Below, one piece after another: positions 1 to 42,043 of a DNA stretch of 42,043 nucleotides (the stretch's first letter is position 1; each line of letters begins with the position of its first letter). Location: the NCBI GenBank assembly GCA_017631955.1, contig JAGBSJ010000008.1, forward strand, positions 1-42,043. The letters are read 5' to 3'. The translations under genes and the position numbers were made by a program. Source of the DNA: Clostridia bacterium. GTDB taxonomy: Bacteria; Bacillota; Clostridia; Oscillospirales; Acutalibacteraceae. The notes under the pieces were generated by a model. That model worked only from the letters and a program-made list of their open reading frames with translations. It was not told where the DNA came from and did not search any database.

Positions 1-396
1 GGCCGTATTCACCCCTCGCGCATTGAGGAAACCGTTGAAAAGAGCCGTAAAGAAGTTGAAGCCGTTATTAAGAAGGAGGGCGAACAAGCCACCTACGAAA
101 CCGGCGTTCACGGCATTAATCCCGAACTTATTAAATTAGGCAAAAAATCTAATGGTATCGGATTAATCGTCAACACATTTGAATTTGACAACAGTAATGC
201 GGTTAAAGATTTTGACACATCATATTCTGAAACTAACATCACAATTATTGTTAATAACAACAAAAATCTAATTGAAATGGAATACAATCTCAATGGTATC
301 AGCAACTGTGTTTTTGATGAAAAAAATACTTCGTTTGAATACAAGGCACAATTCACATTCAATAACAAATATCTTTATGAATTCAAATACAGATAA
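1..396 (+). CDS. 5'-truncated chimeric frame: RNase Y segment joined to an unknown AT-rich tail
   Basis: Open from base 1 to the TAA at 394-396 in frame 1, with no start in the window. The first ~46 codons read as the conserved part of ribonuclease Y ([10 protein letters not shown] at the start, then [12 protein letters not shown]), the region just before the HD domain. In RNase Y this should continue LGRLKYRTSYGQN; instead, from about base 139, it becomes an unrelated Asn/Ile-rich sequence of 86 residues ending EFKYR. Composition changes at the same point, from about 48% to about 29% G+C, as does codon choice (ccc, ggc, cgt versus aat, att, aaa). The tail looks like the end of a secreted or surface protein, but I do not recognise it. 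Either the contig end is a misjoin or a gene fragment has really been fused; I favour misjoin. Confidence 0.6.
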
Positions 397-431
397 ATAT
401 TCATAAATTGTTAATATTTATCTGAAAATTG

Positions 432-460
432 TTGACTTATCGCGGATTTTAGTGTATATT
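432..460 (+). promoter_or_regulatory. sigma-A-type promoter of the liv operon
   Basis: TTGACT (432-437), a 17-base spacer and TATATT (455-460). It leaves a leader of about 70 bases before the livJ start. Confidence 0.75.
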
Positions 461-486
461 ATTAGCATATTTTTTATAAATATAAA

Positions 487-511
487 GTGGAATTGACCAA
501 TAAAATTCCAC
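487..511 (+). promoter_or_regulatory. Inverted repeat in the livJ leader
   Basis: GTGGAATT (487-494) and AATTCCAC (504-511) form a perfect 8-bp stem with a 9-base loop in the transcribed leader, ending 8 bases before the AAGGAGG ribosome binding site (520-526). It has no U-tract, so it is not a terminator; it could stabilise the message or bind a regulator. Confidence 0.45.
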
Positions 512-535
512 AAAAATTTAAGGAGGAAAATTCCT

Positions 536-1699
536 ATGAAAAACTTTAAAAAAGTTCTTGCCGTAGTTATGGCAGTTGCTCTTATCGTAACTTGCTTTGC
601 AGCTTGCGGCGGAAACGACAAACCAGACACAGATGCAACTCTTAAAATCGGTGTTACAGGTCCTCTTACAGGTGACTATGCTCAGTATGGTCTTGCTGTT
701 AAGTATGGTGCTGAACTTGCAGCTGCTGAAATCAACGCTGCTGGCGGTATCAATGGCATGCAGATTGAAATTCTTGCTGAAGACGACGTTGCAGCTCCAG
801 AAGGTGCTCAGAATGGTTACAACGCTCTTATCGATGATGGTATGAAACTTTCTCTCGGTAGCGTTACATCAGGCGCTTGCGCAGCTTTCCTTGGCGAAGC
901 TAAGAAAGACAATATGTTTATGCTTACAGCATCTGCAACTGCAGTTGAAGCTATCGATGGCGACAATGCTTTCCGTGTTTGCTTCTCAGACCCTGCTCAG
1001 GGTACAGTATCTGCTGACTACATTGCAGACAACAAACTTGCATCAAAAGTAGCTGTTATTTATGACTCATCAGACGCATACTCAACAGGTATCTTTGAAA
1101 AATTTGATGCACAGGCAAAAGTAAAAGGTCTTAATGTTGTTGCTAAAGAATCATTCACAAAGAACACAAAGACTGACTTCTCAGCTCAGATTCAGGCAGT
1201 TAAGACATCAGGCGCAGAGCTTCTCTTCCTTCCTATCTACTATAGTGAAGCATCTCTTATCCTTTCACAGGCAAAGACAGCTGGTCTTGATGTAATCTTC
1301 TTCGGTTGCGACGGTCTTGACGGTATCCTTGGTATGGACAACTTTGACAAGACACTTGCCGAAGGCGTAATGCTTCTTACTCCTTTCACACCAACAGCAA
1401 CTGATGAACGCACACAGAACTTCGTTAAGAACTTCACAGCTAAATATGACAAAGCATACCTTAACCAGTTCGGCGCAGACGCTTATGATGCTATCTATAT
1501 CATCAAAGCAGCTATGGAAAAGGCAAATGTAACAGCTGATATGGATGCATCAGCTATGTGTGACGCTCTTAAAGTTGCTATGACTCAGATTACATTCACA
1601 GGCGTTACAGGTACAGATATTACTTGGGGCGCTGATGGTGAACCAGTTAAGAAGCCAATCGCAGTTAAGATTGTTAACGGCGAATACATTGTAATGTAA
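536..1699 (+). CDS. livJ: Branched-chain amino acid ABC transporter substrate-binding lipoprotein
   Basis: Extracellular type I periplasmic-binding protein (Peripla_BP_6 family) that would capture leucine, isoleucine or valine for the LivHMGF transporter encoded next. The 387 residues begin with a lipoprotein signal: basic start, hydrophobic stretch, lipobox FAAC with the lipidated Cys at 24. A Thr/Asp linker follows, then the family opening IGVTGPLTGDYAQYG and AAEINAAGGING. ATG 536 follows a perfect AAGGAGG (520-526). It is first in the operon and codon use is biased like that of a highly expressed gene. A stem-loop after its stop probably lets it be made in excess of the membrane parts. Substrate is inferred from the family and the complete liv gene set; related proteins can bind other amino acids. 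Confidence 0.9.
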   Translation: MKNFKKVLAVVMAVALIVTCFAACGGNDKPDTDATLKIGVTGPLTGDYAQYGLAVKYGAELAAAEINAAGGINGMQIEILAEDDVAAPEGAQNGYNALIDDGMKLSLGSVTSGACAAFLGEAKKDNMFMLTASATAVEAIDGDNAFRVCFSDPAQGTVSADYIADNKLASKVAVIYDSSDAYSTGIFEKFDAQAKVKGLNVVAKESFTKNTKTDFSAQIQAVKTSGAELLFLPIYYSEASLILSQAKTAGLDVIFFGCDGLDGILGMDNFDKTLAEGVMLLTPFTPTATDERTQNFVKNFTAKYDKAYLNQFGADAYDAIYIIKAAMEKANVTADMDASAMCDALKVAMTQITFTGVTGTDITWGADGEPVKKPIAVKIVNGEYIVM

Positions 1700-1724
1700 T
1701 TACAATTTTAATTAGGTTTTAATC

Positions 1725-1761
1725 AAAGTATGCCGTGTGTTTTTACATGCGGCATACTTTT
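1725..1761 (+). terminator. Stem-loop between livJ and livH (partial terminator or processing site)
   Basis: AAAGTATGCCG (1725-1735) pairs perfectly with CGGCATACTTT (1750-1760); weaker pairs extend towards the loop. Only four T follow before GAG, so it is a weak terminator or an mRNA-stabilising hairpin. Its place between a binding-protein gene and the permease genes suits differential expression within the operon. Confidence 0.65.
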
Positions 1762-1836
1762 GAGCGTTTTATATGTCTTTTGAAAAGATTTTATATTTAT
1801 AAGATTTTTTCAAAAAACATATATGGAGGACATAAT

Positions 1837-2718
1837 ATGGAATTTTTATCAACAGTTATAGCTGGTATCAGTCTTGGTAGTATTTACGCCTTGATTGCAC
1901 TTGGTTATACAATGGTTTATGGTATTGCAAAAATGCTTAACTTTGCGCATGGTGACGTCATTATGGTCGGTGCATTTATGATGTTTACTGCACTTACCAA
2001 AACAAGTTTGCCACCTATTGCTTGTATCATTATCGGTACAGTTATATGCACAGTTTTAGGTATGCTTATTGAAAAAATCGCTTACAAACCACTTAGAAGC
2101 GCTACTTCATTATCAGTTCTTATTACTGCAATCGGTGTAAGCTATTTCTTACAAAACTCTGCGCAGTTAATTTTTGGCGCAGGTACAAAACAGTTTACTC
2201 CCCTTTTCGGTAACGGAAGTATTTCGCTTTTTGAAGGTCAGGTTGTAATTTCACACAATACAATTGTTACAATTGCTATTTCAGTTGTGCTTATGATTGT
2301 GCTTACATTGTTCATCAACAAAACAAAAACAGGTCGTGCAATGCTTGCTGTATCAGAAGACAAGGGCGCCGCACAACTTATGGGTATCAATGTAAACAAG
2401 ACAATTTCAATCACATTTGCAATTGGTTCTGCTCTTGCTGCTATTGCAGGCGCACTTCTTTGCTCATCATACCCAATTCTTTCACCTACAACAGGTGCTA
2501 TGCCTGGTATCAAGGCATTCACAGCGGCTGTTTTCGGTGGTATTGGGTCAATCCCAGGTGCTATGATTGGCGGTATTCTTCTTGGACTTATAGAAAACCT
2601 TAGTAAAGTTTATATTTCAACCCAACTTTCTGATGCTATTGTTTTCGGTATTCTTATTATAATTCTTCTTGTTAAGCCAACAGGTATTCTTGGCAAGAAA
2701 ATCAGTGAGAAAGTGTGA
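1837..2718 (+). CDS. livH: Branched-chain amino acid ABC transporter permease LivH
   Basis: Integral membrane subunit of 293 residues, one half of the channel for branched-chain amino acids. It opens MEFLSTVIAGISLGSIYALI and continues GYTMVYGIAKMLNFAHGD, the LivH family hallmark, and contains the cytoplasmic GRAMLAVSEDKGAAQLMGI segment that contacts the ATPases. About eight hydrophobic spans are visible. The ATG at 1837 is chosen because GGAGGA (1825-1830) lies 6 bases upstream; the frame is open further upstream, but that stretch lies in the intergenic hairpin and has no ribosome binding site. livM starts 10 bases after its stop. Confidence 0.93.
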   Translation: MEFLSTVIAGISLGSIYALIALGYTMVYGIAKMLNFAHGDVIMVGAFMMFTALTKTSLPPIACIIIGTVICTVLGMLIEKIAYKPLRSATSLSVLITAIGVSYFLQNSAQLIFGAGTKQFTPLFGNGSISLFEGQVVISHNTIVTIAISVVLMIVLTLFINKTKTGRAMLAVSEDKGAAQLMGINVNKTISITFAIGSALAAIAGALLCSSYPILSPTTGAMPGIKAFTAAVFGGIGSIPGAMIGGILLGLIENLSKVYISTQLSDAIVFGILIIILLVKPTGILGKKISEKV

Positions 2719-2728
2719 GGTGAGCATA

Positions 2729-3814
2729 ATGTCATTATTAAAATCAAACAAAAAAATTGTTTCAAATACAAAAAACAACATTGTCACTTATGCAATTCTC
2801 CTCGGCTTTTTTGCATTTGCATTTATCTGGGCTCAAACTGGAGAAATGCCAAGAAAAATACAAAACTTACTTGTTCCTCTTTGTGTTTATTCAATTCTTG
2901 CTGTTTCACTTAACCTTGTTGTTGGTGTACTTGGCGACCTTTCATTAGGTCATGCGGGTTTTATGTGTATTGGTGCTTACACAGGTGCTGTATTCACAAA
3001 CATTTTCGAAACTGTTATTCCTAATGACTTTATTCGTTTTGGCCTTGCACTTGTAATCGGTGGTATCTTTGCCGCAATTTTCGGTTTTATCATTTGTATT
3101 CCTGTATTGCGACTTAAAGGCGACTATCTTGCCATTGTTACACTTGCTTTTGGTGAAATCATTAAGAATATTCTCAACATTGTTTATCTTGGTGTTGACT
3201 CAGAAGGTCTTAAAATGTCAATAGATGGTACATCATACAATGATATGCTTCTTGATGATGGCCAGACTATCATTAAAGGTGCTATGGGTATTACAGGCAC
3301 ATCTAGAGACGCAAACTTCATTATTGCATTTGTACTCTTGTTTGTAACTGTTATGGCATCGCTTAATCTTATTAATTCAAGAACCGGTCGTGCAGTAATG
3401 GCAATCCGTGATAACAGTATTGCGGCACAGACAATCGGTATTAATATTTCAAAATACAAACTTATTGTATTTACAATCGCATCATTCTTTGCAGGCATTG
3501 CAGGTGTACTTTTCTCACATAATATGAACTCATTCTCTGCAAGCGGATTTGACTATAACACATCAATCCTTATTCTTGTTTATGTAGTTCTTGGTGGTAT
3601 TGGCAGCATAAGAGGTTCTGTAGTTGCGGCAATTATTCTTTATGCTCTTCCTGAACTTCTTCGTGAAGTTGGCGAATACAGAATGTTATTCTATGCAATT
3701 CTTCTTATTGTAATGATGATTGTAAACAACAACGAAAAAATCAATGATATGAAAAAATCATTTATGTTGAAATTCAAAAAGAATAAAACTGTTAGTGAAG
3801 GAGGTAAAAACTAA
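2729..3814 (+). CDS. livM: Branched-chain amino acid ABC transporter permease LivM
   Basis: Second membrane subunit, 361 residues. Family signatures include SLNLVVGVLGDLSLGHAGFM near residues 60-85, the polar loop TGRAVMAIRDNSIAAQTIGI that docks to LivG/LivF, and YVVLGGIGSIRGSVV near the C-terminus. A basic cytoplasmic tail ends the protein. The start is ATG 2729 with GAGGTGAG immediately upstream; an in-frame extension back to 2669 inside livH lacks a binding site. Its stop overlaps the livG start (TAATG), indicating translational coupling. Confidence 0.93.
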   Translation: MSLLKSNKKIVSNTKNNIVTYAILLGFFAFAFIWAQTGEMPRKIQNLLVPLCVYSILAVSLNLVVGVLGDLSLGHAGFMCIGAYTGAVFTNIFETVIPNDFIRFGLALVIGGIFAAIFGFIICIPVLRLKGDYLAIVTLAFGEIIKNILNIVYLGVDSEGLKMSIDGTSYNDMLLDDGQTIIKGAMGITGTSRDANFIIAFVLLFVTVMASLNLINSRTGRAVMAIRDNSIAAQTIGINISKYKLIVFTIASFFAGIAGVLFSHNMNSFSASGFDYNTSILILVYVVLGGIGSIRGSVVAAIILYALPELLREVGEYRMLFYAILLIVMMIVNNNEKINDMKKSFMLKFKKNKTVSEGGKN

Positions 3815-4572
3815 TGGCATTACTTGAAGTAAAAAATCTTGGTATTGTTTTTGGTGGTCTTCACGCTGTTGAAGGGTTCAACCTTTCACTCGAAAAAGGT
3901 ATGCTTTATGGACTTATCGGTCCTAACGGTGCAGGTAAAACAACAGTTTTCAATCTCTTAACAGGTGTTTATAAACCAACAACTGGTACTTTCTCACTTG
4001 ATGGTGTTAAACTTACAGGCAAGAATCCTGTTGAAATCAGCAAATCAGGTATTGCACGTACATTCCAGAATATTCGACTTTTCAAGAATCTTTCTGTTCT
4101 TGATAATGTAAAACTTGGCCTTCACAATCAAGTGAAATACTCAACTGCAGAAGGTATTTTAAGACTTCCACGCTTTTTCAAGTCAGAAAAGAAAATGAAC
4201 GAAAAGGCAATGGATTTACTCAAAGTTTTTGGTCTTGAAAATGAGGCATCAACATTAGCAGATAACCTCCCTTATGGTAAACAGAGAAAACTTGAAATTG
4301 CTCGTGCTCTTGCTACAAATCCAAAGCTTTTGCTTCTTGATGAACCTGCAGCAGGTATGAACCCAAGTGAAACACAGGAGCTTATGGATACAATTCGTTT
4401 TGTTCGCGATAACTTTGATATGACAATTCTTCTTATTGAACATGATATGAAACTTGTCAGCGGTATTTGTGAAGAAGTTACAGTTCTTAACTTCGGCGAA
4501 GAACTCGCACAAGGCAAAACAAGCGAAGTACTTAATAATCCTGAAGTTATTAAGGCATATTTAGGCGACTAA
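3814..4572 (+). CDS. livG: Branched-chain amino acid ABC transporter ATP-binding protein LivG
   Basis: Cytoplasmic ATPase of 252 residues that powers the LivHM channel. Walker A is GPNGAGKT (residues 36-43), the Q-loop lies in TFQNIRLF, and Walker B is LLLLDEPAAGMN. The ABC signature position reads LPYGKQRKLEIARAL instead of LSGGQ, which is normal for LivG. The C-terminal LNFGEELAQGKTSEVLNNP is the BCA_ABC_TP_C extension that closes LivG proteins. The start overlaps the livM stop by one base and GGAGG precedes it. Confidence 0.94.
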   Translation: MALLEVKNLGIVFGGLHAVEGFNLSLEKGMLYGLIGPNGAGKTTVFNLLTGVYKPTTGTFSLDGVKLTGKNPVEISKSGIARTFQNIRLFKNLSVLDNVKLGLHNQVKYSTAEGILRLPRFFKSEKKMNEKAMDLLKVFGLENEASTLADNLPYGKQRKLEIARALATNPKLLLLDEPAAGMNPSETQELMDTIRFVRDNFDMTILLIEHDMKLVSGICEEVTVLNFGEELAQGKTSEVLNNPEVIKAYLGD

Positions 4573-4584
4573 GGAGGAAGAACA

Positions 4585-5298
4585 ATGGCACCACTTTTAC
4601 AAGTTGATAATATTGAAGTTTATTATGGCGTCATCAAAGCATTAAAAGGCATATCTTTTGAAGTAAACAAAGGTGAAATCGTTGCTCTTATCGGCGCCAA
4701 TGGAGCTGGTAAAACAACAATCCTCCACACAGTTACTGGTCTTTTAAAACCAAAGACAGGTAAAATTTCATTCAAAGGAAATGATATTACAAAAGTTCCT
4801 GCTCACAAAATTGTAACAATGGGTATGGCTCATGTTCCTGAAGGAAGAAGAATTTTCTCTCAGCTTTCAGTACTTGATAACATTAAATTAGGTGCTTTCA
4901 CACGTAAAGACAAAGAAGAAATCGAAGAAACACTCAACTATGTATACGAGCGTTTTCCTCGTCTTAAAGAAAGAAAGAATCAGATTGCGGGTACTCTTTC
5001 AGGTGGCGAACAACAAATGCTTGCTATGGGCAGAGCACTTATGTCAAAGCCGGAATTTGTTTTAATGGATGAACCTTCAATGGGACTTTCTCCCCTTCTT
5101 GTTTCTGAAATTTTTGAGATAATCAAAGCTATAAATGAAAACGGTACAACAGTTCTTCTTGTTGAACAGAATGCTAAAAAAGCACTTTCTATTGCAGACA
5201 GGGCTTATGTTCTTGAAACAGGTAATATTGTTCTTTCAGGTGATGCGAAGAACCTTATGAATGATGAATCTGTTAAAAAAGCATATCTTAGTGAATAA
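4585..5298 (+). CDS. livF: Branched-chain amino acid ABC transporter ATP-binding protein LivF
   Basis: Second ATPase of the complex, 237 residues. Walker A is GANGAGKT (37-44), the signature is LSGGEQQMLAMGRAL and Walker B is FVLMDEPSMGLSP; VPEGRRIFSQLSVLDNI is a LivF family marker. It starts 12 bases after livG behind AAGGAGG. With livJ, H, M and G it completes a five-gene transporter. Confidence 0.94.
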   Translation: MAPLLQVDNIEVYYGVIKALKGISFEVNKGEIVALIGANGAGKTTILHTVTGLLKPKTGKISFKGNDITKVPAHKIVTMGMAHVPEGRRIFSQLSVLDNIKLGAFTRKDKEEIEETLNYVYERFPRLKERKNQIAGTLSGGEQQMLAMGRALMSKPEFVLMDEPSMGLSPLLVSEIFEIIKAINENGTTVLLVEQNAKKALSIADRAYVLETGNIVLSGDAKNLMNDESVKKAYLSE

Positions 5299-5316
5299 TT
5301 TGTGGGAGGAATTATT

Positions 5317-5946
5317 ATGGATAAGAAAATCGTTATTACAATTGCCCGTGGATACGGTAGTGGTGGTAAAACTGTTGGTCAAATGCTTTCTAAAGAACTT
5401 GGTATCCCCTTCTATGACCGTCAGATTCTCTATATGGCATCTGATGACAGTGGTATCAACGTAGGACTTTTCCAGAAAAATGATGAAGACGTAAACAAAG
5501 GTTTGTTCGACCCATCAACTCATAAATATTTAGGTGGGATTATTCCTCCTGAAGATAGCAAATTCACATCAAAAGAAAATCTCTTCAACTATCAAGCAAA
5601 AATCATTAAAGACCTTGCAAATAAAGAGTCTTGTGTTATTGTTGGCCGTTGTGTTGACTTCATATTGAAAGATAATCCTAATGTAATTAAAGTTTTTATT
5701 TGGGCTCCGCATCAGTCATGTGTTGAAACAGTTATGGATATGTTTGATATGAACGAAAAGGAAGCAGACAAGAAAATTCGTAAAATCGATAGACACCGTA
5801 GCGAATACTACCGTTACTATACTTGTCGCGAATGGGACAACGCCCGCAACTATGACCTGTGTCTTAACAGTGCAGATTTGGGCTTTGATGGTTGTGTAAA
5901 AGCAATTAAAGCATATATTGATGTACTTAAAAGCGTAAAAGAATAA
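5317..5946 (+). CDS. Cytidylate kinase-like protein (Cytidylate_kin_2 family)
   Basis: A cytoplasmic P-loop protein of 209 residues. IARGYGSGGKTVGQMLSKEL near the N-terminus matches the 'REFGSGGREIG' signature of the cytidylate-kinase-like family (PF13189), with the nucleotide loop at residues 12-19. CVIVGRCVDFILKD and a later basic segment with repeated Arg (DRHRSEYYRYYTCREW) resemble the lid region of nucleoside monophosphate kinases. It is distinct from the true Cmk at 21157-21819, so it is probably not the housekeeping CMP kinase. The start at ATG 5317 is preferred over GTG 5302 because GGGAGGA (5304-5310) lies before it. It is last in the liv operon and ends at a strong terminator. Substrate unknown. 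Confidence 0.8.
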   Translation: MDKKIVITIARGYGSGGKTVGQMLSKELGIPFYDRQILYMASDDSGINVGLFQKNDEDVNKGLFDPSTHKYLGGIIPPEDSKFTSKENLFNYQAKIIKDLANKESCVIVGRCVDFILKDNPNVIKVFIWAPHQSCVETVMDMFDMNEKEADKKIRKIDRHRSEYYRYYTCREWDNARNYDLCLNSADLGFDGCVKAIKAYIDVLKSVKE

Positions 5947-5951
5947 TCACA

Positions 5952-5984
5952 AAAAGGGCTATCAATTGATAGTCCTTTTATTTT
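5952..5984 (+). terminator. Intrinsic terminator of the liv operon
   Basis: A near-perfect palindrome, AAAAGGGCTATCAA against TTGATAGTCCTTTT with one G-U pair, followed by ATTTT. It lies 5 bases after the kinase-like gene. Confidence 0.85.
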
Positions 5985-6079
5985 GCTCTATATTTAATTT
6001 ATAGTTAATTTGTGTAATTTCACATATTTAGCATTAAAAGCTCAAATAGAGCCATACAAAGCGAAATAGGCATAATAAA

Positions 6080-6111
6080 ACACCTTATCTTCTAAAGATA
6101 AGGTGTTTTTA
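6080..6111 (-). terminator. Bidirectional intrinsic terminator, mainly for nhaC
   Basis: ACACCTTATCTT (6080-6091), loop CTA, AAGATAAGGTGT (6095-6106), with T-runs on both strands. It stops minus-strand nhaC transcripts and backs up the liv terminator. The 90 bases between the two terminators hold nothing I recognise. Confidence 0.85.
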
Positions 6112-6125
6112 ATTATTAAATCAAA

Positions 6126-7757
6126 TTACGCCTTTTTCTTTGTGACTGCTTTAATAACAAGAAGAGCAGCAACAAGAAGAACAATTGATACAGGAAGTAC
6201 TACAAATGCATTTGGAACAAAACCTGCAAGCAAATAACCAACAAAAGAAACTGCTGCAACTGTCATTGCATAAGGCAACTGTGTTGAAACGTGGTTAACG
6301 TGGTCACACTGACCGCCTGTTGACGCCATAATTGTTGTATCTGAAATTGGTGAGCAGTGGTCGCCACAAACTGCACCTGCAAGACAAGCTGCAATACAAA
6401 CGATAAGAGATGGGTCTGTTGTTGCGAAAAGAGGAACAATAATTGGAATAAGAATACCAAAAGTACCCCAAGATGTACCTGTAGCAAATGCAAGTAATAA
6501 ACCAACAAGGAAAAGAATTGCAGGTAAGAAATATGTAAGTTTACCAGCAGTTGCATCAACAAGTCCTTCAACAAATACATCTGCACCAAGGTTATTTGTC
6601 ATAGCGCTAAGTGTCCATGCAAATGTGAGGATGAGAATTGCAGGAACCATTGCCTTAAATCCTTCAGGAATTGCTTCCATACAATCTTTGAATGAAAGCA
6701 CTCTTCTAATCATAAAGTATGCAATATTAACTACAAGGGCAATAATTGAACCAAGAGCAAGACCATAAGCTGCATCACAGTTTGCGAATGCATTAATAAA
6801 GCTTTCTCCTGAGAAGAATCCTCCAGTATAAACCATACCAACAATGCAAAGAGCAATAAGAATTACAACAGGAAGAATAAGGTCAATAACCTTACCTTTT
6901 GTTGAAACAGGAGTTTCATCAACATTTGCATAAGGTCTTGCATCTGTTGTATAAAGGTCACCGTTCATAGCATTAATTTCGTGCTTTTTCATTGGACCAA
7001 AGTCAATATTAAGAGCAGAAATCATAACAACCATAATAATTGTCAGTAATGCATAAAGGTTAAATGGAATAGTCTTAATGAAAAGTTCAAGACCGTCAGT
7101 ACCTTCAACAACACCACTAACAGCTGCTGCCCAAGAAGAAATTGGAGCAATAATACAAATTGGTGCTGCAGTAGCGTCAATAATGTAAGAAAGTTTTGCA
7201 CGTGAAATCTTGTGTGAATCTGTTACAGGACGCATAACGCTACCAACTGTAAGACAGTTAAAGTAGTCGTCAACGAAAATTAATGCACCAAGACCAAAAG
7301 TAGCAAGCATTGCACCTTTTCTTGATTTAATCTTTTTCTTTGCCCATTCACCATAAGCACGGCTACCACCTGCTTTGTTCATAAGAACAACAATAACACC
7401 AAGAACAACAAGGAAAATGATAATACCCATATTCCAAGTATCAGCAAGTTTACCGATAAATCCGTCAGTCATAATTGTGTTGAACATTGTTTCAATACTG
7501 AATCCGTCAGGACCAACAGCATAAAGTCCACCACCAACTAAAATACCAACGAAAAGTGATGAATAAACTTCTTTAGTGATAAGAGCCAACGCGATAGCAA
7601 TTACCGGTGGAAGAAGTGAGAGTGCTGTAGAATAAAATCTGCTTGAATACTCTACTTCAGCTCCATCTTCTGCAAATGCAACTACTGACATTGTCATAAG
7701 AAGCATAAAAGCAATTGCAAGCACAGCCAAAGTTTTAACACTGAATTTGCCTTTCAT
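6126..7757 (-). CDS. nhaC: NhaC-family Na+/H+ antiporter
   Basis: A polytopic membrane protein of 543 residues (Na_H_antiporter family, PF03553) that would exchange Na+ for protons or a related cation/organic-acid pair. It has about a dozen hydrophobic spans, the acidic FVDDYFNCLTVGSVMRPVTD segment and TGTSWGTFGILIPI, then CGDHCSPISDTTIMASTG, all markers of the NhaC/YuiF group. Residues 1-29 look like a cleavable signal peptide (ending VVAFA-ED), which NhaC proteins usually lack, so this is an N-terminal addition. The start ATG 7757 has AAAAGGAG upstream; an in-frame extension to 7835 has no binding site and would overrun the promoter. It stands alone between its promoter and a terminator. 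The Na+-pumping decarboxylase at 38309-41937 is a logical partner. Confidence 0.88.
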   Translation of the reverse strand: MKGKFSVKTLAVLAIAFMLLMTMSVVAFAEDGAEVEYSSRFYSTALSLLPPVIAIALALITKEVYSSLFVGILVGGGLYAVGPDGFSIETMFNTIMTDGFIGKLADTWNMGIIIFLVVLGVIVVLMNKAGGSRAYGEWAKKKIKSRKGAMLATFGLGALIFVDDYFNCLTVGSVMRPVTDSHKISRAKLSYIIDATAAPICIIAPISSWAAAVSGVVEGTDGLELFIKTIPFNLYALLTIIMVVMISALNIDFGPMKKHEINAMNGDLYTTDARPYANVDETPVSTKGKVIDLILPVVILIALCIVGMVYTGGFFSGESFINAFANCDAAYGLALGSIIALVVNIAYFMIRRVLSFKDCMEAIPEGFKAMVPAILILTFAWTLSAMTNNLGADVFVEGLVDATAGKLTYFLPAILFLVGLLLAFATGTSWGTFGILIPIIVPLFATTDPSLIVCIAACLAGAVCGDHCSPISDTTIMASTGGQCDHVNHVSTQLPYAMTVAAVSFVGYLLAGFVPNAFVVLPVSIVLLVAALLVIKAVTKKKA

Positions 7758-7825
7758 TTTTACATCTCCTTTTAGTATATTATGCTTACATAAAATGCTT
7801 GCAAAATATACAATATATCCGATAA

Positions 7826-7854
7826 AATATAACATATTTTAAGAAATTTGTCAA
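7826..7854 (-). promoter_or_regulatory. nhaC promoter
   Basis: On the minus strand TTGACA (7854-7849), 17 bases, TATATT (7831-7826). The leader is about 60 bases long. Confidence 0.8.
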
Positions 7855-7892
7855 TGTAAATCACAAAAAGAAGAGGATTACAATAAATAATA

Positions 7893-7921
7893 TATACATA
7901 TTTTACTTTTTGTGGTATAAT
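7893..7921 (+). promoter_or_regulatory. Promoter of the flavin reductase-rubredoxin gene
   Basis: Extended -10 TGGTATAAT (-10 at 7916-7921) with a weak -35 TATACA (7893-7898) at 17 bases. The start codon is 22 bases downstream with GGAGATG before it. Confidence 0.7.
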
Positions 7922-7943
7922 ATAGAAAAATGGAGATGATTAA

Positions 7944-8552
7944 ATGATACGAAATGAAGCAATGTTCAAATTAAGTTATGGCCTTTTCATTTTAAGTGCG
8001 CGTGAAAATGACAAAGATAACGCTTGCATTATAAACACCGCTTGTCAGGTTACTGATAATCCTAAAAAGATTACTATAGCAGTCAATAAGGGAAATCTTA
8101 CTTGTGAAATGATTGAAAAAACAAAATTATTTACAATTTCTGTACTTTCAACCGAGGCAACATTTGATTTAATAAAAAGATTCGGTTTTGCAAGTGGTCG
8201 TGATATTGATAAATTTGCAGATTTTAATGCCAATTACAGAACAGAAAATGGCACATACTTTATCTGTGAAGGAACAAATGCATATATTTCTTGTACCGTT
8301 ACAGACATTGTTGATTGTGGCACTCACCTTTTATTTATTGCAGATGTTACTGAAGCGGAAACATTATCCGACGAACCATCTGCAACTTATCAATACTATT
8401 TTGACCATATCAAGCCAAAACCTGAAACTAAAAAGAAAAAAGGATATATTTGTAAAATCTGTGGTTATGTATATGATGGCGATGAATTACCTGAAAATTA
8501 CATTTGCCCGATTTGTAAACACGGCGCAGAAGATTTTGAGCCATTAGAATAA
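7944..8552 (+). CDS. Flavin reductase domain-rubredoxin fusion (high-molecular-weight rubredoxin)
   Basis: A cytoplasmic redox protein of 202 residues. Residues 1-155 form an FMN-binding split-barrel flavin reductase-like domain. After a Lys-rich linker (161-166), residues 167-202 are a short rubredoxin with iron ligands C170, C173, C188 and C191 in CKICGYVYDG and CPICKHG. This order matches the Hrb proteins of acetogens and other anaerobes, which pass electrons from NAD(P)H or a partner reductase to flavodiiron proteins that reduce O2 or NO. The partner gene is not in the window. It has its own promoter and terminator. Confidence 0.9.
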   Translation: MIRNEAMFKLSYGLFILSARENDKDNACIINTACQVTDNPKKITIAVNKGNLTCEMIEKTKLFTISVLSTEATFDLIKRFGFASGRDIDKFADFNANYRTENGTYFICEGTNAYISCTVTDIVDCGTHLLFIADVTEAETLSDEPSATYQYYFDHIKPKPETKKKKGYICKICGYVYDGDELPENYICPICKHGAEDFEPLE

Positions 8553-8559
8553 AAAGTTA

Positions 8560-8595
8560 AAGCGTAACAACCCTCAAAGGTTGTTACGCTTTTTT
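8560..8595 (+). terminator. Terminator between convergent genes
   Basis: A 13-bp perfect stem, AAGCGTAACAACC (8560-8572) and GGTTGTTACGCTT (8579-8591), with a 6-base loop and a following T-run. It ends the rubredoxin transcript and probably also the opposite one, whose last small gene stops inside the loop. Confidence 0.9.
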
Positions 8596-8690
8596 AATAA
8601 ACTAATTTGATTTTCTGTGAGATAACCTTTTGAAATCATCATTTTGATAATTTCTATTTTCTCCTCATTTGTTATGTATTTCTTCTGCAT
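8574..8690 (-). CDS. Small protein of 38 residues, SHOCT-like
   Basis: A short frame starting at ATG 8690 (GGTGAT upstream, the ribosome binding sequence also used by several neighbours) and stopping at TGA inside the loop of the shared terminator. The peptide is MQKKYITNEEKIEIIKMMIS followed by KGYLTENQISLLKKRNNL. The pattern 'charged helix, KGYLTE, second helix' resembles the short oligomerising SHOCT module (typically '...G.ITEEEF..kK'), but this is a weak match. It lies 40 bases after a zinc-ribbon gene in the same direction. It could be a non-coding tail of that transcript. Confidence 0.4.
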   Translation of the reverse strand: MQKKYITNEEKIEIIKMMISKGYLTENQISLLKKRNNL

Positions 8691-8730
8691 AATTATCACC
8701 ATTAAATGATATGCAGAAAGACAGAGATTA

Positions 8731-8922
8731 TTACTTAAGCACCTCAGTTTTTTCAACTCGACTATAAATAATACTTGAACATTCTTTACATATTGTGTGT
8801 TCAACAACAGTAGCAAAAGATTTTATTTTGTCGCGATAAACAGCTCCGTCGTTAATTTGGTAGCCCTTTGTTAAATCTTTTGAGCCGCAATATGGACATT
8901 CTTCAATAATAATATTTTTCAT
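8731..8922 (-). CDS. Small zinc-ribbon protein
   Basis: A 63-residue protein with two Cys pairs, CPYCGS near residue 9 and CKEC near residue 48, expected to hold one zinc ion as a ribbon. Nothing else identifies a role; such proteins are often nucleic-acid- or protein-binding accessories. It starts 6 bases after the cohesin gene with AGAGGT upstream, so it is translated from the same message. The two genes' jobs need not be related. Confidence 0.65.
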   Translation of the reverse strand: MKNIIIEECPYCGSKDLTKGYQINDGAVYRDKIKSFATVVEHTICKECSSIIYSRVEKTEVLK

Positions 8923-8928
8923 AACAAA

Positions 8929-9639
8929 TTACCTCTTTTTCTTGCTTATAATTAAATAAATAATAGCTCCAATAATAAGCACAGCACCCGCAATCATTAC
9001 ACCAATTACGATTTTAATATTATCGGTATCATTATTATTTTCATTATTTTGATTATTTTCAGTTGTGCTTTCTGTTGTAGTGTTACTCTCTTGCTCAGGA
9101 TTTAAAGTGGTTGAATCATTTATTGTTGATTCTGTAGTTGATTCGTTATTAACAAATGTATTATTTATAATCTTAACTGTTGAATTTTTAACTGAATAAG
9201 GTATCTTTTCAAGATTTTCACTTACAAAATCCCCTGCACTTGGAATTATAAGTTTAACATCACTTTCCCCCTCAGCGTTTTCAAGTGCTTTGAATTTAAC
9301 AGTAAACAAAGCACCTTCAGATGTCACAGAAACATTTGGTGACATATAAGTGAATCGTACTTTATTAGATGCATTTTTTATACTTACCATTGCACCATCA
9401 TCAATAATTGCGCCTTTTTCACCTGACACAAATTCAAGTTGTGATGCATCAAATTCCAAATCAATTACTGCGCCGCTTAATTTTGAATTATCACTGATAA
9501 AAACTTTTAATTCAAATTCGTCGCCTGCATACACAGTTGTATCTATAAGCTTTAATTCAACCGACGACTTCGCATAAACAGGAAGCAATGCAAATAATAA
9601 TATTAAAAAAGTTAATAACACTGAAATTATTCTTTTCAT
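8929..9639 (-). CDS. Membrane-anchored single-cohesin surface protein
   Basis: 236 residues: signal peptide 1-23 (cut after VYA), a cohesin-type beta-sandwich at about 26-155 (VYAGDEFELKVFISDNSKLSGAVIDLEFD, then EGALFTVKFKALENAEGESDV), a Ser/Thr/Asn/Glu-rich linker at 156-207, a transmembrane helix at 208-231 and a KKKR cytoplasmic end. Cohesins bind dockerin-tagged proteins, so it may hold a dockerin enzyme at the cell surface; the family also includes non-cellulosomal domains. No dockerin is encoded in this window, and neither glycosidase here carries one. It heads a small operon with its own promoter and GGTGAT as binding site. Confidence 0.78.
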   Translation of the reverse strand: MKRIISVLLTFLILLFALLPVYAKSSVELKLIDTTVYAGDEFELKVFISDNSKLSGAVIDLEFDASQLEFVSGEKGAIIDDGAMVSIKNASNKVRFTYMSPNVSVTSEGALFTVKFKALENAEGESDVKLIIPSAGDFVSENLEKIPYSVKNSTVKIINNTFVNNESTTESTINDSTTLNPEQESNTTTESTTENNQNNENNNDTDNIKIVIGVMIAGAVLIIGAIIYLIISKKKR

Positions 9640-9655
9640 TTAAATCACCATAGAT

Positions 9656-9684
9656 ATAATACCACATTTCAGTTTGTAATACAA
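9656..9684 (-). promoter_or_regulatory. Promoter of the cohesin gene
   Basis: Minus strand TTGTAT (9684-9679), 17 bases, TATTAT (9661-9656). Confidence 0.65.
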
Positions 9685-9711
9685 GAAAAATCCTCCCTAT
9701 TGGGAGGATTT
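9683..9711 (-). terminator. Terminator of the amino acid ABC operon
   Basis: AAATCCTCCC (9688-9697), loop of 4, GGGAGGATTT (9702-9711). On the minus strand it follows the glnQ stop by one base and runs into a T-tract. It touches the -35 of the next promoter. Confidence 0.85.
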
Positions 9712-9712
9712 C

Positions 9713-10486
9713 TTAATCTTTTAATGAAGAACTTAAAAACTCTTTAAGACGTGGACTTTGTGGATTTTCAAATAAATCTGTTGGGTTACCTGTTTCTTCA
9801 ATAATTCCGTCTGCCATAAATATAACTTTATCAGAAACATTTTTGGCAAAATTCATTTCATGAGTAACAATAATCATAGTTGTATCGCCATCACGAAGTT
9901 CACGAATTACACGAAGAACTTCTCCGGTAAGTTCAGGGTCCAAAGCACTTGTCGGCTCATCAAAACAAAGAATTTTTGGCGAGAGCATTAAAGCACGTGC
10001 GATAGCAACACGTTGTTGCTGACCACCTGAAAGTTCACATGGATATGCATTGACTTTATCTTCAAGACCAACTCTTTTGAGAAGTTCAATAGCCCGATTA
10101 TCAATTTCTTTAAGCTTTTCTTTATTGTTCTTTTTAACATCTTCAAGAAGTTGAACTGCCAGTGTAAGATTTTTAAGAATACTGTATTGTGGGAAAAGAT
10201 TGAATGACTGAAATACGAGTCCAAAATTCAATCTTTTTTGACGAAGTTGTGAATCTTTCTGACTTGAATCAGTTGCAAAATCCACAAGTAAATCGTCATC
10301 AACAAAAATTTTACCTTGTTCCGCAGATTCAAGGAAATTTAAGCATCTAAGCAATGTAGTTTTACCGCTACCAGATGAACCGATAATTGATAATACTTCC
10401 CCTTTTTCCAATGTAAAACTGATATCTTTTAAAACTTCGATATTACCGAAGCTCTTTTTTATATTTTCTACTTTTAATATAGACAT
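9713..10486 (-). CDS. glnQ: Polar amino acid ABC transporter ATP-binding protein
   Basis: A 257-residue ATPase of the HisP/GlnQ type. Walker A is GSSGSGKT (36-43), the signature is LSGGQQQRVAIARAL, Walker B is ILCFDEPTSALDPE, and the switch histidine lies in IIVTHEMNFA. Residues ~100-130 carry a Lys-rich insertion compared with typical GlnQ. It is third in the operon, after the binding protein and the permease, with a 5-base gap, and ends at a terminator. Substrate cannot be told from the ATPase; glutamine, cystine or a basic amino acid are all possible. Confidence 0.92.
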   Translation of the reverse strand: MSILKVENIKKSFGNIEVLKDISFTLEKGEVLSIIGSSGSGKTTLLRCLNFLESAEQGKIFVDDDLLVDFATDSSQKDSQLRQKRLNFGLVFQSFNLFPQYSILKNLTLAVQLLEDVKKNNKEKLKEIDNRAIELLKRVGLEDKVNAYPCELSGGQQQRVAIARALMLSPKILCFDEPTSALDPELTGEVLRVIRELRDGDTTMIIVTHEMNFAKNVSDKVIFMADGIIEETGNPTDLFENPQSPRLKEFLSSSLKD

Positions 10487-10491
10487 TTTAA

Positions 10492-11136
10492 TTAACTCCG
10501 ATAATAATCAAATTTCTTTTCAATATAACTGAACAACAGTGTAAGAATACCACAGAATGCAAGGAAGAATAATGCTGTATAGAACAACGGCCAGATAATA
10601 CCTTTACTTGTAAAGTCTGTGGCTTGCATAAGAATTTCAGAAACTGCAATTACGCGAGCCAAAGATGTGTCTTTAACAAGAGTAATAATCTCATTACTCA
10701 TAGGTGGAATAATGCGCTTAACAACCTGCATTAATACAACTTTGAAGAAAATCTGAGATTTGGTCATACCAAGCACTTGACCTGCTTCATACTGACCTTT
10801 TGGAATGCTTTCAATTCCACCTCTGTATATTTCTGAGAAATATGCGGCATAGTTAATAACAAATGCGATAAGTGCTGCGGTCATACGTGATTTCATTGGT
10901 GTACCGAACACTAGCCCAGGAACGTAAAAGACCACAAAAAGCTGGAGCATCAGAGGCGTACCTCTGATGACCCAGACAAATGCTTTTGTTATGAACTTTA
11001 TAATTTTAATTTTTGACATAGAGCCCATAGAAATAACTAATCCTAAAGGCAATGAAAAAAGTAATGTAGCACCGAACAGATAACAGTTTTGTAAAAAACC
11101 TTCTAATAATTCAATGCTTACCTGAACAAAAGACAT
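10492..11136 (-). CDS. Polar amino acid ABC transporter permease (HisM/GlnP type)
   Basis: A 214-residue membrane protein with about five spans. The IRGTPLMLQLF motif and the EAA loop YEAGQVLGMTKSQIFFKV, which contacts the ATPase, are the family signatures. Only one permease is present, so the channel is probably a homodimer. It lies 18 bases after the binding-protein gene and 5 before glnQ. Confidence 0.92.
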   Translation of the reverse strand: MSFVQVSIELLEGFLQNCYLFGATLLFSLPLGLVISMGSMSKIKIIKFITKAFVWVIRGTPLMLQLFVVFYVPGLVFGTPMKSRMTAALIAFVINYAAYFSEIYRGGIESIPKGQYEAGQVLGMTKSQIFFKVVLMQVVKRIIPPMSNEIITLVKDTSLARVIAVSEILMQATDFTSKGIIWPLFYTALFFLAFCGILTLLFSYIEKKFDYYRS

Positions 11137-11154
11137 TAAATTAACTCCTAATTA

Positions 11155-11949
11155 TTAGTCAGCTTTTACAACAACTGCCTGTTTATTCTGCATATAAGGG
11201 ATTGTAACCTGCATATTTTCTGCTCTTTCAGGAGTGATTGTCATACCATTCCAGATACAGTCAATATTTTTACTTGCAAGTTCTGTTTCTTTTGAGTTCC
11301 AATCGATAACCTGGAATTTAACTTCAAGACCAAGTTTAGCAGCAACCGCTTTTGCAAATTCTGTTTCGAAACCAATAAGTTCGCCATTATCGTCATTATA
11401 GTTCATTGGTGCGAAAAGAGTGATACCAACAACAAGAGTACCCTTGTTCTTAATGTATTCCCAGTCAGATTCAGCAGCTTCTACTTGCTTGTATGTACCA
11501 TCACCAAGGAGAAGGTCCTGAAGCTTGTATTTTGCAGCGATAGTATTAAGAGTGCCATCTGCTTTAAGTTCATTGATTGCTTTGTTTACATAGTTAACAG
11601 CATCTGAACCCTTTCTAAATGCGATACCGTATTCTTCAGGTGCGAATGATGCATCTTCAACGAGCTTAAGGTTAGCAAAGTCTGTACCTTCGCCGATTGA
11701 GCCAATTGACATAACGTAGTCAATAACTGCCATGTCTGCTGTACCTGCTGCAACTTCCATAAGTGCTTTTGCCTGAGTATCAACAGGTGTTTTTGTGAAG
11801 TCTGCAAAATAGTTGTCACTATTCATAACTTCTTCGCCCGCAGAACCAGCTTCAGCAACAACGATTTGTGCTGTGTCGCCACAACCTGCAAAGCAAACTG
11901 CCATCATAAGTACTGCCATAAGGACAGCAAGTATTTTTTTCATTTTCAT
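11155..11949 (-). CDS. Amino acid ABC transporter substrate-binding lipoprotein with circularly permuted lobes
   Basis: 264 residues with a lipoprotein signal (CFAGC, lipidated C23), in first position of a binding protein-permease-ATPase operon, so its role as extracellular amino acid receptor is clear. The order of its halves is not normal. Residues 28-147 read as the usual second half of an SBP_bac_3 protein (IVVAEAGSAGEEVM, GTADMAVIDYVMS, EEYGIAFRKGSDAVNYVNKA, ELKADGTLNTIAAKY). Residues 163-264 read as the usual first half (WEYIKNKGTLVVGITLFAPM, GELIGFETEFAKAVAAKLG, GMTITPERAENMQVTIPY, ending QAVVVKAD). Expected ligand contacts are both present: R242 in TPER and D77 in the second-lobe motif. 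The short crossover containing 'LKGK' is missing, exactly where the new ends lie. Normal total length argues against a broken gene. ATG 11949 has AGGAG 9 bases upstream. Confidence 0.88.
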   Translation of the reverse strand: MKMKKILAVLMAVLMMAVCFAGCGDTAQIVVAEAGSAGEEVMNSDNYFADFTKTPVDTQAKALMEVAAGTADMAVIDYVMSIGSIGEGTDFANLKLVEDASFAPEEYGIAFRKGSDAVNYVNKAINELKADGTLNTIAAKYKLQDLLLGDGTYKQVEAAESDWEYIKNKGTLVVGITLFAPMNYNDDNGELIGFETEFAKAVAAKLGLEVKFQVIDWNSKETELASKNIDCIWNGMTITPERAENMQVTIPYMQNKQAVVVKAD

Positions 11950-11993
11950 AATTTTTAACTCCTTTTAGCGTGTTAAAGTGATAATATGCTAAT

Positions 11994-12022
11994 ATAATAC
12001 ATTAATAAAATTGTTTTGTCAA
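11994..12022 (-). promoter_or_regulatory. Promoter of the amino acid ABC operon
   Basis: Minus strand TTGACA (12022-12017), 17 bases, TATTAT (11999-11994). The -35 overlaps the TGA stop codon of the upstream gene (12019-12021). Confidence 0.8.
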
Positions 12023-12552
12023 CTAAAATTAATATCAGAAATTAAATTTTTGAAAAGAATTTCTGCTTTTTCACATTCTTTTTCAGTTTCTTTAGATTTT
12101 TTGAACACAAGTGCAACAGATGCAACTATAATTGCGCCAAGAACTCCTGCAGAAACAATGCTCATAGCATTCAATTTATATAAATACAAAAGATAAGCTA
12201 GTATTGCAAAAACCGCTATTACATACGTTAATCTTATCAACGGGTCATAAAGTTTATCATAAACCATAACATATTCAATAAACGAACCATTTTCATCACT
12301 ACCAACGTCAACAAGGTAGTGATATCTGTCAAAAGTCATTGGTTGAAGTTGTTTATTACGGGTATATATGTATTTAACCTTATACATTTTATCAAGTTTA
12401 TAGAATTTACCAAAAACACCAGTCATATCATCTTCTGCTGTAGGTGTTTTGAATGCAGCATTTAATTTTTCACGGATTTTAAGTGTAGTTGCATCAATAT
12501 AAATCTTTTTCACTTCGCTTAATTGTTTGTAATGCAATTTATTTATTATCAT
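12019..12552 (-). CDS. Conserved membrane protein of unknown function
   Basis: A 177-residue protein I do not recognise. Residues 1-105 are soluble and charged, with an N-terminal region rich in Lys and Tyr; two transmembrane helices follow at about 107-126 and 130-150, then a charged tail. Both ends are therefore probably cytoplasmic or the loop between helices is very short. The start at ATG 12552 is preferred (GGTGAT upstream); the open frame continues to 12597 into the promoter. It is a single-gene unit upstream of the amino acid transporter operon, but that operon has its own promoter. Confidence 0.7.
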   Translation of the reverse strand: MIINKLHYKQLSEVKKIYIDATTLKIREKLNAAFKTPTAEDDMTGVFGKFYKLDKMYKVKYIYTRNKQLQPMTFDRYHYLVDVGSDENGSFIEYVMVYDKLYDPLIRLTYVIAVFAILAYLLYLYKLNAMSIVSAGVLGAIIVASVALVFKKSKETEKECEKAEILFKNLISDINFS

Positions 12553-12568
12553 TTTAATCACCACAGTT

Positions 12569-12597
12569 ATTCTATAATAATTTCTTGCAAGTTTCAA
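12569..12597 (-). promoter_or_regulatory. Promoter of the 177-residue membrane protein gene
   Basis: Minus strand TTGAAA (12597-12592), 17 bases, TAGAAT (12574-12569). Confidence 0.6.
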
Positions 12598-12640
12598 GTT
12601 GATATGTTATATTTAATTTATTAAAATTTGAGGTGTAGAT

Positions 12641-13603
12641 GTGAAAAGTTTTACAATCAACAAAAACGACGCAGACCAGCGTCTTGACAAATTTATAAGC
12701 AAATCCGTACCACTACTTCCAAAAACACTTATGCACAAATACATAAGAATTAAAAGAATTAAGGTAAACGGCAAACGCGCTGAGATTTCAACTCGACTTA
12801 ATCTCGGTGATGTTGTTGAAATGTATATAAATGACGAATTCTTTGAAAAAGCACCTGAAAAATATGATTTTCTTAAAGCATCTAAAAATCTCAACATCAT
12901 TTATGAGGATGAAAACATTATTCTTTGTGATAAAAAGGTTGGTGTACTCTCCCACCCTGACGATAACGAATATATTGATACTCTAATTGGTAGAATCAAG
13001 CGTTATCTTTATGAAAAGGGCGAATACAAACCTGATGATGAGCATTCATTTGTGCCATCACTTGTAAACAGAATTGACAGAAATACAGGTGGCATTGTAA
13101 TTGCGGCAAAGAATGCAGAAGCACTTCGTATTCTTAACCAAAAAATGAAAGACCGTGAATTGCACAAATTTTACCTTTGCATAGTTCACGGCGAAATCAA
13201 GAAAAAAAGTGGACTTCTTGAGGGTTATCTTTTAAAAGATGAAAACAAAAATAAAGTTACTGTTTCTAAAAAGAAAATGGAAGATTCAAAAGAAATCCGC
13301 ACTAAATACAACGTAATTGATACTGATGAAGATTTATCGCTTGTTGAGGTTGAATTGCTCACAGGTCGCACACATCAAATCAGAGCACATTTTGCTTCAA
13401 TTGGGCATCCGTTACTTGGTGATGGGAAATATGGCACTAATGCTCAAAATAAGAAATACGGTTATAAAAAGCAATTCTTATATTCATATAAACTTGTGTT
13501 TGATTTTACAACAGATGCAGGAATACTTGAATACTTAAACCATAAAGAATTTGAAGTTGATGATGTTTGGTTTAAAAACGAGTTTTATAATAAGGGACTA
13601 TAA
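12641..13603 (+). CDS. RluA-family pseudouridine synthase
   Basis: Cytoplasmic RNA-modifying enzyme of 320 residues that converts uridine to pseudouridine in rRNA or tRNA. An S4 RNA-binding domain (about 12-75) precedes the catalytic domain. The active-site motif is NRIDRNTGG with the nucleophilic Asp at 146; RTHQIRAHFASIGHPLLGD is the second family signature. The start codon is GTG at 12641 behind GAGGTG; no in-frame ATG suits. RluC or RluD type is likely, but the target position cannot be read from the sequence. Confidence 0.9.
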   Translation: MKSFTINKNDADQRLDKFISKSVPLLPKTLMHKYIRIKRIKVNGKRAEISTRLNLGDVVEMYINDEFFEKAPEKYDFLKASKNLNIIYEDENIILCDKKVGVLSHPDDNEYIDTLIGRIKRYLYEKGEYKPDDEHSFVPSLVNRIDRNTGGIVIAAKNAEALRILNQKMKDRELHKFYLCIVHGEIKKKSGLLEGYLLKDENKNKVTVSKKKMEDSKEIRTKYNVIDTDEDLSLVEVELLTGRTHQIRAHFASIGHPLLGDGKYGTNAQNKKYGYKKQFLYSYKLVFDFTTDAGILEYLNHKEFEVDDVWFKNEFYNKGL

Positions 13604-13607
13604 AATC

Positions 13608-16265
<2,658 letters not shown>

Positions 16266-16287
16266 ACAACCACCCTGACCATTTTAT

Positions 16288-16316
16288 GCTATACATAAAA
16301 TAAATGTTTGTGTCAA
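16288..16316 (-). promoter_or_regulatory. Probable yunB-ligA promoter
   Basis: Minus strand TTGACA (16316-16311), 17 bases, TATAGC (16293-16288). The -35 is perfect and the -10 imperfect. Confidence 0.5.
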
Positions 16317-16339
16317 CAATAAATCACGGTGATTATATA

Positions 16340-16771
16340 ATGAATTTTGAAAAATATTTATTATTGTTTTGTTTAGGCGGTCTTGGATACGGACTCATTG
16401 AAATTTCATTCAGAGGATTCACACACTGGTCAATGATTATAACCGGTGGGTCTGCATTTTTATGCCTTTATATTATAAACAAGTCCTTTGAACACACTTC
16501 AATTTATATAAAAGCATTAATAGGTGCATTTATTATTACCACACTTGAATTAACGGTAGGTTTAGTTGTAAATAAAACATTTAACCTTGGAGTATGGGAT
16601 TATACAAATACACCCTTTAACTTTTTAGGAATAATTTCATTACCATTTTGTATTTGTTGGTATATGATTTCTTATATATCATTAAAAACTTTTAATATAT
16701 TAAATAGAATTATTGCGCAACTGAAACTCTATAGACCTTTACACCATGTGATGGGACTTCAGCAGAAATAG
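16340..16771 (+). CDS. Small membrane protein, putative ABC-transporter type IV family
   Basis: A 143-residue protein with four hydrophobic spans. The YLLLFCLGGLGYGLIEISFR opening, the central TTLELTVGLVVNKTFNLGVWDYTN and FNFLGIISLPFCICWY match the PF06541 family (CmpB-like, called putative ABC-transporter type IV). Function is not established. ATG 16340 has GGTGAT at 16328-16333. Its last ~20 codons run antisense into the 3' end of the GH27 gene (62 bp overlap, 16710-16771); that tail (LYRPLHHVMGLQQK) does not look like part of the family, so an earlier stop may have been lost. Confidence 0.75.
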   Translation: MNFEKYLLLFCLGGLGYGLIEISFRGFTHWSMIITGGSAFLCLYIINKSFEHTSIYIKALIGAFIITTLELTVGLVVNKTFNLGVWDYTNTPFNFLGIISLPFCICWYMISYISLKTFNILNRIIAQLKLYRPLHHVMGLQQK

Positions 16772-18437
16772 TATCAGTTACTACTGTTTCTGTTTTGTCC
16801 CACAAATCTTTACATAGATATTTTTCTGCTTTTGGTAATGTAACATTCACAATGTTATGTAAATTTGCTACAGAATAACTCATATTTGTTTTTGAAAGAC
16901 CTTTGTTAAAGAAACAGATTGCCACTTCATTGTTCTCAAGCGGTTTCACAAGCACATCTGTAATTCCGTTTGTTTTTACTCTTGAACACTGAATACCGAG
17001 TTTATCTTGGTCAACTGCAATAACATCTTTGTTTGTAAGAATTTCAAGAATTTTATTATCAGCATCAACTAAACCATCTTCCTTGATAAAATCACGAATA
17101 TCGTTACCAAGAATAAGTGGAGCAGCCATCATAGCCCACAAAGTAAAATGAGATTTATTTTCTTCAACAGTAAGTTTTCCGTTACCAACTTCAAGCATAT
17201 CAGGGTCATTAAAAGCACCAGGTTGAGCATATTTATCAAGACGTACATTTACTTCATAAATTCCAATAATAGACATCCAATTAGGTTGAATATCCCCAGT
17301 TGTTCGCCAGATATTACCTGCTTTTCCGCCCCATTTCCAAGGTTGATTCCAACCCCATTCGCAGATTGAATAAAGGATTTTCTTTTCTTCACAATTATTC
17401 TCTTCTGCAAATTTCTTTGTAGCACGAACAAGCTCTTTACCCATTTTTTCATACTGCATAGCAGCACTGTCCATAGGAGAACCTACAGGGTTTGTTATAA
17501 AAATTTTATTAGTACCAGCTTTAAGATTAACTTTAATCTGTCTTCTGCCTTCACGTGAAAATGCTTTTTGTTCTGCAATAAGAAAATCATACTTATCAGT
17601 ATCATTCACAGTTACAACGCAGAACTGACCATCACAAGTATTTTTCCTCATAACAAAAGTCAAAACATATTCACCATCAGTAGGAACAACAATATTATTG
17701 AACTCAATTGAGCCCATAGCACTACAGATACCTTTTACATAAGACTTACCATTTTCTTCGTTAATAACTTTTGCCTCGCCTTTAAGTATGGCATCTTTTG
17801 CTGGAAATATAAGTTCGCCGTCAATACCTTTGCCACCGATAGAAATACTATCAATATAAGGTGCGTCAGTAGGAATAAGCACATGATGACAGTAATCATA
17901 TTTGAAATACTCAACGCCCCATTCTGCAAAGGTTTCAGCGTCAATTCTTTCATTATACAGTGATGCGGGTAAATCCTCACAAGTAAGCGTACCGTTTGAT
18001 GAGTAAATACCAAGTTTAAGTCCCATAGCATTTACCTGTTCAACAAGCCATTTAATACCATGTGGGAATGTAGTTAAATCCCCTTGCATTTTTCCGTTTT
18101 CATCACGCATTGAAGACTGCCAACAGTCATCGAGGTTAATATAAACATAGCCCGCATCGGCAAGACCTGATTCTTTAACCGCTTTGGCAATTTGAAGAAT
18201 TACGTTTTCATCTATTTTATGTCTAAAACTATTCCAACTTGACCAACCCATTGGCGGTGTTAAAGCAGCACCATTATTATACATTTCATCCTTTGTATAA
18301 TGAATCTTTGTCTTTGCAAGTGCCTTTTTAACTTCACAACGCGGACAAATATCTTTTTTCTTGAAATACAGCAAGCTACTGCCGACTGCCGCGCTCGCTG
18401 CAGCTATTCCAGATAATACTGCTAATCCTTTTTTCAT
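16710..18437 (-). CDS. GH27 alpha-galactosidase with a beta-sandwich module inserted in the barrel
   Basis: A 575-residue glycosidase expected to remove terminal alpha-galactose. TPPMGWSSWNSF (60-71) and INLDDCWQ are GH27 signatures; the nucleophile is D181 (KYDYCH) and the acid/base D382 (TTGDIQPNW). Between barrel strands, about residues 195-325 form an extra domain (GEAKVINEENGKSYVKGI, GEYVLTFVMRKN, LKAGTNKIFITN) that reads like a CBM35/CBM6-type carbohydrate-binding fold. A C-terminal beta domain follows. The N-terminus has one hydrophobic helix (5-24) with Lys on both sides and a CPRC motif but no clear cleavage site, so anchoring is likely and sidedness uncertain. GAGGT precedes ATG 18437. 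It lies just past the ispH terminator with little room for a promoter. Confidence 0.88.
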   Translation of the reverse strand: MKKGLAVLSGIAAASAAVGSSLLYFKKKDICPRCEVKKALAKTKIHYTKDEMYNNGAALTPPMGWSSWNSFRHKIDENVILQIAKAVKESGLADAGYVYINLDDCWQSSMRDENGKMQGDLTTFPHGIKWLVEQVNAMGLKLGIYSSNGTLTCEDLPASLYNERIDAETFAEWGVEYFKYDYCHHVLIPTDAPYIDSISIGGKGIDGELIFPAKDAILKGEAKVINEENGKSYVKGICSAMGSIEFNNIVVPTDGEYVLTFVMRKNTCDGQFCVVTVNDTDKYDFLIAEQKAFSREGRRQIKVNLKAGTNKIFITNPVGSPMDSAAMQYEKMGKELVRATKKFAEENNCEEKKILYSICEWGWNQPWKWGGKAGNIWRTTGDIQPNWMSIIGIYEVNVRLDKYAQPGAFNDPDMLEVGNGKLTVEENKSHFTLWAMMAAPLILGNDIRDFIKEDGLVDADNKILEILTNKDVIAVDQDKLGIQCSRVKTNGITDVLVKPLENNEVAICFFNKGLSKTNMSYSVANLHNIVNVTLPKAEKYLCKDLWDKTETVVTDTISAEVPSHGVKVYRVSVAQ

Positions 18438-18452
18438 AACAATTACCTCATA

Positions 18453-18495
18453 AAAAACAGGTCAGATGATATTTTAGCATCATCTGACCCCTTTT
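18453..18495 (-). terminator. Bidirectional-looking terminator between ispH-S1 and the GH27 gene
   Basis: An 11-bp perfect stem, GGTCAGATGAT (18460-18470) and ATCATCTGACC (18479-18489), with an 8-base loop. On the minus strand it is followed by TGTTTTTT, ending the ispH operon. A short CGGC/GCCG hairpin (18498-18510) precedes it. Confidence 0.85.
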
Positions 18496-18515
18496 TACGG
18501 CCTAATGCCGATTTA

Positions 18516-20516
18516 TTATTCTTCAACTACTGCTTCTTCTGCAGCTGCTTCTACTACTTCTTCAACAGGAGCTTCTTCAACTACAGGTGGCTCAATAAGA
18601 GCTTTGATTGAAAGACTAACGCGTTTCTTATCAAAGTCGATTTCCATAATCTTTGCCTTAACAACATCGCCTACTTTAAGTACTTCTGCAGGAGTACCGA
18701 TGTGTTTATGTGAAATCTGTGAAATGTGAACAAGACCATCAATGCCAGGAATAATCTGTGCAAATGCGCCGAATGATGTGATACTTACAATCTTTGCATC
18801 AACTTCACTGTCAACAGGATAATCACGCTTAAGAATTTCCCATGGATTATCTTCAACTTTCTTATAACCAAGTGAAATCTTCTTGTTTTCTCTGTCAAGT
18901 TCTTTAACGTAAACTTCAACAGTATCGCCAACGCTTACAACCTCTGATGGGTGCTTAATTCTCTGCCATGAAAGTTCAGAGATATGTACCATACCGTCAA
19001 CACCACCAAGGTCAACGAATGCACCATAGTTTGTAAGACTTCTAACTGTGCCTGTGTAAACTGCACCTTCTGTGACATTTGCCCAGAATGCATCTTCAAC
19101 TTCTCTACGTTTTGAAGCAGCAACTTCACGGATTGAGCCAACTACTCTTCTCTTCTGCTTATTAACTTCAATAATCTTGTATTCAACTTCAGTCTTAACA
19201 AGGTCTTCAAGAGAATCATTTCTTCTCATCTTTGCAAGTGAAGCAGGAACAAATACTTTAATAGCACCGCTCTGTACAAATACACCTTTGTTGTCGCCAA
19301 CAATACCTGTAACAACGCCTGTGTGGATTGTGTCGTCTGCTTCAACGTTTTCCCAAACTGAATCACGGTCATAAAGACGTTTTGAAAGAATAATTGTACC
19401 TTCAACATCATTTGTCTTCATAATGCGAAGTTTGATTTCATCGCCAACTTTAAGCTCTGCTTTTGGGTCAGCTGATGGGTCATCACTATATTCATCAAAA
19501 GACACATAGCCAGTGTGCTTTCTGCCTGCGATTTCAACTTGAATTTCAGTTGCTGTAAAGCCAATAACTGTACCAACAACATTTTTATCAAAACTCATTG
19601 AGTTGAATGATTCTTCAAGCATCTGCTCAAAGCCGGTCTCCTCCATATTCATTGTGTTTGCGTTTTCAAATTTCTCGGACATAGTTCTTATTACCTCCTT
19701 AATTATACTGTCAGGTGTTGATGCACCGGCAGTAACGCCTATTGACTGAACATCACATAAAGCTATGTCCCGAAGCTCTTCTGCTGTTTCAATCAAATAA
19801 GTCGGGCAGTTGGGTTCACATACTGATTTTAATTTTGCAGTATTTGAACTTGTTCGACCACCAACAATTATCATAATATCATTTTCTTTTGATAATTTCA
19901 GCGCCTCTGCCTGTCTTTCTTCGGTCGCATTACATATTGTATCAAAAATTATTGCATTTGTATATAGTAATTTTACTTTTTTTACACATTTTTTCCATTC
20001 TTTTGTGCTAAAAGTTGTTTGAGAAACTACTAAAAAGGGGTTTTCTGTTGAAAAGCTGTTTTTTGCGAAAATTTCGTTCAATTCATCTTCTGAATTAAAC
20101 ACGAAACAATCACCATTACAATAACTTTTAATTCCGATTACTTCTGGATGGTTTTTATCACCAGCGATTAACACAGGCATATCAGAAGACGATTCTTTCT
20201 GAACAATTTTATGAATCTTTTTAACAAAAGGACAAGTTGCATCAATATAATCAAGAGAATTGTCGATACAATATTTTAGAATGTTTTGTTCAACGCCATG
20301 AGTACGTATAACAACTTTTTTATTGTTAACTGCATCACTTATATTGTTAATGATATTAACGCCTTTACTTTCTAAATCAGCAACAACCTGTGGATTATGA
20401 ATAATTGGACCAAGTGTGCAAACATTTACACCATCCGCAACCAAATCATAAAGCATATTGACTGCTCGATTGACACCAAAGCAAAATCCGGCAGTTTTAG
20501 CAAGAGTTATTTTCAT
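18516..20516 (-). CDS. ispH: 4-hydroxy-3-methylbut-2-enyl diphosphate reductase fused to ribosomal protein S1 domains
   Basis: A 666-residue fusion. Residues 1-~285 are IspH/LytB, the last MEP-pathway enzyme, which makes isopentenyl and dimethylallyl diphosphate using a 4Fe-4S cluster held by C12, C95 and C195; the AGFCFGVNRAV and YIDATCPFV motifs are intact. Residues ~310-640 hold four S1 RNA-binding repeats (the third, YTGTVRSLTNYGAFVDLGGV, is the most typical), and the tail is Glu/Ala/Val-rich. This fusion is a known Clostridia arrangement and usually supplies the only S1 protein. The start overlaps the plsC stop by 4 bases (ATGA). It is the last gene of the rpiR-cmk operon. Confidence 0.95.
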   Translation of the reverse strand: MKITLAKTAGFCFGVNRAVNMLYDLVADGVNVCTLGPIIHNPQVVADLESKGVNIINNISDAVNNKKVVIRTHGVEQNILKYCIDNSLDYIDATCPFVKKIHKIVQKESSSDMPVLIAGDKNHPEVIGIKSYCNGDCFVFNSEDELNEIFAKNSFSTENPFLVVSQTTFSTKEWKKCVKKVKLLYTNAIIFDTICNATEERQAEALKLSKENDIMIIVGGRTSSNTAKLKSVCEPNCPTYLIETAEELRDIALCDVQSIGVTAGASTPDSIIKEVIRTMSEKFENANTMNMEETGFEQMLEESFNSMSFDKNVVGTVIGFTATEIQVEIAGRKHTGYVSFDEYSDDPSADPKAELKVGDEIKLRIMKTNDVEGTIILSKRLYDRDSVWENVEADDTIHTGVVTGIVGDNKGVFVQSGAIKVFVPASLAKMRRNDSLEDLVKTEVEYKIIEVNKQKRRVVGSIREVAASKRREVEDAFWANVTEGAVYTGTVRSLTNYGAFVDLGGVDGMVHISELSWQRIKHPSEVVSVGDTVEVYVKELDRENKKISLGYKKVEDNPWEILKRDYPVDSEVDAKIVSITSFGAFAQIIPGIDGLVHISQISHKHIGTPAEVLKVGDVVKAKIMEIDFDKKRVSLSIKALIEPPVVEEAPVEEVVEAAAEEAVVEE

Positions 20517-21157
20517 TTACATTCCTCCCAAAGATGAACAATTTCATCCATAACTCTCTTTGCCACACGTTTATTTTCAGATGTTTTTCCGCCATCTGTA
20601 AATCCCATATCACTATAACGGATTGGTTCACCGAATTTCACAACAACTCTAGAACCCTTTTTATCCTTATCTTCCATAAAAATTGCAGTTGGAACAATAT
20701 CTGCACATGCATGACGTGCTATGTAGCCAACGCCCGATTTTGCTTCGTGTGGCACGCCATCTACGGAGCGAGTACCCTCAGGGAAAATACAGAGTACTTC
20801 TCCCCTGCGAACAAGTTCAACAGCATAATTGATTGCTCTCATATCGCCCTTACCACGCATAATAGGGAAACCATTCAAACCAATAATTGCTTTTGCTAGC
20901 AAAGGATTTTTGAACAATTCATATTTTGCAATATAGTAAAACAAGCGTTTTGATGCCATTGCAATCAATAAAGGGTCAAATTCTGTAACATGATTCGGTG
21001 CAATAATAAAGCCACCACTATGTTCAATGTTTTCGAGACCTATGTACTCAACCTTATAATATGAATTGCAAAAAAGATTTCCGACTGGTCTTATCACATT
21101 CATTAAATTGCGCTTTTTGAATTCACCAAAATTATAATTGTTGAATTTATCAGACAT
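20513..21157 (-). CDS. plsC: 1-acyl-sn-glycerol-3-phosphate acyltransferase
   Basis: A 214-residue membrane-associated acyltransferase that makes phosphatidic acid from lysophosphatidic acid. The catalytic motif is NHVTEFD (the NHxxxxD box), with FPIMRGKGD and the phosphate-binding FPEGTRS following, and a VPTAI-type final motif. It overlaps cmk by one base upstream and ispH by four downstream, the usual Clostridia order cmk-plsC-ispH. Confidence 0.92.
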   Translation of the reverse strand: MSDKFNNYNFGEFKKRNLMNVIRPVGNLFCNSYYKVEYIGLENIEHSGGFIIAPNHVTEFDPLLIAMASKRLFYYIAKYELFKNPLLAKAIIGLNGFPIMRGKGDMRAINYAVELVRRGEVLCIFPEGTRSVDGVPHEAKSGVGYIARHACADIVPTAIFMEDKDKKGSRVVVKFGEPIRYSDMGFTDGGKTSENKRVAKRVMDEIVHLWEECK

Positions 21158-21819
21158 TATAATTTCTCCTCAACTGTTTCTACTATTTTATTAATTGATT
21201 CTTCAAGCGAATAATTTGTTGTATTAACAATTACTGAATCTTCTGCAGGTTTTAAAGGTGCAATTTCACGATGAGAGTCGTTATAATCACGTACTCGTAA
21301 ATCATAAAGTACTTCTTGATATGTAACTGTGCTACCTTTTTCCTGAAGTTCCTTGTATCTTCTCATTGCTCTTTCTGTATCATCAGCAGTCAAAAAGATT
21401 TTAACTTGGGCATTAGGAAGAACAACAGTGCCGATATCACGGCCATCCATAATGCAGTTGTTTTTAGCGGCAATATCACGCTGCAAATCGAACAAGAATG
21501 CACGAACTGATGGAATTGCAGAAACATTAGATGCAGCCATTGATGCCTCAGGGAGTCTGATTTCTATTGAAACGTCGTCGCCATTAAGGAACACGTGTTG
21601 TACACCATCAATAAACTTTAATTCAACTGTAATTTCACTAAGTATTGCACCAACATTCTGGGCATCTGTTGTTTCAATACCTTTACGAAGACAATATACA
21701 CCAACGGCTCTATAAAGAGCACCTGTATCAACATAAATATAACCTAATTTCTGTGCAGCCGCACGAGCAACTGTACTTTTACCTGCACCTGCAGGTCCGT
21801 CAATAGCAACATTAATCAT
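21157..21819 (-). CDS. cmk: Cytidylate kinase
   Basis: A 220-residue cytoplasmic kinase that phosphorylates CMP and dCMP with ATP. P-loop GPAGAGKST at 8-16, YVDTGALYRAVG for base contacts, and the DGRDIGTVVLPNAQVKIFLTA motif identify the true Cmk family, unlike the cytidylate-kinase-like protein at 5317-5946. The start at ATG 21819 is set by the P-loop distance and by AGAGAGG upstream; an open extension to 21855 lies in the preceding gene. Confidence 0.95.
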   Translation of the reverse strand: MINVAIDGPAGAGKSTVARAAAQKLGYIYVDTGALYRAVGVYCLRKGIETTDAQNVGAILSEITVELKFIDGVQHVFLNGDDVSIEIRLPEASMAASNVSAIPSVRAFLFDLQRDIAAKNNCIMDGRDIGTVVLPNAQVKIFLTADDTERAMRRYKELQEKGSTVTYQEVLYDLRVRDYNDSHREIAPLKPAEDSVIVNTTNYSLEESINKIVETVEEKL

Positions 21820-21823
21820 AATT

Positions 21824-23074
21824 TTAATTCCTCTCTGTATTACTTGCGGAAACACCCGCTAAATGTCCTGTAGAAAATGCGATTTGCAAGTTAAAACCAC
21901 CTGTATAACCATCGCAATCAATAACTTCGCCTGCAAAATATAATCCTTTACACAACTTACTTTCCATAGTTTTAGGGTTAATTTCACTGACTTTTATACC
22001 ACCTGCTGTAACAATCGCTTCAGAAATATCGTTAAAGTCCATAACGGTAAGTTTTATAGATTTGATTGTATCAACAAGCATTTTTCTCATTTCTTTTGTA
22101 ATCTGATTAATTTTTTCAGATTGCTTTATTCCTGAGGCCTTAAGCACAGGTGATATCAAAGATTTAGGCAATAACAATGCTAACACATTTGAAATTGATT
22201 TATTACTGTTATCTGCAAAATCGCGCAAAATTCTTGCATCAAGTTTTTCGTGAGAAAGTGCAGGTTTCAAGTCAAGATATATTTCATATCTGCCCTTTTC
22301 CATATCTCTCATATGGGCGCTTGCAGATAAAATCATTGGACCTGATACACCAAAATGTGTGAAAAGCATTTCACCGAAGTCGTCATAGATTTCTTTTTTC
22401 TTTTTTGTATCATAAACCTTAATTGCAACATTTTTGAGTGACAATCCCATACACTCACTGCAAAGTCCTTCACGGCAAACAAGAGCAGACAATGACGGTT
22501 TTAATTCTGTGACGGTATGTCCCACACTTTTAGCAAGTTTGTAGCCATCGCCACTTGAACCAGTACGCGGATAAGAAAGTCCACCTGTTGCAATTATAAC
22601 CGAATCGGCATAATAATTATTGCCTGACTCTGTTTCTACGCCTTTTACTTCTCCGTTTTCAGTAATTAAACTTGTTACTCGTTCAGTTTTACGTTTAACA
22701 CCTGAATCAGAAATATATCTATTAAGAGCATCAACAATATCAACTGCTTTATCACTTATAGGAAAAACTCTGTTACCACGCTCAACTTTTAATTCTACAC
22801 CATAATCTTCAAAGAAATCCATTACATCACGATTATCAAATGAAGAAAAAGCACTATAAAGAAATCTTCCGTTACCTGGAATATTTTGAATAAACGATTG
22901 AACGTCATCAACATTATTTGTTACGTTACATCTGCCCTTACCTGTTATCATAACTTTTCGGGCAATTTTTTCGTTACGCTCAAGAAGCAATACATTCGCA
23001 CCATTCTCCGCGGCAACTCCCGCCGCCATAGTGCCTGCGGCACCTGCTCCTATTGCAATTACCTTATTACTCAT
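21824..23074 (-). CDS. HI0933-family FAD-dependent oxidoreductase
   Basis: A 416-residue flavoprotein of the HI0933/YhiN type ('aminoacetone oxidase family' in many annotations). The N-terminal dinucleotide-binding motif is IGAGAAGTMAAGVAAENG, followed by GKGRCNVTNN, the GLSYPRTGSSGDGY motif and a C-terminal GGFNLQIAFSTG FAD-binding end. Its physiological substrate is not settled. ATG 23074 has GGTGGCG upstream and overlaps the rpiR stop by 8 bases; cmk follows after 4 bases. Confidence 0.9.
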   Translation of the reverse strand: MSNKVIAIGAGAAGTMAAGVAAENGANVLLLERNEKIARKVMITGKGRCNVTNNVDDVQSFIQNIPGNGRFLYSAFSSFDNRDVMDFFEDYGVELKVERGNRVFPISDKAVDIVDALNRYISDSGVKRKTERVTSLITENGEVKGVETESGNNYYADSVIIATGGLSYPRTGSSGDGYKLAKSVGHTVTELKPSLSALVCREGLCSECMGLSLKNVAIKVYDTKKKKEIYDDFGEMLFTHFGVSGPMILSASAHMRDMEKGRYEIYLDLKPALSHEKLDARILRDFADNSNKSISNVLALLLPKSLISPVLKASGIKQSEKINQITKEMRKMLVDTIKSIKLTVMDFNDISEAIVTAGGIKVSEINPKTMESKLCKGLYFAGEVIDCDGYTGGFNLQIAFSTGHLAGVSASNTERN

Positions 23075-23942
23075 TTTCGCCACCATCTGACTTATCATAA
23101 ACCTGATATTCGTCCCATATACTTTCAAGTTTATTAAAGTTGTTATACACTTCATCACGACGACTGAATGTAACCGCAACAATTAATGCATTAATTAAGC
23201 TTAGCGGTGCAACAAGAGAATCGACAACTGACACCATATCACTTTTTGCAACAAGAATATTATCAGCATATTCTGCAATGGGAGAATCGGCAGAATCGGT
23301 GATTGCAATAATTTTTGTACCTCTATCATTAATAAAACGAAGTGCGTTTATGGTCTGTTTTGAATAACGAGGGAAACTAATCGCAACACAAACATCATCC
23401 TCACTTATTCTAAACATCTGCTCAAACATTTCACTAGCACTTGAGGTATCAATCAACACAACATTTTCAAACACAGGATTTAAGTAAAAATACAGAAAAC
23501 TTGCTAATGACGCAGAACTACGAACGCCGAGTATATAAATTTTTCTTGCATTATTGATAATCTGTACTGCTTTTGAAAACTCCTCGGTAGAAATTTGTTC
23601 TAATGTATCACGAATAAGTTCAATGTCACCATTAAGAACTTTTTTAATGGCATCTTGCTCGCCTATTAGTGTACTTGAAACTTCCATACGCTGCACTGCG
23701 GTAAGTTTAGATTTAATCATCTGTTGAAGTTCTTTTTGAAGTTCCGGGTAACCTTTGAATCCCATTTCAGTTGCAAAACGAACAACGGTAGATTCACTTA
23801 CGCCTACTTTTTCGCCTAATTTTGATGCAGTCATAAAAGCTGCCTTGTCATAATTTTCAGTAATGTATGCAACAAGTTTTTTATGACCTTTTGATAATTT
23901 TTTATTTTTAATATCAACTTTTGACAAAATAAAGTTTTTCAC
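23067..23942 (-). CDS. MurR/RpiR-family transcriptional regulator
   Basis: A 291-residue regulator. An N-terminal RpiR-type helix-turn-helix (about 15-80; ASKLGEKVGVSESTVVRFA) is followed by a SIS sugar-phosphate-binding domain (about 115-255; ARKIYILGVRSSASL, SFPRYSKQTINAL, ITDSADSPIAEYAD). Such proteins sense phosphosugars and control sugar or amino-sugar genes. The start is GTG 23942 with AGGAG 8 bases upstream. It heads a housekeeping operon, so its true target may be elsewhere, for example the GH27 or GH20 genes; that is inference. Confidence 0.88.
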   Translation of the reverse strand: MKNFILSKVDIKNKKLSKGHKKLVAYITENYDKAAFMTASKLGEKVGVSESTVVRFATEMGFKGYPELQKELQQMIKSKLTAVQRMEVSSTLIGEQDAIKKVLNGDIELIRDTLEQISTEEFSKAVQIINNARKIYILGVRSSASLASFLYFYLNPVFENVVLIDTSSASEMFEQMFRISEDDVCVAISFPRYSKQTINALRFINDRGTKIIAITDSADSPIAEYADNILVAKSDMVSVVDSLVAPLSLINALIVAVTFSRRDEVYNNFNKLESIWDEYQVYDKSDGGENE

Positions 23943-23977
23943 AAAAACAACTCCTGAATATAAATTCAACAAAAAAT

Positions 23978-24006
23978 AATATACAAGTTTTCGTGTTGAA
24001 AATCAA
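23978..24006 (-). promoter_or_regulatory. Promoter of the rpiR-ispH operon
   Basis: Minus strand TTGATT (24006-24001), 17 bases, TATATT (23983-23978). A dyad TTCAACA (23965-23971) and TGTTGAA (23994-24000) brackets the -10 and could be an operator. Confidence 0.65.
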
Positions 24007-24030
24007 GCATTTTGCAAGATTTCCTGCAAT

Positions 24031-25206
24031 TTATTTCATTTTTATAAGAGAAAATGTCATTTCAGAAGAACAATTGCCTGTTTTATGCAAGGACAGATTA
24101 AATAAATCGCTTGATTTATTCTCAATTTCAAACACTCGTGATGCATCATCTGAATCAAGACTGACTATATCAGAATAATTCACTACAAATGGTATTTTAC
24201 AATTTTTTGCAAGTTCACCAAGTTTGCTAGAAACACTTAAATTAAAACCTAATAATCTACAGTATGGTACTGGAATTTTCAAGTCAACTTTGGTGACATT
24301 CATTATGGCAGATAAAACTGCTCTTCTTATTCTTGAATGAGCAAATCGTTTCGTCTTAACTTTATCATAAATTTCATCAAGATTTGAACTTGTTTTGATT
24401 GCAGAGAGAATTCTATTTTCAAGACCCTCAGACATATTGGCAATTTCTGATTTTATATCATTAAATGAGCGCAAAACTGAAAGAGCTGAAATATTGAATT
24501 TATCTGCATTAATATACTCTCCATTATCTAATGCGGTTTTATATATTTCATACGCAATTTCAGGCACATATTTTTGAAAATCACTACCACTATTTATAAG
24601 ATTACGGATATGTGTTGCAGAAGCAAATTCGTTAATAGCAAAGTTATCGTTATAATCAGCACCTTTACGGTTTACCGTTATTGGAGTGATGTTATAGTTA
24701 TTCTTTTTTATTGCACTTATATATTCAATTGCGAGAATGTTATTAGGTGAAGAAATATCACAATCGCAATCATACTCATCAAACGCCAATTGTCTTGCAG
24801 TAGGATAACTAACGCCACTTTCAAGATGTTTTTTAATTTTGTTGTCAAAATCTTCTGAAAATAAAATTTCAACTGCATTTTCAAGTTGATTAATTGTTGT
24901 AATCTCTGTGCCAAATGCGATTTTATCACAACCAAATGAATCAAGAATTTTGACTGCACTTGATGCAAAAATCTCAGCACTTGCAGTCGCATATAAAAAT
25001 GGTAATTCAAGCACAATATCGGCACCATTCATAAGTGCTGATTTTACTCTATATTCTTTGGGGAAAATTGACGGCTCTCCCCTTTGTACAAAATTACCAC
25101 TCATTACACACACAACAGTATCTCCGTCTTTTTTGACAGAGTCAATTAAATATTTATGCCCGTTGTGAAACGGATTGAATTCACAAACAATACCGATTAT
25201 CGACAT
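24031..25206 (-). CDS. tmcAL: tRNA(Met) cytidine acetate ligase (YlbM family)
   Basis: A 391-residue cytoplasmic enzyme that uses ATP and acetate to acetylate the wobble cytidine of elongator tRNA-Met. The N-terminus GIVCEFNPFHNGHKYLI carries the HxGH nucleotidyl-transferase motif (H14, H17), SGNFVQRGEPSIFPK and LELPFLYATASAE follow, all markers of the TmcAL/YlbM family. The start ATG 25206 is preceded by AGAGGT. The divergent neighbour is acetate kinase, which handles the same substrate, and the two promoters overlap. Confidence 0.9.
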   Translation of the reverse strand: MSIIGIVCEFNPFHNGHKYLIDSVKKDGDTVVCVMSGNFVQRGEPSIFPKEYRVKSALMNGADIVLELPFLYATASAEIFASSAVKILDSFGCDKIAFGTEITTINQLENAVEILFSEDFDNKIKKHLESGVSYPTARQLAFDEYDCDCDISSPNNILAIEYISAIKKNNYNITPITVNRKGADYNDNFAINEFASATHIRNLINSGSDFQKYVPEIAYEIYKTALDNGEYINADKFNISALSVLRSFNDIKSEIANMSEGLENRILSAIKTSSNLDEIYDKVKTKRFAHSRIRRAVLSAIMNVTKVDLKIPVPYCRLLGFNLSVSSKLGELAKNCKIPFVVNYSDIVSLDSDDASRVFEIENKSSDLFNLSLHKTGNCSSEMTFSLIKMK

Positions 25207-25244
25207 AAAGTTACCTCTTTTCGAAAATATTGGTAAAACAAACC

Positions 25245-25273
25245 TTGAAATTCACTAAATATAAGTATATAAT
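25245..25273 (+). promoter_or_regulatory. ackA promoter
   Basis: TTGAAA (25245-25250), 17 bases, TATAAT (25268-25273). Its -10 lies on the opposite strand of the tmcAL -10. Confidence 0.8.
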
Positions 25274-25297
25274 AATACAGGTTTAATATTACTTCAA
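25269..25297 (-). promoter_or_regulatory. tmcAL promoter sharing its -10 with ackA
   Basis: Minus strand TTGAAG (25297-25292), 17 bases, TATTAT (25274-25269). It shares five of six -10 base pairs with the ackA promoter. Confidence 0.65.
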
Positions 25298-25323
25298 GTA
25301 AAACTTTGAATGGAGATGTAAAA

Positions 25324-26544
25324 ATGAAAGTTCTTGTTATTAACGCAGGTAGTTCATCACTTAAATATCAGCTTATTGATATGGATGATGAAAGTGTTAT
25401 CGCAAAAGGTATTTGCGAAAGAGTTGGTACAGATGGTGCTTGCATCACTTACAACACAAAAGATGGCGGTAAGATTACCATTGAATCCCCTATGAAAGAC
25501 CATACAGAAGCTTTTGGTGCAGTTAAAAAAGCTCTTACCGAAGGTGAAAACAAGGTTATTGATGATATCAGTGAAATCGCAGCTGTTGGTCATCGTGTTG
25601 TTCAGGGTGGTTCACTTTTCAATAAGAGTGTTCTTATAAATGACGATGTAATTGCTGGTATTGAAGGTCTTAACGACCTTGCTCCTCTTCACAACCCAGC
25701 AAATATTATGGGTATTAACGCAAGTATTGAGCTCTTTGGAAAAGAAGTTCCTCAAGTTGCTGTTTTTGACAACGCATTCCACAGTACAATGCCAGCAGAA
25801 GCTTATACTTTCCCTGTTCCTTATGAACTTGCACAGAAGCATTCAATTCGTCGCTACGGATTCCATGGTACATCACACAAGTTCGTAAGCTCAAGATGTG
25901 CTGAAGTTATGGGCAAAAACATTGAAGACCTTAAGATTGTTACTTGCCACCTTGGTAATGGTTCATCAATCACAGCTGTTAAAAATGGTAAAGTTATTGA
26001 TACAACAATGGGTCTTACTCCGCTTGATGGTGTAATTATGGGTACACGTTGTGGCAATATTGACCCATCAGTAGTACTTTTCCTTATGGAAAAAGAAAAT
26101 CTTTCAATTAAAGAAATGGATACTCTTCTTAACAAGAAATCTGGTATTGCAGCAATTTCTGGTGTTGGTTCTGACGACCGTGATGTTAAGAAAGAAATGC
26201 TTGAGAATAACAATGGTCTTGCTGAGCGTTGCGCACTTGCAAGAAACATTCAGGCATATGAAATTAAAAAATATATCGGTGCTTTTGCCGCTGCTATGGA
26301 TGGTGTTGATGCAATCGTATTCACAGGCGGTATCGGCGAAAACGCTGAAGATATGAGAACAAAAATCTGTAACGAACTTTCATACCTTGGTATTAAAGTT
26401 GATGAAGAAATCGGCAAAACTCTTATTAGAGGTGCTGAAGGTGAACTTTCAACTACAGATTCAAAAGTTAAGGTATTTGTTCTTCCTACAAACGAAGAGC
26501 TTGCTATTGCAAGAGACACAAGAGATATTGTAAACGCTCTTTAA
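25324..26544 (+). CDS. ackA: Acetate kinase
   Basis: A 406-residue cytoplasmic enzyme that interconverts acetyl phosphate plus ADP with acetate plus ATP, the ATP-yielding last step of acetate fermentation. MKVLVINAGSSSLKY, VFDNAFHSTMP, RRYGFHGTSHK, CHLGNGSSI and VFTGGIGENA are the conserved AckA motifs in order. ATG 25324 has GGAGATG at 25312-25318. No phosphotransacetylase gene is adjacent; the gene stands alone with its own promoter and terminator. Confidence 0.97.
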   Translation: MKVLVINAGSSSLKYQLIDMDDESVIAKGICERVGTDGACITYNTKDGGKITIESPMKDHTEAFGAVKKALTEGENKVIDDISEIAAVGHRVVQGGSLFNKSVLINDDVIAGIEGLNDLAPLHNPANIMGINASIELFGKEVPQVAVFDNAFHSTMPAEAYTFPVPYELAQKHSIRRYGFHGTSHKFVSSRCAEVMGKNIEDLKIVTCHLGNGSSITAVKNGKVIDTTMGLTPLDGVIMGTRCGNIDPSVVLFLMEKENLSIKEMDTLLNKKSGIAAISGVGSDDRDVKKEMLENNNGLAERCALARNIQAYEIKKYIGAFAAAMDGVDAIVFTGGIGENAEDMRTKICNELSYLGIKVDEEIGKTLIRGAEGELSTTDSKVKVFVLPTNEELAIARDTRDIVNAL

Positions 26545-26566
26545 TCTATAAAACTAGACAAAGATT

Positions 26567-26596
26567 AAGCCGTGCTGAAAAGCACGGCTTTTTTTA
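26567..26596 (+). terminator. ackA terminator
   Basis: AAGCCGTGCT (26567-26576), GAAA loop, AGCACGGCTT (26581-26590), then a T-run. It overlaps the stop codon of the convergent gene. Confidence 0.92.
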
Positions 26597-28252
26597 ATAT
26601 GTTTTAATCATTTCTTCATCAACCATAACTCTTTCGCCTGGTTTTTTAGCAACTGCAAAAGCAATATTCTTTGAATGGTCGCCTACACGTTCAAAGTCAA
26701 TAAGAGTATTAACAAACATCATGCCTGCGCGAGTTTCACAATGTTCTTTGTTAAGACGATAAAGATGAGCATTCTGATATTTTTCTTTAAGATTATCAGA
26801 TGCAGTCTCAAGTGTTTCAATACGCTTTGCTTCTTCAATAGTAAGTTCTTGTTTTTCAAAAGAACTGATTGAAGCGTCAAGCAATTCCACAACACATTTT
26901 CGCATTGTTTCTAGTTCGGCAACTGCCTCATCTGAAATAGCAAGTTTTTCATTACTACGAACAATAGCTGCTTCACTAAGGTTTACTGCATGGTCGCCAA
27001 TACGTTCAATATCATTAATTACATGGAATAAACGACCAATATATTTAGCATCAGAATAGTCCAAATCAAGTGCATTGATTTTAACAAGATTTCTTGTAAT
27101 TCCGTGATTCAAGAAGTTAATTACTTCTTCAACCGACTCTATCTTTTCACCTTTACTTGTATCATTATTTATAAGTGCAGTTGCAGCACGGTCAAAGTTA
27201 TCACGCGCAAGTTTTGCCATTCGTACTACTTCTTTACCAATCTGTTCAACTGCAACAGGAGGAGTACTGAGAAGATGTGAGTCATAGAATTTGAATTCAA
27301 GTTTTGAATCTTCAGGTTCTTTATCAGGAACAAGAATACAAGCCATTTTAATAATCCAATTAGCAAATGGGAATAAAACAATTGTATTTACAACATTGAA
27401 GATGATATGTGCCGCTGAAATCTGTGCAGACACGTTATCACTTAATCCTGCAAGCCATGTGGTATAAGGTGTAAATGCTGTTATAAACAAGAATATTACT
27501 GTACCTATAACATTAAAGAGCAAGTGCATAACTGCAGTTCTTTTTGAATTTGTTTTTGAACCAGCCGCAGAAAGAAGTGCAGTAACACAAGTACCTATGT
27601 TTTGTCCAAGAAGAATATACACCGCAAAATCAATTGGTACAAGACCCTGAATCGCAAGTGCTTGCAAAATACCGATACTTGCAGATGAACTCTGAATTAC
27701 CGCTGTTAAAACTACGCCTATAAGTACACCAACAAACGGATTACTGAAATTTGTCATAAAGTATGTGAAAACTTCTGATTCGCCTAAAGGTGCCATACCA
27801 TAAGCCATTAATTCCATACCTACAAAAAGCATACCAAATCCTGCAATAGTCTGACCAATATGCTTAACAATATCTTTCTTAACAAAAAGCATTGCAAAAA
27901 CGCCAAGAAGCAAAGCAACAGGTGCAATCATTCCTAAATCCATTGCAATAAGTACGCTGGTTACAGTTGTACCAATGTTGGCACCCATAATAACGCCTAC
28001 TGCCTGCGCAAGATTCATAAGCCCCGCGTTAACGAAACCAACAACCATAACCGTTGTTGCAGATGAACTTTGAATAAGTGCAGTCACCAACGCGCCCATA
28101 ATAACAGCTAAAAATCTGTTTTTAGTCAGAGCACCTAAGATTTTCTTCATCTTTGAGCCAGCCGCATATTCAAGGCCTTCGCCCATAGCATCAATACCGT
28201 AAAGGAATAATCCAATACCAGTGAAAAATGACAATATATTCATTACTTCCAT
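26594..28252 (-). CDS. Na/Pi cotransporter family protein with PhoU-like domain
   Basis: A 552-residue membrane protein. Two Na_Pi_cotrans repeats carry the paired QSSSAT (61-66) and QSSSAS (187-192) motifs that mark the SLC34/YjbB group. The cytoplasmic C-terminal part (about 335-540) is a PhoU-like helical domain. Bacterial YjbB-type members are thought to export phosphate in exchange for Na+, so direction is open. AAGGAG lies 8 bases before ATG 28252. It is last of three genes after GDPD and GH20; phosphate released by the phosphodiesterase pathway is a possible link. Confidence 0.9.
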   Translation of the reverse strand: MEVMNILSFFTGIGLFLYGIDAMGEGLEYAAGSKMKKILGALTKNRFLAVIMGALVTALIQSSSATTVMVVGFVNAGLMNLAQAVGVIMGANIGTTVTSVLIAMDLGMIAPVALLLGVFAMLFVKKDIVKHIGQTIAGFGMLFVGMELMAYGMAPLGESEVFTYFMTNFSNPFVGVLIGVVLTAVIQSSSASIGILQALAIQGLVPIDFAVYILLGQNIGTCVTALLSAAGSKTNSKRTAVMHLLFNVIGTVIFLFITAFTPYTTWLAGLSDNVSAQISAAHIIFNVVNTIVLFPFANWIIKMACILVPDKEPEDSKLEFKFYDSHLLSTPPVAVEQIGKEVVRMAKLARDNFDRAATALINNDTSKGEKIESVEEVINFLNHGITRNLVKINALDLDYSDAKYIGRLFHVINDIERIGDHAVNLSEAAIVRSNEKLAISDEAVAELETMRKCVVELLDASISSFEKQELTIEEAKRIETLETASDNLKEKYQNAHLYRLNKEHCETRAGMMFVNTLIDFERVGDHSKNIAFAVAKKPGERVMVDEEMIKTY

Positions 28253-28264
28253 ATCTTTTTCTCC

Positions 28265-29848
28265 TTATTTTGTCATTTTAATTTTCTCATTATATTTATA
28301 TTCAGCACCGCGATTACCAAGATGATAAACTGATTTATTCTTTACCTTGAACCAAATCTTTTTCTCAATTCTTGAATAATTGATGTTTTTTGATTTCATA
28401 TACATCTTAAAGAAATCAAGACGTTTATAGAAATCTTTGTAGTTTTTGAATTTGTCTTCAGTCCATGCAACTTCAGCAAGAGCAAAAATTCTTGGATAAA
28501 CAGAAAATTCCCAAGCATCATATGTATCAATCCACTCAGCCCAAGACTCAAATTCAACACCAAGAACATTCTTTTCATTTACAAATCCAGATTTAGCAAC
28601 ATTAAAGTTATAAACCTTTTTTAACGGTACTCTTGAATATGAAAAGTCAAAATACAGTGTAGGACAAGGTGAAACAATGAATTTCCGCTTATTATGTTCA
28701 CGCTTTACCCAAGCAGGACTACGTAAAATCCAATAATGTCCAATTATGTTCGAATCAGTATTTTCGCCAATACCATCATTCCACTCAATACTTGTTTTGC
28801 CAAGTTTTTTAAGCATTTCGTTAACTTGATTGTTAAAATACGCTTGTAAATCTTTGCCTTTTTCAAGTCCGAGGTCCTTCATTTTTTGTTGACACACGGG
28901 ACACTCTTTTTCCCATATCTTATGGCCTTTTGACGCTTCATCGCCACCCATATGGAAATGTTTGTATGGGAACAACTCGCAAACTTCAGTTAAAAGTTTT
29001 TCCACAAAAACATAAGTTTCGTCCTGACCTGCGCAAAGAACATCTTTTGTAATTCCATTTTCACAGAAAACTTCATATTCACCTTTGAGACATGAAAGTT
29101 CAGGGTATGCAGCAAGTATTGCAACAGTATGACCAGGCAAATCAATTTCAGGAATTATATCAATACACAAGTTACTTGCATATTCAACAATTTCACGAAT
29201 CTCATCTTTTTTATAGTAATGGTAATACTCTTCTCCACCCTTTTGAAGTTCAGGAAATGCTAAATTGTTGCAACCACCAAGAAGTTCGTATTTTCTATTA
29301 CTACTGATTTCATTGAGAAGTGGAAAAACTTCACTTTCAATTCTGTAACCTTGGTCATCACAAAGATGCCAATGAAATTTATTAAGTTTAAGAAGTGCCA
29401 TATTATCAAGAGCACTCTTAACAGCATCTATGCCAAAAAAGTGACGTGCTTCATCCATCATTCCTCCACGATAAGAGAATTTAGGATAATCATATATGTA
29501 AGCGCAATTAAGTACAGCTACACCATTTGCACTTTTCGCCTGCATAATCATAATTTTAAGGGTTACAGCACCATAAAATGCACCATTTTTGTCAGATGCT
29601 GAAACGGTAATTCCATCCGGTGTGATTTTCAACTTATATGCTTCACTTTTAAGTGTTGAATCTTTATTAAATTTAATCGCTCCGTTATTTGCACCTTTCT
29701 TTGTTTTAAGAAAACCAGAAAGATAATTACCAGCTTTTATAAATTCAGGTATACAAAGCACAGCAGTTTCAGATGTAACTGTATACGTTCCATCGAGGAC
29801 ATCGTATTTTTGTGGTTTTGGAATTATACTATATTTGGGATTGTTCAT
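28265..29848 (-). CDS. GH20 beta-N-acetylhexosaminidase
   Basis: A 527-residue glycosidase that removes terminal beta-linked GlcNAc or GalNAc. An N-terminal GH20b domain (1-~115) precedes the barrel: FSYRGGMMDEARHFF, KFHWHLCDDQGYRIE, PEIDLPGH, and the catalytic pair D303-E304 in HMGGDEASK. Tryptophans near EWNDGIG and GVEFESWAEW line the -1 site. No signal peptide is visible, so it should work in the cytoplasm on imported oligosaccharides or muropeptides. The C-terminal ~70 residues are strongly basic. Its start overlaps the GDPD stop by 4 bases. Confidence 0.92.
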   Translation of the reverse strand: MNNPKYSIIPKPQKYDVLDGTYTVTSETAVLCIPEFIKAGNYLSGFLKTKKGANNGAIKFNKDSTLKSEAYKLKITPDGITVSASDKNGAFYGAVTLKIMIMQAKSANGVAVLNCAYIYDYPKFSYRGGMMDEARHFFGIDAVKSALDNMALLKLNKFHWHLCDDQGYRIESEVFPLLNEISSNRKYELLGGCNNLAFPELQKGGEEYYHYYKKDEIREIVEYASNLCIDIIPEIDLPGHTVAILAAYPELSCLKGEYEVFCENGITKDVLCAGQDETYVFVEKLLTEVCELFPYKHFHMGGDEASKGHKIWEKECPVCQQKMKDLGLEKGKDLQAYFNNQVNEMLKKLGKTSIEWNDGIGENTDSNIIGHYWILRSPAWVKREHNKRKFIVSPCPTLYFDFSYSRVPLKKVYNFNVAKSGFVNEKNVLGVEFESWAEWIDTYDAWEFSVYPRIFALAEVAWTEDKFKNYKDFYKRLDFFKMYMKSKNINYSRIEKKIWFKVKNKSVYHLGNRGAEYKYNEKIKMTK

Positions 29849-30588
29849 TTAATACTCTCCAATATTTTTCTGCAATAATCCGGTACATCAGAAATTAATG
29901 CATCACAACCCCATTCAGTTAATCTTATAATTTCTTCTTCAAGATTAACTGTCCAAGGATTAACCGCCATACCGAGATTGTGAAGTTCAACAACATCGTT
30001 ATATGTAATGAGTTTTCTGTGAGGATGTGCAGCATCAACATTCAACTGTTTACAATATTTTGCTACACCAAAATTCATAATTTCACGACCAAGGTCGTCA
30101 TTTTCATAAAGAAGTGCTGTTTTTACGTTACTGTCAAATTCTTTAACCATCCGTACACATTCAGGGTCAAAGCAAGAAACAATAGAATTCTTTACGATTC
30201 CGTATTTATTGATTTCTTCAACCACTTTTTTAACAAGGTCATTATTCTTTTTTGGTGGTTTAATTTCAATGTTAATTAAACTCATATCTTTAACAACATC
30301 TAAAAGTTCACTTAAAGTTGGTAAAGTTGTATTTGAAAAATCATTATTAAAATAAGAACCGAAGTCCATAGCTTTAAGCTGAGCAAGTGTTAATTCGTCA
30401 ATAAGACCTTTACCGTTTGATGTTTCATCAACAGTGTAGTTATGACAAACAACAATCTCGCCATCTTTACATAAATGGACATCGGTTTCAATTCCGTCAG
30501 CATTAAATTCAAGTGCTTTTCTAAAAGCAGGAATAGTATTTTGTGGTGCTACCTTATTGGCACCTCTATGGGCTAATACAAGTGGCAT
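29845..30588 (-). CDS. Glycerophosphodiester phosphodiesterase
   Basis: A 247-residue enzyme of the GDPD family, which splits glycerophosphodiesters into glycerol 3-phosphate and an alcohol. Catalytic HRGA (H7), metal ligands E34 and D36 in DGIETDVHL, and H49 in VVCHNY are present. No signal peptide is seen, so it is cytoplasmic. ATG 30588 is chosen because AAGGAG (30603-30598) lies 9 bases upstream; the TTG at 30597 would abut that site. It is first in an operon with GH20 and the Na/Pi protein. Confidence 0.9.
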   Translation of the reverse strand: MPLVLAHRGANKVAPQNTIPAFRKALEFNADGIETDVHLCKDGEIVVCHNYTVDETSNGKGLIDELTLAQLKAMDFGSYFNNDFSNTTLPTLSELLDVVKDMSLINIEIKPPKKNNDLVKKVVEEINKYGIVKNSIVSCFDPECVRMVKEFDSNVKTALLYENDDLGREIMNFGVAKYCKQLNVDAAHPHRKLITYNDVVELHNLGMAVNPWTVNLEEEIIRLTEWGCDALISDVPDYCRKILESIK

Positions 30589-30652
30589 AAATTTCAACTC
30601 CTTAGAGCAAAAATATATAGCAGAAACAAATAAGTCAAATTTCTACAAATAT

Positions 30653-30682
30653 ATATTACCAAAATTAATTGCCGTTTGTAAA
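30653..30682 (-). promoter_or_regulatory. Candidate promoter of the GDPD-GH20 operon
   Basis: Minus strand TTTACA (30682-30677), 18 bases, TGG-TAATAT (-10 at 30658-30653). A second candidate, TTGACT at 30638-30633, would place the start of transcription on the ribosome binding site. Confidence 0.4.
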
Positions 30683-30691
30683 GAGTTATTT

Positions 30692-31294
30692 TTAATTAAA
30701 TATTTCTTCAAAGAATTCAATAATTTTAAATCTGAATTTGTATTTTTCAGTTTCAGTAACTATTTCTGTTTCAGTATCAGTTAAAACATCTGATATTTCA
30801 CATTCCTCAACGGCAGACGGCAAACACATTGGTGGAAACATAACACACCACCAATTTTTACCTTCGCCCTCGCCTATTATAACTTTAATTGCATTATAAT
30901 TACCTGCAGGTAACGTAACTTTATTGTCATATGTGCGGGTATTAAAATACTCATTATCTATTTCGATATTAACACCATAATCAAAGCCCTCATTTTGTAT
31001 GGTTTCGAGTGCAACACTCTCAAGATATTCAATATAAGGTTCAATTTTTTCCTTTGCCTCTGTTGATGTTACACTTCCGTCAAAAACTTCTTTTCCGGCT
31101 GTCAAAACTGCATCACGGACTTTAAGTTTCAAACTCTGGTCTTCTTCAGTATCAGAATTTGCAATTACATGCATACGCAACATTTTTTCTCTGATATTTT
31201 CACATTGTTTTGAAAAAGTATTAATGTTGAAAACACAACAAAATATTAAGGCAACCAACAAAGAAATTTCAATTTTAAGTACTGTTTTTTTCAT
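30692..31294 (-). CDS. spoIIR: Stage II sporulation protein R
   Basis: A 200-residue secreted signalling protein. An N-terminal hydrophobic helix (about 8-25) is followed by the SpoIIR domain: LRMHVIANSDTEEDQSLKLK, VRDAVL and KNWWCVMFPPMCL. In spore formers it is made in the forespore under sigma-F, crosses into the intermembrane space and triggers SpoIIGA to activate sigma-E in the mother cell. Start ATG 31294 has GGAGTG upstream. A sigma-F-like promoter lies directly before it, beyond the 6S RNA terminator. Confidence 0.93.
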   Translation of the reverse strand: MKKTVLKIEISLLVALIFCCVFNINTFSKQCENIREKMLRMHVIANSDTEEDQSLKLKVRDAVLTAGKEVFDGSVTSTEAKEKIEPYIEYLESVALETIQNEGFDYGVNIEIDNEYFNTRTYDNKVTLPAGNYNAIKVIIGEGEGKNWWCVMFPPMCLPSAVEECEISDVLTDTETEIVTETEKYKFRFKIIEFFEEIFN

Positions 31295-31316
31295 ATAATT
31301 CACTCCAATCGAATGA

Positions 31317-31345
31317 ATTATTGACACAAAAACTTTCTAATAAAC
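31317..31345 (-). promoter_or_regulatory. Candidate sigma-F promoter of spoIIR
   Basis: Minus strand GTTTA (31345-31341), 15 bases, GTCAATAAT (31325-31317). This fits the sigma-F pattern GYWTA and GGnnAnAnT except for one G. Confidence 0.4.
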
Positions 31346-31371
31346 AAAAAAGCGAGGAAAAACCTCGCTTT
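31340..31371 (-). terminator. Terminator of the 6S RNA gene
   Basis: AAAGCGAGG (31349-31357), five A, CCTCGCTTT (31363-31371); on the minus strand it runs into TTTTTTGTTT. Confidence 0.85.
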
Positions 31372-31384
31372 ACTGTTTTATGTA

Positions 31385-31577
31385 ATGAAATGCCCCGCAA
31401 AGTCGGTTGCGGTGAATACTAACCTGCATGTTAAGCAGGTGGGTGCCGTCCGTTTCATGTCTGTGCTCCCTTCGTCCGTCTTATGACGGGAGGTCTGCTC
31501 CCAATGAATCGAGAATTGGCTCCCTTTTAGTGAGTGTTGGGTTAATATCATCCGCAGTTATCGGGCTTCGCAGGGTG
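31385..31577 (-). ncRNA. ssrS: Probable 6S RNA
   Basis: No protein frame fits this ~195-base G+C-richer block, which has its own promoter and terminator. Its ends pair as a 10-bp closing helix (minus strand CCCTGCGAAG at 31575-31566 with CTTTGCGGGG at 31402-31393), and inner TGCGG/CCGCA pairs extend it. On the 3' strand a hairpin (CCTGC/GCAGG, 31423-31436) follows GGCACCCA and precedes TTAGTATTCAC, and the apex contains CCGTC-ATAA-GACGG. Size, long-rod architecture and the 3'-strand hairpin fit 6S RNA, which binds the sigma-A RNA polymerase in stationary phase. The match is from memory of the family, not a covariance search. Confidence 0.68.
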
Positions 31578-31581
31578 TCGT

Positions 31582-31609
31582 ATTATATTTTATTCTTCGT
31601 CAAAATCAA
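31582..31609 (-). promoter_or_regulatory. 6S RNA promoter, inside the end of the DUF1292 gene
   Basis: Minus strand TTGATT (31609-31604), 16 bases, TATAAT (31587-31582). The -35 and spacer lie in the last codons of the upstream gene. Confidence 0.6.
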
Positions 31610-31886
31610 ACAATTCAGAAAGACGTTCTTCAAAAATCTTACCGATTTCATTGAATTCATTATCATCTTCAATTGGTTCGAGATATGTTTCACCATCTTC
31701 TTCACAAACTTTAAGAATAATTAGCTCGCCGTCATCATCAAGAATCTCATCAGCATCATCATATACAGGAAGAAGTGCTACATATTTTGCTGTATCTGTT
31801 TCAATTCTGTCAAGTTCTTCAAAAACATGTTCAACACCGTTTTCATCAATAACTGACACTAAATCCGGATTAAATTCTTCGCTCAT
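31590..31886 (-). CDS. DUF1292 (YrzB-like) acidic protein
   Basis: A very acidic 98-residue cytoplasmic protein (many Asp and Glu). The pattern ISVIDENG-type start (VSVIDENGVEHVFEELDRIE), YVALLPVYDDADE and GELIILKVCEEDGETYLEPI matches DUF1292, a small Firmicutes family of unknown function. ATG 31886 has AAAGGAG upstream. It follows the 222-residue gene by 18 bases, in the same operon. Confidence 0.88.
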   Translation of the reverse strand: MSEEFNPDLVSVIDENGVEHVFEELDRIETDTAKYVALLPVYDDADEILDDDGELIILKVCEEDGETYLEPIEDDNEFNEIGKIFEERLSELFDFDEE

Positions 31887-31904
31887 TTTAATATCTCCTT
31901 TATA

Positions 31905-32573
31905 TTATAAAACATACACGCCTGATTCAAGTACAACGATTTCTTTTCCGCAAGAGCGCAGATATTTATAAACCGGCTCATCAAAAATTCTAAAATCACT
32001 TACTGAATAGTCGTTAAGATTTATAGTTCTTACTTTATTTGAACCCTTATTACAGATAAAAAGTTCATTATCATACTTTGAAATTGACACAGGATTCTGA
32101 AAAGATAATGAATCTTTAGAGCCAATTCGCATACTGAATTTTTTATGTGAAATAGAGTAACTTACAACACAATTGTTTTCAGGAACTACACTCCAGATTT
32201 GTCTGCCATCACAAACAACGCCTGAAATTTCGCCACCTTGATATGATAAGTCACTTGACCATACCATATTGCCTTCAGGTGAGAACAATCCTGTTTCACC
32301 ACTAGGATAAACAACTACAACTTGTTTTGATGAAAAAACATCAGCGTCACAGGAAACGTAGTCGCCAAGTTGTTCTGCTATTTTTTTATATTCCGGACCA
32401 AATTTATTTAACAGATAAACACTTTTTGTAACCGGAGTTTTTTGCATTCTTTTTATATCATATCCGTAAAAATTAACTTTCACAGAGCCGTTTTCAAGGA
32501 CTCTTTTCTTTGTAAAAATGATACCGTTTGAGAATGCGATGATATCGTAAACCGAATCAACAATCTTCTGCAT
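31905..32573 (-). CDS. Protein of unknown function, possible beta-propeller
   Basis: A 222-residue protein without signal peptide or membrane helix that I do not recognise. Several stretches have the spacing of beta-propeller blades (VVVVYPSGETGLFSPEGNMVW, SGVVCDGRQIWSVV, NELFICNKGSNKVRTINL), the last resembling an NHL repeat. At this length it would form only part of a propeller or need to oligomerise. It has its own promoter (TTGACC, 17, TACAAT) and GGTGAT before ATG 32573. The co-transcribed DUF1292 gene gives no clue to function. Confidence 0.7.
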   Translation of the reverse strand: MQKIVDSVYDIIAFSNGIIFTKKRVLENGSVKVNFYGYDIKRMQKTPVTKSVYLLNKFGPEYKKIAEQLGDYVSCDADVFSSKQVVVVYPSGETGLFSPEGNMVWSSDLSYQGGEISGVVCDGRQIWSVVPENNCVVSYSISHKKFSMRIGSKDSLSFQNPVSISKYDNELFICNKGSNKVRTINLNDYSVSDFRIFDEPVYKYLRSCGKEIVVLESGVYVL

Positions 32574-32623
32574 TAAAAATCACCGCTATATATAAAATTT
32601 AGTTTAGAATTCGTATTTATGTT

Positions 32624-32652
32624 ATTGTACTATTTTTTTCTCAATCGGTCAA
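32624..32652 (-). promoter_or_regulatory. Promoter of the 222-residue protein and DUF1292 genes
   Basis: Minus strand TTGACC (32652-32647), 17 bases, TACAAT (32629-32624). Confidence 0.72.
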
Positions 32653-32664
32653 TAAAGAATTTAA

Positions 32665-32829
32665 TTATTTTTTAATTAACTTGTTCTGACAATTTGCATT
32701 ATTATGGGGACAATCAAAATTAATACATCTTGTTTTTCTTGTACCATCAGAATACATAGTTAATTCCATTACTATGTTTTTACCCTGATGTGTACAGAAT
32801 TGCTCATAAGTAGTTTTAGTTTCAGTCAT
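32665..32829 (-). CDS. 54-residue Cys/His protein, probable small zinc-binding protein
   Basis: A short frame starting at ATG 32829 with a strong AAGGAG upstream and ending TAA at 32665. The peptide begins MTETKTTYEQFCTHQGK and ends LIKK. Four Cys and two His fall in a metal-site-like pattern: C12-x-H14, then C35, C40-P-H42 and C47 (CINFDCPHNNANC). That spacing, the good ribosome binding site and the lack of any competing frame support a real gene. Family unknown. It is divergent from bofA and upstream of a separate promoter. Confidence 0.65.
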   Translation of the reverse strand: MTETKTTYEQFCTHQGKNIVMELTMYSDGTRKTRCINFDCPHNNANCQNKLIKK

Positions 32830-32935
32830 ATTGTTCACTCCTTCTTAAATTTCTAATCTATTGTATGTTTCAAGGTATAATTTAAGCATTAAAATAATAA
32901 AAATAATATGTCCAAAAATTTTCAGGAGGCAAAAA

Positions 32936-33199
32936 ATGAATTCGGGTAAAATCCTTCTTGGAGTATTGTTTGCAACATATATTATTGTTATTTTTATAGC
33001 ATATTTCAAATCAAAAAGATTTTTCACTGCACTGCTTTTCACCGCATTACAAGGGGTTTGTGCTTTATTCGCAGTTAATCTTATTGGAAAGTATATTACA
33101 ATACATATTCCAATAAATGCATGGACTCTTAGTGTTTCTTCTTTTGGCGGAATTTCAGGTGTAATAACGCTCTTATTGTGTGACATTTTTATGAATTAA
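32936..33199 (+). CDS. bofA: BofA-like pro-sigma-K processing inhibitor
   Basis: An 87-residue membrane protein with two to three hydrophobic spans. AVNLIGKYITIHIPINAWTL followed by GGISGVITLLLCDIF matches the C-terminal signature of the BofA family (IPIN then G-x-x-G-V/I). BofA holds back SpoIVFB so that pro-sigma-K is cleaved only after a forespore signal. ATG 32936 follows AGGAGG (32924-32929); an open extension back to 32861 has no binding site. With yunB and spoIIR it marks this organism as a spore former. Confidence 0.82.
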   Translation: MNSGKILLGVLFATYIIVIFIAYFKSKRFFTALLFTALQGVCALFAVNLIGKYITIHIPINAWTLSVSSFGGISGVITLLLCDIFMN

Positions 33200-33271
33200 C
33201 CACAATATAATAATACTAAAAATTCAAGAAATATTCATCACACAAATTATGGATAATATGCCAAACGAATT

Positions 33272-33306
33272 GCTACAAATTATTTCAATTTGTAGCTTTA
33301 TTTTTT
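33272..33306 (+). terminator. Terminator downstream of bofA
   Basis: GCTACAAATT (33272-33281), loop of 5, AATTTGTAGC (33287-33296), then TTTATTTTTT. The remaining ~90 bases before the TRIC gene hold AT-rich DNA with no promoter I can call firmly. Confidence 0.8.
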
Positions 33307-33397
33307 GTTTTTGCTTTACTATTTATATCAATTGTGTTAGAATTATGATGGTTATGGGTTTATACTATAAATATAGTAATCAAATAGGAGAATCATT

Positions 33398-34048
33398 ATG
33401 GATTTATTCTATACAATTATTGAATCAATAGGTGTTGTTGCATTTTCAGTATCAGGCGCAATGGTGGCAATCAGAAGAAAAACTGACCTTTTTGGAGTCA
33501 TTCTTCTGGCAATTATTACAACACTTGGCGGCGGACTTACACGAGATGTAATTTTCAGTTTTTCCCCTCCCGGACTTTTCAATTCAAAAGAATACCTGTT
33601 GCTATCAACAATTGTTTCAATCATTGTTTTCCTTTTTGCGAGAAAGTTCAGTCATACATATTTAGAAAATGAAATTAGAATCGAACATATTAACGATATT
33701 TTCGACGCATTGGGACTTGGAATTTTTGCTGTAATGGGTGTTAAGGTCGCATTTGAACAAGGATACACGGACAATGCATTAATCAGTATTTCTTGCGGTG
33801 CAATTACCTGTATATGCGGCGGTATGCTTCGTGATGTGCTTACAAATTCAACACCATTTGTGTTAGTAAAACGTATTTATGCTATCGCTGCTATTGCGGG
33901 TGCTTCTACTTACTATTTACTGTATTTATATGGTTGGAATATAGGTATTGAAGATAGTCTTGCTATGATTATAGGTTTAGCGATTACATTTATTTTAAGA
34001 ATACTTGCTATGGCTTTTAAGTGGAATATGCCAAAAGCTATTAAATAA
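33398..34048 (+). CDS. Trimeric intracellular cation channel family protein (YadS-like)
   Basis: A 216-residue membrane protein with about seven spans and an internal duplication. Each half has a Gly-rich kink: GGGLTRDVIF in the first and CGGMLRDVLT in the second, the hallmark of the UPF0126/TRIC family (PF03458). Bacterial TRIC proteins conduct K+ or related cations as trimers; a link with glycine or serine-type solutes has been proposed for some. ATG 33398 has AGGAG upstream. It stands alone, ended by a strong terminator. Confidence 0.9.
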   Translation: MDLFYTIIESIGVVAFSVSGAMVAIRRKTDLFGVILLAIITTLGGGLTRDVIFSFSPPGLFNSKEYLLLSTIVSIIVFLFARKFSHTYLENEIRIEHINDIFDALGLGIFAVMGVKVAFEQGYTDNALISISCGAITCICGGMLRDVLTNSTPFVLVKRIYAIAAIAGASTYYLLYLYGWNIGIEDSLAMIIGLAITFILRILAMAFKWNMPKAIK

Positions 34049-34068
34049 AGTTAATGTTTTCATAAAGA

Positions 34069-34106
34069 AAAAGAGATTGTTACTGCTGAACAATCTCTTT
34101 TCTTTT
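34069..34106 (+). terminator. Terminator of the TRIC gene
   Basis: A 13-bp stem, AAAAGAGATTGTT (34069-34081) and AACAATCTCTTTT (34089-34101), followed by CTTTT. Confidence 0.88.
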
Positions 34107-34107
34107 A

Positions 34108-34127
34108 GGACGATGTGGGCATCGTCC
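34108..34127. repeat. Short palindromic element GGACGATG-tggg-CATCGTCC
   Basis: A perfect 8-bp inverted repeat followed by CCTACA, lying between two terminators. It is G+C-richer than its surroundings and resembles the 'TAGGGGACGATG' palindromic repeats scattered through many Clostridia genomes. Only one copy is in the window. Confidence 0.5.
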
Positions 34128-34154
34128 CCTACACTATTCTATCATTCTGTGCAT

Positions 34155-34196
34155 ACAAAAACCCGCTTAGCAAATCTGCTAAGCGGGTTTATTTTA
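34155..34196 (-). terminator. Terminator of the PH-domain gene
   Basis: A 14-bp perfect stem, AAACCCGCTTAGCA (34159-34172) and TGCTAAGCGGGTTT (34177-34190), loop AATC, with T-rich sequence on both strands. Confidence 0.9.
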
Positions 34197-34844
34197 TTCT
34201 TCAGTTTCTTCAACTTTAACTTTGGCTTTATTCTTTTTAACTGGAGTTACAACAACATCAACTGGTTTGTTTTCTTCCTCTTTTTCTTTTTTGATTTTGT
34301 CTGCAATTAATTTCTTTCTTTGATGCTCAGCATTTTTCTGTTTATGCTCCTCTTCAAGCTTTGCAGCCAAGTCACGAGCCATTTTGAATTTACCACCCAT
34401 TTTAATCATAAATAAATCTATATCTTTAGGTGAAATTTCAATATAATTCTTTGTTTTTACATCCTTTTTTGTATCTTTATCTAACTCATAAGAATAATAC
34501 CCAACATAAAACTTAGGTACTGAAAGGGAAGCTTTCTTAACTTTCTTTATACCCTCAGGTAATTCATCAGTAATCTCAAATATATTTGCATATTTGATTT
34601 TCATTCTAACAAAAGGCCACTGATAAACAAATAATTCGTTTTCTTCAAGGGTATAATATGTGTTGAAAATCAATGGATAAAGAAACAATGCATTAATTAC
34701 AAGAAGAAACACACCAATTCTTGAAGTTACATCAATATAAAGAAAAATTGGTAAGAAAAATAACACAACTATTGATATGTGATAAATAACTAGCACTAAA
34801 TAAATTAATGGGCTTATACCACTTCTAAACTTAAATGGTTTCAT
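34194..34844 (-). CDS. Membrane protein with bacterial PH domain and charged tail
   Basis: A 216-residue protein. Two transmembrane helices (about 13-36 and 41-60) are followed by a bPH-type domain: YYTLEENELFVYQWPFVRM, KIKYANIFEITDE, then YIEISPKDIDLFMIKMGGK, the strand-helix end typical of bPH_6/YcxB-like domains. Residues ~165-216 are a Lys/Glu-rich, probably coiled or disordered tail. Function unknown. The true start is ATG 34844 (GGAGG 10 bases upstream); the frame stays open to 35072, but that would lie antisense inside the next gene. Only 25 bases separate it from the divergent gene start. Confidence 0.72.
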   Translation of the reverse strand: MKPFKFRSGISPLIYLVLVIYHISIVVLFFLPIFLYIDVTSRIGVFLLVINALFLYPLIFNTYYTLEENELFVYQWPFVRMKIKYANIFEITDELPEGIKKVKKASLSVPKFYVGYYSYELDKDTKKDVKTKNYIEISPKDIDLFMIKMGGKFKMARDLAAKLEEEHKQKNAEHQRKKLIADKIKKEKEEENKPVDVVVTPVKKNKAKVKVEETEE

Positions 34845-34854
34845 AGAAAAAAAT

Positions 34855-34864
34855 CCTCCGGAGG
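34855..34864. promoter_or_regulatory. Palindromic ribosome binding site shared by two divergent genes
   Basis: CCTCCGGAGG is a perfect 10-base palindrome. Its right half is GGAGG for the plus-strand gene (ATG 34870, 5-base spacing), its left half is GGAGG for the minus-strand gene (ATG 34844, 10-base spacing). Confidence 0.85.
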
Positions 34865-34869
34865 TTAAA

Positions 34870-35220
34870 ATGAGTTTTATTAAAAGAATGCTTGCCGGAA
34901 TATTGATAGGTACAGTAAATATAATTTTAGGTGCCGGTGGCGGAATGTTGACTGTTCCATTATATAAAAATATGGGAATGGAACAAAAGGATGCACAAAT
35001 TAACGCCGTTGGTACAATACTACCTATCACAATTATTAGTTCAATTATATATCTAATAAATGGGAATGTCAACTTTTCAGATACTTATATTTATCTGATA
35101 CCCGGACTTATTGGCAGTATTTTAGGCACTTTTGTAATCAAGAAGACATCTAACAAAATACTGACTATTATATTCGCATTATTTATGATTTGGGCGGGAG
35201 TGAGAATGTTTATAAAATGA
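34870..35220 (+). CDS. TauE/SafE (TSUP) transporter, N-terminal half as a separate gene
   Basis: A 116-residue membrane protein with about four spans. The opening ILIGTVNIILGAGGGMLTVP with its Gly-rich signature, followed by AQINAVGTILPITIISS, is the first repeat of the sulfite exporter TauE/SafE family (PF01925). Usual members have ~250 residues with two such repeats; here the gene stops after one. The stop overlaps the start of the second half (ATGA), so the two are translated together and very likely pair as a heterodimer. The transported anion (sulfite, sulfonate or other) cannot be told. Confidence 0.85.
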   Translation: MSFIKRMLAGILIGTVNIILGAGGGMLTVPLYKNMGMEQKDAQINAVGTILPITIISSIIYLINGNVNFSDTYIYLIPGLIGSILGTFVIKKTSNKILTIIFALFMIWAGVRMFIK

Positions 35221-35582
35221 GTACTGTTATTCCTATTATTGCAGGATTTCTGTCGGGACTTATCGGTTCAATGGGTTTTGGTGGAGGCGGTGTATTAATT
35301 ATTTACCTTGTTGTATTCGCCAATACTCCCCAACTACAAGCACAAGGTATAAATTTAATATTTTTTGTCCCTTGTGCCGTACTTGCAACAATAATTTACA
35401 CTATAAAAAAGCAGATTGATTATAAAAAGATTTTGCCTGTGATTATTGGTGGTGTTATTGGTGCGATTACATCGAGTTTTCTTCTTAAAAATATAAATAC
35501 AGATTACCTTTCAAAAGTATTTGCTATATTTTTAATTGTGATGGGTGTTTCTTCCATTTTAAGATTGAAGAAAACTAAATAA
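35217..35582 (+). CDS. TauE/SafE (TSUP) transporter, C-terminal half as a separate gene
   Basis: A 121-residue membrane protein with about four spans and its own repeat signature, IIAGFLSGLIGSMGFGGGGVL, then QAQGINLIFFVPCAVLAT and GGVIGAITSSFLL. It begins at ATG 35217 inside the stop of the first half and has no strong ribosome binding site of its own, so it depends on translation of that gene. The reading frame differs by one from the first half, so a sequencing frameshift could also explain the split, but both halves have complete, natural ends and the ATGA overlap is typical of paired genes. Confidence 0.85.
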   Translation: MSTVIPIIAGFLSGLIGSMGFGGGGVLIIYLVVFANTPQLQAQGINLIFFVPCAVLATIIYTIKKQIDYKKILPVIIGGVIGAITSSFLLKNINTDYLSKVFAIFLIVMGVSSILRLKKTK

Positions 35583-35593
35583 TATGGTAAAAT
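35565..35593 (+). promoter_or_regulatory. Promoter of the anchored glycosidase gene
   Basis: TTGAAG (35565-35570), 17 bases, extended -10 TGG-TAAAAT (35588-35593). It overlaps the end of the upstream TSUP gene. Confidence 0.65.
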
Positions 35594-35595
35594 CA

Positions 35596-35614
35596 ACCTA
35601 TATTGAATATAGGT
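35596..35614 (+). promoter_or_regulatory. Dyad at the start of the glycosidase leader
   Basis: ACCTATAT (35596-35603), TGA, ATATAGGT (35607-35614). The right arm overlaps the AGGTGG ribosome binding site (35611-35616). If transcribed it would hide that site; as DNA it sits at the expected transcription start and could be an operator. Confidence 0.5.
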
Positions 35615-35625
35615 GGTAAAACTTT

Positions 35626-38115
35626 ATGAAAACACTTAAAAAGGTATTGTTAGGCATTGGAATTTCTGTTTTATCTTTAGTAATAATTGCAGGAATTGCA
35701 TTTATGATTATCAAAGTGCCTACTCTTACTATTGATTTTTCACAACAATCCGAACTTACAGGCAGGGCTTCGGGATATCTTTATGGTATTGCAGAAGATG
35801 ATGTGCCCACTGCTGAAATTGTAGAAAGTATAGGTATTAACACACTTGCCACAAAGCCCGCAGGTGGACTTCAGCACCCTATCGGCGATGTAAATCAGGT
35901 GGCTGAAACATTCACAGAAGCCGGTGGCGAATACTTATTTATCTATACACAAGATATGTATGACACTTGGTATTATCAGTTTGACAGTCTTGATGCATAC
36001 AACGAGCGTGTTCGCAACACTGTAACTGAAATGGAAAATTCAGAATACAAAGACAAGCTTGTTTACTGCATTTACAATGAAATGGACAACGGTCAATGGT
36101 TTGGCGACCATTGGGTAGAAGAAAATCGTTACAAATTCTATGAGGCATGGGAATCTACATATAATGTTGTTAAAGAAATAAATCCTGATGCAAAAATTGC
36201 GGGTCCTGGTCATTGTGGTTATAACTATGATTGGAATAAAGAGTTTTTAACATACTGCAAGACAAACAATTGTATGCCTGATATGTTTGTATGGCATGAA
36301 CTTGCCGGAGAGCCAAATTATTCAATCTATTGGATGGAATATCGTTTCAACGAATTTAACGAAATGTGCGACGAGTTAGGTGTTGAGAGATCACCTATCT
36401 GCATTTCTGAATATGGACTTATGCAGACTAACGGAATCCCTGGTGAATCTGTAAAATGGATTTCTCGTCTTGAGGCAAGTGATATTTACGGTTGTGTTGC
36501 ATACTGGCGACTTGCAAATAACCTCTCGGAAGTTGTTGCAGATGATGTTACACCTAATTCAAACTACTGGGTTTACAAGTTCTATGCTGATATGAAAGGC
36601 AAAGAATTGGATGTTACTGAATGGGATTTATTCCATAGTAATATTGGTAACTGGCTCAAAGGCAAATACCCTCTTTTTAACAAAGGGTTTATCGGTATGG
36701 CATCATTTGATGAGACTGAAAAGAAGTTTTATGTACTTACAGGTGGTAGTGCTGCAGAAAGTAAAATAAAAATTGAAAACATTGATGAAAAACATTTAAA
36801 AAATGGCGATAAGGTTACAGTTAAAGTAACTTGTGTTGACTTTAAAGGACTTGGTGGTGCAGTCTACTCCCCTGAAGAATGTATGACAGAGGTCGTAAAA
36901 GTTTCAGGTAATGGTATAAAATTCACACTCCCTTGTGAGCGTGAAAGCCAGTCATATTTTATTGAAATCACACCTTATAACAGCGAAGATGAAAGTAAAA
37001 ATATAAATCGTACACTTCGTTTTGAGGCAGAAGATGCAAAGTTTGACGGTAATGCATTTGTGCCTGAATGGATTTCTTATGCAAGTTCAAAGGGATTAGT
37101 TGTTAAAGGAATTGACAAGGACAGTACAATTAAGTTTACAGTAAATGTAGATAAAGCAGGTGCTTATGACCTTGATATTGTTTATGCTAACGGTGGAGTT
37201 GAGTCGGGTAGAATTACTGCAGATGCACAGATTTCAATAAATGGTGCAGAACAAATTGTAGAATTCCCATCAACAATTAAAGATGAGTATATGGAATGTG
37301 TTACAATCGACGCAAGTCTAAATAAAGGCAAAAACACAATCTATCTAAATGTGCTTAATGATGCTATTTTAACTCTTGATTTTATTGATGCTCAATTTAA
37401 ACTTAAAAATGGTGTGGAGTATGACGGACCAATTGATATGCACTTTGCACCTTTACAATCAAGAAATATTGATACTAATGAAAATGCTTATTCAATCATT
37501 GTAGAATACGGCGGACATTATAAATTATCATACACAGATGACAGATTGCCTGATGCCGTAAACGGCGTAACATACAAAGAAGAAATTAAATATCTTCATC
37601 GTGGTTACAATAAAATTGTGCTCGATAATAATTTAAGTTTAGCAAAAGTTGAATCTGCTCAAAATATTGATAAAATAATATATACAATTACTCCTACCGA
37701 TATGCAAATTTTCAACGGTGCTACACTTGAAGATGATGAGAATACTTTAAGTGGTAAAAGAATCGGTTGGATTGCATCTGACAAAGGTAGTTATGCAACA
37801 TTCAATGTAAATGTTAAAGACGCTGGTTATTATAACTTCACTATTGAATACTCAAACAATGAAGAAGGCGGATTTCACGACTATAATGTTGACCTTGTTG
37901 AGCGTTACATTACCTTTACTGTAAACGGCGAAAATCGTGGTAATTATTTCTTCCGTAGCACATACAGTTGGGAAACTTACAAGACAAAAACTGTTGTGCT
38001 TTATCTTAACAAAGGCGACAATGAAATTAAGCTTTCAAATGATGGCTCATACAGTTTTAATAACAAAGTTACTTATGCACCAAATATAGGTAATATTCAA
38101 GTAAATCCATTCTAA
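35626..38115 (+). CDS. Membrane-anchored clan GH-A glycoside hydrolase (GH39-like) with carbohydrate-binding modules
   Basis: An 829-residue protein. A hydrophobic helix (about 7-29) without a clear cleavage site should anchor it outside the membrane. The catalytic barrel (about 45-345) opens ASGYLYGIAEDDVP and carries the clan GH-A pair: acid/base E152 in YCIYNEMD and nucleophile E262 in CISEYGL; KPAGGLQHPIGD is another strong family marker. A small beta domain follows (345-455). Residues ~463-600 (LRFEAEDAKFDG) read as a CBM35/CBM6-type module, and ~600-829 as further beta-sandwich modules, the last with TFNVNVKDAGYYNFTIEYSN. GH39 or a close unnumbered family is my best guess; substrate is unknown. 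No dockerin or LPXTG is present. Confidence 0.72.
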   Translation: MKTLKKVLLGIGISVLSLVIIAGIAFMIIKVPTLTIDFSQQSELTGRASGYLYGIAEDDVPTAEIVESIGINTLATKPAGGLQHPIGDVNQVAETFTEAGGEYLFIYTQDMYDTWYYQFDSLDAYNERVRNTVTEMENSEYKDKLVYCIYNEMDNGQWFGDHWVEENRYKFYEAWESTYNVVKEINPDAKIAGPGHCGYNYDWNKEFLTYCKTNNCMPDMFVWHELAGEPNYSIYWMEYRFNEFNEMCDELGVERSPICISEYGLMQTNGIPGESVKWISRLEASDIYGCVAYWRLANNLSEVVADDVTPNSNYWVYKFYADMKGKELDVTEWDLFHSNIGNWLKGKYPLFNKGFIGMASFDETEKKFYVLTGGSAAESKIKIENIDEKHLKNGDKVTVKVTCVDFKGLGGAVYSPEECMTEVVKVSGNGIKFTLPCERESQSYFIEITPYNSEDESKNINRTLRFEAEDAKFDGNAFVPEWISYASSKGLVVKGIDKDSTIKFTVNVDKAGAYDLDIVYANGGVESGRITADAQISINGAEQIVEFPSTIKDEYMECVTIDASLNKGKNTIYLNVLNDAILTLDFIDAQFKLKNGVEYDGPIDMHFAPLQSRNIDTNENAYSIIVEYGGHYKLSYTDDRLPDAVNGVTYKEEIKYLHRGYNKIVLDNNLSLAKVESAQNIDKIIYTITPTDMQIFNGATLEDDENTLSGKRIGWIASDKGSYATFNVNVKDAGYYNFTIEYSNNEEGGFHDYNVDLVERYITFTVNGENRGNYFFRSTYSWETYKTKTVVLYLNKGDNEIKLSNDGSYSFNNKVTYAPNIGNIQVNPF

Positions 38116-38147
38116 AAATCTTTATATATTGTGTTCAAATATTTGAC

Positions 38148-38179
38148 AAAAAAAGGCACTTTTCAGTGTCTTTTTTTGT
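38148..38179 (+). terminator. Terminator of the anchored glycosidase gene
   Basis: AAAAAAAGGCACT (38148-38160), TTTC, AGTGTCTTTTTTT (38165-38177) with one G-U pair. Confidence 0.85.
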
Positions 38180-38215
38180 TATTCCGCCAAAAATATTTTT
38201 ATTATTTCTTTTCTA

Positions 38216-38244
38216 TTGATAATACTAAATATATAATGTATAAT
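38216..38244 (+). promoter_or_regulatory. Promoter of the oxaloacetate decarboxylase operon
   Basis: TTGATA (38216-38221), 17 bases, TATAAT (38239-38244). The leader is about 60 bases. Confidence 0.8.
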
Positions 38245-38308
38245 TATATCAAAATTACAATGGGTAATTTTGGAATAAAATTAAATGTGTTTTGGAGGCA
38301 AACAAACT

Positions 38309-39691
38309 ATGAAAGTACAGTTTACTGAAACCGTATTAAGAGATGCTAACCAGTCACTTATTGCTACAAGAATGCCTTTTGCGGATTTTGAACCAGTCCT
38401 CGAAAAGCTCAATAAGGCAGGTTATTATTCTCTTGAATGCTGGGGCGGTGCTACATTTGACTCATGTCTTCGCTACCTTAATGAAGACCCATGGGTACGA
38501 CTCAGAAACATCAAAGCAAAGTGTCCTGACACTAAACTTCAGATGCTTCTTCGTGGTCAGAACCTTTTAGGTTACAAGCACTACCCTGATGACGTTGTTA
38601 GAATGTTCATTAAAAAGAGTATTGAAAACGGTATTGATGTTATCAGAATTTTCGATGCACTTAACGACGTTCGCAACATCCAAGTAGCAGTTGATGAAAC
38701 AATCAAAAACGGTGCAATTGCATCAGGTGCTATTTCTTACACAACAAGCCCTGTTCATACACTTGAAAACTATGTGGCTCTTTGTAAAGAAATGAAAGAA
38801 ATGGGTTGTTCTACAATCTGTATCAAAGACATGGCAGGTGTTATGACTCCTGTTGAGGCAAAAGACCTTGTTGGTGCAATTAAAGACGCAATGCCTGAAA
38901 TGCCAGTTATTCTTCATACTCACTGCACAACAGGTATGGCTTATATGACAATCCTTAAAGCAGTTGAAGCAGGTTGCGATATTATCGATACAGCAACTTC
39001 TTGTTTCTCAGGTGGTACAGCACAACCTGCAACAGAAACATTATACGATGCTCTTTCAGGTCTTGGCTACGAAACAGGTCTTGACAGAGATACATTAAAG
39101 GCAGTTAACGACCACTTCAAGCCACTTCGTGACCAATATCTCTCATCAGGTCTCTTAAAGCCAAAAGCACTTGTAACTGATACAGACGCTTTGACATATA
39201 AAGTTCCTGGCGGTATGCTTTCAAATATGATGGCTAACCTTGAAGATATGAACGCTCTTGACAGAATGGAAGAAGCACTTTTAGAAATTCCTCAAGTTCG
39301 TAAAGATATGGGCTACCCTCCACTTGTTACTCCTCTTAGCCAGATGGTTGGTAACCAGGCAGTTACAAACGTTCTTGTAGGCGAAAGATACAAGAACATT
39401 TCTAAAGAAATCAAAGCATACATCAAGGGTGAATACGGTAAGGCACCAGGTCCTATTGACGAAGAACTTCAGAAGAAAGTTCTTGGCGATGACGCTCCTG
39501 TTACATGTCGTTTTGCTGACACTCTTGAGCCAGCTTTCGAACAGACAAAGGCAGAGCTTGGCGATGTAGCTAAATGTGATGAAGATGTTCTTTCATACAT
39601 CGCATTCCCTCAACAAGCTGAAAAATTCTTTGAAGCAAGAGCAGAAAAAGAAAAGAACACATTCAAATATTCAATCAAAAGAGTTGATTAA
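38309..39691 (+). CDS. oadA: Oxaloacetate decarboxylase alpha subunit (carboxyltransferase)
   Basis: A 460-residue cytoplasmic subunit that moves CO2 from oxaloacetate to biotin, leaving pyruvate. LRDANQSLIATRM carries the metal ligand D12; CIKDMAG has the active-site lysine K173; HTHCTTGMA (H203, H205) completes the metal site. The PYC_OADA domain follows. The biotinyl domain found at the C-terminus of many OadA proteins is absent and is supplied by a separate gene (40313-40738). The start is ATG 38309 with GGAGG at 38294-38298. First gene of a four-gene sodium pump. Confidence 0.94.
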   Translation: MKVQFTETVLRDANQSLIATRMPFADFEPVLEKLNKAGYYSLECWGGATFDSCLRYLNEDPWVRLRNIKAKCPDTKLQMLLRGQNLLGYKHYPDDVVRMFIKKSIENGIDVIRIFDALNDVRNIQVAVDETIKNGAIASGAISYTTSPVHTLENYVALCKEMKEMGCSTICIKDMAGVMTPVEAKDLVGAIKDAMPEMPVILHTHCTTGMAYMTILKAVEAGCDIIDTATSCFSGGTAQPATETLYDALSGLGYETGLDRDTLKAVNDHFKPLRDQYLSSGLLKPKALVTDTDALTYKVPGGMLSNMMANLEDMNALDRMEEALLEIPQVRKDMGYPPLVTPLSQMVGNQAVTNVLVGERYKNISKEIKAYIKGEYGKAPGPIDEELQKKVLGDDAPVTCRFADTLEPAFEQTKAELGDVAKCDEDVLSYIAFPQQAEKFFEARAEKEKNTFKYSIKRVD

Positions 39692-39703
39692 GGAGGACAC
39701 AAA

Positions 39704-40297
39704 ATGACATTGTCAGAAATTTTAAGTGTTTCTGCTACTGGTTTTATTGTCGTTTTAATTGTTCTTATTCTTCTCGCAGTAATTATTGTAATGCTTTCAA
39801 AGGTAATCCGTGCAGTTGAAGGCGGTGCCAAAAAATCAGTTAAAACTGAAAATATTAAATCAGAGCCACCTGTTAAGACAACAGTCAGTTCCCCTGCTCC
39901 TGTTGTGGCTCCTGCCCCCGCACCTACAACTTATTCTAACGGTGTTACACTTTACAAGACAGATTACAAAACTGCAGCATCTATAATGGCTATTGTAAGT
40001 CACGAAAGTGGTATTCCACTCGAAAGACTCAATTTCAGCTCAATTAAACTTGATGACTCTCTTGAACTTTATAAAACCGACTATAAAACAGCAGCATCAA
40101 TTATGGCTATTGTAAGCCACCAGACAGGTATTCCACTTGAACGTCTAGTATTCAAGTCAATTAAACTTTGCGATACACCTGAACTTTACAAAACTGATGA
40201 AGAAACAGCGGCTAAAGTAATGGCAATAACAAGCCAAGAATCAGGAATTCCACTTGACAGACTTGTATTTAAATCAATTAAACTTATTGAGAAATAA
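39704..40297 (+). CDS. OadG-like small subunit with three tandem 39-residue repeats
   Basis: A 197-residue protein. One N-terminal transmembrane helix (about 13-34) and a Lys/Pro/Ala linker (41-80) match the OadG/MmdC gamma-delta type subunit that ties the carboxyltransferase to the membrane pump. The C-terminal part is unusual: three copies of LYKTDYKTAASIMAIVSH followed by a GIPLERLVFKSIKL ending, at residues 83-121, 122-160 and 161-197. Copies 1 and 2 are nearly alike; copy 3 is more diverged and, with DEETAAKVMAI, closest to the normal OadG C-terminal helix (E-x-x-A-x-I-x-A). AAGGAGG lies before ATG 39704, 12 bases after oadA. Confidence 0.82.
   Translation: MTLSEILSVSATGFIVVLIVLILLAVIIVMLSKVIRAVEGGAKKSVKTENIKSEPPVKTTVSSPAPVVAPAPAPTTYSNGVTLYKTDYKTAASIMAIVSHESGIPLERLNFSSIKLDDSLELYKTDYKTAASIMAIVSHQTGIPLERLVFKSIKLCDTPELYKTDEETAAKVMAITSQESGIPLDRLVFKSIKLIEK
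39950..40294 (+). repeat. Three tandem 117-bp in-frame repeats in the oadG-like gene
   Basis: Units at 39950-40066, 40067-40183 and 40184-40294 (last one 6 bases shorter). Each starts CTTTA(C/T)AA and ends near TCAATTAAACTT. DNA similarity is high but broken by silent changes, so the duplications are not recent. Confidence 0.92.
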
Positions 40298-40312
40298 AAG
40301 GAGATTATTAAA

Positions 40313-40738
40313 ATGAAATATGTAGTTACATTAAACGGAAATGATTACGAAGTTGAAGTAAATGAACTTAACGAAGCAGTTGTTACTGCAGTTGTTCCAT
40401 CAGCAGCTCCTGTTGTAGTTGCTGCTCCTGTGGCACCTGTAGCAGCTCCAGCTCCTGCAGCTGCTCCTGTTGTTGATGCAACTCCTGCTCCTGCAGCAGC
40501 ACCTGCACCTGTAGCAGTTGGCGACGGTACAAAGGTTACTGCTCCAATGCCTGGTACAGTTCTTTCAATTAACGCATCAGTTGGCCAGTCAGTAAACGAA
40601 GGCGATGTTCTTTTCATTCTTGAGGCAATGAAAATGGAAAATGAAATCGTTGCTCCTTGTGCTGGTACTGTTAAGCAGGTTATTGCTACTAAAGGCGCAT
40701 CAGTTGCTACTGACGAAGTTCTTGCAGTTATCGGCTAA
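40313..40738 (+). CDS. Biotin carboxyl carrier subunit of the decarboxylase
   Basis: A 141-residue carrier protein. A short N-terminal beta segment (1-20) is followed by a Pro/Ala/Val-rich flexible linker (29-68) and a biotinyl domain (69-141). The biotin-accepting lysine is K107 in EAMKMEN; the flanking VTAPMPGTV and [14 protein letters not shown] complete the lipoyl/biotinyl fold. It would swing carboxybiotin from OadA to OadB. The GGAGATT binding site lies just upstream, and oadB follows after 14 bases. Confidence 0.94.
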
Positions 40739-40752
40739 TTAGAGGTGCAGAT

Positions 40753-41937
40753 ATGCAAATAGTTAACGCTCTTATAGAGCTTTTTAATCAATCAAACTTT
40801 GTTAACTTACCTTGGCAAAACTGGGTTATGATTGGTTTATCTTTCTTCTTTCTCTATCTTGCTATAGTGAAGAAGTTTGAACCATTACTCTTAATTCCAA
40901 TCGCCTTCGGTATGCTTCTTGTTAACATATATCCCGAAATTATGGCAGACCCTACCAACATGTCATTTATCGGCGATAACAATCCATTCTATGACCCTGA
41001 TGCTCACTGGTATGATACAGGTGTATTACGCCTTATATATGCTGGTGTTAAGTCAAGTATTTTCCCTTGTCTTATCTTTATGGGTGTTGGTGCAATGACT
41101 GACTTCGGCCCACTTCTTGCAAACCCATCAAGTCTTTTACTTGGTGCGGCTGCACAGTTAGGTATTTATGTTGCATTCACTGTTGCTATGCTTTCAGGTG
41201 AATTCACACCAGAAGAGGCAGCTTCAATTGCTATTATCGGTGGTGCTGATGGTCCTACAGCGATTTTCCTTACAGGCAAACTTGCTCCACATATGTTGGG
41301 TTCTATTGCGGTTGCAGCATATTCATATATGGCTTTGATTCCACTTATTCAGCCACCTATTATGAAATTGCTTACAACAAAAAAAGAACGTGAAATCAAA
41401 ATGAATCAGCTTCGCACAGTTAGTAAAGCTGAAAAGATTATCTTCCCTATTGTTGTTACTGTTATTTGTGTTCTTATTCTTCCATCAGTTGCTCCACTTC
41501 TTGGTTTCCTTATGCTTGGTAACCTTTTCAAAGAAAGTGGACTTACTGACAGACTTTCAGACACAGCACAAAACTCACTTTGCAACATCGTTACAATCCT
41601 TCTTGGTACAACAGTTGGTGCAACAGCAGAAGGTTCAGCATTCCTTAACAAGAAAACACTTCTTGTTGTTGGTATTGGATTACTTGCATTTGCATTCTCA
41701 ACTGCCGGCGGTGTAATTTTTGCAAAAATTATGAATATTGCAACTAAAGGTAGAGTTAATCCACTTATCGGTTCAGCAGGCGTTTCTGCCGTTCCTATGG
41801 CAGCTCGTGTATCACAGACAGAGGGTAGAAAATACAATCCTTCAAATTTCCTTTTGATGCACGCTATGGGTCCAAACGTTGCAGGTGTTATTGGTTCAGC
41901 AGTTGCAGCAGGATTCTTACTTTCACAGTTTGGTTAA
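40753..41937 (+). CDS. oadB: Sodium-ion-translocating decarboxylase beta subunit
   Basis: A 394-residue membrane protein with about nine to ten spans that decarboxylates carboxybiotin and exports Na+. The essential IIGGADGPTAIF motif is intact (Asp at 166), as are the later GTTVGATAEGSAFLNKKTL and LIGSAGVSAVPMAARVSQ segments that hold Na+-site residues. This type of beta subunit is shared by oxaloacetate, methylmalonyl-CoA and glutaconyl-CoA decarboxylases; the OadA-type carboxyltransferase gene points to oxaloacetate. AGAGGTG precedes ATG 40753. Confidence 0.95.
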   Translation: MQIVNALIELFNQSNFVNLPWQNWVMIGLSFFFLYLAIVKKFEPLLLIPIAFGMLLVNIYPEIMADPTNMSFIGDNNPFYDPDAHWYDTGVLRLIYAGVKSSIFPCLIFMGVGAMTDFGPLLANPSSLLLGAAAQLGIYVAFTVAMLSGEFTPEEAASIAIIGGADGPTAIFLTGKLAPHMLGSIAVAAYSYMALIPLIQPPIMKLLTTKKEREIKMNQLRTVSKAEKIIFPIVVTVICVLILPSVAPLLGFLMLGNLFKESGLTDRLSDTAQNSLCNIVTILLGTTVGATAEGSAFLNKKTLLVVGIGLLAFAFSTAGGVIFAKIMNIATKGRVNPLIGSAGVSAVPMAARVSQTEGRKYNPSNFLLMHAMGPNVAGVIGSAVAAGFLLSQFG

Positions 41938-41962
41938 TTCCAAAAACACAAACACATATATT

Positions 41963-41998
41963 AAATGCCGTAGTCAAAACGACTACGGCATTTTTATT
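41963..41998 (+). terminator. Terminator of the decarboxylase operon
   Basis: A 13-bp perfect stem, AAATGCCGTAGTC (41963-41975) and GACTACGGCATTT (41981-41993), loop of 5, then TTATTT. The last 45 bases of the window show nothing further. Confidence 0.92.
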
Positions 41999-42043
41999 TG
42001 TACTTTATTATTGATTTTTATTTCATTAGGTGTTACGTAACTA

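Follow-up and report, generated by a model that had tools for sequence, protein, structure and literature searches.

In type II receptors the chain passes between two lobes through two hinge strands and has neighbouring ends. Circular permutation is generally regarded as something rare that happens once in the history of a protein family. A search of the literature, mostly open-access, found one natural permuted ABC receptor, TpMglB-2 (Tp0684) of Treponema pallidum, which is the nearest described case. It is described as a 'Type Ic' permuted glucose receptor with homologues in Gram-positive gut bacteria, and its authors raise membrane tethering as a possible reason for the permuted topology (PMC4990184). 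Two other kinds of system bear on the present case. Transporters of the GlnPQ type carry tandem receptor domains fused to the permease (PMC8025302), and work on circularly permuted receptors engineered for FRET sensors is cited in PMC7683729. The original prediction for the gene described below knew of no permuted receptor of the GlnH type, and none was found in the open literature; a permuted type I receptor, TpMglB-2, is on record.

The window analysed here is a stretch of 42,043 nucleotides from a Clostridia bacterium of the gut (GenBank assembly GCA_017631955.1, contig JAGBSJ010000008.1). The transporter operon and its promoter-like elements lie on the reverse strand. An ORF at 11155-11949, identified also by its profile matches, encodes a 264-residue SBP_bac_3 lipoprotein that is permuted, with the cut at hinge 1 (class A below). 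A lipoprotein signal peptide covers residues 1-22 (11884-11949), as judged from the invariance of Cys23 and from DNA conservation that runs up to the lipobox, and the codon of the lipobox Cys23 follows directly (11881-11883). The lobe-2 half, normally the second, here comes first (residues 28-147, 11509-11868; placed by alignment to PDB chains and to a doubled profile), and the lobe-1 half, normally the first, comes last (residues 162-264, 11158-11466; Pfam, PDB-chain and doubled-profile matches). A linker of 14 residues (148-161, 11467-11508; from profile and alignment) runs from the old C-terminus to the old N-terminus, in agreement with the roughly 15 residues that had been predicted. The match to PF00497 (SBP_bac_3) scores 116 bits against a gathering score of 26.4, and no sugar-receptor family appears among the Pfam matches at E-values up to 1. 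The ligand Arg, in the motif TITPER, and the lobe-2 Asp are both found in the protein. Across 26 aligned class A sequences, counting the window's, Cys23 and Asp77 never vary and conservation of Arg242 is 90% or more; the window protein is 58-81% identical to its 25 aligned relatives. Arg242 in lobe 1 and Asp77 in lobe 2 are presumably the ligand-contacting residues, one per half. Profiles did not assign a substrate, as the protein falls below every NCBIfam equivalog cut-off: in native order it scores 105.5 bits against 312 (FliY, PRK11260), 67.9 against 303 (GlnH) and 92.8 against 256 (Lys/Arg/Orn; LAO, TIGR01096), and with its halves swapped in silico it scores 99.4, 70.3 and 96.4 bits with the same models, still short of their cut-offs.

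Three kinds of alignment bear out the predicted reversal of the halves. In a phmmer search against PDB chains, residues 35-140 correspond to residues 125-229 of AncQR (4zv1) and residues 169-262 to its residues 9-103. The three best NCBIfam models, FliY, LAO and GlnH, each match the native-order protein in two stretches. A doubled profile made from 23 canonical relatives gives one continuous match of 348 bits, covering model positions 118-342 and protein residues 29-264, while the single profile finds two separate pieces of 165 and 184 bits in the same protein. Swapping the halves had been expected to give one full-length match, and it does so for AncQR (a single stretch, query 8-215 on chain 9-229) and for one stretch each of FliY (34-261 of 266), LAO (24-249 of 250) and GlnH (26-242 of 248). 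Total scores stay nearly constant on swapping (103.9 to 105.3 bits for AncQR, with the FliY and LAO totals as given above) because both halves already score in native order. Lobe 1 precedes lobe 2 only after the swap, and not in the native chain. These alignments establish the lobe order. The crossover that usually joins the halves ('..DLKGKK..') had been reported as absent, which is true of the window protein but does not extend to its relatives, which keep it at one of the new ends: L034 at the new N-terminus ('...ALKGKRVVAE') and L052 at the new C-terminus ('...GNEGKYSAK').

The operon is otherwise of the usual kind. Directly after the receptor gene come an amino-acid ABC permease of 214 residues (10492-11136; PF00528, 1.1e-19; TIGR01726 above its cut-off) and an amino-acid ABC ATPase of 257 residues (9713-10486; PF00005, 8.3e-36; best NCBIfam match TcyN/GlnQ, below cut-offs). 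Receptor and permease are separate ORFs with no fusion between them, and the receptor gene is the only receptor match beside this permease and ATPase. Upstream, a promoter-like -35 element TTGACA (12017-12022) and a -10 element TATTAT (11994-11999), spaced by 17 bp, were picked by eye and are invariant in six same-locus sequences, two of them permuted and four canonical. Length (264 residues), signal peptide with Cys23, ligand residues Arg242 and Asp77, and position beside permease and ATPase are all intact, as originally stated. As judged by profile and PDB-chain alignment, the gene is confirmed as encoding a circularly permuted SBP_bac_3 receptor in a normal operon.

Two neighbours of the operon may be recorded here. 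Directly downstream, 8929-9639 encodes a cohesin-domain protein (PF00963, 3.8e-15) in which we see, by eye, a linker rich in Ser, Thr and Asn and a C-terminal membrane-like stretch; the gene is retained at that place in G030, G020 and G021. Upstream, 12019-12597 encodes a 192-residue protein with no Pfam match at 1e-3, which occurs in seven of the 39 genomes of the genus, the window's included, and has the same position in each of five further genomes that were inspected.

Relatives of the receptor were listed at 80 loci, of which 34 are permuted, 45 canonical and one cut by a contig end; best-segment identities to the permuted loci range from 41 to 81%. The permuted loci lie on contigs of separate metagenome-assembled genomes (MAGs), many from the guts of goat, sheep, cattle, deer and water buffalo. 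An assembly chimera, with the halves joined in the wrong order by the assembler, might be suspected in a fragmented, 78%-complete assembly of 42 contigs; that explanation is next to negligible, with permuted genes at 34 of the 80 listed loci in many separate MAGs and with operon and flanking genes kept around the gene in G030. Misassembly, the outcome named beforehand as fatal to the proposal, is excluded by these independent assemblies. Purifying selection is evident in eight pairs of permuted genes, with dN/dS values of 0.05-0.14 (dS exceeds 1 in four of the eight). These values, the full length, the signal peptide and the 58-81% identity to 25 class A relatives make it very improbable that the gene is decaying, or is a functionless fragment of a tandem pair such as the tandem receptor genes of related operons (L062; L051, L053, L055) might suggest, and the gene is moreover the sole receptor match beside its permease and ATPase. 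On the strength of the permuted genes in separate MAGs and of purifying selection, three possibilities were rejected: misassembly, decay, and a gene that is split or partial. The earlier expectation that the receptor looks functional agrees with the intact operon and the selection on its sequence, which point to an apparently working gene. We regard it as highly probable that the window protein is a working, naturally permuted SBP_bac_3 receptor, similar to GlnH, HisJ and FliY, of an amino-acid ABC importer.

The same lobe order was sought in other genomes with two junction-spanning profiles, A1 and A2, run on samples of 295 order genomes and 299 phylum genomes, with further regions added, and candidates were classified with a doubled profile built from 41 non-redundant canonical relatives. 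This classification found 148 permuted ORFs, 122 canonical ORFs, 14 long fusions and two partial ORFs. Removing duplicates and open-ended ORFs and adding three single-receptor permease fusions left 131 distinct permuted SBP_bac_3 proteins, 128 of them free-standing. A conserved clade does exist, a point that had been suggested for checking. A lipobox pattern is present in 117 of the 131 permuted proteins and in 102 of 114 canonical ones. A separate permease gene begins within 400 bp after the permuted gene in 120 of 131 cases, and three of the remaining 11 are fused to the permease. A permuted receptor occurs in at least 72 of the 295 order genomes, counting the window's own: 64 have a free-standing one, and eight have one only in fused form, in the permuted register. 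For the phylum the minimum is 13 of 299 genomes (12 free-standing, one fused), a figure that leaves out the window's own genome although it belongs to the sample. These counts are lower bounds, as only junction-spanning matches that were examined further were classified; candidate loci that failed classification as permuted number four in the order sample and one in the phylum sample, and the fused counts (eight and one) include arrays with ambiguous lobe pairing. Within the window's genus, 19 of 39 genomes have a profile-confirmed permuted receptor, of class C in 18 and of class A from a second family in one (G004); the window-type gene is also present in three of the 19. The window's genome itself encodes, on another contig, a second permuted receptor with its own permease and ATPase (L119:4017-4883). 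It belongs to class C, and its cut falls before the last strand of lobe 2.

The 131 proteins fall into three cut classes: A at hinge 1 (72 proteins), B in an early lobe-2 loop (seven) and C in a late lobe-2 loop (52). We take class A to be cut in the first hinge strand, and B and C in loops between helix-strand units of lobe 2. On the doubled model, class A edges fall in the crossover from lobe 1 to lobe 2, with ends at 100-116 and starts at 102-118, except for three rows that start at 125-131. Class B ends at 132-133 and starts at 138-139. Class C mostly ends at 172-183 and starts at 167-185, with four exceptions, two rows that start early (148 and 153) and the alignments of L256 and L257, which end early (153 and 155). 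Among the permuted proteins no cut falls at model positions 61-99 in lobe 1, where the junction searches should have detected one, and none of the ORFs classed as canonical starts at 31-99. All three classes place the new N-terminus on lobe 2, and the lipid anchor is therefore on lobe 2 as well. From the lipobox to the first core strand, the median distance is 23 residues in canonical proteins (n=102), 15 in class A (n=66), nine in class B (n=7) and seven in class C (n=47); the sequences are related, so p values for these differences are not independent tests. One class C protein, L061:3728-4735, has no lipobox and starts, by eye, with a membrane-helix-like stretch and a long charged linker.

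Before the phylogenetic trees were built, open-ended, short and duplicate ORFs were removed, which left 131 permuted and 114 canonical sequences, and removal of near-identical rows left 114 rows; for single-origin tests on the wide set four more long or odd rows were dropped, leaving 110. Most of the trees were quick, with SH-aLRT support only, and the close-clade tree of permease plus ATPase was bootstrapped. The tree of rotated receptors (114 rows) has at least 16 changes between permuted and canonical; its second half has few canonical rows (3 of 57), since junctions were what the searches there were designed to find. With the 110 rows of the wide receptor set, placing all permuted sequences in one clade is rejected (p-AU 2e-70), as is one clade for class A (8e-58). 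The tree of the neighbouring permeases (quick, 168 rows), independent of the receptor sequence, has a minimum of 18 state changes, and branches whose SH-aLRT is 95 or more force nine of these. In the close clade, 70 of 74 rows entered the tree of permease plus ATPase, which has seven class-A changes (bootstrap range 6-8) and shows one class-A clade in 0% of 200 bootstrap trees. Recurrent switching of the lobe order, with three cut classes, is established by these comparisons.

How many of the changes were separate permutations is a different matter. A history of one old permutation, or of a few, in which later cases came from horizontal transfer or from recombination that replaced the mature receptor behind a resident signal peptide, would fit the close clade in part, where the rotated receptors (64 rows) have three class-A changes against seven on the permease-plus-ATPase tree, and where a single class-A clade is not rejected on the receptors (p-AU 0.06) but is rejected on the partner proteins (6e-5), six distant or long rows being left out of this comparison. 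Since a single class-A origin is not rejected on the close-clade receptors, some of the pattern may be due to the transfer of genes that had been permuted before. We nevertheless consider so few origins rather unlikely overall: three different cut classes need separate events, the wide set rejects a single origin both for all permuted receptors (2e-70) and for class A (8e-58), and class A members differ in whether the crossover lies at the new N-terminus or at the new C-terminus. A fair reading is that there were several permutation events together with exchange of permuted genes between operons.

Loci at which permuted and canonical receptors occupy the same place speak to both processes. At the locus of the window gene the receptor is permuted in G030 and canonical in G020, G021, G027 and G016, with the same neighbouring genes upstream; the downstream neighbours are also common to G030, G020, G021 and G016, and the contig of G027 stops. 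The promoter-like elements and the signal-peptide DNA are conserved across the six same-locus sequences, the canonical signal peptides being similar, and in the canonical same-locus genes of same-genus species this DNA conservation runs up to the lipobox. The permeases of the four canonical loci are only 54-60% identical to the window's, and the whole operon may therefore have been replaced there. In this synteny test, whole-operon replacement at the window locus is as likely as simple permutation in place.

A cleaner same-locus pair is G015 (permuted) and G031 (canonical), from two species of the same genus, which are syntenic over about 16 kb (3182-19485 of the G015 stretch) with 75-83% DNA identity in the blocks outside the receptor. 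The first 22 residues of the two receptors, to just past the lipobox Cys, are identical (MKKFLSILLAVVMIVCTFAACG); the upstream DNA match stops at precisely this point and starts again 45 bases into the permease gene. Between the two receptor genes, lobe matches lobe in swapped order, with a DNA identity of 69-70%. The ATPases of the pair are 94% identical, the permeases 75% and the receptors 55%, and this greater divergence of the receptor also fits replacement of the mature receptor. The G015 receptor is nearer to the permuted L052 (69%) than to its canonical G031 counterpart (55%), which speaks for few origins followed by exchange, and recombination with a permuted gene from elsewhere is possible for G015.

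Several relatives are fused or in tandem. L112 (620-4291) encodes 1223 residues comprising a signal peptide, four pairs of lobe 2 and lobe 1, and a permease; the same shifted register is seen with three pairs in L258 (713-3670) and with two in L116 (1561-3804), L218 and L259. In the permease-fused arrays of L112, L258 and L116 a lobe 2 comes first and a lobe 1 last, and which lobes pair is ambiguous. L260:1-3120, truncated by the region edge, joins a permease and an ABC ATPase to two pairs of lobe 2 and lobe 1 in one chain. A single receptor is fused to the permease in L210 and L228 (class A) and in L212 (class C). L248, L250 and L252 are canonical two-receptor fusions, and L221 looks alike by receptor profile. 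L062 has three canonical receptor genes in tandem, and in L051, L053 and L055 a receptor gene of normal lobe order lies directly upstream of the permuted one, before one permease.

Such arrays bear on how the permuted chain folds. The ambiguity of pairing in arrays of the same shifted register, such as the four pairs before one permease in L112, would suit a domain-swapped dimer, in which lobes pair between two molecules and the unit is a dimer of half-receptors; we think this improbable for the window protein, whose short linker joins old ends that lie close together in this fold, so that closure within one molecule is simpler. The chain would instead fold into the usual two-lobed clamp within a single molecule, with the linker bridging the neighbouring old ends. 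Ligand would close the lobes, and the closed receptor would dock on and feed the permease, which is probably a homodimer. With the cut at hinge 1, a single covalent strand should connect the lobes; the cut also puts the lipid anchor on lobe 2 rather than lobe 1, and may change the orientation of the receptor on the membrane and, as originally suggested, its docking on the permease. The permuted gene probably arose when an in-frame tandem duplication lost its outer halves while the signal peptide in front was kept, and permuted forms then probably spread in part by recombination between operons. Such a path of duplication, fusion and outer-half loss could plausibly have passed through tandem and fused arrays of the kind just described.

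A broader reading, which we put forward tentatively as possible and short of probable, joins these points. Lobe order would be evolutionarily switchable, and amino-acid ABC operons of this order of Clostridia would many times have exchanged one form of receptor, canonical or permuted, for the other, in place, with promoter and signal peptide kept and with only three cut regions tolerated. The switch would be selected because it puts the anchor on lobe 2 instead of lobe 1 and shortens the tether (median 15 residues in class A and 7 in class C against 23 in canonical proteins), altering how the receptor sits on the permease, and a one-lobe register shift in tandem-receptor transporters would do likewise to the whole array.

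As the change recurs in relatives at few places, nature seems to have re-wired a well-studied fold several times. One of the best-studied folds is permuted repeatedly in bacterial operons, beside unpermuted same-locus counterparts that are natural controls, and these controls make the idea raised for TpMglB-2, that membrane tethering favours permutation, directly testable. The cut sites offer naturally tested permutation sites for receptor-based biosensors. The case is also a warning that annotation by domain match hides permuted proteins.

Comparison with known systems sets the extent of what is new. The literature searched, mostly open-access, yielded no account of natural permutation in an SBP_bac_3 receptor, of three cut classes or of repeated switching; the novelty lies in these three points, a permuted ABC receptor as such being already known. 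With the SBP_bac_3 receptors (PF00497: FliY, GlnH, HisJ/ArgT and AncQR, 4zv1) the window protein shares both lobes, the presumed ligand motifs and an operon with permease and ATPase; it differs from them in its reversed lobes, in the linker that joins the old ends and in new ends at hinge 1. GlnPQ-type transporters resemble the relatives L112, L116, L258 and others in having several receptor domains fused to a permease (PMC8025302), whereas those relatives run lobe 2 first, with lobe 1 before the permease, and the window gene is free-standing with one domain. The permutants in FRET sensors, as cited in PMC7683729, are man-made, whereas the present cases are natural genes in operons. TpMglB-2 is, like the window protein, a natural, circularly permuted, membrane-tethered receptor of an ABC importer; unlike it, TpMglB-2 has a type I sugar-receptor fold in which N-lobe strands have moved towards the C-terminus and a fourth crossover has been added, with one described class (PMC4990184). 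The present cases are SBP_bac_3 amino-acid receptors with three cut classes and repeated switching.
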